This document shows positions 1 through 40,381 of a stretch of DNA of 40,381 bases, piece by piece. The DNA is from Sinomicrobium pectinilyticum (GTDB lineage: Bacteria; Bacteroidota; Bacteroidia; Flavobacteriales; Flavobacteriaceae). The position numbers were made by a program, and so were the translations under genes. Position 1 is the stretch's first letter; each line of letters opens with the position of its first letter. The stretch lies in NCBI RefSeq assembly GCF_003725735.1, contig NZ_RJTM01000169.1, positions 1-40,381 of the forward strand, given 5' to 3'. The notes under the pieces were generated by a model that searched no databases, was not told the DNA's origin, and saw only the letters and a program-made list of their open reading frames with translations.

Positions 1-46
1 AGGTCCCCTATGGGGGCTAGCCAAAGCCACCTTCTTAGAAGGTGTG
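1..46. repeat. Hairpin pair at left edge, resembling an IS200/IS605-type end
   Basis: Two small hairpins are packed together. CCCC-TAT-GGGG lies at 5-15, and CACCTTC with loop TTA and GAAGGTG at 28-44. Read on the minus strand, the order is a CACCTTC hairpin, then GGCTAGCC-like bases, then the CCCC/GGGG hairpin running off the window. The right edge (40342-40381) shows a matching order in the opposite orientation. Short-loop hairpins of this kind are typical of IS200/IS605 ends. No transposase is visible here, so the assignment is inference. Downstream, a further hairpin GTCCG/CGGAC lies around 117-131, and nothing else is recognised up to 244. Confidence 0.35.
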
Positions 47-244
47 ATTTTTACTTACCGGATTTACGGATATTGCCTGAATAATTTAATAACCATCTAC
101 TAAGATCGATTTCCCAGTCCGCCTGGCGGACGGGATTGCTCATAAGGACCTATGGATTCGTAGTCCGTAATAATGGTTATCTTAAGGAGGTTTCTGCATT
201 CTCATGCCCGGAGAGACTTTCGGTCAGTAGTTATTTTTTTGAAC

Positions 245-1093
245 TTACCCTCCTCGATATTCGGAAGGTGCCACTCCCTTACTACGCTTAAAAATCCGGT
301 GGAAATAAGAAAGGCTGTTAAAACCGGAAGCATAACATATGTCGGAAATAGACCGGGAGATATTTTTCTCCAATAATGTCTTACAGGCGAAGCTTACCCG
401 GAGGTCGTTGAGAAATTCCACGAAGGATTTTCCGGTTTTCATCTTGAAATACCGGCAAAAAGCGGTTTTGTTCATTCCTGCATAAGAAGAAATTTCCGTA
501 AGGGACAGTTCTTCCTGGAAGTGAAGCATGATATACTGGAGTACTTTATTAAGTTTTTTGTCACCCGAATTGAACTGATCGATCCAGGCGGGAGTAGCCA
601 GTTGTATCTTCTTTTTTTGCTGCAGATAGTACAATATTCGCAAAAAGTGAAGCGTGTTTTCCTGTATATTACCGCTTGTGGTCTTTTGAAAGATTTTATA
701 CACCTTTTTCCCCGGAGAGGAAAAAGACAGTCCTGTAACCGATTCTTTTATCAGGGAGGTGATGTAGCCGAATTCAATGGAATTTTCATAAAATCCCCGG
801 ATGAACTTGTCCCCGAAATGCACTACGTAAGCTTCGGAAATTCCTTCGTCCCCGGAAGCAGGACCAACCGTTGATGTTTCGAACATATGCGGCAGATGCG
901 ATCCGATCAGAAATATATTTCCCGGCTGATAGGGCCCGATATAATCCCCCGTATAAACCGTGCCCCTGCCTTTCGAAATATATACCAGTTCGTATTCCGG
1001 GTGATAATGCCACAGTTTCAGGAACTCTCTTTCCCGGTGGAGTGAAACTTTGAAATTTGTTTCCAGGTTTTTATGCAGGAAATGTAAATCCAT
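245..1093 (-). CDS. AraC-family transcriptional regulator, probable regulator of the fucose operon
   Basis: This 282-residue protein has the usual AraC layout. An N-terminal cupin-like sensor domain spans about residues 15-130 (it includes the WHYHPEYELVYI stretch). A C-terminal double helix-turn-helix spans about 185-282 (LSLTEISSYAGMNKTAFCRYF, then SISDICYASGFNSLSYFHRIFK). It is transcribed away from the fucose catabolic operon that starts 418 bp to the right. That placement suggests it senses L-fucose or a pathway intermediate and controls that operon, but this rests on position alone. ATG start, with a good Bacteroidota promoter about 50 bp upstream. Family assignment is firm; the ligand is unknown. 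Confidence 0.88.
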   Translation of the reverse strand: MDLHFLHKNLETNFKVSLHREREFLKLWHYHPEYELVYISKGRGTVYTGDYIGPYQPGNIFLIGSHLPHMFETSTVGPASGDEGISEAYVVHFGDKFIRGFYENSIEFGYITSLIKESVTGLSFSSPGKKVYKIFQKTTSGNIQENTLHFLRILYYLQQKKKIQLATPAWIDQFNSGDKKLNKVLQYIMLHFQEELSLTEISSYAGMNKTAFCRYFKMKTGKSFVEFLNDLRVSFACKTLLEKNISRSISDICYASGFNSLSYFHRIFKRSKGVAPSEYRGG

Positions 1094-1144
1094 CTGTGAT
1101 TTTTTGGCAAGACTGTATTAATGCAAATATTGTACAATTAAGAG

Positions 1145-1171
1145 CAAATATATAAGAACTTTTCGTTGCAA
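1145..1171 (-). promoter_or_regulatory. Candidate Bacteroidota promoter for the AraC regulator
   Basis: On the minus strand, a TTG (1171-1169) is followed after 16 bases by TATATTTG (1152-1145), a perfect match to the TAnnTTTG -7 element. The spacing is slightly short compared with the usual 17-23. It lies about 50 bp upstream of the ATG, a sensible leader length. Confidence 0.45.
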
Positions 1172-1179
1172 AAACCATT

Positions 1180-1187
1180 TACTTTTG
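1180..1187 (+). promoter_or_regulatory. Possible -7 element facing the fucose operon
   Basis: TACTTTTG on the plus strand matches TAnnTTTG, but no TTG is seen at the expected distance upstream. If used, the leader to the first operon gene would be over 300 bases. It lies close to the regulator's own promoter, so a regulator bound here could act on both. Weak evidence. Confidence 0.22.
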
Positions 1188-1511
1188 AAATTCCCGGAAT
1201 ATTGTTGTTCCGGAGGGGATAAAAGGAGATAGAAAAAAATTATGGTCAGGTTAAAGCCGGGATTCTGCAATGACATGCAAACCAGTAGTTAAACCGGGGA
1301 GGCTTTAGTCTTTATGTATTTTAGCGAGGAAGGCATGACCTGTTTTAAAAACAACTATTTCCGCAGGTATGTATTTGTGATTAAACAGATTCTTTGACTA
1401 AATGGCATTTTACTCCGGGATCCGGTTTTGACTTTTTATGGACCGGGACAATAAATAGAGAAATTCTTTGAAGCACAGAACAGGTTTTGTAAATACTATT
1501 ATTATATATCA

Positions 1512-3131
1512 TTGGAACGATTTTTTAAAATACACCCTAAGGACAACGTAGTTGTGGCCCTTACAGATCTGAACAAAAATGACAAGGTAACCGTAGACGG
1601 TAAAGAACTGGAACTGGCAGCAGATGTCCCTGTGAAGCACAAATTTACACTGGTGCCGATGAAAGAAGGAGACACTGTATATATGTACGGCGTTCCTGTG
1701 GGGAAGGTGGTTGTTTCACTTTCTGCCGGAAGTATGCTTACTACGGAGAATACCCGGCATGTGGCGGCGCCTTATCAGATAGGCAGACAGGAGTATAAAT
1801 ATGAGCAGCCTGCCGTAGATAAGTTTGCCACCCGTACTTTTCAGGGATTTCACAGGAAAGACGGCCAGGTGGGTACCGGAAATTACTGGCTCTTTGTGCC
1901 ATTGGTTTTTTGCCAGAACCGGAACCTGAAGGTCTTACAAGAGGCTTTGGAAACCGGATTGGGATTCCGCAAGGAAAATCCATACAAACTCCTGGTACGG
2001 GAGCTTGCGGGGAAGTTCAGGGGGACAGACAGGGAGGCGGAAAACATCATAGAAACACCCAAAATATTCCCGAATATAGACGGTATTAAATTCCTTGTCC
2101 ATGAAGGGGGATGTGGAGGTACAAGACAAGATGCACAGTTATTGGTCAACCTGCTCGCAGGTTATATCCGGCATCCTAATGTGGCCGGGGCCACGGTATT
2201 AAGCCTGGGGTGCCAGCATGCCCAGATGTCCATGCTCGAAGAAGCCTTGGGACGGGGAGGAGAAGAGTTGGGTAAGCCATTGCTCTTTTTCGAACAGCAA
2301 AAATACCCGTCAGAGCACGTTATGTTAGAAGAAATCATTCAGGCGACCTTTGATGGCCTGAAAGAAGCAAATAAGAATTCCAGGCAACCCGCGTCACTGA
2401 GTAAACTTACCCTGGGACTGGAATGCGGTGGTTCTGACGGTTTTTCCGGTATTTCCGCCAATCCTTTGATAGGAGTAGTGACAGACCGCATTAATGCTTT
2501 GAAAGGAAAAAGTATCCTCTCCGAATTTCCGGAGTTGTGCGGGGTAGAGCAGGATCTCATAGACCGCTGTGTACGAAGGGAGGCCGCGGAAAAGTTTGTC
2601 CGCCTGATGGAAAATTATGAAGCGAGGGCCCATGAAGTGGGATCCGGCTTTGATATGAACCCTTCGCCGGGGAATATCCGGGACGGACTGATAACGGATG
2701 CCATAAAATCGGCCGGGGCGGCGACAAAAGGAGGGAGAAGCCCTGTAGCCGATGTGCTGGATTACGGCGAATATACTACAAAAGAAGGACTCAGCCTTCT
2801 ATGCACACCGGGTAACGATGTGGAATCCACAACCGGACTTGCCGGTTCGGGAGCAAATATTATCCTTTTTTCCACCGGGCTCGGGACTCCTACCGGGAAT
2901 CCGATATGTCCCGTGGTGAAAATTTCCTCCAACTCTATGCTTCCCCGGAAAATGAAAGATATTATTGACTTTGATGCGGGAAGGCTTTTTTCCGGAGGGT
3001 TGTCGCAGGAAGTACTGGCGGATGAATTGATAGAACTTATCATTGCCGTAGCAAGCGGGGAAAAACAAACCTGTGCCCAGAAGTTGCAACAAGACGATTT
3101 TATTCCATGGAAAAGAGGAATATCTTTGTAA
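1512..3131 (+). CDS. UxaA-family altronate/galactarate-type dehydratase, predicted L-fuconate dehydratase
   Basis: A full-length 539-residue UxaA-family protein. An N-terminal SAF-like domain (about 1-75) is followed by the long catalytic region with family signatures: HEGGCGGTRQD near 200, LGLECGGSDGFSGISANP near 305, and TPGNDVESTTGLAGSGAN near 430. The family removes water from sugar acids to give 2-keto-3-deoxy acids. No uronate genes (uxaB, uxaC, kdgK) are nearby. The operon instead supplies every other step of L-fuconate breakdown, so L-fuconate is the likely substrate. The start is TTG: no in-frame ATG occurs before residue 50 or so, and the SAF domain begins right after the TTG. The UxaA family is firm; the substrate is inferred. 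Confidence 0.85.
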   Translation: MERFFKIHPKDNVVVALTDLNKNDKVTVDGKELELAADVPVKHKFTLVPMKEGDTVYMYGVPVGKVVVSLSAGSMLTTENTRHVAAPYQIGRQEYKYEQPAVDKFATRTFQGFHRKDGQVGTGNYWLFVPLVFCQNRNLKVLQEALETGLGFRKENPYKLLVRELAGKFRGTDREAENIIETPKIFPNIDGIKFLVHEGGCGGTRQDAQLLVNLLAGYIRHPNVAGATVLSLGCQHAQMSMLEEALGRGGEELGKPLLFFEQQKYPSEHVMLEEIIQATFDGLKEANKNSRQPASLSKLTLGLECGGSDGFSGISANPLIGVVTDRINALKGKSILSEFPELCGVEQDLIDRCVRREAAEKFVRLMENYEARAHEVGSGFDMNPSPGNIRDGLITDAIKSAGAATKGGRSPVADVLDYGEYTTKEGLSLLCTPGNDVESTTGLAGSGANIILFSTGLGTPTGNPICPVVKISSNSMLPRKMKDIIDFDAGRLFSGGLSQEVLADELIELIIAVASGEKQTCAQKLQQDDFIPWKRGISL

Positions 3132-3134
3132 ACA

Positions 3135-3161
3135 GCCCTCCGGGTACACCGGGGGCGTTTT
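3135..3161 (+). terminator. Stem-loop just after the dehydratase gene (attenuator or weak terminator)
   Basis: GCCC, a bulged T, CCGG, loop GTACA, then CCGG and GGGC form a GC-rich 8-bp stem, followed by GTTTT. It begins three bases after the stop codon and sits inside the operon. It could lower downstream expression or protect the 3' end of a processed message. Confidence 0.4.
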
Positions 3162-3230
3162 AGATCAAATATTAAAAAACGGCAGACTGCCCTGTAGTTT
3201 ACCGAGGTATAAAAATAAAATAAGTATAAA

Positions 3231-3986
3231 ATGTCAAAAAATGTAATCATCACCGGTGGGGGTTCTGGTATCGGGGCCGCGATCAGTCGCATATTTCTGG
3301 ATAAAGGGCATATCGTTTTTATGCTCGAGAGGAACGTGGAAAGTACAAGGGAAGCCTTTTCAGAATACACAGAAGACAAATTGCACATCTTTCCCTGTGA
3401 TGTCAGTGATCAGGCTAGGGTGGTACAAATTATCGATGATATAGCCGCTTCCGCTACCATTGATGTCCTCATAAATAATGCGGGAATATCCCATATAGGT
3501 ACGGTGGAAACCACTTCCGAAGAAGATATGGACAAGCTTTTTGCAGTCAATGTAAAAGGGGTATATAATTGTATTCATGCCGCAATACCCCATATGAAAA
3601 AAAGTGGAGGAGGGGCCATCCTCAATATGGCATCCATAGCATCTCATGTGGGAATTGCCGATCGTTTTGCTTATTCCATGACCAAAGGGGCCGTACTGGC
3701 TATGACCTATTCGGTGGCCAAAGATTATGTGGCCGACGGTATCCGATGTAACAGTATTTCCCCGGCGAGAGTGCATACGCCGTTTGTAGATGGTTTTCTG
3801 GCTAAGAATTATCCCGGGCAGGAAAAGGAAATGTACGACAAACTGTCGAAGACCCAACCGATCGGGCGAATGGCCAGACCGGACGAAGTAGCGAAACTGG
3901 CCTATTTCCTTTGTTCGGACGATGCCGCTTTCACGACAGGGACCGATTATCCCCTGGACGGCGGGTTCATTAAGTTGAACAGTTAA
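3231..3986 (+). CDS. SDR-family dehydrogenase, predicted 2-keto-3-deoxy-L-fuconate dehydrogenase
   Basis: A classical short-chain dehydrogenase of 251 residues. The Rossmann motif TGGGSGIG lies at about 8-15, NNAG near 83, a catalytic Ser near 137 (NMASIAS), and YSMTK as the catalytic Tyr-x3-Lys near 150. It ends with the usual LDGG motif. It lies between the dehydratase and the FAH-family hydrolase. In the known non-phosphorylative L-fucose pathway, that is where a dehydrogenase oxidises 2-keto-3-deoxy-L-fuconate to the 2,4-diketo acid. The stretch ISPARVHTPFVDGFL fits my memory of SDRs in this role. The other SDR (9821-10603) looks more like the L-fucose dehydrogenase, but the two roles could be swapped. 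Confidence 0.8.
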   Translation: MSKNVIITGGGSGIGAAISRIFLDKGHIVFMLERNVESTREAFSEYTEDKLHIFPCDVSDQARVVQIIDDIAASATIDVLINNAGISHIGTVETTSEEDMDKLFAVNVKGVYNCIHAAIPHMKKSGGGAILNMASIASHVGIADRFAYSMTKGAVLAMTYSVAKDYVADGIRCNSISPARVHTPFVDGFLAKNYPGQEKEMYDKLSKTQPIGRMARPDEVAKLAYFLCSDDAAFTTGTDYPLDGGFIKLNS

Positions 3987-4043
3987 AAAACTGTGCAATA
4001 CGGGGAAATAAGTTAATCAAATAAATTTATAAATACACAACGA

Positions 4044-4904
4044 ATGAAACTATTCAGATTTGGCCCTGAAGGCGAAGAAAAACCAGGAGTAGAATTGCCG
4101 GATGGCAAGCAACTGGATGTAACCGCTTTCGGAGAAGATTATAATGAAGATTTTTTTGAAGGAAATGGTATCGGACGCCTGAAAGCCTGGCTAAAGGAAA
4201 ATCAGGAGAAATGTCACGAAGTACCGGCCGGATTCCGTTTCGGCCCGGCGGTGAAGCGGCCTTCCAAACTGATATGTATTGGTCTGAATTATGCAAAACA
4301 CGCAGCGGAGAGCGGCATGGATGTCCCGAAAGAACCTGTGGTGTTTTTTAAGGCGACTTCCTCTATTGTAGGCCCTAATGACCCTGTCGTGATTCCACGG
4401 GGCTCTGAAAAGACCGATTGGGAAGTGGAACTGGCAGTAGTAATCGGTAAAAAAGCCTCTTATGTAACCAAAGAAGAGGCCATGGACCATGTAGCAGGCT
4501 ATGTGCTGCACAACGATTATAGCGAACGTGCCTATCAGCTGGAACGTGGCGGACAATGGGTCAAAGGAAAAAGCTGCGATACTTTTGCTCCCCTGGGGCC
4601 ATACCTGGTAACTACAGATGAAAAACTTGACCCGCATAACCTGAACCTGTGGCTGAAGGTCAACGGAGAAATGCTGCAAAATTCCAATACTTCCGATTTT
4701 ATTTTTGACATCCCTACGGTAATAAGTTACCTGAGCGAGTTTATGACACTGCTCCCCGGCGATGTGATTTCCACGGGGACTCCGGCCGGAGTGGGGCTCG
4801 GATTTCAACCGCCACGTTATTTAAAACCGGGCGATGTGGTAGAACTGGGTATAGAGGGTCTGGGATCTTCGAAACAGGAAGCTGTGGCCTACAAGGTGCA
4901 ATAA
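4044..4904 (+). CDS. FAH-family hydrolase, predicted 2,4-diketo-3-deoxy-L-fuconate hydrolase
   Basis: A 286-residue fumarylacetoacetate hydrolase-family enzyme. The core begins near 75 (ICIGLNYAKHAAESG). Metal-ligand acids sit in DWEVELAVVIGK and HNDYSER, and KGKSCDTFAPLGP and STGTPAGVG are family landmarks. The predicted reaction splits the 2,4-diketo-3-deoxy sugar acid into pyruvate and L-lactate. That matches the lactate-oxidising genes at the end of the same operon. FAH-family membership is firm. The substrate is inferred from the neighbouring dehydratase, SDR and lactonase. It is cytoplasmic, with no signal peptide. Confidence 0.85.
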   Translation: MKLFRFGPEGEEKPGVELPDGKQLDVTAFGEDYNEDFFEGNGIGRLKAWLKENQEKCHEVPAGFRFGPAVKRPSKLICIGLNYAKHAAESGMDVPKEPVVFFKATSSIVGPNDPVVIPRGSEKTDWEVELAVVIGKKASYVTKEEAMDHVAGYVLHNDYSERAYQLERGGQWVKGKSCDTFAPLGPYLVTTDEKLDPHNLNLWLKVNGEMLQNSNTSDFIFDIPTVISYLSEFMTLLPGDVISTGTPAGVGLGFQPPRYLKPGDVVELGIEGLGSSKQEAVAYKVQ

Positions 4905-4926
4905 TATAGTGGAGAACTAAAGGAAG

Positions 4927-4947
4927 ACCGGGAGTTTTCCCGGTTTT
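4927..4947 (+). terminator. Intercistronic stem-loop after the FAH-family hydrolase gene
   Basis: ACCGGG, loop AGTTTT, CCCGGT, then TTT. The stem is only 6 bp and lies 22 bases after the stop codon, within the operon. It is more likely an attenuating or stabilising hairpin than a full stop. Confidence 0.35.
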
Positions 4948-4992
4948 CCGTCTAAGAGATAAAACCGGCTCTTAAACAGAAAAACACGTCGT

Positions 4993-5817
4993 ATGAATAT
5001 AGATGCCCATCAACATTTCTGGCAATACGATCCTGAAAAAGATGCATGGATAGATGAGACTATGCAGACCATAAGACGGGATTTTATGCCTTCGGACCTG
5101 CAAACCGTTCTGGAAAATAACGGAATGGATGGCTGTGTAGCCGTACAGGCAAGCCAGTCAGAAGAAGAGACACTCTTCCTGCTGGAATGTGCAAGGCAAA
5201 ACCCGTTTATAAAAGCCGTGGTGGGCTGGGCAGACCTGCAGGCCGAAAATATAAAAGAGGTGCTTGCCCGGTTTTCCGAAGATCCCGGTTTCCGGGGAGT
5301 ACGGCACGTTGTTCAGGGAGAACCGGACGATTTTATGTTCCGTCCCGCTTTCCGCAGGGGAATTGCCGAGCTGGAACCACAGGGCCTTACCTACGATATT
5401 CTTGTGTATGCCCGTCAGTTACCGGCCGCCATAGACCTTGTACGTGAATTTCCCGCACAGCGTTTTGTACTGGACCATATAGCCAAGCCCGTAATTTCTG
5501 CAGGTCCGGATAAAGAATGGACCGAAAACATGCGTCTTCTTGCTCAATGTGACAACGTGTACTGTAAACTATCCGGTATGGTCACCGAAACAAGAAACTG
5601 GAAGTGGCAACAGGATGATTTTACACCTTTTCTGGAAATCGTTACGGAAACTTTCGGAACGGACAGGCTCATGTACGGATCGGATTGGCCGGTATGCCTG
5701 CTTGCTGCGGAATATGAGAAAGTGCTGAAGATTGTACGTGATTTTTACAGCGAAAGCGAACTACCAAAGGTCATGGGGCAAAATGCCATACGGTTTTATG
5801 GTATTCCTGAAGAATAA
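4993..5817 (+). CDS. Amidohydrolase-family lactonase, predicted L-fuconolactone hydrolase
   Basis: A 274-residue member of the amidohydrolase family 2 (COG3618) group. The metal-binding HxH motif is DAHQHFW at residues 4-10. A later conserved His is in FVLDHIAKP (about 158-166), and the catalytic Asp motif is YGSDWP (about 235). Characterised relatives open sugar lactones, including L-fucono- and L-rhamnono-lactone. Placed between the FAH-like hydrolase and the fucosidases, it most likely converts L-fuconolactone to L-fuconate. The ATG start gives the HxH motif its usual near-N-terminal position. Confidence 0.83.
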   Translation: MNIDAHQHFWQYDPEKDAWIDETMQTIRRDFMPSDLQTVLENNGMDGCVAVQASQSEEETLFLLECARQNPFIKAVVGWADLQAENIKEVLARFSEDPGFRGVRHVVQGEPDDFMFRPAFRRGIAELEPQGLTYDILVYARQLPAAIDLVREFPAQRFVLDHIAKPVISAGPDKEWTENMRLLAQCDNVYCKLSGMVTETRNWKWQQDDFTPFLEIVTETFGTDRLMYGSDWPVCLLAAEYEKVLKIVRDFYSESELPKVMGQNAIRFYGIPEE

Positions 5818-5849
5818 AACACTGTTAACACAACTAAAACCCAATACTT

Positions 5850-7262
5850 ATGAAAACCTTACAATTCGCAGTATTAACCGCTTTACTGGTTACAAGCTGC
5901 AAGCAAAAACCGAAAGCAGAAGAGAAGAAAGCCGAACCAAAGGAAACGGTAAATTATCTGGAAGAACCGAAAGAAGCTTTTGACGAACGCATGGCCTGGT
6001 GGCGTGATGCCAGGTTCGGGATGTTTATACATTGGGGAGCATATGCCGTACCGGCAGGCAGATACGAAGGAAAGGAAGTCAATGGTATTGGGGAATGGAT
6101 CATGCATAATGTCAAAATCCCCATAGATATATATGAAGGCTATGCAAAGGAATTTAATCCTACAGCTTTTAATGCGGAAGAATGGGTGACCCGGATGAAA
6201 AACGCGGGTATGAAATATATGGTGATCACCTCCAAGCATCATGACGGATTTTGTCTGTGGGATTCCGGGGTTACAGATTACGATATTATTGATTTTTCAC
6301 CCTACGATAAAGATATCCTTAAAGCACTTTCCGATGCCTGTAAAGCACAGGGGGTGAAATTCGGTTTGTACCATTCTATTATGGACTGGCATCATCCCGA
6401 TGCTCAGGCCGATACATATGCGGGAGGGGAACCTTCTGAGAATAATGAGGAACGTTTCGCGGATTATCTGGAGAGCTACCTGAAACCGCAGTTGAAAGAG
6501 CTGGTCGGGAATTACGACCCGGCGATCCTTTGGTTTGACGGGGAATGGGAAAAAGAATTTACCCACGAACAGGGGCAGGAACTTTATCAGTACGTACGCG
6601 AACTTAAACCCGGTATTATCATTAATAATCGTGTGGATAAAGGAAGAAAAGGAATGCAGGGGATGAACAAGGACGATAGTGATTATGCAGGCGATTTCGG
6701 CACTCCCGAACAGGAAATTCTTGATGGTATTTCCGACCTGGACTGGGAATCGTGTATGACCATGAACGATACCTGGGGATATAAAACCGACGACCGGAAC
6801 TGGAAGTCTTCCGCGGAACTGGTCCGTAACCTCGTGGATGCAGCGGCCAAAGGTGGGAATTACCTACTGAATATAGGACCGGATGCCAGCGGGAACATCC
6901 CGGAAGCAAGTATGAAAAGACTTGAAGATATCGGGGAATGGATGAAAGTTAACGGAGAAGCCGTGTATGGTACGGAAAGCCCCAAGTCCGGATATAAAGA
7001 AGGCGATAATATACGTTTCACCAGGAAAAAGGGTACGCCTTTTTATTACGCCGTTACTTTTGAAAAACCCGGAAAAACTTTTCAAGTGGAAAAACTGAAA
7101 CCGGAAGAAGGTTCGGAAGTGGTTCTGCTCGGTTATGAACAACCTTTGGAATGGAACTATAGTGAAGAATCGGGGTTAACAATCTCAGTTCCGGAGGAAG
7201 CGTTACGGGCAACCGGGAATACACTGGCCTGGACATTCAAAATAAAAATGGTAACGGATTAA
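5850..7262 (+). CDS. GH29 alpha-L-fucosidase, lipoprotein
   Basis: A 470-residue GH29 enzyme with a lipoprotein signal (LVTSC, Cys17), so it is probably anchored to the cell envelope. GH29 hallmarks are FGMFIHWGAYAVPAG near 57, TSKHHDGFCLWDS near 130 and YHSIMDWHHPDA near 175. The likely nucleophile is Asp230 in ILWFDGEWE. A beta-sandwich domain follows to the C terminus. It releases L-fucose from fucosylated glycans by a retaining mechanism. It starts 32 bp after the lactonase gene and is followed 15 bp later by GH95, so the two fucosidases are co-transcribed with the catabolic genes. Confidence 0.93.
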   Translation: MKTLQFAVLTALLVTSCKQKPKAEEKKAEPKETVNYLEEPKEAFDERMAWWRDARFGMFIHWGAYAVPAGRYEGKEVNGIGEWIMHNVKIPIDIYEGYAKEFNPTAFNAEEWVTRMKNAGMKYMVITSKHHDGFCLWDSGVTDYDIIDFSPYDKDILKALSDACKAQGVKFGLYHSIMDWHHPDAQADTYAGGEPSENNEERFADYLESYLKPQLKELVGNYDPAILWFDGEWEKEFTHEQGQELYQYVRELKPGIIINNRVDKGRKGMQGMNKDDSDYAGDFGTPEQEILDGISDLDWESCMTMNDTWGYKTDDRNWKSSAELVRNLVDAAAKGGNYLLNIGPDASGNIPEASMKRLEDIGEWMKVNGEAVYGTESPKSGYKEGDNIRFTRKKGTPFYYAVTFEKPGKTFQVEKLKPEEGSEVVLLGYEQPLEWNYSEESGLTISVPEEALRATGNTLAWTFKIKMVTD

Positions 7263-7277
7263 CTCCCTGTTTTACAC

Positions 7278-9671
7278 ATGAAAAAAAATAAGTACATAAA
7301 AGTATGGGTATATACTATTTTGGGTATTGCTCTTCTTTCCTGTAACCGGAAAGCGGATACAAAAGACATTGCAGACGCAAAAGTGCAAAAGACGGGTGAA
7401 TTCTGGTACCGCCAGCCTGCAAAAGAATGGATGGAAGCCCTCCCTGTGGGAAACGGACGTTTCGGGGCTATGGTTTTCGGCGATCCGTCACACGAAAGAA
7501 TTCAGTTAAATGAAGATTCTATGTGGCCGGGTGGCCCTGACCTTGGGGACTCGAAAGGTACCGTTGAAGATCTGGAGTATCTCCGTGAACTTTTAAAAGA
7601 AGGGAAAACTCACGAAGCGGATAAGGAGATCGTAGAGCGTTTTTCTTATAAAACAATTACCAAATCACACCAAACAATGGGCGATTTGTATATAGATTTC
7701 GAAGGAGATAAAAACATAAAGGATTACAGGCGTTCCCTGAACCTGGACAATGCCGTGGTTTCGGTGGAATACACGGCAGACGGAAATACCTATACGGAAA
7801 AAGTATTTGCTTCCGCTGTGGACGATGTACTGGTTATAGAACTTACGACCACGGCAGAAAAAGGAATGGACCTTAGCCTGAAACTGGATCGTCCCGAAGA
7901 TCACGGACATCCTACCGTATCCGTTTCTGCTTTGCCATCCGGAGAACTCAGTATGAAAGGAACCGTAACACAATACGGGGGTGCAGTGGGTTCCGAACCG
8001 CATTCTATGGATTACGGCGTTGATTTTGAAACAAGGCTGCGGGTAAAACATGAATCAGGTACTGTAGAAGCAGATAAAGGGGTATTGCGCCTGGCAAATG
8101 TAAAAAGGGCTACCTTGCTCCTTGCCGGGGCCACGTCCTTTTACCATGACAATTACGAAGAACAAAATACCAAGACACTTGATGCGGTTCGGAACAAGAC
8201 TTTTGAAGAACTGCTGGAATCACATATAGCCGATTACAGGAAATTTTACGACCGCGTGACCCTGGACCTGGGAGGGAAGGAATTGGATTCTTTGCCTACG
8301 GACGAAAGGCTGGCCAGGATCAAAGAAGGTAACGATGATCCCGGCCTTATGGCAAAACTGTTCCAGTACGGGCGATACCTACTTATTTCTTCTTCCCGTC
8401 CGGGGACCAATCCGGCTAACCTGCAAGGTATATGGAATGAGCACATCGAGGCCCCGTGGAATGCGGACTATCATCTCAACATAAACCTCCAGATGAATTA
8501 TTGGCCTGCCGAGGTCACTAATTTAAGCGAACTGCACCAACCGTTATTTGATTTTGGCGACAGGTTGATCGAGCGTGGTAAAATTACCGCTAAAGAACAG
8601 TACGGCATAAACAGGGGAGCAGTAGTACATCATACGACGGATTTATGGGCACCTGCATGGATGCGTGCGGAAAAACCGTACTGGGGCTCCTGGATACACG
8701 GGGGAGGATGGCTTGCACAGCATTATTGGGAACATTACCAGTTTACAGGAGACACCGCTTTTCTGCGCAACCGGGCTTACCCGGCCTTAAAGGCCTTTGC
8801 AGGATTTTACCTGGACTGGCTGGTGCAGGATAAAAACGGTAAATGGATATCGGTGCCGGAAACCTCCCCGGAAAACTCTTATATAGCAGAAGACGGAAAA
8901 GCTGCTGCCGTATCTGCCGGATCGGCGATGGGGCACCAGATCATCGCGGAAGTCCTGGAAAATACACTTAGTGCGGCAAAAGATCTGGGGATAGAAAATG
9001 AATTTACCGAAGAAGTAAAGCAAAAGAGAAAGGACCTGTTTCCGGGCGTTGTTGTAGGGGAGGACGGGAGGATACTGGAATGGAACCATCCGTATGAAGA
9101 AGCGGAAAAAGGACACAGGCATATGTCACACCTCTATGCATTGCACCCGGGAAGCAAGATCACTTCTGCCGATAAAGAGGCGTTTGAAGCAGCGAAAAAG
9201 ACCATCGGATATCGCCTGGAACACGGCGGAGCGGGGACCGGCTGGAGCAGGGCGTGGATGATCAATTTTAATGCCCGCCTGTTCGATAAGGTTTCGGCAG
9301 AAGAAAACATCAGGAAATTTTTACAGATATCCATAGCGGATAACATGTTCGATATGCATCCGCCCTTTCAGATAGACGGTAATTTCGGGTATACCGCCGG
9401 TGTTGCCGAGTTGCTGATGCAGTCGCACGAAGGTTTTATCCGTCTGTTACCTGCTCTTCCGGCAAACTGGCCTGACGGCAAAGTAGAAGGACTTGTGGCG
9501 CGGGGGAACATTATTGTGGATATAATTTGGGAAGACGGTAAACTTACGGCCTTGGCCCTGTATTCTGAACAGGCCAGGACATGTAAACTATGGTATGACG
9601 GAACCGAGAAAGAGGTACAACTTCCGGAAGGGGAAAAAGTATGGTTTGGGCCGGATCTGAAAAAGGAGTAA
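7278..9671 (+). CDS. GH95 alpha-L-fucosidase, lipoprotein
   Basis: A 797-residue GH95 enzyme with a lipobox (ALLSC, Cys22). The N-terminal domain starts WYRQPAKEWMEALPVGNGRFGAMVFG, which is typical of GH95. The (alpha/alpha)6 barrel carries NINLQMNYWPAE with Asn401/Asn403, SPEN with Glu532, and FQIDGNFG with Asp700. These match the inverting catalytic set described for Bifidobacterium AfcA. GH95 usually removes alpha-1,2-linked fucose and sometimes galactose, so it complements the retaining GH29 enzyme upstream. The product would feed the FucP permease encoded 1 kb further on. Confidence 0.93.
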   Translation: MKKNKYIKVWVYTILGIALLSCNRKADTKDIADAKVQKTGEFWYRQPAKEWMEALPVGNGRFGAMVFGDPSHERIQLNEDSMWPGGPDLGDSKGTVEDLEYLRELLKEGKTHEADKEIVERFSYKTITKSHQTMGDLYIDFEGDKNIKDYRRSLNLDNAVVSVEYTADGNTYTEKVFASAVDDVLVIELTTTAEKGMDLSLKLDRPEDHGHPTVSVSALPSGELSMKGTVTQYGGAVGSEPHSMDYGVDFETRLRVKHESGTVEADKGVLRLANVKRATLLLAGATSFYHDNYEEQNTKTLDAVRNKTFEELLESHIADYRKFYDRVTLDLGGKELDSLPTDERLARIKEGNDDPGLMAKLFQYGRYLLISSSRPGTNPANLQGIWNEHIEAPWNADYHLNINLQMNYWPAEVTNLSELHQPLFDFGDRLIERGKITAKEQYGINRGAVVHHTTDLWAPAWMRAEKPYWGSWIHGGGWLAQHYWEHYQFTGDTAFLRNRAYPALKAFAGFYLDWLVQDKNGKWISVPETSPENSYIAEDGKAAAVSAGSAMGHQIIAEVLENTLSAAKDLGIENEFTEEVKQKRKDLFPGVVVGEDGRILEWNHPYEEAEKGHRHMSHLYALHPGSKITSADKEAFEAAKKTIGYRLEHGGAGTGWSRAWMINFNARLFDKVSAEENIRKFLQISIADNMFDMHPPFQIDGNFGYTAGVAELLMQSHEGFIRLLPALPANWPDGKVEGLVARGNIIVDIIWEDGKLTALALYSEQARTCKLWYDGTEKEVQLPEGEKVWFGPDLKKE

Positions 9672-9678
9672 GTAATAG

Positions 9679-9711
9679 CCGTTACTTTCCGAAATCCGTT
9701 TCGGATAACGG
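9679..9711 (+). promoter_or_regulatory. Strong stem-loop between the GH95 and L-fucose dehydrogenase genes
   Basis: TCCGAAA, loop TCCG, TTTCGGA forms a 7-bp stem. It is extended past a small internal loop by CCGTT/AACGG. It starts 7 bases after the GH95 stop. No T-tract follows, so it is more likely an mRNA-stability or processing hairpin than a terminator. About 110 bp of AT-rich DNA follows before the next gene and could hold an internal promoter. Confidence 0.4.
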
Positions 9712-9820
9712 AATAAAACAATATAAAACACAAATGTTAAATCGTTAATATTAGGGCACAGAAATTTTTTTTAAGCTAATTTTAGCCCTTAAATTGTGCC
9801 GGAAACAGGAAAATGAAGGT

Positions 9821-10603
9821 ATGAACTTACATTTAGAGCAAAAAGTGATTATAGTAACCGGGGGAGCCAAAGGCATCGGTTACGGAATATGTGAAGTATT
9901 GGCAGAAGAAGGGGCATTCCCGGTAATTGTGGGGAGAAATGAAGAGGACAATACCAGAGCAGTAAACTCCATTAACGAAAAAGGAGGAAAAGCCTATTCC
10001 CTCATAGGGGAATTGACGGAACCACAGGCATGTAAAGATGCCATCGAGAATGTACTGGAAAAATTCGGAAGGATAGACGGCCTTGTCAATAATGCGGGAG
10101 TCAATGATGGGGTTAGTCTGGAAAACGGTTCGTATGAAAGTTTTATAGCATCTATCAACAAAAACCTTACCCATTATTATCTCATGGCTCACTATGCATT
10201 GCCGGAGTTGAAAAAAACAAAAGGAGCTATTGTAAATATAGGTTCAAAAACCTCCCTCACAGGACAGGGCGGTACTTCGGGTTATGCCGCAGCCAACGGG
10301 GGACGGAATGCACTTACCAGGGAATGGGCGGTGGAATTGCTTCCTTATGGTATAAGGGTCAATGCCGTGATTGTATCCGAATGTTATACGCCGTTATATG
10401 AAAAATGGATAAAGACATTCCCGGACCCGGAGGGGAAACTAAGTGCCATTACAGAGAAAATCCCCCTGGAAAACCGTATGACCACGGCTGAGGAAATAGC
10501 CAATGCCGTAGCATTTTTGTTATCGGAGAAATCCAGTCATACCACCGGACAGCTCGTATTCGTAGACGGAGGATACGTGCACCTGGACAGGGCTTTAACC
10601 TGA
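9821..10603 (+). CDS. SDR-family enzyme, predicted L-fucose dehydrogenase
   Basis: A 260-residue SDR starting at ATG 9821. An earlier in-frame TTG at 9794 would only add a non-conserved tail. TGGAKGIG (about 12-19) and NNAG (about 91) form the cofactor site. Ser is present in NIGSKTS. The C terminus VDGGYVHLDRALT recalls characterised L-fucose dehydrogenases of the Burkholderia type. The expected reaction is L-fucose plus NAD(P)+ to L-fuconolactone, feeding the lactonase. The catalytic Tyr-x3-Lys reads YAAAN here, so the Lys is replaced by Asn. That could be normal for this subgroup or mark altered activity. It lies 62 bp before fucP. Confidence 0.78.
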   Translation: MNLHLEQKVIIVTGGAKGIGYGICEVLAEEGAFPVIVGRNEEDNTRAVNSINEKGGKAYSLIGELTEPQACKDAIENVLEKFGRIDGLVNNAGVNDGVSLENGSYESFIASINKNLTHYYLMAHYALPELKKTKGAIVNIGSKTSLTGQGGTSGYAAANGGRNALTREWAVELLPYGIRVNAVIVSECYTPLYEKWIKTFPDPEGKLSAITEKIPLENRMTTAEEIANAVAFLLSEKSSHTTGQLVFVDGGYVHLDRALT

Positions 10604-10665
10604 GAAACGATCAACCCATAGCTATACCCAGAATCAATCAGTTTTAATTTAAAATCCATACTATA

Positions 10666-11970
10666 GTGAAGAAAGACACATTACCCCCTGTGGTTTCCAG
10701 GAAAAACCTTATTCCGTTTATTTTAGTTACTTCCTTATTTGCCCTCTGGGGTTTTGCCAATGCAGTTACGGACCCTATGGTACAGGCATTTAAAAAGGTC
10801 CTGGAACTCAGTAATTCCCAGGCGGCATGGGTACAGATGGCATTTTACGGCGGTTATTTTTGTATGGCGCTGCCCGCGGCGCTGTTTGTGAGAAAGTATT
10901 CTTATAAGACCGGAGTGCTTATAGGGCTTGCCCTGTATGCCGGAGGGGCCTTACTGTTCTACCCGGCAGCAATTACGGAAAAATTCTGGTTCTTTTGTCT
11001 CGGCCTGTATATTCTCACTTTCGGCCTGGCATTCCTGGAAACAACGGCAAACCCTTACATCCTTGCCATGGGCGACGCCAGGACTGCAACGCAAAGGCTG
11101 AACCTGGCCCAGGCATTCAATCCCCTCGGCCTGGTATTGGGGCTACTGGTAGCCCAGCAATTTGTATTGCGAAAACTGCAATCGGTAGATGTGGAGGATT
11201 TCGGCGCGCTTGACGAAGCTACTAAAATAATGATACGTACTTCCGATCTTATGGTGATACGGGACCCTTACGTGGGGCTCGGGCTGGTGATTATTGCGGT
11301 GTTTGTACTTATCATAGTGAGCAAAATGCCACAGGTGAGGGACGAAGGCGGCATTCCGGGACTTGCAGAGACGTTCTCCGGGCTTTTCAAAAATAAGAAA
11401 TATACCTTAGGAGTACTTGCCCAGGTGCTCTATGTAGGCGCGCAGATCATGTGCTGGACATATATTTACCAATATGCCGAGGCTATTGGTGTAAGCAGTG
11501 ACGATGCCGCCTATTACCAGTTCATAGCCTTTATCCTCTTCCTGATAGGCAGGGCCATAGGTACCTATATGCTACGGTTTATGAGTTCCGGAAAACTGCT
11601 GATGCTGTTCGCTTTTCTGGGGATTGCTTTTTCTCTGGGTACGATCTGGATAGAAGGTATTTCAGGCCTTTACTGCATCGTGGGGATTTCTTTTGCCATG
11701 TCTCTCATGTTCCCTACAATCTATGGTATCGCACTGGAAGGCCTTAGCGAAGAAGAGTCTAAAATAGGGGCTGCCGGCCTGGTAATGGCCATTGTAGGAG
11801 GAGCTTTAATGCCCCAGTTACAGGCACTTATTATAGATATAGGAGGTGCCGGTGTAGCAGATGTTACCATAGCCGGGGTACCCGAAGTGAATTTTTCATT
11901 CATATTACCCCTCCTGTGTTTTGTCTATATCAGTGGTTATGGTAAATGGGTGCATAATAAAGTGTATTAA
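10666..11970 (+). CDS. fucP: FucP-type L-fucose permease (MFS)
   Basis: A 434-residue major facilitator with about 12 membrane segments. It belongs to the FucP family: N-terminal FALWGFANAVTDPMVQAFKK (the helix carrying the WGFxN...D signature), then WVQMAFYGGYF, and FLETTANPYILAMG in the middle. FucP imports L-fucose with protons across the inner membrane. The start is GTG at 10666, giving MKKDTLPP just before the first helix. It follows the predicted L-fucose dehydrogenase and precedes the mutarotase, as expected for the uptake step. A long soluble loop lies near 170-190. FucP relatives also carry other sugars, so the substrate rests partly on context. Confidence 0.9.
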   Translation: MKKDTLPPVVSRKNLIPFILVTSLFALWGFANAVTDPMVQAFKKVLELSNSQAAWVQMAFYGGYFCMALPAALFVRKYSYKTGVLIGLALYAGGALLFYPAAITEKFWFFCLGLYILTFGLAFLETTANPYILAMGDARTATQRLNLAQAFNPLGLVLGLLVAQQFVLRKLQSVDVEDFGALDEATKIMIRTSDLMVIRDPYVGLGLVIIAVFVLIIVSKMPQVRDEGGIPGLAETFSGLFKNKKYTLGVLAQVLYVGAQIMCWTYIYQYAEAIGVSSDDAAYYQFIAFILFLIGRAIGTYMLRFMSSGKLLMLFAFLGIAFSLGTIWIEGISGLYCIVGISFAMSLMFPTIYGIALEGLSEEESKIGAAGLVMAIVGGALMPQLQALIIDIGGAGVADVTIAGVPEVNFSFILPLLCFVYISGYGKWVHNKVY

Positions 11971-12256
11971 GTCCCCGGTTTAATAAAGTTGAGGACGGAC
12001 AAATAAATGACGATTGTAACGTACCTTTTTACGGTTGAATCCCGGGGGGAGTGTGAAAAATTGACAGACAGAAGACCATAGGATAAGGTATAAAATCCCT
12101 GGAGTATCAGGGAGAGAGTGCCGGTAAAAATAGAAAAGAAGAATCTGGCCTGTATGTTTACGGGTAGATGTACCGATAGTGCGGTAACAGGTAACGACCG
12201 GATATCGTGAGTATAGAAACTGAAATATAAATCATGATGAACCCCGAACTGTAAAA
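11971..12256 (+). other. 286-bp intergenic gap inside the fucose operon
   Basis: No open frame or clear hairpin with a T-tract was found. It is the longest gap inside the operon. A separate promoter for the mutarotase-lutABC part is possible, but I see no convincing TTG/TAnnTTTG pair. Confidence 0.4.
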
Positions 12257-12598
12257 ATGAAACGGTATTGTTTAGCTTTAGATTTGAAAGAGGATGAAGG
12301 CCTTATAGCGGAATATGAAGCCCATCACGAGAAAGTTTGGCCGGAAGTGCTGAAAAATATATGTGAAAGCGGTGTGATAGATATGGAAATATACCGTATA
12401 GAAAACCGGCTGTTCATGATCATGGAGACGGATGATGATTTCAGTTTCAAACAGAAAGAATACCTGGATGCTTCCAGTGAAAAGGTTCAGCAATGGGAAA
12501 AGCTCATGTGGAATTATCAGCAGGGGCTTCCCGGGAGCAGGCCGGGGGAAAAATGGCGTTTGATGGACAAAATATTCGATTTTAAAACAGCATTATAA
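12257..12598 (+). CDS. L-rhamnose/L-fucose mutarotase family protein, predicted L-fucose mutarotase
   Basis: A 113-residue protein of the RhaM/FucM family (COG3254, DUF718). The fold markers are the start MKRYCLALDLK, the AHHEKVWPEVL stretch with conserved His residues at about 24-25, and the closing motif WRLMDKIFDF. The enzyme speeds interconversion of the alpha and beta anomers. L-fucose is the only free sugar this operon handles, so L-fucose is the likely substrate, as reported for a COG3254 protein in a Burkholderia fucose cluster. Its stop codon overlaps the lutA start (TAATG), so the two are translationally coupled. Confidence 0.87.
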   Translation: MKRYCLALDLKEDEGLIAEYEAHHEKVWPEVLKNICESGVIDMEIYRIENRLFMIMETDDDFSFKQKEYLDASSEKVQQWEKLMWNYQQGLPGSRPGEKWRLMDKIFDFKTAL

Positions 12599-13326
12599 TG
12601 ACCGTAGGACTATTTGTACCGTGTTATATAGACCAGTTATACCCGAAAGTGGGGAAGGATACCCTGGAAATCCTGGAAAAGACCGGCTGCAATGTCGTTT
12701 TTTTACAGGACCCTCTTTGTTGCGGGCAGCCTATGGCCAATAGCGGGTATGAAAAAATGACCAGCGGTTTCGAAAAGCCTTTCCTAAAGGCACTTCCCGA
12801 AGTAGATTACCTGGTAACCCCTTCAGCCAGTTGTTCTTATCACCTGTCGCACCACCTGTTAAAACCCCTGGTAAGTGCAGAGGAACTGGCGAAAGTGAAG
12901 GAGCTTACCGAATTTCTTCACGATGTAGCGGGAATAGATAAGCTGAAAGCATCGTTCCCGCATAAAGTAGGCTTACACCTGTCGTGCCATGGGCTAAGAG
13001 GATTAGACCTGGGGACGCCTTCGGAACTGAAAGTGCCCTATTATTCCAAGATAGAAAAAGTACTTTCCGCCGTGGAAGGGCTGGACCTTGTAGTTCCGCC
13101 CAAGGCCGACGAATGCTGTGGGTTCGGGGGAAGTTTTGCCGTATTCGAATCTGCGGTTTCCGTAAAAATGGGAAGTGATAAAATGTGCGGAATGGCGGAA
13201 GCAGAAGTGGAATATGTCGCAGCGACCGATATGTCCTGTCTCATGCACCTGGAAGGGGTTTTCCGTGCGGGAGACAGCCCTATGCGGGTTATGCACATAG
13301 CCGAACTGCTCAATTCGGAGGAATAA
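12598..13326 (+). CDS. lutA: LutA/LldE-type lactate utilisation Fe-S oxidoreductase subunit
   Basis: A 242-residue protein with two CCG domains. Cys9 with CCGQP (Cys41-Cys42) forms the first, and SCHGLRG with ECCGFGGSF the second. This matches LutA (LldE, also like the GlcF C-terminal part), the subunit thought to pass electrons from L-lactate oxidation. It works with LutB and LutC, which follow in order. The placement makes sense because cleavage of diketo-deoxy-fuconate yields L-lactate inside the cell. It starts on the last base of the mutarotase stop codon. Confidence 0.93.
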   Translation: MTVGLFVPCYIDQLYPKVGKDTLEILEKTGCNVVFLQDPLCCGQPMANSGYEKMTSGFEKPFLKALPEVDYLVTPSASCSYHLSHHLLKPLVSAEELAKVKELTEFLHDVAGIDKLKASFPHKVGLHLSCHGLRGLDLGTPSELKVPYYSKIEKVLSAVEGLDLVVPPKADECCGFGGSFAVFESAVSVKMGSDKMCGMAEAEVEYVAATDMSCLMHLEGVFRAGDSPMRVMHIAELLNSEE

Positions 13327-13394
13327 AGACAAACCCGGATCATACGGTTTCCGGAAAACGGGAACTGCAGGGCCAACCGATTAAATGACGAATT

Positions 13395-14777
13395 ATGAAA
13401 GGAACACATGCAAACCTGAGCAAAGATTTTATTACTGGGTCCGATAAAACGGATTGGCATAATAATGCCCTGTGGTTTTTGCGTGCCAAACGGGATATTC
13501 AACGGGATACTATTGAAGACTGGGAGAAATTGCGTTCTACGGCTGCGGCCATTAAAGACCATACTTTGTCCCGGTTGCCGGAATACCTTCAGACCTTCGA
13601 GGAAAATGCAGTGAAGAACGGTATGCAGGTACACTGGGCCTGGGATGATAAGGAACTTCGCGAAATAACAGCAAAAATACTTAAAGATAATAACGCCAGA
13701 TCGGTAGTAAAGAGCAAGTCGATGCTCACAGAAGAGTGCGGGCTCAACCCTTATCTGGAACAAGAAGGTTTTGAAGTAGTAGATACGGACCTGGGAGAGA
13801 GGATAGTGCAACTTCGTAAAGAACACCCCAGTCATATCGTGGTCCCCGCCATCCATCTGAAAAAAGAGGAGGTGAGTGATACCTTTCACGAAAAAATGAA
13901 TACGGAGAAAGGTAATGCAAGTCCGGATTACCTGGCTTCTGTGGCACGTGAGGCACTACGGAAAGATTTTATGAAAGCCGATGCAGCTATTACAGGGGTT
14001 AATTTCGGGGTTGCTGAAGCGGGGGCGGTAGTTGTCTGCACCAACGAAGGCAATGCGGATATGGGGGTACACAGCAAAAAAACGGTGATACATTGTATGG
14101 GGATGGAAAAACTGGTCCCCGGATATGACGAACTGGCCGTTTTTACTCGTCTGCTTGCCCGTTCCGCAACAGGACAGCCGGTTACCGTGTTTACTTCACA
14201 TTACAGGAAACCACGTCCGGAAACTACGGAGCATATAATTATTGTTAATAACAAACGCACCGATATCTTTGCCGATCCGGAATTCCGGCAGGCCATGCGG
14301 TGTATCCGCTGCGGGGCCTGTATGAATACCTGTCCGGTATACAGGCGCTCAGGGGGACATTCTTATCACCATACCGTTCCCGGACCCATTGGTAGTGTAC
14401 TCGCTCCTTTCTACGGAAAAGAAAAGAACAAGGACCTGCCCTTTGCATCAACACTTTGCGGGTCCTGTAATAATGTGTGCCCCGTTAAAATAGATCTGGC
14501 AGGGCTTCTATACCGATGGCGGCAGAAACTCACGGACGAAACCTCTTCGGACATGTCCAAAAAAATAGGAATGGAAGTAGGAAGCAAGATACTGAAGAGC
14601 CGGAAAAAATATGATCTGGCCGGAAGTGTTTTCCGCTGGGTACCGAAAGGACTTTTACAATCGGGCCTTAATCCCTGGAATGTGCATTTGCCGGATGGCA
14701 GGAAAGGGAGAGTGTTCCCGGAAGTTCCCAAAGAGAGTTTCCGGCAGTGGTACAAGAAAAATCAGGAGGATTCGTAA
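13395..14777 (+). CDS. lutB: LutB/LldF-type lactate utilisation Fe-S protein
   Basis: A 460-residue LutB. The N-terminal LUD domain (about 60-290) holds the TGVNFGVAEAGAVVVCTNEGN stretch. Two 4Fe-4S ferredoxin motifs follow: CIRCGACMNTCP (Cys303, 306, 309, 313) and CGSCNNVCP (Cys355, 358, 362). The C-terminal tail is typical of the family. It forms the core of the LutABC L-lactate dehydrogenase that reduces an electron carrier while producing pyruvate. It lies 68 bp after lutA and 21 bp before lutC. Confidence 0.94.
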   Translation: MKGTHANLSKDFITGSDKTDWHNNALWFLRAKRDIQRDTIEDWEKLRSTAAAIKDHTLSRLPEYLQTFEENAVKNGMQVHWAWDDKELREITAKILKDNNARSVVKSKSMLTEECGLNPYLEQEGFEVVDTDLGERIVQLRKEHPSHIVVPAIHLKKEEVSDTFHEKMNTEKGNASPDYLASVAREALRKDFMKADAAITGVNFGVAEAGAVVVCTNEGNADMGVHSKKTVIHCMGMEKLVPGYDELAVFTRLLARSATGQPVTVFTSHYRKPRPETTEHIIIVNNKRTDIFADPEFRQAMRCIRCGACMNTCPVYRRSGGHSYHHTVPGPIGSVLAPFYGKEKNKDLPFASTLCGSCNNVCPVKIDLAGLLYRWRQKLTDETSSDMSKKIGMEVGSKILKSRKKYDLAGSVFRWVPKGLLQSGLNPWNVHLPDGRKGRVFPEVPKESFRQWYKKNQEDS

Positions 14778-14798
14778 AACCGGGTAATGTGAAATCAG

Positions 14799-15377
14799 AT
14801 GGACAGTAAAGAACGAATATTAAGCAGTTTGAAGAATGTTGTGGGGGAGCCGCTTCCCAGACCGGAAATAAACCTTCAATATAAAACAGAAGCACTTACA
14901 GAAATATTTATAGGCGTAGCAGAAGCTTCGGGTACGGAAGTATTTCTCGCTACCGGCGATACCGTGGCAGAAACCATAGAAACCTGGAGTAAGGGAGGCA
15001 ATATACAATCTTCTGTTCCCGCATTGCAGAAAAAATACCCTCTGGTGTTCGACGAGCAGGTCCCTTTTGAAAAAGATAAGATGCCCGGAATATTTGTCAC
15101 TGAAGCGTCATTTGGCGTTGCGGAGAATGCCGCTTTGTGGCTAACGGATCATGAACTCAGTTCCCGGTTGCTGGCCTTTATACCGGAAAGGATAATAGTT
15201 CTCCTCAAAGCCGATACCCTGGTACCTACCATGCACGAGGCCTATGAGAATATAGGGGCCGAACCTCCTTTTGGTTTCGGTCTTTTTATGGCAGGGGCTT
15301 CGAAAACAGCGGATATAGAACAGACGCTCGTAAAGGGTGCACAGGGAGCTAAAGAACTGGCTGTTATACTGTATTGA
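14799..15377 (+). CDS. lutC: LutC/LldG-type lactate utilisation protein (LUD domain)
   Basis: A 192-residue LUD-domain protein. Residues about 85-185 carry the family pattern FVTEASFGVAENAALWLTDHE and end in GAQGAKELAVILY, the classic LUD C terminus. It completes the LutABC set, in the same order as in other bacteria. It is the last gene of the + strand fucose operon and is followed by a strong stem-loop 30 bp downstream. Confidence 0.92.
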   Translation: MDSKERILSSLKNVVGEPLPRPEINLQYKTEALTEIFIGVAEASGTEVFLATGDTVAETIETWSKGGNIQSSVPALQKKYPLVFDEQVPFEKDKMPGIFVTEASFGVAENAALWLTDHELSSRLLAFIPERIIVLLKADTLVPTMHEAYENIGAEPPFGFGLFMAGASKTADIEQTLVKGAQGAKELAVILY

Positions 15378-15406
15378 CCGCAATAGGGTATTATTATAAA
15401 AATCAA

Positions 15407-15440
15407 AGGCTGTCCGGTAAAGACAGCCTGTAATTTTTTA
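15407..15440. terminator. Bidirectional intrinsic terminator between lutC and the TlpA-like gene
   Basis: AGGCTGTC (15407-15414), loop CGGTAAA, GACAGCCT (15422-15429), followed on the plus strand by GTAATTTTTT. On the minus strand the hairpin is followed by a T-rich run as well. It sits between two convergent genes, so it probably serves both. Confidence 0.75.
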
Positions 15441-15462
15441 GTTCTTTTAATAGGATCTGGAT

Positions 15463-16572
15463 CTACATCTCGAAAAGCTCGGCCAGTTTGGTGTCCAGGG
15501 CTTCTCCACGAAGGTCTTTAGCTATTATTTTTCCTTCTTCATCCAGTATAAAGGTTGCAGGTATGGCTTTTACATTATAAAGCTGTGCAATGGGGTCCTG
15601 CCAGAATTTAAGATTGGAAACATGGTGCCATGGAAGCTGGTCCTCGGCGATGGCCTTTTCCCAGTCTTCTTTCTTTCTGTCTAGGGAAACCCCGATGATA
15701 CTCAGGCCCTGGTCCTTGTATTTTTCATAGAGTTTAACCACGTGAGGGTTTTCAGCCCTGCAGGGCTTGCACCAGGCCGCCCAGAAATCGATAATGGTAA
15801 TTTTCCCCTGGGCATCTTTAAGCGCAAGCATCTCTCCTTCGGGAGTCGGTGCGGAAAATTCAGGAGCTACGGAACCTATTGAGACTTTGGTGAGGCTTTC
15901 TATCTGGGTAGCTACCTTTTGTGCAACCGCGGTTTTTTGTATGTCTTCAGACAGGGAAGAAAGTAATTCCTTGATCTCTTCGGGAGTCTGAGAACGGGAC
16001 ATCAGCATCTTTTCCAGTACAAGTGCAGAGATGTAGGAATTGGAATGTTCTTCAACGAATTTTACTTCGTATTCTTTTGCTTCCTCCTGTATATCAGCAT
16101 AGGTATCCTGAAGGGTTGCAATGGTCACGGTATCCCTTTCCTGGGAGGCTTTCATCATTTGCTGGCGGAGAGCATTGATTCTTTCACCTATACCGCGCGT
16201 GCCGGAAATAAACTCATAGAAATCATCGTTAGACGGAGACCCTCCCATTTTTGAAAAGTTAATACTGTCTTTGTACGCTTCTATTTCAATATCTCCGTTT
16301 TCTACGATAACAGGAATGTTTCCTACCTGGTCTATAAGAATAAAATGTATCTCCGGAGTATCTGCTTTTCCGGAAAAGGTAAATTCCCCGCTTTGTACTT
16401 TTGTGGAATCCACATCCACCGGCTGATTGTTTTCATCTGCTTTTTTCATGAACACCTGTTTGCCGTCTTCCACACCGTCTATTTTAACGGTAATCGTGTA
16501 GCTGTCCTTGTTCTGTTTTCCACAGGAAGCAACAATAAGCGCCATAAAAAATAATACGCCGATCTTTTTCAT
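15463..16572 (-). CDS. TlpA-like thioredoxin-family lipoprotein with DUF4369-type N-terminal domain
   Basis: A 369-residue lipoprotein (VASCGKQ, Cys17). The N-terminal 100 residues look like the DUF4369 domain common in Bacteroidota, followed by a helical linker. From about 235 there is a thioredoxin/AhpC-TSA fold with the redox motif WCKPC (Cys268, Cys271) and a cis-Pro segment in VKAIPATFIL. It is expected to work in the periplasm as a thiol-disulfide oxidoreductase. It converges with lutC and has its own promoter, so it is probably not part of fucose metabolism. Confidence 0.88.
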   Translation of the reverse strand: MKKIGVLFFMALIVASCGKQNKDSYTITVKIDGVEDGKQVFMKKADENNQPVDVDSTKVQSGEFTFSGKADTPEIHFILIDQVGNIPVIVENGDIEIEAYKDSINFSKMGGSPSNDDFYEFISGTRGIGERINALRQQMMKASQERDTVTIATLQDTYADIQEEAKEYEVKFVEEHSNSYISALVLEKMLMSRSQTPEEIKELLSSLSEDIQKTAVAQKVATQIESLTKVSIGSVAPEFSAPTPEGEMLALKDAQGKITIIDFWAAWCKPCRAENPHVVKLYEKYKDQGLSIIGVSLDRKKEDWEKAIAEDQLPWHHVSNLKFWQDPIAQLYNVKAIPATFILDEEGKIIAKDLRGEALDTKLAELFEM

Positions 16573-16600
16573 TAATCTGTAATTTTAAAAGGTTTATGTG

Positions 16601-16608
16601 CAAAGTTA
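16601..16608 (-). promoter_or_regulatory. Candidate -7 promoter element of the TlpA-like gene
   Basis: TAACTTTG on the minus strand fits TAnnTTTG exactly and lies 28 bp upstream of the ATG. The -33 TTG is not at ideal spacing, with GTT at 18 bases. Confidence 0.4.
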
Positions 16609-16666
16609 AACTTTCCGGTCACAAAACGGTGATGTTTAGGATAAAATTAAGTAAACAGCGGGAAGA

Positions 16667-16696
16667 TTAGTAATTAAAACGGAAGGGATACTTTTG
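16667..16696 (+). promoter_or_regulatory. Candidate promoter of the LysR-type regulator gene
   Basis: TTA (16667-16669), 19 bases, then a perfect TAnnTTTG as TACTTTTG (16689-16696). The -7 element covers a possible upstream TTG start at 16694. This supports translation from the ATG at 16769 instead. Confidence 0.5.
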
Positions 16697-16768
16697 CTTA
16701 TGACAGTATATTCACGGGCCCGGACCGAAAAGCTCAGGGAAACGGATTTTAATTTATACTTTTACATT

Positions 16769-17665
16769 ATGCTCGATTTTCGCTTAAAAGTTTTTCATGC
16801 GGTCGCCAAAAGACTCAATTTTACCCGGGCTGCCGGTGAACTGTACATTTCGCAACCGGCGGTTACAAAACACATAAAGGCATTGGAAAGGGAATACGGC
16901 ATTCAGTTGTTCGACCGGAACGGTACCAGGATACAACTGACCTATGCGGGGGAATTGCTGTTACGGAGCACAGAGCAGATCTTTGAAATCTACCGTAAGC
17001 TGGAGACCGACCTGCACGCTTTGTCCGGGAAACATGCCGGTAAATTGCGTATCGGTGCCAGCACTACTATAGCCAATTATATCCTGCCGCGGGTATTGCC
17101 GGGGTTCCGGTCGGCATATCCGGATGTGGATATCGAACTTCTCACGGGCAATACGGAACAGGTTGAAAAATTTTTGAGGAATAAAGAAGCAGACCTGGGA
17201 ATAACAGAAGGCTTTTCCAAACTTCCCGTATTGAAATACATCCCTTTTATCAAAGATGAAATTGTACTGGCAGGTTCTGCGGGTCATCCGGTTACCGGCA
17301 AAGGGACAATCGACCTGGAAGAGCTGAAAGAATTGCCATTGCTGCTGCGTGAGCCGGGATCGGGAACCCTCGAGGTCATAGCCCATGCCCTCGGGGAAGC
17401 CCGGGTAAAAATTTCCGATCTCAACCTGGTGATGCAGCTGAGCAGTAGCGAAAGCATCAAGGAATACCTGCTGCATTCCGATTGCCTCGCATTTCTCTCC
17501 GTATATATTATTCTACATGAACTGCGGAACAATACCTGTAGTATCATCGATGTAAAAGGATTGGAAATAGAACGGTACTTTTACTTTGTCCGGCTGCAGG
17601 GACAAACCGATGTCCTTTCCGGTCTTTTTATGGATTTTGCCTTACGTTATAACTACAGGTTATAG
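16769..17665 (+). CDS. LysR-family transcriptional regulator, paired with the YeiH-type transporter
   Basis: A 298-residue LysR protein. The winged HTH is at 1-60 (LKVFHAVAKRLNFTRAAGELYISQPAVTKHIKALE) and an effector-binding domain spans about 90-290. A longer frame opens at TTG 16694, but that codon lies inside the predicted promoter. The ATG at 16769 puts the HTH at the usual N-terminal position. The next gene, 68 bp downstream on the same strand, encodes a YeiH-family transporter. LysR-YeiH pairs are common (for example yeiE-yeiH in enterobacteria), so it likely controls that gene. The ligand is unknown; sulfur compounds are a guess from relatives. Confidence 0.9.
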   Translation: MLDFRLKVFHAVAKRLNFTRAAGELYISQPAVTKHIKALEREYGIQLFDRNGTRIQLTYAGELLLRSTEQIFEIYRKLETDLHALSGKHAGKLRIGASTTIANYILPRVLPGFRSAYPDVDIELLTGNTEQVEKFLRNKEADLGITEGFSKLPVLKYIPFIKDEIVLAGSAGHPVTGKGTIDLEELKELPLLLREPGSGTLEVIAHALGEARVKISDLNLVMQLSSSESIKEYLLHSDCLAFLSVYIILHELRNNTCSIIDVKGLEIERYFYFVRLQGQTDVLSGLFMDFALRYNYRL

Positions 17666-17733
17666 AAGATAGCCATTAGTGATTTCCGGAACTTCTGTAT
17701 TATGAGCAATTTTGCAGGGTAAAATTATTCGTT

Positions 17734-18726
17734 ATGTACAGGAAATCAAGAAATGGGATGGCTTACTTTGGTGACCATGCAAAGAAGGTTTTGGACAGGA
17801 ACGTGAGCCTTCGTGAAATTATTTTCATTACGTTGGTTATACTTTGTCTGTCTTCCGTAATCTCTCCTCTTGTTGCTCTTCTCCTTGGGATCATGACAGC
17901 CTGGTTTACGGGACATCCGTATATGCATTTGAACAGCAAAGCCTCCCATTTTTTATTACAGGTATCCGTTGTGGGGCTCGGTTTTGGGATGCAGGCAAAC
18001 AGTGCTTTAAAAGCGGGGAAAGAAGGGCTACTGCTTACCATATTATCTATTTCCGGAACACTGGTGCTCGGTTTTGTATTATGCCGGTTACTGAAAATCG
18101 AAAGGAAAACAGCATATCTCGTGGCGATAGGTACTGCCATATGCGGGGGAAGTGCTATAGCAGCCGTAGCCCCGGTAATACAGGCTGGGGAAAAACAAAT
18201 ATCCGTGGCACTCGGGGTGGTGTTTATTCTGAATTCCGTGGCCTTGTTCGCTTTTCCGGCCATGGGGCATTTGCTGGGGTTGTCACAGGATTCATTTGGT
18301 CTCTGGAGTGCCGTTGCCATTCACGATACCAGTTCTGTGGTAGGTGCGGCTGCGAAATACGGAGCCCCGGCACTTGAAGTGGCCACTACCGTAAAACTGG
18401 CCAGGGCCTTATGGATAGTTCCGGTCGCCCTGCTTTCGTCCGTAGCCTTCGGGACGGGTAAAAGAAAAATCCGGATACCTTATTTTATAGGATTGTTTGT
18501 ACTGGCCATGCTGCTGAACACTTACATCCCGTTTGTACAACATATAAGTCCCTATATCGTAAATATTTCCAGATCCGTGCTGACCCTTACCTTATTTCTG
18601 GTCGGATGCGGACTTAGCAGAAAAGTAGTGGGTACCGTAGGTGTTAAACTGTTTGTTATGGGATGCATACTCTGGCTTGTCATTTCGGCCTGTGCCCTTT
18701 TCGGCATTACTTCGTTTGGAAATTAG
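17734..18726 (+). CDS. YeiH-family (UPF0324) putative sulfate/anion exporter, membrane protein
   Basis: A 330-residue polytopic protein with about ten hydrophobic segments. It has the family stretches VVGLGFGMQANSALKAGKEG near 80, GTAICGGSAIAAVAPVI near 140, and AIHDTSSVVGAAAKYG near 200. Family members are annotated as putative sulfate exporters, and their transported substrate is still poorly defined. The upstream LysR gene is the expected partner. It has an ATG start and is followed by a 261-bp gap with a weak CAGGT/ACCTG stem. Confidence 0.85.
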   Translation: MYRKSRNGMAYFGDHAKKVLDRNVSLREIIFITLVILCLSSVISPLVALLLGIMTAWFTGHPYMHLNSKASHFLLQVSVVGLGFGMQANSALKAGKEGLLLTILSISGTLVLGFVLCRLLKIERKTAYLVAIGTAICGGSAIAAVAPVIQAGEKQISVALGVVFILNSVALFAFPAMGHLLGLSQDSFGLWSAVAIHDTSSVVGAAAKYGAPALEVATTVKLARALWIVPVALLSSVAFGTGKRKIRIPYFIGLFVLAMLLNTYIPFVQHISPYIVNISRSVLTLTLFLVGCGLSRKVVGTVGVKLFVMGCILWLVISACALFGITSFGN

Positions 18727-18987
18727 CCCGACAGGTTTCATAACGGGTTTATACCTGCCTTAGGTAGAAAGATCAAGAGACGGAAGGGACCGGGGAGTAT
18801 GACGTATGAATGACGTAGTGAAAACTACGGAGAGAAGTAAACAAGACGTGCATGGAAGTATGTTAATAATAAAGCATTGATTGTATTTTTGGTAGAATAA
18901 ATACTTTAAAAATGATGTATCGGTATTAAAATGGTCTTTTTGATGCGATATTTCGTTTTAATTATTAACCTCGTAAAATAATATGTT

Positions 18988-21048
18988 ATGTTCCCGATTT
19001 TATCTCTCCGAATATGCAGACCCGTATTTAAACTGCTGTTTTTTGTAGTGTGCCTGGCCTGGAATATGCCTTTAACACACGCACAATCCTGCTGGCTTGA
19101 AGTAAACGGCAAACAGATTGTCAATACAACTACCGGGCAGAACGTGATATTACGTTCTGTAGGCCTGGGAAACTGGGCTTTACAGGAAGGTTATATGCTA
19201 CACCCGCAAAATTGCCAGGGTTGTCCGCCCGGGCCACAATGGCAGATGAAAAAGATATATTACGACGAAGGTCAGACCCCCGGGCAGGTAGAGGACTTTT
19301 ACCGGCAATGGCGGGATAATTTCATAACCAAAGCCGATATAGATTACATTGCATCCCTGGGCTTTAACAGTGTACGTCTTCCCATGCATTACGAACTGTT
19401 TCTCAGTTCCGCACAGCGAGCTATCCGGAACAATGTGATAAATAATATCAATTTTGGTCACGATATATACAAGGATTCCCTCCGGTCGTGGTACGACAAT
19501 AATCAGCTTTTTAACGATCCGGGGCTGGAAGGGTTCCGTATGATAGACAACCTCCTGAGCTGGTGCAAGGACAACGGGATGTACATTATACTCGATTTGC
19601 ATGCTGCTCCCGGCGGACAGGGAGCGGACAAGAATATCGCAGATATATTTCATGACAATAATCTTTGGTTATATCCCGTATTTCAGGATGTAACAGACCG
19701 TCTCTGGGACCGGATATCGCAACGGTATCTTAACGAACCGGCCATTGCTTTTTACGATCTTATCAATGAGCCTAACCAGGTTCCCGGTGGAGGGCAGGCC
19801 ATACATGCGTTGCTGCAGCGCCTTATCACTACGGTGCGGAATAATGGTGACAACCATATGATTATGGTAGAAGGGAACGGCTGGGGAAATAACTACGATT
19901 ACCTGGAACCTTTTACGTTTTCTCCCAACTGGGGATTGGTATACAATGCCCACAGGTATTGGATAGATGAGGCAGACGACTGGGTGGCCGATCCTAATCC
20001 TAATCAGATCAACCGTATGGCAAACCTGGTAAACTTCAGGAATACCCACAATGTCCCGGTATGGGTGGGGGAGACAGGAGAGAATAATAACCAGTGGTTA
20101 CGGCAGAATATAGAAAAACTCGATGCGGAAGGAATAGGCTGGTGCCACTGGACGTATAAACGATTTGACGTTGCCGAAAACGCGGCTCTTATGCGGATAG
20201 GGGGGAATTATCCGACTGACGGGGCATCGGTTATGGCCGGTGTGCTGGAAAGTATAAAGTTCGAAAACTGTATTCCCAATACCAATACCATTGCTGCCGT
20301 GACACAGGACCTGCCCGCTCCGGGCACAAGTATCTGCGGTCCCGGGAATTCCCCGGAACTACCTGTCGGACAAGTCGTATGGTTAAGGGGCAATAACGGC
20401 AAATATGTGAGTTCGGAGAACGGCCAGTCCGCCATGATGTGCAACCGCGATTCGGCCGGGGATTGGGAAGTATTTACCCTGGTAGGGACTGCCGATGGTA
20501 AAGTAGCCCTTAGGGGGAGCAATAACCAGTATGTGAGCTCGGAGAACGGGGAATCGCCTATGTTATGCAATCGCACGTCCATAGGGGGATGGGAGGCTTT
20601 CGAATGGCTCCCCCAACCGGACGGTACTGTAGCCTTACGCGGTTTTAACGGGATGTATGTGAGTTCGGAGAATGGTGAAGATCCGATGTTATGCAACCGC
20701 CCTTCGGTTGGCGCGTGGGAAAAGTTTGAATTCGGCCTTGTCTCATCCGGTACGGAAGGCATGGGAATACTTATCGAGGCCAATCCTGAAAATACCCGTG
20801 AGTTGCTGCTGAAAGTTTACCCCAATCCGGTGGCGGACGGAAGCCTGTTTATCGGTATGGAAAAAGAGCACGAAGATATTACCGCAAGCCTCTTCACCAT
20901 AGAAGGCCGGCAGGTAATGACCCGGAAACTCCGCGGGGACACTTCAGATATGAAATTGCAGTTGCCGGGTACAGTCCGGAAAGGGATATACATACTAAAA
21001 CTGAATACTGCCAGCGGAAATTTTTCCAGAAAAATAATGGTACAGTGA
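18988..21048 (+). CDS. Secreted GH5 glucanase with fascin-like beta-trefoil and T9SS sorting tail
   Basis: A 686-residue enzyme. The signal peptide ends near THAQ-SCW (about residue 33). The GH5 barrel covers about 35-440. The acid/base is Glu261 (DLINEPNQ) and the nucleophile Glu362 (WVGETGEN). A short linker is followed by three 42-residue repeats (about 464-590), each with YVSSENG...CNR and a WE(V/A/K)F motif, making one fascin-like beta-trefoil that probably binds carbohydrate. The last 75 residues (VYPNPVADG...GIYILKL) are a type IX secretion sorting domain, so it is exported to the cell surface or medium. The likely substrate is a beta-glucan, judged from the neighbouring GH30 gene. The GH5 subfamily cannot be fixed by eye. 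Confidence 0.9.
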   Translation: MFPILSLRICRPVFKLLFFVVCLAWNMPLTHAQSCWLEVNGKQIVNTTTGQNVILRSVGLGNWALQEGYMLHPQNCQGCPPGPQWQMKKIYYDEGQTPGQVEDFYRQWRDNFITKADIDYIASLGFNSVRLPMHYELFLSSAQRAIRNNVINNINFGHDIYKDSLRSWYDNNQLFNDPGLEGFRMIDNLLSWCKDNGMYIILDLHAAPGGQGADKNIADIFHDNNLWLYPVFQDVTDRLWDRISQRYLNEPAIAFYDLINEPNQVPGGGQAIHALLQRLITTVRNNGDNHMIMVEGNGWGNNYDYLEPFTFSPNWGLVYNAHRYWIDEADDWVADPNPNQINRMANLVNFRNTHNVPVWVGETGENNNQWLRQNIEKLDAEGIGWCHWTYKRFDVAENAALMRIGGNYPTDGASVMAGVLESIKFENCIPNTNTIAAVTQDLPAPGTSICGPGNSPELPVGQVVWLRGNNGKYVSSENGQSAMMCNRDSAGDWEVFTLVGTADGKVALRGSNNQYVSSENGESPMLCNRTSIGGWEAFEWLPQPDGTVALRGFNGMYVSSENGEDPMLCNRPSVGAWEKFEFGLVSSGTEGMGILIEANPENTRELLLKVYPNPVADGSLFIGMEKEHEDITASLFTIEGRQVMTRKLRGDTSDMKLQLPGTVRKGIYILKLNTASGNFSRKIMVQ
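20377..20757 (+). repeat. Three tandem 126-bp repeats encoding the beta-trefoil of the GH5 enzyme
   Basis: Repeat units begin near 20377, 20503 and 20629 (126-bp period, 42 codons). Each encodes LRG-x-N-(x)n-YVSSENG, then a Met-rich CNR and a W-E-x-F motif. The DNA is also similar between copies (a shared tatgtgag-like core), which suggests fairly recent internal duplication or strong constraint. Confidence 0.85.
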
Positions 21049-21351
21049 TCAAGTGACAGGATACACTCTATAAAAAGGGGACATCGGAATGGTTACGAAG
21101 GATAATTTCCCCGTCATAATGATCTTCTTCACTCGATTACGTAAAGAAGGTCCGACAGGTTGTTAGAAGATGCTTCGGGCAACCATTCGGAGATATCCCG
21201 GATGATATCCGAAAGCCATTCCGAAAATTTACAGGTAAGTTTGTCTTGAAATGCTCTCTTTTTATACCTTCGTTTGCAGGAGATGGATTATATTAGCCAT
21301 TGTTCGCGGGCCATTCCGGGAACAGTGAAACCAGATCAAAATAATAAAATT
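21049..21351 (+). other. 303-bp intergenic region before the esterase gene
   Basis: No gene is seen. It contains a partly paired stem built on two GATATC copies (about 21186-21213), an AAGAAG/CTTCTT pair near 21120-21150, and the candidate esterase promoter at its right end. Confidence 0.5.
21246..21276 (+). promoter_or_regulatory. Candidate promoter of the esterase gene
   Basis: TTG (21246-21248), a 20-base spacer, then TTCGTTTG (21269-21276), one mismatch from TAnnTTTG. The leader to ATG 21352 would be about 70 bases. It overlaps a possible upstream start at 21274, which argues against that start. Confidence 0.4.
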
Positions 21352-22203
21352 ATGAAAAATATCCTGCCGGGTCGTTTGTTCCTGAATACCTGTTTTATCT
21401 TACTGTCCGTTTTGGCCGGATTTTCGGCGATTGGCCAGACAACATATAAGACGGAACCCGACGTACATTATTATCAGGATTCCCCCATAGCTGAAGATGC
21501 CTATGTCCGGGAGATGTGCAAACTGGATGTGTATTATCCTGAAAACGAGAAGAATTTCCCAACGGTGATATGGTTTCATGGTGGCGGGCTTACAGGGGGA
21601 AGCAAAGAGATCCCGGAAGACCTGAAAAATAATGGTTTTGCTGTTATCGGTGCTGGATACAGGCTCTCGCCTAAAGTAAAGTCCGTACAATGTATCGAAG
21701 ATGCCGCTGCTGCAATTGCCTGGGTTTTTAAACATATAGAAACATATGGAGGTGATCCGGGCCTTATTTTTGTTTCCGGGCATTCCGCCGGGGGATATCT
21801 GGCCATGATGACCGCCCTGGATAAACAGTATCTGGAGGTTCATGGCGTAAATGCCGACAGTATTGCGGGGATTATCCCTTTCAGCGGGCATGCCATTACA
21901 CATTTCAATATCCGTAAGGAAAACGGTATTAAAGATGTGCAGGCCGTAGTAGACCGTTTTGCCCCGTTATGGCATGTACGTCCCGAGGCCCCTCCCATGC
22001 TCCTGATCACCGGGGACCGGGAAATGGAAATGCTGGGAAGATATGAAGAGAATGCCTATCTGCTTCGGATGATGAAACTTGCGGGGCATAAGGAAACAGA
22101 ACTTTATGAACTGGAAGGCTACGGACATAATATGGTAAAACCCGCCCTGCCTTTGCTGATCCGCGAAGTATCCGAACGAACGGCCGAAATAAAAAGGGAA
22201 TAG
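21352..22203 (+). CDS. Secreted alpha/beta-hydrolase (esterase/lipase-like, BD-FAE/carboxylesterase type)
   Basis: A 283-residue alpha/beta hydrolase. Using ATG 21352 gives a clear signal peptide (MKNILPGRLFLN... to about IGQ). The oxyanion motif HGGGLTGGS lies near 82, and the nucleophile Ser is in SGHSAGGYLA near 142. Asp is in LLITGDREME and His in GYGHNMVKP near the C terminus, so the triad is complete. Enzymes of this type remove acetyl or aryl esters from polysaccharides. It lies between the GH5 gene and the regulator, suggesting it trims ester groups from the same polymer. The substrate is not known. Confidence 0.85.
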   Translation: MKNILPGRLFLNTCFILLSVLAGFSAIGQTTYKTEPDVHYYQDSPIAEDAYVREMCKLDVYYPENEKNFPTVIWFHGGGLTGGSKEIPEDLKNNGFAVIGAGYRLSPKVKSVQCIEDAAAAIAWVFKHIETYGGDPGLIFVSGHSAGGYLAMMTALDKQYLEVHGVNADSIAGIIPFSGHAITHFNIRKENGIKDVQAVVDRFAPLWHVRPEAPPMLLITGDREMEMLGRYEENAYLLRMMKLAGHKETELYELEGYGHNMVKPALPLLIREVSERTAEIKRE

Positions 22204-22221
22204 GAAAACATATGTCCCCGG

Positions 22222-25089
22222 TTATAAGCTGTTGAGGAATTCCTGGAAGTTATATTCATGTTGAATTCCCAGTTTTTTCCGTATCCTGTATCTTGCGGTT
22301 TCCACGCCCCGGACAGAAATGTTCAGTAATGGTGATATTTCCTTGTTGGTAAGGTCCATTTTTATAAATGCACAGAGCCTTAATTCCCTTTTGGTCAGTT
22401 TCGGGTGAAGTTCCTTTAGTTTTTCAAAGAAATTATGATGCACCTTTTCAAAGTTCACATCAAATACTTCCATGTATTCTTCCCCTATTTTATGCTGGTG
22501 TATCTTTTGAAATATTTCCAGTAATTTTTGTCTGGAAACCTGAGTCTTGACGAGGCCCTTCAATTCCTTGAGATCTTCCTGTATCTCGTTGAAAATGTCC
22601 TTTTTGTTTACCAGTTGCATGGTGTAATTGGCGAGTTCCTTGCTCTTTTCCAGAATATCTTCTTCCAGGATACTTTTGGCCTGTTGTATTTTCTCCTTGT
22701 CCTGGGTAAGTTTCAGTCTTTCTATTTCCAGTTCCAGCAGCTTTTTCGATTTCCGGGCGGCATTACGTGCTTTTTGTCTTTCGTGTTTTATTTTTTGCTG
22801 AATGAGCACATAGGCCAGCCATAAAAGACCGATGGCGATAAGGATATAAAATATACGTGCCGCTCTGGTCTGATACCATTTGGGAGTTATCGTAAAAGGG
22901 TATGAAGCGATGCTGCCCGAGTTTCCCGCGCTGTCCCTGCTCCTGACCTTAAAAATGTACTCTCCCGGTTGTAAATGGGTATATTCTTTAAAAGCGACGG
23001 GGTTCCAAACGGACCATTCGCTGTCTATGTTTTCGAGAATATAACTATACTGTATGTCTCCCGAGTTACCGAGTTCTGGTGAAGCATATTCAAAGCGCAG
23101 TAAATCTATTTCCGTGGGAAGTTCCATGCCATCCCTGTAACCCGTAACCGGTAATGCTTTTTGCTCTTTTGCCCGGTATTGGGATACCCGGGTTAGCAGG
23201 GTGGGTACCGTCTCTTTGGAGTCCTGTCCGAGGCGATAGAGATAGAGCCCGGTGGTAGAACCTATAAGTACTTTTCGTCCGTCCAGGGGAAGAATACTCT
23301 CCATTCCCCGGTTGAGACTGCCTTTTAGGTTTAAAAACAGTTCGTTATTTAATGAAGGATCTTCGTCCTTATAATTAAAATAGGCTACTTCATCATCCTG
23401 TACCACCCATGCCGTATCATTTGTTTGCAGGATCTTACGTGTGTTCAGCGAAGGGTTGAGTATATTGTTCAATGGGGCGTAAGGCTCAAATATCCCTTTC
23501 CGGCGGTTGAAAGTATATATCCCTGTGTTCGTGGTAAAAACAATCTGAGAATCCCAGTGGAAAAGGTTGATATTGAAGGGAGAATCAAAACCGTTCTGAT
23601 CCGTATAATGATCTATGGCATGGACACGGGTATAATCGTCATTGATCCTGATGCGGAATACACCTTTGTAGCCGTGACAGACCCAGAAAGTATTATCCTC
23701 TCCCGTGGGAAGGATATCGCGCGAAGACTCGTCAAATCCTTTTATTTTGTGATGCATGACATAAGAGCCTTTTTTTCCCGTTACCAGAAAGATACCATTG
23801 TAACTGCATGCCAGGAAAGTATCTGTTTTATAAGGAACAGGGATGATTTTCCAGATGCCGCTTTCTTCCCCGATTTTCCGGGCTTCCTCGCCCCGTATGA
23901 TAAAAAGCCCTTTATCATGCCCGGCAAAAAGTTGCCCTTCAATGACGTTCAGAGACCATGCCTGTCCCTGAAGTTCCGGGATTTTGCGGAAATGAAAACG
24001 TTTTTTCGGTTCTGTGGTATCACAAAAATAAACACCTTTGTTCGTAGCGAGGTATATTCCGGAATTGTGAAGGCGTATATCATATATGGAAGATTCGTCA
24101 AAAATACGGGTTACCGGGGTCTTGAAGCTCATAAAATCCAGGCCGTTGTTCAGGGTCACCCAAATACCTTTTTCTGTTTGAAGGAAGCTGAGTATACTGG
24201 AATTCTGGGTTTCCTGGTATACCGGGGAAGTTTCCATGGGCATACTGTTTTCGTTTAGCATGCGTATCCCGGAGCCCAGAGTACCTAATAAATATTCGTT
24301 GCCTTGTTTTATGGCGCAGATCACCTGGTCCGTGTGCCCCGGCAAAAAAGCACTGCCCGCGGTAATGACAGCCCCGGTTTTGGTATTTCCCCTGTAGACC
24401 TGTCCGTTTTTGGAGATGAGCAGGAGTATATTTTCCTTTTCCGAGGGAAGAATGGCCACGATGCTTTCACCTGCGTAGGATTCGGGATGGAATACCAGAT
24501 CGAGACTCGATTTTTCCGGCGAATAAGCCATGATCCCCGATTCATTGTCCTGTACGTAACAGGTTTCCCCTATAACATTGGAATAGGTAAACGAGCGAAA
24601 TGCAGGAACATGAGTTACGCGGTTGTCCGTAACGGAAATGAGTTCTTTGAAAGAACGAAAGATGACGGTACCGTTCAGTTCATGCGATTGCCAGATATTC
24701 TCAAAATTCCTGCCCTTGAGGTCCAGTTGATCTATTAAAGAATTATAACGGTAGGTCCCGGAGGAATCCTTACTGATAATCCCTAATTCATTATACGCCC
24801 CGGCATATACCGTTCCGTTGCCTGTGTACAGCAGACTCCGGACGGAAGAATTGTTTGGCAGAGTGACTTTCTCCCAGCGCTCGCCGTCATAGACCAGCAC
24901 ACCGTCATTATTGCCGAAATAGGTAATGCCGCTGCTGTCGCGGCATGCTGTCCAGAATTGCGGATCGGCCTGGAAATCTGATCTGGAATAGTGTATGGTC
25001 CGTGGTTGATTATCCCAGATGTCCGTACCCGGGACCTGGCTGTATACTTGTGTGGTAAAGACTAAAAATAAAAAAAATAAGATCTTCAT
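22222..25089 (-). CDS. Transmembrane one-component regulator: propeller sensor, Y_Y_Y, TM, coiled coil, LuxR-type HTH
   Basis: A 955-residue protein from ATG 25089. The signal peptide is MKILFFLFLVFTTQVYS. Two-component-regulator-type propeller repeats cover about 20-650. A Y_Y_Y domain (about 660-735, ending YIFKVRSRDSAGN) is followed by one membrane segment (about 744-765, IFYILIAIGLLWLAYVLI). A long coiled coil runs to about 870, and a GerE/LuxR-like HTH occupies the C terminus (LTKRELRLCAFIKM...NISVRGVETARYRIRKK). There is no histidine kinase or receiver, unlike classic HTCS. It reads divergently from susC and probably senses the oligosaccharide outside and switches on this locus. It ends 18 bp from the convergent esterase gene. 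Confidence 0.9.
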   Translation of the reverse strand: MKILFFLFLVFTTQVYSQVPGTDIWDNQPRTIHYSRSDFQADPQFWTACRDSSGITYFGNNDGVLVYDGERWEKVTLPNNSSVRSLLYTGNGTVYAGAYNELGIISKDSSGTYRYNSLIDQLDLKGRNFENIWQSHELNGTVIFRSFKELISVTDNRVTHVPAFRSFTYSNVIGETCYVQDNESGIMAYSPEKSSLDLVFHPESYAGESIVAILPSEKENILLLISKNGQVYRGNTKTGAVITAGSAFLPGHTDQVICAIKQGNEYLLGTLGSGIRMLNENSMPMETSPVYQETQNSSILSFLQTEKGIWVTLNNGLDFMSFKTPVTRIFDESSIYDIRLHNSGIYLATNKGVYFCDTTEPKKRFHFRKIPELQGQAWSLNVIEGQLFAGHDKGLFIIRGEEARKIGEESGIWKIIPVPYKTDTFLACSYNGIFLVTGKKGSYVMHHKIKGFDESSRDILPTGEDNTFWVCHGYKGVFRIRINDDYTRVHAIDHYTDQNGFDSPFNINLFHWDSQIVFTTNTGIYTFNRRKGIFEPYAPLNNILNPSLNTRKILQTNDTAWVVQDDEVAYFNYKDEDPSLNNELFLNLKGSLNRGMESILPLDGRKVLIGSTTGLYLYRLGQDSKETVPTLLTRVSQYRAKEQKALPVTGYRDGMELPTEIDLLRFEYASPELGNSGDIQYSYILENIDSEWSVWNPVAFKEYTHLQPGEYIFKVRSRDSAGNSGSIASYPFTITPKWYQTRAARIFYILIAIGLLWLAYVLIQQKIKHERQKARNAARKSKKLLELEIERLKLTQDKEKIQQAKSILEEDILEKSKELANYTMQLVNKKDIFNEIQEDLKELKGLVKTQVSRQKLLEIFQKIHQHKIGEEYMEVFDVNFEKVHHNFFEKLKELHPKLTKRELRLCAFIKMDLTNKEISPLLNISVRGVETARYRIRKKLGIQHEYNFQEFLNSL

Positions 25090-25439
25090 ATTTTGTCTGT
25101 CGATAAAAATGCTAATTAACATTTTTTTATTGAAAAAACGTAGAAAAACCTAAAAACTTTAATGAATACAAGTGTTTGTAAATCAAAATTTTGCAGATAG
25201 TGGCGTACTATATGCGTAACCTTCTATTGATTTGATGTAATTCAAGTGTATGTATAAAATATCCCTTGGTTTTATCAAATTATAAATTTACTCCTGCTAA
25301 AAATAATAATAAGTCAAAAACATATCGGGATTCCGGGGTTCCGGCCTGTCCTGGTGTGTAAACGACAGGAATGTGCCGGAATAAAATGCCGGAATCAACA
25401 ATTTCACAATTTCTTAACCAAACCAATTTTGTAACATCT
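25090..25439. other. Divergent regulatory region between the regulator and susC
   Basis: A 350-bp AT-rich stretch without genes. It must carry promoters in both directions. The best -7 candidate towards susC is TTGATTTG near 25230, with one mismatch and no good -33 element. I therefore do not call a promoter. Confidence 0.5.
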
Positions 25440-28400
25440 ATGAAAATAAAGATCTATTTGTGGTTGTGTTTTTCATGTATCGCAACATTCGCATCTGCGC
25501 AAAACCAGATCACCGGAACGGTGATAGACGAACAGGGATTGCCGTTGCCGGGCGCCAATGTAATCATCCGGAACACTACGCAGGGAACAGTGACTGATTT
25601 TGACGGTAAATTCAGCCTGGAAGCTTCTCCGGAAGACGTGCTGTTGATCTCCTATATCGGATATATACAGAAGGAAGTGACCGTAGGTGACCGGACCGAG
25701 ATAAATGTAACTTTATCTCCGGATACCGAGTCCCTGGACGAAGTAGTAGTAGTGGGGTACGGTACGCAGAAGAAGAGCGTGGTTACCGGGGCTATCTCCA
25801 GTATAAAGGAATCGGATCTTGAAAACCTGCCTATAACAAGGGTAGAACAATCGTTACAGGGAAGGACTTCCGGTCTCACCATTGCGGCCAATTCCGGGCA
25901 GCCCGGTTCGGCTTCGACCATCCGCGTCAGGGGTATAACTACCTTCGGTAATAACAATCCGCTCTGGGTTGTGGACGGGGTAGTGGTAGATGCAGGAGGT
26001 ATAGGATATCTTAACCAGTCGGATATCGCCTCTATCGAAGTCCTGAAAGATGCCGCATCCCAGGCCATTTACGGCGCGAGGGCCGCGGCCGGGGTTATTC
26101 TCGTTACCACCAAGCAGGGACGTTCCGGTAAGCTCACGGTAAATTATAATGGCTATACCGGTATTTCCGGCCCTGCCAAGAAGTTAAACCTGTTAAATGC
26201 CTCCGAATATGCCACATTGCTTAATGAAGCAGCCGTAAATGGCGGAGGAAACCCGCCATTCGATGATCCCGTATCACTGGGTAAAGGAACGGATTGGCAG
26301 TCGGTAATTTTCAATAACAGTGCACAGCGCACAGGGCAGGAAGTCAGTCTTAGCGGTGGAAATGAATTTTCCACGTTCTTTGCTTCTTTCGGTTTTCTGG
26401 ACCAGGAAGGTATCGTAATGCCGGATATCTCCCGGTATACCCGGAAAAATATCCGCCTGAACTCTACCCATAAAATAACCAAATCCATTACTTTCGGACA
26501 AACGGCCGGCTATTCGAGGGAAAAGACACTCGGTATAGGGAATACCAACAGTGAGTTCGGAGGACCATTGAGTTCCGCGATAAATCTTGATCCTGTCACT
26601 CCCGTAGTAGAAACCGATCCCGACGTCATAAATAATTCCCCCTATACCAATCGCGGGGTAATAAGAGATGCCAATGGCAATCCTTATGGTATTTCCGGAC
26701 TGGTAGGACAGGAAATGGCCAATCCGCTTGCTTATCAGCAAACCCGTCTGGGAAATTATGGCTGGTCCGATAATTTTGTAGGTAATGCTTATGTGGAAGT
26801 GGAATTTATTCCTGGTTTAAAGGCCAGGAGTACTTTCGGAGGTAAACTTTCCTATTGGGGAGACGAGAGTTTTACCCCTGTGCTCTATCTCAATTCTTCC
26901 ACTACCGAAAGCCAGAACAATATTTCCAGGAATACAAGCAAGGGATTTGGCTGGAATATAGAAAATATCCTGTCGTATACCCGCAGTCTCGGAGATCACA
27001 ACTTTAGTGTTCTGCTCGGACAGGGAGTTTATGTAGACAATATCAGCAGCGGGGAAGGAGTGACGTACTACAATATCCCTGTCAATAATTATAAAGATGC
27101 TTCCTTTAATTTTGATGTACCCGTAGACCAGATAGATGCATATGCGTATGAGAACCCGGAGCACCGGGTAACCTCTTTGTTTTCCAGGGTCAATTATGAC
27201 TATATGGAAAAATACATTTTTACCGGGATTATCCGTAGGGACGGTTCTTCCCGTTTCGGTTCCAACAATAAATATGGGGTATTTCCATCCTTCTCCCTAG
27301 GGTGGATGCTTACCAAAGAGGATTTCTGGAAAGAAAGCGATGTGATCAACCAGTTTAAACTGAGAGGTGGCTACGGTGTTACCGGGAATGATGCTATTGG
27401 TGACTTCCGTTACCTGGCAACTATTGGTGACGGTCGCAATTATACCATTGGGACTTCGGGTTCCGTAACTGTAGGGAACAGTCCGGATGCGCCACCGAAT
27501 CCCGATCTTAAATGGGAGGAGACCAACCAGACCAACATAGGTTTTGATGCTTACCTGTTTCACGATTTCAGCCTTGTATTCGATCTCTACCGAAAGAAAA
27601 CCATTGGTATCCTTCAGGATGTTCGGATCCCCGGATATATAGGGGCCAACGGCAGTCCTGTCGGTAACGTTGCCGATATGGTAAACCGTGGTTTTGATGT
27701 GGAAGTCGGGTATAACAAGACCATCAATGATTTTGGTATTTCGGTTAATGCAAACTTATCTTATCTTGAAAACGAAGTAACCTATCTCGGAAATGATATC
27801 GAATATTTATCGGGAGGTGCTACCATTCAGTCCGGGACCTATCCGATTACAAGGACACAGGTAGGACAGCCTTACGGTTCGTTTTTCGGGTTCCGTACCG
27901 ATGGCATATTCCAGAGTCGGGAAGAGATAGAAGCATATACGAACAGTGAAGGCGGACTTATACAACCCAATGCTGTTCCTGGTGATTTCCGGTGGAAAGA
28001 CCTCAATGGAGACGGCACTATTACTGATGAGGATCGGGATTTTCTGGGGAGTTCCATTCCCAGGTATAACTTTGGGTTTACTGTTAACCTCAACTATAAA
28101 AACTTTGACCTCCTCATATTTGCCCAGGGCGCTGCCGGAAATAAGATTTTCCAGGGATTGCGCCGGCTTGATATAGCCAATGCCAATTATCAGGAAGATG
28201 CCTTAGGACGGTGGACGGGACCGGGAACGTCCGACAGCTTTCCGAGATTAACTACAAACGATTCCAATAAGAACTTCAGTAACCCGTCCGATTTCCACCT
28301 GGAAAAAGGAGATTATCTGCGATTCAAAACGGTGCAACTGGGATATTCCCTACCTACAGATGTCATAAAGCGTATAGGCCTGCAAAGATTAAGACTATAT

Positions 28401-28538
28401 ATAACAGGAGAAAACCTGCTCACCTTTACGGGCTATAGCGGTTTCGACCCCGAAATAGGAGGTGGAATATTCGGGATAGACCGCGGATTTTACCCGCAGG
28501 CCATTACGGGGATGGTAGGAGTTAATGTACAATTTTAA
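25440..28538 (+). CDS. susC: SusC/RagA-family TonB-dependent outer-membrane transporter
   Basis: A 1032-residue transporter from ATG 25440. The frame opens earlier at 25371, but only the later ATG gives a proper signal peptide (MKIKIYLWLCFSCIATFASAQ). A carboxypeptidase-regulatory-like domain (about 22-105, ITGTVIDEQGLPLPGANV...GYIQKEVTV) is followed by the TonB box region EVVVVGYGTQKK. The plug domain and a 22-strand barrel come next, ending in a terminal Phe. It forms a lidded import complex with SusD (the next gene, 12 bp away) and brings oligosaccharides into the periplasm. The glycan is probably a beta-glucan, from the flanking enzymes. Confidence 0.95.
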   Translation: MKIKIYLWLCFSCIATFASAQNQITGTVIDEQGLPLPGANVIIRNTTQGTVTDFDGKFSLEASPEDVLLISYIGYIQKEVTVGDRTEINVTLSPDTESLDEVVVVGYGTQKKSVVTGAISSIKESDLENLPITRVEQSLQGRTSGLTIAANSGQPGSASTIRVRGITTFGNNNPLWVVDGVVVDAGGIGYLNQSDIASIEVLKDAASQAIYGARAAAGVILVTTKQGRSGKLTVNYNGYTGISGPAKKLNLLNASEYATLLNEAAVNGGGNPPFDDPVSLGKGTDWQSVIFNNSAQRTGQEVSLSGGNEFSTFFASFGFLDQEGIVMPDISRYTRKNIRLNSTHKITKSITFGQTAGYSREKTLGIGNTNSEFGGPLSSAINLDPVTPVVETDPDVINNSPYTNRGVIRDANGNPYGISGLVGQEMANPLAYQQTRLGNYGWSDNFVGNAYVEVEFIPGLKARSTFGGKLSYWGDESFTPVLYLNSSTTESQNNISRNTSKGFGWNIENILSYTRSLGDHNFSVLLGQGVYVDNISSGEGVTYYNIPVNNYKDASFNFDVPVDQIDAYAYENPEHRVTSLFSRVNYDYMEKYIFTGIIRRDGSSRFGSNNKYGVFPSFSLGWMLTKEDFWKESDVINQFKLRGGYGVTGNDAIGDFRYLATIGDGRNYTIGTSGSVTVGNSPDAPPNPDLKWEETNQTNIGFDAYLFHDFSLVFDLYRKKTIGILQDVRIPGYIGANGSPVGNVADMVNRGFDVEVGYNKTINDFGISVNANLSYLENEVTYLGNDIEYLSGGATIQSGTYPITRTQVGQPYGSFFGFRTDGIFQSREEIEAYTNSEGGLIQPNAVPGDFRWKDLNGDGTITDEDRDFLGSSIPRYNFGFTVNLNYKNFDLLIFAQGAAGNKIFQGLRRLDIANANYQEDALGRWTGPGTSDSFPRLTTNDSNKNFSNPSDFHLEKGDYLRFKTVQLGYSLPTDVIKRIGLQRLRLYITGENLLTFTGYSGFDPEIGGGIFGIDRGFYPQAITGMVGVNVQF

Positions 28539-28550
28539 AAAAACAGGATC

Positions 28551-30062
28551 ATGAAATATAAGATAAAATACACATTGGCCATTCTCGTTCCACTGGTGTT
28601 TACAATGTCCTGTAGCAAGGACTTTCTTGAAGTGGACCCAAAAGGGACAGCGCTGGAAGAAACATATTATGCCAATGAAGAACAGGCTTATTCCGGATTG
28701 GTGGCCGTCTACGATATTGTGGGTAAACAGGCACGTGGATTTGAAAATATGGTCACCATGATGAATGCCGGGTCGGATGACCATTATGCCGGGGGAGGAA
28801 GCGCTACCGACGGTATAGGAATACAGTCTTTTTCCAATTATTCCATAGATGCATCCACCATTCCTATTAGTTTCTGGAGCAATTTTTACCAGGGGATATT
28901 CCGGGCAAATGTGCTTCTGGAAAAACTCCCCGAAGTACCTATGGATGAAGACGTAAAGAAAAGGTTTATAGCAGAGACCAAAGCACTTCGCGGGTATTAT
29001 TACTTTGAACTCGTCCGGTTATTTGGTAATATTCCGCTCATTACGGAACGCGTGGAAGCCAGCGAGACCTTTAATATCCCCCAGTCTTCACCGGAAGAAG
29101 TGTATGCACAGATAGAAACCGATCTCAATGAAGCCATTCCGGACCTTCCTGTCAGAATCACTGATTTAGGTACCGAAGCCGGCCGTTTCTCTCAGGGGAC
29201 CGTACTCGCCATACTGGGGAAGGTTTACCTGTACCAGGGCAAAAACACGGAAGCTGCCACAACATTGCAAAAAATAAATGGCACACCGGGAGAAACCAGC
29301 GATTACGGGTATAAACTCCTGGATGATTATGCAGATTTGTGGGTGATAGAAAACAAATTCAATACCGAATCCATACTCGAAACCTCCCATACGGATAAAA
29401 GCAATGCGGAATGGGGAAACTGGGGGTCCGGGGCAGACGAAGGGAATTCTATAAATATAATGGTGAGCCCGAGAGGTTATAACCGGCCGGAAAACTCTTC
29501 CGCACCGGATTATATTTCCGGGTGGGGATTCAATATAATTACCAGGAGTTTATACGATGCACTTTCCGGCGATCCGAGGTTCGACACTACGATTGCCGAA
29601 GTGGGAGTATTAAAAGAACAAGGCGAGGCTAATTACGTTGCCAGTTATCAGGATACAGGTTACTTCCTGAAAAAATTCATGCCGCTTAATTCCGATGCCT
29701 CTACCGGGGGCGGGAACACGGAATTGAACTATAAGCAAAATGTATATGCGATCCGCCTGGCAGATACTTATCTCATGGAAGCCGAAGCACTTGGCGGTAC
29801 CGGTGCAAGGGCACAGGCCTTACTCGATGCCGTAAGGGGCAGGGTCGGGCTTACACCGGTACCTGTTTCCATGGAGGCGATCATGCAGGAAAGGAGGCTG
29901 GAACTTGCCGGTGAAGGGCACCGTTGGTTTGATCTCGTACGTACCGGAAGAGCACCGTCCGTACTGGCCGGAAGAGGCTTTACCGCCGGAAAGAACGAAG
30001 TATTGCCCATACCGTTGCAGGAACTGGAAAATACGCTTATAGTGCAAAATCCGGGATATTAG
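28551..30062 (+). CDS. susD: SusD/RagB-family surface glycan-binding lipoprotein
   Basis: A 503-residue SusD. A lipobox (TMSC, Cys21) is followed by SKDFLEVDPKG, the standard start of mature SusD proteins. TPR-like helices include ALRGYYYFELVRLFGNIPLI (about 144-163). The C-terminal region contains QERRLELAGEGHRWFDLVRTGR and ends with PIPLQELENT. It closes the SusC barrel and binds the imported oligosaccharide. It is separated by only 12 bp from susC and is followed by a stem-loop before the GH30 gene. Confidence 0.95.
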   Translation: MKYKIKYTLAILVPLVFTMSCSKDFLEVDPKGTALEETYYANEEQAYSGLVAVYDIVGKQARGFENMVTMMNAGSDDHYAGGGSATDGIGIQSFSNYSIDASTIPISFWSNFYQGIFRANVLLEKLPEVPMDEDVKKRFIAETKALRGYYYFELVRLFGNIPLITERVEASETFNIPQSSPEEVYAQIETDLNEAIPDLPVRITDLGTEAGRFSQGTVLAILGKVYLYQGKNTEAATTLQKINGTPGETSDYGYKLLDDYADLWVIENKFNTESILETSHTDKSNAEWGNWGSGADEGNSINIMVSPRGYNRPENSSAPDYISGWGFNIITRSLYDALSGDPRFDTTIAEVGVLKEQGEANYVASYQDTGYFLKKFMPLNSDASTGGGNTELNYKQNVYAIRLADTYLMEAEALGGTGARAQALLDAVRGRVGLTPVPVSMEAIMQERRLELAGEGHRWFDLVRTGRAPSVLAGRGFTAGKNEVLPIPLQELENTLIVQNPGY

Positions 30063-30097
30063 ATAAATTTGAATTGACCTAAGTGTCAGGCCGGAGA

Positions 30098-30128
30098 ACC
30101 GGAAAATCGGGATAAATGATTTTCCGGT
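30098..30128 (+). promoter_or_regulatory. 11-bp stem-loop between susD and the GH30 gene
   Basis: ACCGGAAAATC, loop GGGATAAAT, GATTTTCCGGT is a perfect 11-bp stem. No T-tract follows, so it may mark an mRNA processing or stability site that keeps SusC/SusD levels above the enzyme. Confidence 0.45.
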
Positions 30129-30170
30129 ATCCCACCTGTAATTTCTAAATGAATAAAAATAAATTTAAAA

Positions 30171-31580
30171 ATGCGCACCCTCCATCATGCTTTCCGTTTG
30201 CTGGTCTTAATGTTATTCCTGGCCTGTACTCCAGAAAAAAAGGCAGATTACAAAGCAGAATTATGGCTTACCACGACAGATAAAAGAGCACTGCCGGAAC
30301 AAACCTCGGTAGATATTTCCCGCGATAGCGCTGTGGATATTGTTATTACCGTTGATCCTGCCAAAACATATCAGACTATGGATGGGTTCGGGTATACACT
30401 TACCGGGGGCAGCGCCCTGCATATCCATAATATGTCGGCAACTGCCAGAAGAAACCTTTTACGGGAATTATTCGGAACCGGTAAAGACGGTATAGGGGTG
30501 AGTTATCTTCGTGTGAGTATAGGAGCTTCCGACCTGGACGAGCGTCTCTGGTCCTATAACGATACTGCCGAAGGGGAAACAGACGAAGAGTTGAAGAACT
30601 TTTCTATGGCTTACGACACCTTACACCTTATCCCCGTACTGAAGGAAATACTGGAGATCTCTCCGGAAATTAAGATCATGGGATCGCCCTGGTCTCCCCC
30701 GAAATGGATGAAAGACAATAAGGACACCCGGGGAGGGAGCCTTTTACCGGAATATTACGACAGTTATGCCCGGTATTTTGTGAAGTACGTAGAAGGCATG
30801 CGCGACTATGGTATCCGTATCGATGCCGTAACCGTTCAGAATGAACCGCTGCATCCGGGAAACAATCCCAGTTTATTGATGCTTCCGGAACAGCAGGGAG
30901 AATTTATAAAGGATCATCTGGGACCTGTTTTCGAAGGTGCCGGAATAGATACGAAAATCATTATTTACGATCATAATGCGGACAGGCCGGATTATCCCAT
31001 ATCCATTCTCGATGATCCTGAGGCTGCAAAATATATAGACGGATCTGCCTTTCACCTTTACGGGGGAGAGGTCGGGGCGCTTTCGCGGGTGCATGAAGCT
31101 CATCCGGACAAGAACCTGTATTTTACCGAACAGTGGGTAGGGGCGCCGGGAGATTTTGCCAAGGAAATGGCATGGCATACCGAAAACCTCATTATAGGGG
31201 CTACCAGGAACTGGTGCAAAACGGTATTGGAATGGAACCTTGCCGCCGATGAAAACCAGGACCCGCATACCGACAGGGGGGGCTGCGACCGTTGCCTCGG
31301 AGCAGTGACCATTACAGGCGATCAGGTAACCCGTGAGCCCGCTTATTATATTATAGCACAGGCATCAAGGTTCGTACCGCCCGGCTCTGTAAGAATAGAT
31401 TCGGATATTCAGGGAGCTATTGCCAATGTGGCGTTTAAGACCCCGGAAGGAAAATATGTTTGTATACTACAGAATACCGGGACGGAAGAACAAAAAGTTG
31501 CAGTGAAACTGGAACATCGTGCAGTTCCTGTAAAACTTGGTGCGGGGAATATAGGTACGCTGGTGATTAGCGTACCATAG
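30171..31580 (+). CDS. GH30 glycosidase lipoprotein, possibly a beta-1,6-glucanase
   Basis: A 469-residue GH30 enzyme with a lipobox (FLAC, Cys19). The barrel begins with YQTMDGFGYTLTGGSA. The acid/base is Glu225 (VTVQNEPLHPG) and the nucleophile Glu320 (LYFTEQWVG). A beta-sandwich closes the C terminus. The stretches IIIYDHNADRPDYPISIL and GGCDRCLGAVTI recall subfamily 3 beta-1,6-glucanases of Bacteroidota, such as the enzyme of the B. thetaiotaomicron beta-1,6-glucan locus. That subfamily call is from memory. It is expected at the cell surface, working with SusC/D. It is the last gene of the operon, followed by a terminator. Confidence 0.88.
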   Translation: MRTLHHAFRLLVLMLFLACTPEKKADYKAELWLTTTDKRALPEQTSVDISRDSAVDIVITVDPAKTYQTMDGFGYTLTGGSALHIHNMSATARRNLLRELFGTGKDGIGVSYLRVSIGASDLDERLWSYNDTAEGETDEELKNFSMAYDTLHLIPVLKEILEISPEIKIMGSPWSPPKWMKDNKDTRGGSLLPEYYDSYARYFVKYVEGMRDYGIRIDAVTVQNEPLHPGNNPSLLMLPEQQGEFIKDHLGPVFEGAGIDTKIIIYDHNADRPDYPISILDDPEAAKYIDGSAFHLYGGEVGALSRVHEAHPDKNLYFTEQWVGAPGDFAKEMAWHTENLIIGATRNWCKTVLEWNLAADENQDPHTDRGGCDRCLGAVTITGDQVTREPAYYIIAQASRFVPPGSVRIDSDIQGAIANVAFKTPEGKYVCILQNTGTEEQKVAVKLEHRAVPVKLGAGNIGTLVISVP

Positions 31581-31586
31581 GATAAA

Positions 31587-31622
31587 GCCGGACAGCCCGG
31601 GTTATGGCATAGGGCTTTTTAT
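31587..31622 (+). terminator. Intrinsic terminator after the GH30 gene
   Basis: AGCCC (31594-31598) pairs with GGGCT (31612-31616), followed by a run of T. Outer CCGG segments can also pair. It lies a few bases after the stop codon. Confidence 0.5.
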
Positions 31623-31726
31623 CCGGAAAGTATTGAGAACAGCAGGGATGTCCGGAAAGGATTCGGGGGAGGAAAAGGATTTACCTCATTTTAACCGGTT
31701 ATATAAATTAATGAACCGGGAAATTA

Positions 31727-31969
31727 TTATAACGACAGCTTGTTGATCCGCATCTGGTATTCATCAATAGCCTCGCGAACCATATCTACATTGTCGGATG
31801 CTCTTTGATGTGCTTCTTCCATCACTTTTTCCAGTTTACTGTCGGGAAACTGGAACAGATCTGTGATGACATGGTTTATTTTGTCGATGCTGCTTTCCTG
31901 GGTATTCTTTATATCTTCCAGTTTGGAAAGAATTTTTCGCATCTGCTCTAATTTATTCTCATCAGCCAT
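31727..31969 (-). CDS. Small helical/coiled-coil protein of unknown function
   Basis: An 80-residue, highly charged and almost certainly all-helical protein (heptad-like LEQMRKILSKLEDIKN, and MVREAIDEYQMRINKL at the C terminus). It has no signal peptide, Cys or membrane segment. It has a good ATG and sits alone between the GH30 gene and the aldo/keto reductase, so context gives no role. I do not recognise the family. The amino-acid composition and codon use look like a real gene. Confidence 0.6.
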   Translation of the reverse strand: MADENKLEQMRKILSKLEDIKNTQESSIDKINHVITDLFQFPDSKLEKVMEEAHQRASDNVDMVREAIDEYQMRINKLSL

Positions 31970-32111
31970 AACAATTTGATTTAGAGTTAAAATATACTAT
32001 TTTTCTTATAATTATACAAATGATTTTCTTTGCAGTACGATATGACTGACGGTGAATGGGGGATAAAACCCGGTAGGTTTTGTCGAAGGAAGAAGGACAT
32101 CACAAAGCAGA

Positions 32112-32158
32112 ATATCCCCGAAAAGACATTTCATAAATACTTTTCGGGGATATTTTTT
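32112..32158. terminator. 14-bp stem-loop with T-tract downstream of the aldo/keto reductase gene
   Basis: ATATCCCCGAAAAG (32112-32125) pairs perfectly with CTTTTCGGGGATAT (32140-32153). The T-run is on the plus-strand side. The hairpin lies about 22 bp after the reductase stop codon (minus strand), so it most likely ends that transcript. The T-run orientation fits the plus strand better. Confidence 0.6.
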
Positions 32159-32175
32159 ATTTCCGGAAGAGAAAT

Positions 32176-33171
32176 TTAAAGGTCCAGTTTCAATTGGTTC
32201 AGTTTCTCCGTAATTTCCGTAATTTCGTCTTCGGAAAGCGTTTTTTCCGTAGCCTTAGCATTCTGTACTGCCTGGGCCTCATTCCTGGCACCTACAAGGG
32301 CAATGGTAATAGCCGGTTGCTCCAGGGTCCAGAGAACGGTAAGCTGCCCGAGTGTCAGGCCCTTGGCATCTGCTATCGGTTTTATGCTTTCAAGGAAGGC
32401 ATTGGTACGCCTCAGGTTTTCGTCTTTAAAATAGGGGTTGGAAGCCCGGTGGTCGCCCGGGGCAAACTGATGTCCCGGTTTTAATTTTCCGGTCAGCAAT
32501 CCACGTTGCATGGGGCTGTAGGCCAGGATACCTTTTTGATGTTCCAGGCAATACGGAACCACGTCTGTCTCTATGTCTCTCTGTACCATGCTGTATGGAA
32601 CCTGGTTGGAAGCCAGGGACACATATTTTTCTGCTTCGGCCATTTGTTCGGCATTATAATTACATACCCCGGCATAGCGTACTTTTCCCTGCTCTATGAG
32701 TTTCGCAACCGCTTCCATAGTTTCCTGTATAGGCGTCGTGGAGTCGGGCCAGTGTATCTGGTAGAGGTCAATATAGTCCGTGCCCAGCCTTTTCAGGCTG
32801 TCCTCACATTCTTTAATGATGCTTTCTTTTCCTGCATATTTATAAATATCAATATCACGACCGGCATTATCTTTACTGCTAAAGCCGAAATCCCCTTTTA
32901 CCAGGTCCCAGCGCATACCGTATTTGGTAAGGATCTGTACTTTATCCCGCGGAATGTCTTTAATGGCCTCACCCACGATCTCTTCGCTGGTGCCCTGGCC
33001 GTAAATAGGAGCGGTATCAATAGAAGTAACTCCCAGTTCGTACGATGCCCGGATGGCACGTACCGCATCTTTACGTTCGGTACCGCCCCACATCCATCCC
33101 CCGGCGGCCCAGGCACCAAAGGTAACAACGGATACATTGAGATCGGTATTTCCTAATTTTCTGTACTTCAT
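32176..33171 (-). CDS. Aldo/keto reductase
   Basis: A 331-residue AKR. The catalytic tetrad is visible: Asp and Tyr in SIDTAPIYGQG (about 51-61), Lys in ILTKYGMRW (about 84), and His in DLYQIHWPDS (about 138). NADPH-site residues follow near VGARNEAQ (about 290). Such enzymes reduce or oxidise sugars, aldehydes or ketones. In some non-phosphorylative sugar pathways an AKR acts as a sugar 1-dehydrogenase, but this gene is 17 kb from the fucose operon and on the other strand, so no link is claimed. Confidence 0.93.
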   Translation of the reverse strand: MKYRKLGNTDLNVSVVTFGAWAAGGWMWGGTERKDAVRAIRASYELGVTSIDTAPIYGQGTSEEIVGEAIKDIPRDKVQILTKYGMRWDLVKGDFGFSSKDNAGRDIDIYKYAGKESIIKECEDSLKRLGTDYIDLYQIHWPDSTTPIQETMEAVAKLIEQGKVRYAGVCNYNAEQMAEAEKYVSLASNQVPYSMVQRDIETDVVPYCLEHQKGILAYSPMQRGLLTGKLKPGHQFAPGDHRASNPYFKDENLRRTNAFLESIKPIADAKGLTLGQLTVLWTLEQPAITIALVGARNEAQAVQNAKATEKTLSEDEITEITEKLNQLKLDL

Positions 33172-33259
33172 AACTTTTTTTAATGTATTTATTAGTGATT
33201 TGTGTATGTATATAAAATATCAGTCCGGTTTTTCTTCGGGCATATAATCTCCCTTTGTA

Positions 33260-33739
33260 CTATTTGCTGTCCCGCACTGCCCTGACTTCTTCTTTCGCAA
33301 CCGGCCCGGCAGTATTGCCAAAGCTGGTCCTGATATAAGAAAGCACCTGTGCCACCTGCCGGTCATCTAAAAAACCGTGAGGGGGCATGACGTTGGCATA
33401 GGTCTGTCCGTTGACTTCCAGGCCGGAATCCGAGCCATTGAGGACAATGGCTATGAGCCGGGTTTTATCTCCGGTTACATAATCTGTTTTATGTAGCGGA
33501 GGGTTCAGGTTGGGTACTCCGCTGCCGTTGGCCTGGTGACAGGTGGCGCAATATTGCCTGTATATTTTTTCACCTTCCGGGTAGGATGTCGATTCTTGCT
33601 TTCTCTCCCCCGGTTTTGTGCCGTCTTCTCCTGTTGTTACGGACATTTTAGTATCCTTTTTCTCAGCACTGTTTTTGCATGCCGTAACCATACCGCAAAA
33701 TATGGTAATACAGCTTAATGTATAAATAAGATGTTTCAT
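33260..33739 (-). CDS. c-type cytochrome lipoprotein
   Basis: A 159-residue protein from ATG 33739. A TTG-started extension would only lengthen the signal peptide. It has a lipobox near VTACKNS (Cys21) and a charged linker. A class I cytochrome c domain carries YCATCHQ (CxxCH haem site) and an axial Met in NVMPPHGFLDD. It starts 17 bp after the sugar dehydrogenase gene on the same strand. It is therefore the likely electron acceptor for that enzyme in the periplasm. Confidence 0.9.
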   Translation of the reverse strand: MKHLIYTLSCITIFCGMVTACKNSAEKKDTKMSVTTGEDGTKPGERKQESTSYPEGEKIYRQYCATCHQANGSGVPNLNPPLHKTDYVTGDKTRLIAIVLNGSDSGLEVNGQTYANVMPPHGFLDDRQVAQVLSYIRTSFGNTAGPVAKEEVRAVRDSK

Positions 33740-33755
33740 ATATGGAACAGGCAAA

Positions 33756-35072
33756 CTATTTTCCGCTGTATATTATCCTGTAAATGGTTCCGTTGGCATC
33801 GTCGGAAACATACAGCGAACCGTCGGGGCCCTGGGCCAGTCCGCACGGGCGGTGTTTTGCATCTCCGGGAGACATTACCGGGCCGGTTCCCGCAAAGCCG
33901 TTGGCAAAAACTTCCCATTCGCCCGAAGGTTTACCCGCTTGGAAAGGAACAAAGGCCACCATAAAGCCTTCCTGTTCTTCCGGGGCCCTGTTCCAGGAAC
34001 CATGGAACGCCACAAAAGCCCCGTTCTTGTATTTTTCCGGGAACATACTCCCTGTGTAAAACAGCAGGTCATTCGGTGCCATATGAGCGGGGAAAGCCAC
34101 AAGGGGATCTATAGCATCCTTTCCTTTTCCTTCTTCAGCCTCCTTTTTGCCATCTCCCCCGTATTCCGGGCTGAGGATCTTTTTGCCCTGCTTCTGATCA
34201 TAATACACATAGGGCCATCCGGCATCGTCACCTTCCTTTACCTTATACAGGGTTTCCGCCGGGAGTTCTGCGGAAGCCTCCGTATCATACAGTTCCGGGA
34301 ACAGGTCGTGCAGATTATCCCTTCCGTGTTGCATGACATAGAGGGAATTGTCCTGCTTGTTCCAGTCCAGTCCAACCACATTCCGCAGTCCCGTGGCATA
34401 ACGGGTCCCTTCGCCGTAAGACTGTTTCATGGCGTTGGCCTTGAACTTCCAGATACCTCCGGCAGAATCCAGTATGGTACACGGGTACATTCCGGGCGAA
34501 TCCTTGGTCCGGTCCCTTTCCTGGCAGGCATTGGAATAAGCCCCTATATTTACATATATATTCTCGTTCTCATCCAGGACAATAGATTTGGAATTGTGCT
34601 GACGGCGGTCAATTAGTCCGTGGACTATGGTATCGGGGACGTTTGTATTTTCCGGGAGTTCATCGGCATTAAGGGTATACCGGAAAACCGATGTATTGGA
34701 AGAGGCATAAAGGTAATTCCCCTTGAGAGTGATCCCCGTTCCGCCATAATCCCCGAAGCCGGTTTGGCTGTCGGCCCTGCCGTCCTGGTCTTTATCAGAG
34801 AGGATAACAATTCCTTTTCCGTCTTTGGGCCGGTTCAGCTTTACGAGGACATCCCCGTTTTTATTGACAACCAGATGCCTTGCGGTTCCGATACTGTCCG
34901 CTACTTTCAATGCCCCGAACCCGTCGGGGAGTTTTAGTTCCGCATTATCTTCGTCCGGCAGGACGGCCCCGTCCTTTTTGTCCTCTTTGGTAGAGCAGGA
35001 AAGGGTTCCCAGGGCAAAAGAAGTTACTAATGGAATATACCACCAGGGGGAAGCGGAAAAATGTGTTCTCAT
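33756..35072 (-). CDS. Sorbosone/PQQ-type sugar dehydrogenase-like lipoprotein
   Basis: A 438-residue lipoprotein (TLSC, Cys26) with a beta-propeller of the L-sorbosone/soluble glucose dehydrogenase group. Visible landmarks are LPDGFGALKVADSIGTARHL at the start, ATGLRNVVGLDWN in the middle, GRDNLHDLFP, and CGLAQGPDGSLYVSDD near the end. These enzymes oxidise aldoses or sorbosone at the periplasmic face, usually with PQQ. PQQ-binding residues cannot be assigned by eye. The cytochrome c gene directly downstream supports an electron-transfer pair. Confidence 0.85.
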   Translation of the reverse strand: MRTHFSASPWWYIPLVTSFALGTLSCSTKEDKKDGAVLPDEDNAELKLPDGFGALKVADSIGTARHLVVNKNGDVLVKLNRPKDGKGIVILSDKDQDGRADSQTGFGDYGGTGITLKGNYLYASSNTSVFRYTLNADELPENTNVPDTIVHGLIDRRQHNSKSIVLDENENIYVNIGAYSNACQERDRTKDSPGMYPCTILDSAGGIWKFKANAMKQSYGEGTRYATGLRNVVGLDWNKQDNSLYVMQHGRDNLHDLFPELYDTEASAELPAETLYKVKEGDDAGWPYVYYDQKQGKKILSPEYGGDGKKEAEEGKGKDAIDPLVAFPAHMAPNDLLFYTGSMFPEKYKNGAFVAFHGSWNRAPEEQEGFMVAFVPFQAGKPSGEWEVFANGFAGTGPVMSPGDAKHRPCGLAQGPDGSLYVSDDANGTIYRIIYSGK

Positions 35073-35142
35073 AGAATAAGTTTTTAAGTTTTTATTATGT
35101 AGTTCTATTAAAATTTACTGCAATAAGTTATTAAAAAATTAT

Positions 35143-36012
35143 TTATCGTTCCTGCGACGGACGGCAACCGTAGACAGACTTGTACAACCTGGAAAAATGG
35201 GAGATATTTTCGTATCCCGTCTGATAGCAGATCTCCGAAACGGACAGGGTAGTGGACTTCAGTAATTCTTTGGCTTTGGCCATTCTCTTTTCCCGTATCC
35301 ATGCAGCCGGATTGGTCCGGTATATGGCATGAAAGTCCCTACGGAAACTGGATAAACTCCTTCCGGAAAGGTAAGCGAGATCCGAGAGGGACACAGGGTT
35401 CAGATAGTTTTCTTCCATGATCCTGGTAATGTCCGTCCGTACCTGTTGTTTGAGCTGTATAAGCTGTAATAGCAGGTTCTTGTCCGCATTGGCTATACCG
35501 TAGAGGAGTTCCAGCATTTTTATGCGGATCAGCCCTTTGTTTATTTGAGCAGGACTACGGAAAAAAGGTTTTACGGACTCTAAAAATCTTAAAAGTCTTT
35601 CGCCAAAGGGGCGGACCGAAACCTGTGCCATCTCCGCGGTTTTAAGTGATTTTACCGAAGCCATCCGTATGAAATCGACAATGAATTCGTCCTTCAGGAA
35701 GAACATCATGCTTTCGTATGCAAAATCCTTTTCCGGGTTCCCCTGTTTACGGGATTCGATAGCAATGGCTTTCTTCAGGAGTATCATCTCGTTTTTGTTG
35801 ACGGTATAATCCGTATTTCCGAAACGTATATGGTGCGTTCCTTCCAGGACAAAAAGCAGGAAGTGATTTTCCAGGAACATGGTGTTTTTTTTGTCATGTG
35901 CTTTTGTACACGATTCGACGATAGTAACACCGTTGAGTTGCAACGTGCTCTGGTAATACGGGGCTTTTTCCAGCTCTACCGGGACCTTTACGGCTTTCTT
36001 AGGTTCTATCAT
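35143..36012 (-). CDS. AraC-family transcriptional regulator
   Basis: A 289-residue protein from ATG 36012 (MIEPKKAVKV). The frame is open upstream without a good start, and a -7 element lies there. The N-terminal half is a sensor domain of the PobR/ExsA-like Bacteroidota type (FVLEGTHHIRFGNTDYTV). The C-terminal AraC double HTH covers about 190-289 (SLSDLAYLSGRSLSSFRRDF, SVSEICYQTGYENISHFSRLYK). It lies upstream of the dehydrogenase/cytochrome pair on the same strand, which it may control. The ligand is unknown. Confidence 0.88.
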   Translation of the reverse strand: MIEPKKAVKVPVELEKAPYYQSTLQLNGVTIVESCTKAHDKKNTMFLENHFLLFVLEGTHHIRFGNTDYTVNKNEMILLKKAIAIESRKQGNPEKDFAYESMMFFLKDEFIVDFIRMASVKSLKTAEMAQVSVRPFGERLLRFLESVKPFFRSPAQINKGLIRIKMLELLYGIANADKNLLLQLIQLKQQVRTDITRIMEENYLNPVSLSDLAYLSGRSLSSFRRDFHAIYRTNPAAWIREKRMAKAKELLKSTTLSVSEICYQTGYENISHFSRLYKSVYGCRPSQER

Positions 36013-36153
36013 AACAAATTCATATCTGTTCTGTTGTGTTACCGGAAACAAGAAGCCTGGATGTTTTTCTAAATGGCAATTACTACCGGAACATCCGTAA
36101 AATAATACGGGGTCCCGGTAACGATACTGTTCTTGTCGGGGACAACACGAAGA

Positions 36154-36161
36154 CAAAAGTA
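36154..36161 (-). promoter_or_regulatory. Candidate -7 element for the AraC regulator at 35143-36012
   Basis: TACTTTTG on the minus strand matches TAnnTTTG exactly, about 140 bp upstream of the chosen ATG. No ideal TTG is found at -33. Confidence 0.33.
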
Positions 36162-36270
36162 ACTAACAAACGACAGACCGGACAGACTTTTAAATTCAAA
36201 AAATATGACTATACGTGTCTTTAATATAGACGATATTTTTCCCCGGAAGGATTAAAAGTAAAGCAGTTTT

Positions 36271-37365
36271 TTATAAGACAATACGTTTACCACTGCGTGC
36301 AGATTGCCTGGCCGCTTCCAGTATTTCCACTACAATAAGATTGTTTTCCAGCGAAGAAAGGTCATTTTTGGTAGTGATCTTACCAGACAAAGCCGCTTCC
36401 AGGTAAGCTATCTGGTCTTTGAAATAGTCGCCCGGCAACGGAACGTTTTCAGTGTTCTGAACACTGTTTCCCGCAAGGAGTGTATCTCCGTCCACCGCAT
36501 GCAGGGACGAATTTTTGCCGTAGACCTGCAGGTCTTTAATGCCGTAAGACCAGTTCCAGGAAGCCTGTATGATACCGGTAGCCCCGTTTTTGTATTCTAC
36601 CAGTACAGTGGCATCGTCATCGACATCAGGATAGATATCCGGTTTTAGTTGACGGGTTATTGCAGTTACGGCAATGGGTTTCTCCCCGTTCATCAGCCAG
36701 GTCATCAGGTTGGCGCCATAGCACCCGAAGTCCATCAATGCCCCTGCACCGTTCTTTTCCGGGTCGGTAAGCCAGTTCAGAAAATCTTTACTACAGCCTA
36801 TTTCTTTAGGCCCCTGGTGCCCATCTTTGGCAATCATTCTTTTTACCGGGCCGAAACCTTTCCGTTCTGCCTGTTGTTTCAGCATCTGGTTGCTACCGTA
36901 CCAGGTGGTCTCGTAATTGGTAAATACTGGAGTGTTGTTTTCCCTGGAAAGAAAGGCAATCCGTCGGGCCTGTTTGTTATTTATAGCAAGGGGTTTTTCT
37001 ACCATGAGCGGAATTTTTCTTGGCAAACATCTTTCCGCCACATCTATGTGTTCTGAAATGGGATTATAGGCGAGCACCACATCCGGCTGTGTGTTTTGCA
37101 GCATTTCTTCTACGGTATCATAAAAGAGGGCATCCGGCAGATCGTAATTTTTTTGCAGCCGTTTTATAAGGCCTTTATCGGGCTCGGCAATGCCCGTGAT
37201 ATTTACCCGGTGCTGCCTGTATTGGTTTAAAAGGACATGAATGTGGTCGTGGTTCATTCCGGCTACGGCTACATTCAGGAGTTTATCCTGTCCTGCCGCA
37301 TGTTGAAGGGAGAGTGCAAAAAATAATAGGCACCATGAGATTACCGGTTTTAATTGTCGTTTCAT
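36271..37365 (-). CDS. Exported Gfo/Idh/MocA-family oxidoreductase-like protein
   Basis: A 364-residue protein with a signal peptide (ISWCLLFFALSLQHAAGQ, about residue 25). An N-terminal Rossmann-type domain is followed by EKPLAINNKQARRIA (the conserved Lys-Pro pair of the family, about 120). The C-terminal alpha/beta domain contains GAGALMDFGCYGANLMTWL. The usual GxGxxG dinucleotide motif is replaced by VAGMNHDHIH, so cofactor binding may differ. Exported members of this family are frequent in Bacteroidota and act on sugars. It has its own transcript, separated by a terminator from the molybdenum enzyme upstream. The substrate is unknown. Confidence 0.85.
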   Translation of the reverse strand: MKRQLKPVISWCLLFFALSLQHAAGQDKLLNVAVAGMNHDHIHVLLNQYRQHRVNITGIAEPDKGLIKRLQKNYDLPDALFYDTVEEMLQNTQPDVVLAYNPISEHIDVAERCLPRKIPLMVEKPLAINNKQARRIAFLSRENNTPVFTNYETTWYGSNQMLKQQAERKGFGPVKRMIAKDGHQGPKEIGCSKDFLNWLTDPEKNGAGALMDFGCYGANLMTWLMNGEKPIAVTAITRQLKPDIYPDVDDDATVLVEYKNGATGIIQASWNWSYGIKDLQVYGKNSSLHAVDGDTLLAGNSVQNTENVPLPGDYFKDQIAYLEAALSGKITTKNDLSSLENNLIVVEILEAARQSARSGKRIVL

Positions 37366-37446
37366 TAAAATATGTTTTTGTATACGATCTGTTCTGTTCC
37401 TTACGGTCGAAGGAAAAACAGAGGCTGTATAATTTTGGTTTTAAAA

Positions 37447-37481
37447 CAGAAAGGGGACGACTTTGCATGTCGTCCCTTCTG
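37447..37481 (-). terminator. Terminator after the molybdenum hydroxylase operon
   Basis: GGGACGAC (37454-37461), loop TTTGCAT, GTCGTCCC (37469-37476), with outer CAGAA/TTCTG also pairing. On the minus strand the stem is followed by a short T-rich run. It lies about 40 bp past the large-subunit stop codon. Confidence 0.6.
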
Positions 37482-37519
37482 CAACTTTATAACTGAGAAA
37501 CTGATATACCATATTTACC

Positions 37520-39685
37520 TTACCCGATGACTTTTTCGGAAGTCCCGAGATATTTTGTAAAAGGCTGTGCCAGCAGTCTCTTCCCGGTTGCTTTTTTAAT
37601 GGCATTGGCCAGGGCCCCGCCTGCAGGTGGCAGCGCGGGCTCTCCAAGTCCCGTGGGAGAGAGTTCATTTTCTATGAAATGCACTTCTACTTCAGGGGCT
37701 TCCTGCATCCGGATAAGCCGGTACTTCTGAAAATTGTTTACCTGTGGCGCTCCGTTGTCAAAGGGAAGGTCACCGTACATGGCATGTCCGATACCGTCTA
37801 TAATACCGCCTTCCACCTGGTTCCTGGCACCGGTGGGATTGACCACAATACCACAATCTACAACACAGGTCACTTTTTTAACCGAAGGCATTCCCGAATT
37901 TTCATCCATACGAATGTCCACAACTTCGGCTACATGGCTGTTATGGCAATAGTAGGCGGAAAAGCCGCGGTGTATACCCGGAGGGGCAGGTTTGTCCCAG
38001 CCCGATTTTGCAACTGCAGTACGAATGACCTCCTGCATACGTTCCGGGGAATACTGTATTCTCTCGTCGGTAGTGCCCTTTACTTTCTCGAGCAGGTCCA
38101 GCCGGATCTGAATAGGATCGGCTCCGATGATCTCAAACAGTTCGTCCAGGAAACTCTGCTCGGCAAAAGCCAGAAAATTGGTATAAGGTGCGCGCCATGG
38201 AGCCGTGGTGATATGGCTTTTGTAGTTGGCCACGTCTACCTGGTAATTTTCAATAGCCCCGGCAGGGAAGAAGTTTGGAATCAGGCCATACATATTACTG
38301 TTGATAGCAGCTTCCTTGAGGTGATAACCGGTAATTTTTCCGTCTTTTACGGATGCTGCGATCCTGTATTTGATCGCCGGGCGGTACTGTCCGCAGGTCA
38401 TATCGTCCTCACGGGTGTAAAATACTTGTATGGGTTTACGGATGGCATCGGAGATCTTGGCAGCTTCCATAACAAAATCGCCTATCAGTCTCCTGCCGAA
38501 GCCCCCACCCATACGGGTCATGTTCACACTTACTTTTTCTATGTCAACGCCCAGTTCTTCCGCCACAGCTTTTTGGCTTCCTTCCGGGGTTTGTACGGGA
38601 CCTGTCAATTCCACTTTATCGTCCGTAACATTGGCAAAAAAGTTCATGGGTTCCATACAGGAATGCGGGAGGAAGGGCGATTCGTAGGTACGTTCAATAA
38701 CCTGGTCGGCCTCCGCAAAGACTTTTTTTATGTTTCCGTCAGACCGCAGGGTCTCAAAATTATTTCCGTCCAGGAGCCCCAGTAAAATACGGTCGTGATC
38801 TTCCGTACTTTCCAGTTTTTCACTGTCCCATTCGGCCTGTAGCTTTTCTTTTCCTTTTTTAGCTGCCCATGTGTTGGTAGCTACAACTGCGATCTTGTCG
38901 CCGAACCGGAATACATCGGTGACACCACTGACCTTTTTGGTTTCCGAATCATCGAACGACACCAGTTTACGGCCAAATGCCGGCGGACGCATGACACAGG
39001 CATAGTGCATTCCTTCCTGCCGGTAATCCAGTCCGAATAAAGGTTTGCCACTGATTATTTTATCGATATCCACATTAATGGCATCGTGTCCTATGATCTT
39101 ATATTCCGCAGGTTTTTTAAGCGGTGCATTTTCTTCTATTTCCAGGGTAGCTGCTGTTTTTACCACATCCCCGTAGCCAAGCTTGTCGCCACTGGCATTG
39201 GTAATTACTCCGTTTGAAGCTTTACATTCTCCCGGAGATACATTCCATTGTCTTGCTGCAGCGTGGATAAGCATTTGCCTGGCATTGGCCCCGGTTTGCC
39301 GGAGGATGTCCCATCCGTACCGTATGGACTGGCTTCCCCCGGCAACCTGGCGGGTAAAGTTTTTGGTATCCAATGGCGCCTGTTCCACATAAACATCATT
39401 CCAGGGGATATCCAGTTCTTCCGCAACGATCATTGGCATGGAGGTTTTTACACCCTGACCTATTTCCGGATTGGGGGAGAAAATGGTAACTTTTCCGTTA
39501 TCGGCTATTCTTATATATGCATTGAAGTCATTAAAGTTCAGTTCGGAAATATCCTGTGGCATTTTGGTTTCCGGCTTGCAGGAGTTCAGGAAGTTGACCC
39601 CTATAAGTATACCTCCGCCGGCCAGTGCAGTCGTACGCATAAAGGAACGTCTGCTGAACGTGGTTTTCGTTAAAGTTTCTGTCAT
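37520..39685 (-). CDS. Xanthine-dehydrogenase/aldehyde-oxidase family molybdopterin subunit, Tat-exported
   Basis: A 721-residue large subunit of the IorB type. It begins with a twin-arginine signal (SRRSFMR, Arg12-Arg13). An N-terminal aldehyde-oxidase domain contains FSPNPEIGQGVKTSMPMIVAEELDIPW. Molybdopterin-binding segments include VNMTRMGGGFGRRL and CVVDCGIVVNPTGARNQVEGGIIDGIG, and the acid in GEPALPPAGGALANAI is near the C terminus. Together with the [2Fe-2S] subunit encoded 19 bp upstream, it hydroxylates aldehydes or N-heterocycles in the periplasm. The physiological substrate is not evident. No cytochrome c partner gene lies in this operon, although that subunit is often present. Confidence 0.92.
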   Translation of the reverse strand: MTETLTKTTFSRRSFMRTTALAGGGILIGVNFLNSCKPETKMPQDISELNFNDFNAYIRIADNGKVTIFSPNPEIGQGVKTSMPMIVAEELDIPWNDVYVEQAPLDTKNFTRQVAGGSQSIRYGWDILRQTGANARQMLIHAAARQWNVSPGECKASNGVITNASGDKLGYGDVVKTAATLEIEENAPLKKPAEYKIIGHDAINVDIDKIISGKPLFGLDYRQEGMHYACVMRPPAFGRKLVSFDDSETKKVSGVTDVFRFGDKIAVVATNTWAAKKGKEKLQAEWDSEKLESTEDHDRILLGLLDGNNFETLRSDGNIKKVFAEADQVIERTYESPFLPHSCMEPMNFFANVTDDKVELTGPVQTPEGSQKAVAEELGVDIEKVSVNMTRMGGGFGRRLIGDFVMEAAKISDAIRKPIQVFYTREDDMTCGQYRPAIKYRIAASVKDGKITGYHLKEAAINSNMYGLIPNFFPAGAIENYQVDVANYKSHITTAPWRAPYTNFLAFAEQSFLDELFEIIGADPIQIRLDLLEKVKGTTDERIQYSPERMQEVIRTAVAKSGWDKPAPPGIHRGFSAYYCHNSHVAEVVDIRMDENSGMPSVKKVTCVVDCGIVVNPTGARNQVEGGIIDGIGHAMYGDLPFDNGAPQVNNFQKYRLIRMQEAPEVEVHFIENELSPTGLGEPALPPAGGALANAIKKATGKRLLAQPFTKYLGTSEKVIG

Positions 39686-39704
39686 AATGGAAAATGTTTT
39701 GGGG

Positions 39705-40166
39705 TTAACTCATTTTTTCGGAGGCAAGCGCTACCGCTTTTTCAATACGTACATAGGTAGCACAACGGCATATATTTCCCTGCATGGCTCCACGGATATC
39801 TTCACGGGAAGGATTGGGATTGTGGCTTAAAAAAGCGGAGGCCGTCATAATTTGTCCGGCCTGGCAGTATCCGCATTGCGGTACATCGGCTTCTTTCCAG
39901 GCCTGTTGTACCGGGTGGGAATTGTCTTCCGAAAGCCCTTCGATAGTGGTGATATGGCGGTCTTCAACCTGACCGACCGTAAGCAGGCAGCTTCTTGTGG
40001 CATCTCCGTCGAGATGAACGGTACAGGCACCGCATTGTCCTATACCACAACCAAACTTGGTACCTACCAGTTGCAATTCGTCCCGTAAGACCCATAACAG
40101 CGGAGTGTCGCCTTCGACATTTACCGTATGGGGTTTACCATTTACAGTAATTTTAAAAGCTGGCAT
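39705..40166 (-). CDS. [2Fe-2S]-binding small subunit of the molybdenum hydroxylase
   Basis: A 153-residue protein of the IorA/CoxS type. A plant-ferredoxin-like cluster is bound by FGCGIGQCGACTV with a later Cys (SC, about 62). A second cluster is bound by CGYCQAG (about 99-105) and CRCATYVRI (about 135). It transfers electrons from the molybdenum site. It has no signal of its own, so it presumably travels with the Tat-targeted large subunit. ATG start. About 215 bp of non-coding DNA lies to its right. Confidence 0.94.
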   Translation of the reverse strand: MPAFKITVNGKPHTVNVEGDTPLLWVLRDELQLVGTKFGCGIGQCGACTVHLDGDATRSCLLTVGQVEDRHITTIEGLSEDNSHPVQQAWKEADVPQCGYCQAGQIMTASAFLSHNPNPSREDIRGAMQGNICRCATYVRIEKAVALASEKMS

Positions 40167-40341
40167 AATGAAGTTAGTTTAGTAGTTAATAAGTCAGTGT
40201 ATTTTTATTTGCCCCAATAAGGTAAGGATAATTTGGTTTTAACCTTATTTTGTTAAGGGTTGTTTAACACTTTTAACACCCGGCGGGGTACTTTGACTTT
40301 TATAAGACAATGATTTTGGATTTTTAGTTAACCTTAAAAAC

Positions 40342-40381
40342 CCACCTGCTTTGCAGGTGGTCATGTTCTGATGGCTATGCC
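40342..40381. repeat. Hairpin at right edge, resembling an IS200/IS605-type end (runs off the window)
   Basis: CCACCTGC (40342-40349), loop TTT, GCAGGTGG (40353-40360), then a conserved-looking TCATGTTCTGATGGCTATGCC tail to the last base. The hairpin and the GGCTA-GCC tail match the inverted arrangement at the left edge. No transposase is visible. The element continues beyond the window. Confidence 0.4.

Follow-up and report, generated by a model that had tools for sequence, protein, structure and literature searches.

Gene content and order of the locus

Does a single gene run of Sinomicrobium pectinilyticum encode all steps from fucosides to pyruvate, and which enzyme would then dehydrate L-fuconate? 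We analyzed a window of 40,381 nucleotides, i.e., the whole stretch of DNA given here, in which the open reading frame list and profile scans delimit a run of 12 genes, all located on the + strand between positions 1512 and 15377. Gene content, family membership and gene order were observed directly and agree with the first-pass annotation, which had placed a UxaA dehydratase, two SDRs, an FAH hydrolase, a COG3618 protein, GH29, GH95, FucP, a mutarotase and LutABC on one strand. As judged from the sequence, the run very probably encodes the non-phosphorylating L-fucose pathway (route 3) in full.

Conservation of the gene order in relatives, which the earlier annotation had suggested looking for, was found in the genus. 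Among five same-genus genomes compared, G003 and G005 carry all twelve genes in the same order, G001 has the whole set except GH95, and G002 the whole set except GH95 and LutABC; a search of the same five gave no lactonase match in G004 (3.0 Mb). GH29, GH95 and LutABC were seen together in a single run only in the window, G003 and G005.

Predicted steps from fucosides to L-fuconate

Two glycosidase genes lie within the run, encoding a GH29 α-L-fucosidase (5850 to 7262; PF01120, 333.7 bits) and a GH95 enzyme, either an α-L-fucosidase or an α-L-galactosidase (7278 to 9671; PF22124, 549.6 bits). Both N-termini resemble those of lipoproteins when inspected by eye, and the enzymes would release L-fucose from fucosides in the periplasm. 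Import is predicted to occur by the L-fucose:H+ symporter FucP (10666 to 11970), which passed the TIGR00885 cut-off of 280.4 with 509.1 bits. The FucM-type mutarotase of the RhaM family (12257 to 12598; PF05336, 110.2 bits), with a solved match to the L-fucose mutarotase 7byu (E 5.9e-6), may then balance the anomers of L-fucose.

Oxidation of L-fucose to L-fuconolactone would be carried out by an SDR (9794 to 10603) identified as L-fucose 1-dehydrogenase by NF052481 (413.8 bits, passing the cut-off of 300) and by its best solved match 4gkb (E 1.2e-89). The NF052481 match begins at residue 10, and translation more probably begins with the ATG at 9821 than at position 9794. The Amidohydro_2 protein encoded at 4993 to 5817, which we take to be COG3618, is a predicted L-fucono-1,5-lactonase and would open the lactone ring to yield L-fuconate; it scored 272.3 bits with NF052480, below the cut-off of 400, and 4dlf was by far its best solved match (E 5.7e-50).

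Predicted oxidation and cleavage of the keto acid

L-KDF dehydrogenases combine Ser-Tyr-Lys with one of four Arg patterns (PMC11199699, as far as its accessible text goes). The second SDR of the run (3231 to 3986) contains R145-R180-F189-T208, i.e., the R-R-F-T pattern of type 4, and S135, Y148 and K152. These residues were placed against the Herbaspirillum-type chain 8xwk via the family profile and alignment A1, and the four pattern residues are invariant across the eight sequences of A1; the A1 profile gave no match to solved structures at 1e-60 and was rerun at 1e-20. The L-KDF dehydrogenase SMI01S_RS12625 of Sphingobacterium mizutaii, which was assayed on L-KDF, shares both its phylum and the type 4 R-R-F-T pattern with the operon SDR (accessible part of PMC11199699). 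The latter is therefore a candidate L-2-keto-3-deoxyfuconate 4-dehydrogenase, which would oxidize C4 of L-2-keto-3-deoxyfuconate.

The FAH-family protein (4044 to 4904) is a predicted 2,4-diketo-3-deoxy-L-fuconate hydrolase that would cleave 2,4-diketo-3-deoxyfuconate into pyruvate and L-lactate. Its best solved match is the L-2,4-diketo-3-deoxyrhamnonate hydrolase 8gsr (E 5.8e-76), and the fucose and rhamnose routes are described as passing through the identical diketo compound (PMC11199699, partial text); with NF053535 it reached 341.4 bits, below the cut-off of 500. A class-wide search returned FAH matches at 0.001 in 285 of 295 genomes because the family is common; full-length matches with 53–70% identity were found in 22 genomes besides the own.

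The UxaA-family dehydratase

The first gene of the run (1512 to 3131, with an uncertain TTG start) encodes a protein of the UxaA/GarD family (GD_AH_C, 303.9 bits), which we predict to act as L-fuconate dehydratase in the FucC role, converting L-fuconate to L-2-keto-3-deoxyfuconate. No family model names this activity; the assignment was made by context, exclusion and tree. The protein could instead be an ordinary altronate dehydratase lying beside fucose genes, with fuconate dehydrated by an enzyme encoded elsewhere. An identity of 55–56% with the UxaB-linked UxaA of the same genome would fit this, yet that second copy, whose neighbours are a tagaturonate reductase UxaB and a KDPG aldolase that each pass their cut-off, already provides the genome with such an enzyme, and the operon UxaA is neither linked to UxaB nor clustered with UxaB-linked UxaAs. 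Furthermore, no homologue of the enolase-type FucD was found in the own genome, a search in which the positive controls G018 and G035 matched at 81–82%. Hence, the earlier statement that the route is the one known from Xanthomonas is supported for the steps and fails for the dehydratase, for which no Xanthomonas-type enolase homologue was found in the genome.

The distribution of dehydratases among related loci also speaks against an altronate dehydratase. Within the 80 best related loci, 16 carry UxaA, 17 the enolase type, none both and 47 neither; if the loci are taken as independent, the probability of no overlap arising by chance is 0.014. In a tree of 51 UxaAs (25 from fuconate contexts, 24 from UxaB contexts and two unlabelled) the 49 labelled sequences were unmixed, with two context changes as compared to a mean of 16.7 after shuffling, and 0 of 500 shuffles was as low. 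The operon UxaA sits in the fuconate-context clade, apart from the UxaB-linked proteins. A search for residues marking the fuconate-context proteins yielded a single position, 398, which is I in 25/25 fuconate-context sequences and M in 22/24 UxaB-context sequences, a difference to which no role can be assigned. Taken with the tree, which separates UxaAs by context, the second UxaA of the genome, the missing FucD homologue and the non-overlap in the 80 loci make an altronate dehydratase in the operon extremely improbable.

Among the 47 loci with neither dehydratase, some end at a contig break or carry the gene outside the flank examined; in the L075 locus (G267:C3), a UxaA of the fuconate type precedes FAH by about 18 kb. 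Several otherwise full clusters, e.g., Chitinophaga L074 and Larkinella L058, have no dehydratase within reach, and therefore the gene may be located elsewhere or a third kind may exist.

A different main substrate was also considered. D-Arabinose and L-galactose are like L-fucose at C2–C4, and the operon UxaA might be a D-arabinonate or L-galactonate dehydratase. The UxaA-family enzyme C785_RS13685 of Herbaspirillum prefers D-arabinonate and has 5.6% relative activity with L-fuconate (PMC6336799, accessible text), and some related Flavobacteriaceae combine FucDH, lactonase, FucP and FucM with UxaB, Zn-ADH and UxaA, which suggests L-galactose as substrate. However, the operon combines SDR and FAH with two genes of fucosidase families and with FucP and FucDH, which both pass their cut-offs; it has neither UxaB nor Zn-ADH, and its UxaA falls outside the clade of the clusters with these two genes. 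We therefore regard D-arabinose or L-galactose as an improbable main substrate and retain L-fucose.

In a rooted UxaA tree, one clade (99/100) inside UxaA unites the groups from fuconate contexts with the group of the L-galactose type; this rooting is tentative because the GarD outgroup branch is very long. It seems rather probable that Bacteroidota possess a family of single-chain, UxaA-derived L-fuconate dehydratases that split from altronate dehydratase and was then recruited to a route for L-galactose made up of UxaA, UxaB, Zn-ADH and FucDH. Fucose clusters would thus swap two unrelated dehydratases and two unrelated lactate oxidases, the other steps being kept.

Predicted lactate oxidation

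The last three genes encode, in LutABC order, a LutA-like CCG-domain subunit (12598 to 13326; PF02754, two stretches), an iron-sulfur LUD subunit (13395 to 14777; PF02589 and Fer4_8) and a LutC-like LUD subunit (14799 to 15377; PF02589, 66.1 bits). The second is named LutB-like because its 412 bits missed the TIGR00273 cut-off of 444.8. LutABC would oxidize L-lactate to pyruvate, and two pyruvates would therefore be formed per fucose with no kinase.

LutAB is present in 10 of the 80 best related loci, all 10 with a LutC match, and LldD in 16; none has both and 54 have neither, an exclusion which by itself has a chance probability of 0.09. LUD matches in the own genome comprised the two operon genes and one lone gene on contig C129. 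The LUD profile search revealed no second Lut set there, and no full-length LldD was found, FMN_dh matching only twice, each time over a short part and with about 32 bits. The rhamnose RhaR regulons include lldD and lldEFG (PMC3870299, in part). LutABC could also, or mainly, oxidize lactate derived from rhamnose, since the genome carries a RhaEW-type locus.

Transcription and regulation

An AraC-family gene with HTH_18 and AraC_binding domains (245 to 1093, − strand) is divergent from the run and retains its place next to the cluster in G001, G002, G003 and G005; its product probably controls the operon. A single transcript across the run is likely. Two or more transcripts, with fucM-lutABC controlled separately and serving lactate from any source, would be compatible with the proposed enzyme functions and are possible, if doubtful. 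Such a division is suggested by the 286-nt gap between fucP and fucM (11971 to 12256), which may hold an internal promoter, by a + strand terminator-like hairpin at 3137 to 3155 between uxaA and the SDR gene, and by the RhaEW-type locus, a further source of L-lactate in a genome with no second Lut set seen. On the other hand, the gap measures only about 60 nt in G005 and 90 nt in G003 (about 190 nt in G001; all by match coordinates), it contains no + strand terminator-like site, and the last base of the mutarotase gene is also the first of lutA. In a pairwise alignment of the gap with S. oceani, clear resemblance was confined to the part nearest fucM.

A bidirectional terminator-like hairpin follows lutC (15407 to 15429). 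Terminator-like sites (19; chance mean 19.3) and promoter-like sites (28; chance mean 24.6) were at chance level. A Bacteroidota promoter motif matched once in the window, before the AraC gene (1145 to 1172, − strand), which is uninformative at a chance mean of 1.4.

Comparison with known systems

The step-by-step assignment of the first-pass annotation was supported by the cut-offs for FucDH and FucP, the SDR residues, the UxaA tree and the absence of rival genes as far as the searches of the genome reached. The rarity claimed for a single Bacteroidota operon was not: the 80 best loci are, by title, mostly from Bacteroidota, and in 54 of them FAH is accompanied by one or more of the genes for FucDH, lactonase, FucP and FucM. 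Glycosidases together with lactate oxidation had likewise been called unusual; this stands for the threefold combination of GH29, GH95 and LutABC and falls for linked LutABC as such, in view of the 10 loci mentioned above and lldEFG (PMC3870299, in part). Rarity was overstated because the route and a UxaA-type prediction are in print and the clusters are common in Bacteroidota. What appears to be new is a Bacteroidota group of predicted fuconate dehydratases of the UxaA type, together with a lactate oxidase at the end of the route that can be exchanged, in a recurring variant of a known route. No fucose operon with LutABC was found in the literature searched, which covered few subscription journals.

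A. marincola HL-49 is presumably an Algoriphagus, i.e., a member of the Bacteroidota, and Cj0483 of Campylobacter jejuni presumably belongs to the UxaA family. The fuc locus of A. marincola HL-49 is described with FucP and oxidative fucose genes and without FucD, as here; the dehydratase gap is left unfilled, and another fucose dehydrogenase, FucOII, is proposed (accessible part of PMC5507952). C. jejuni shares FucX, FucP, hydrolase, mutarotase and dehydratase with the operon and differs in a DapA-type enzyme, FAH, fucosidase and Lut genes being absent from the gene list given (PMC6946681, partial text). Route 3 of Xanthomonas, Herbaspirillum and Acidovorax proceeds by FucM-FucA-FucB-FucC-FucF-FucG, and each step from L-fucose to pyruvate and L-lactate has a homologue here; in contrast to those systems, FucC is represented by a UxaA-family protein instead of the enolase type, and fucosidases and LutABC join the run (PMC11199699, as accessible). 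The L-fucose cluster of Paraburkholderia mimosarum also has a UxaA-family fuconate dehydratase, assigned from gene context, which is heteromeric with two subunits, whereas the Sinomicrobium protein is one chain (accessible text of PMC6336799). In Maribacter dokdonensis 62-1, another member of the Flavobacteriaceae, a fucose importer, fuconolactonase and fuconate dehydratase are reported near fucosidases, beside a PUL (PMC8072126, in part). The RhaR regulons likewise tie Lut-type lactate oxidation to a deoxyhexose pathway ending in pyruvate; unlike the operon, they concern rhamnose and the phosphorylating RhaEW route in Actinomycetales and Rhodobacterales (PMC3870299, partial text).

If these assignments are correct, Bacteroidota UxaA-family genes that can be read as altronate or galactarate dehydratases would be fuconate dehydratases, and annotators could recognize fucose use in bacteria without FucI. 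LutABC or LldD in a cluster would predict that lactate is burned and not shed to neighbours.

Other fucose routes in the genome and genus

The FucI/FucK/FucA route was rejected for the own genome. FucI (PF02952) had no match there, no fuculokinase scored over cut-off (six were below), and neither of the two class II aldolases is FucA, one being an AraD encoded next to a ribulokinase and the other a fusion of the RhaEW type. PF02952 matched in 8 of 60 relatives, including two of the same genus: G005, which has the full operon, carries FucI on a different contig, and in G002, which lacks LutABC and GH95, an over-cut-off L-fucose isomerase gene adjoins a ribulokinase-family gene 3' of fucM. The RhaEW-type locus of the own genome would likewise yield L-lactate.

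Gene organization and conservation

Open reading frames and profile scans gave twelve plus-strand genes at 1512-15377, in agreement with the gene list of the first-pass annotation, which had proposed one operon for a complete non-phosphorylative L-fucose pathway. The run is flanked by a divergent AraC-family gene (245-1093) and a convergent TlpA-like gene (15463-16572), both identified by profile scan, and a bidirectional terminator-like hairpin lies between lutC and the latter. The genome comprises 5.65 Mb in 235 contigs, one of which (C98) is the window; in a genome scan, the operon's FAH showed 86% identity to that of Sinomicrobium oceani, the nearest named relative. The annotation had also suggested comparing gene order in relatives. 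Among five same-genus genomes, order was conserved in full in two (G003 and G005) and in part in two others, with GH95 missing from G001 and GH95 and LutABC from G002; a lactonase search of G004 gave no match.

The route FucM-FucA-FucB-FucC-FucF-FucG is already known (PMC11199699). Fucose genes are described as adjoining a PUL in Maribacter (PMC8072126), the fuc locus of A. marincola HL-49 is described without FucD, the enolase-type fuconate dehydratase (PMC5507952), and RhaR regulons are reported to include lldEFG (PMC3870299). No report of a fucose operon with LutABC was found in the literature searched. There is good genomic support for reading the operon as a putative variant of the published fucose route.

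Enzymes of the predicted pathway

The SDR at 3231-3986, a candidate L-2-keto-3-deoxyfuconate (L-KDF) dehydrogenase, is the most telling enzyme of the operon. L-KDF dehydrogenases are reported to show four patterns at positions 148-183-192-214, and enzymes of all four were assayed (PMC11199699). The SDR family was aligned to chain 8xwk and seven relatives (six Bacteroidota, one Ignavibacteria); 8xwk is presumed to be the enzyme of Herbaspirillum, since a single constant offset brings Ser137, Tyr151, Arg148, Thr183, Arg192, and Arg214 into register. The window SDR carries R145, R180, F189, and T208, i.e., the type 4 pattern R-R-F-T, which it shares with the active Sphingobacterium mizutaii enzyme (PMC11199699).

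L-fucose 1-dehydrogenase (FucDH) and FucP both scored over the curated equivalog cut-offs; lactonase and FAH matched the expected equivalog models with scores under cut-off. The best solved-structure match of FAH was L-2,4-diketo-3-deoxyrhamnonate hydrolase, whose substrate is equated with 2,4-diketo-3-deoxyfuconate in PMC11199699. The mutarotase matched L-fucose mutarotase 7byu weakly. A second lactonase-family amidohydrolase, 31% identical, is encoded elsewhere in the genome (G000:C52, L120:5076-6969) 3' of a CoA-transferase III gene and adjoining a RhaT-like transporter.

The dehydratase

The operon dehydratase is a member of the UxaA/GarD family and not of the enolase family. Five cysteines were invariant across 51 of 51 UxaA rows; four conserved iron-binding cysteines are described for the family (PMC6336799) and may be among these five. 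The same source gives D-altronate and L-galactonate the C2-C4 configuration of D-arabinonate and describes a two-subunit UxaA-family L-fuconate dehydratase of Paraburkholderia, assigned from gene context (PMC6336799). A homologue search found no FucD in the own genome; the five same-genus genomes gave weak partial matches only, and two further genomes (G018 and G035), serving as positive controls, gave matches at 81-82%. A PfkB sugar kinase and a KDPG aldolase are encoded near the genome's second UxaA, which adjoins UxaB.

Of 568 loci that the scan confirmed to contain an FAH relative, the best 80 had UxaA in 16 cases, an enolase-type dehydratase, counted by MR_MLE_C, in 17, both in none and neither in 47. 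The latter include cut contigs, loci with SDR and FAH only, and FAH in other settings; in at least one (L075) UxaA lies outside the flank, and some full clusters have no dehydratase nearby. FAH, lactonase, FucDH, and FucP occur with neither dehydratase in the stretch examined in Chitinophaga and kin (L074, L076, L082, L087, L091-L093) and in Larkinella (L058, L059, L061).

For the UxaA tree, 58 rows passed the coverage filter, the fragmentary L048 being excluded; for part of them, 30 loci out of a longer list of matches were covered. Removal of six same-gene duplicates and one truncated row (L067) left 51. Their neighbours were SDR/FAH (25), UxaB (24) or neither (2, short loci), and never both. 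These labels changed twice on the tree against a shuffled mean of 16.7, and none of 500 shuffles was as low. With five GarD proteins as outgroup and the single long row L103 excluded, the UxaB-linked altronate groups were basal, and all fuconate-context groups formed one clade with the L-galactose-type group (99/100); this root is tentative owing to the great length of the outgroup branch. The L-galactose-type group (L114-L118, from G006, G007, G023, G022, and G024) combines lactonase and FucP, in most cases with FucDH/FucM, with Zn-ADH, UxaB, and UxaA, has no SDR/FAH, and resembles a route from L-galactose to KDG. Under the tentative root, the UxaA clade of this group falls among the fuconate-context clades.

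Predicted lactate oxidation

LutA and LutB occurred together in 10 of the best 80 of 568 loci (S. oceani one, Dyadobacter five, Larkinella three, Ignavibacteria one), and all ten also gave a LutC match. Sixteen of these 80 carried an FMN lactate dehydrogenase of the LldD type (PF01070), never with LutAB, and 54 carried neither. With loci treated as independent, zero overlap has a chance of 0.09, which makes exclusivity a weak argument; that LutAB or LldD is recurrently linked is the stronger point because it marks L-lactate as the product. In the own genome, no second Lut set was found, the sole further LUD match being a lone gene on contig C129, and an FMN_dh search gave nothing beyond two short matches. 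Elsewhere this genome encodes a RhaEW-type fusion (Aldolase_II and SDR) with isomerase-like and kinase genes; the Lut genes may therefore also serve rhamnose.

Isomerase genes and likely fucose source

FucI gave no match in the own genome. G005 has the operon complete and encodes FucI on another contig, and in G002 (L107:924-4399) an L-fucose isomerase over cut-off and a ribulokinase-family kinase lie 3' of fucM, where other genomes have LutABC. Thus, the genus is not uniformly bound to the oxidative route.

GH29 and GH95 have lipoprotein-like N-termini, as read by eye. GH29 accompanies LutABC also in locus L101; among the loci examined, the combination of both glycosidases with LutABC was confined to the window, G003, and G005. 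Profile scans of the twelve operon genes revealed no SusCD pair and no sulfatase, and a GH30 gene resembling endo-1,6-beta-glucanase comes after the closest SusCD of the window (25371-30062); short or unsulfated fucosides are therefore the likely fucose source. SusC, SusD, and GH30 (25371-31580) form a separate beta-glucan-type locus, the endo-1,6-beta-glucanase score being 403.7 bits at a cut-off of 700.

Other genes of the window

The minus-strand genes at 33260-40166 encode a cytochrome c, a GSDH-like protein, AraC, Gfo/Idh, a molybdopterin-binding dehydrogenase, and a [2Fe-2S] subunit, a set which looks like an oxidation unit. At 16694-18726, a LysR regulator adjoins a YeiH-family putative sulfate exporter.
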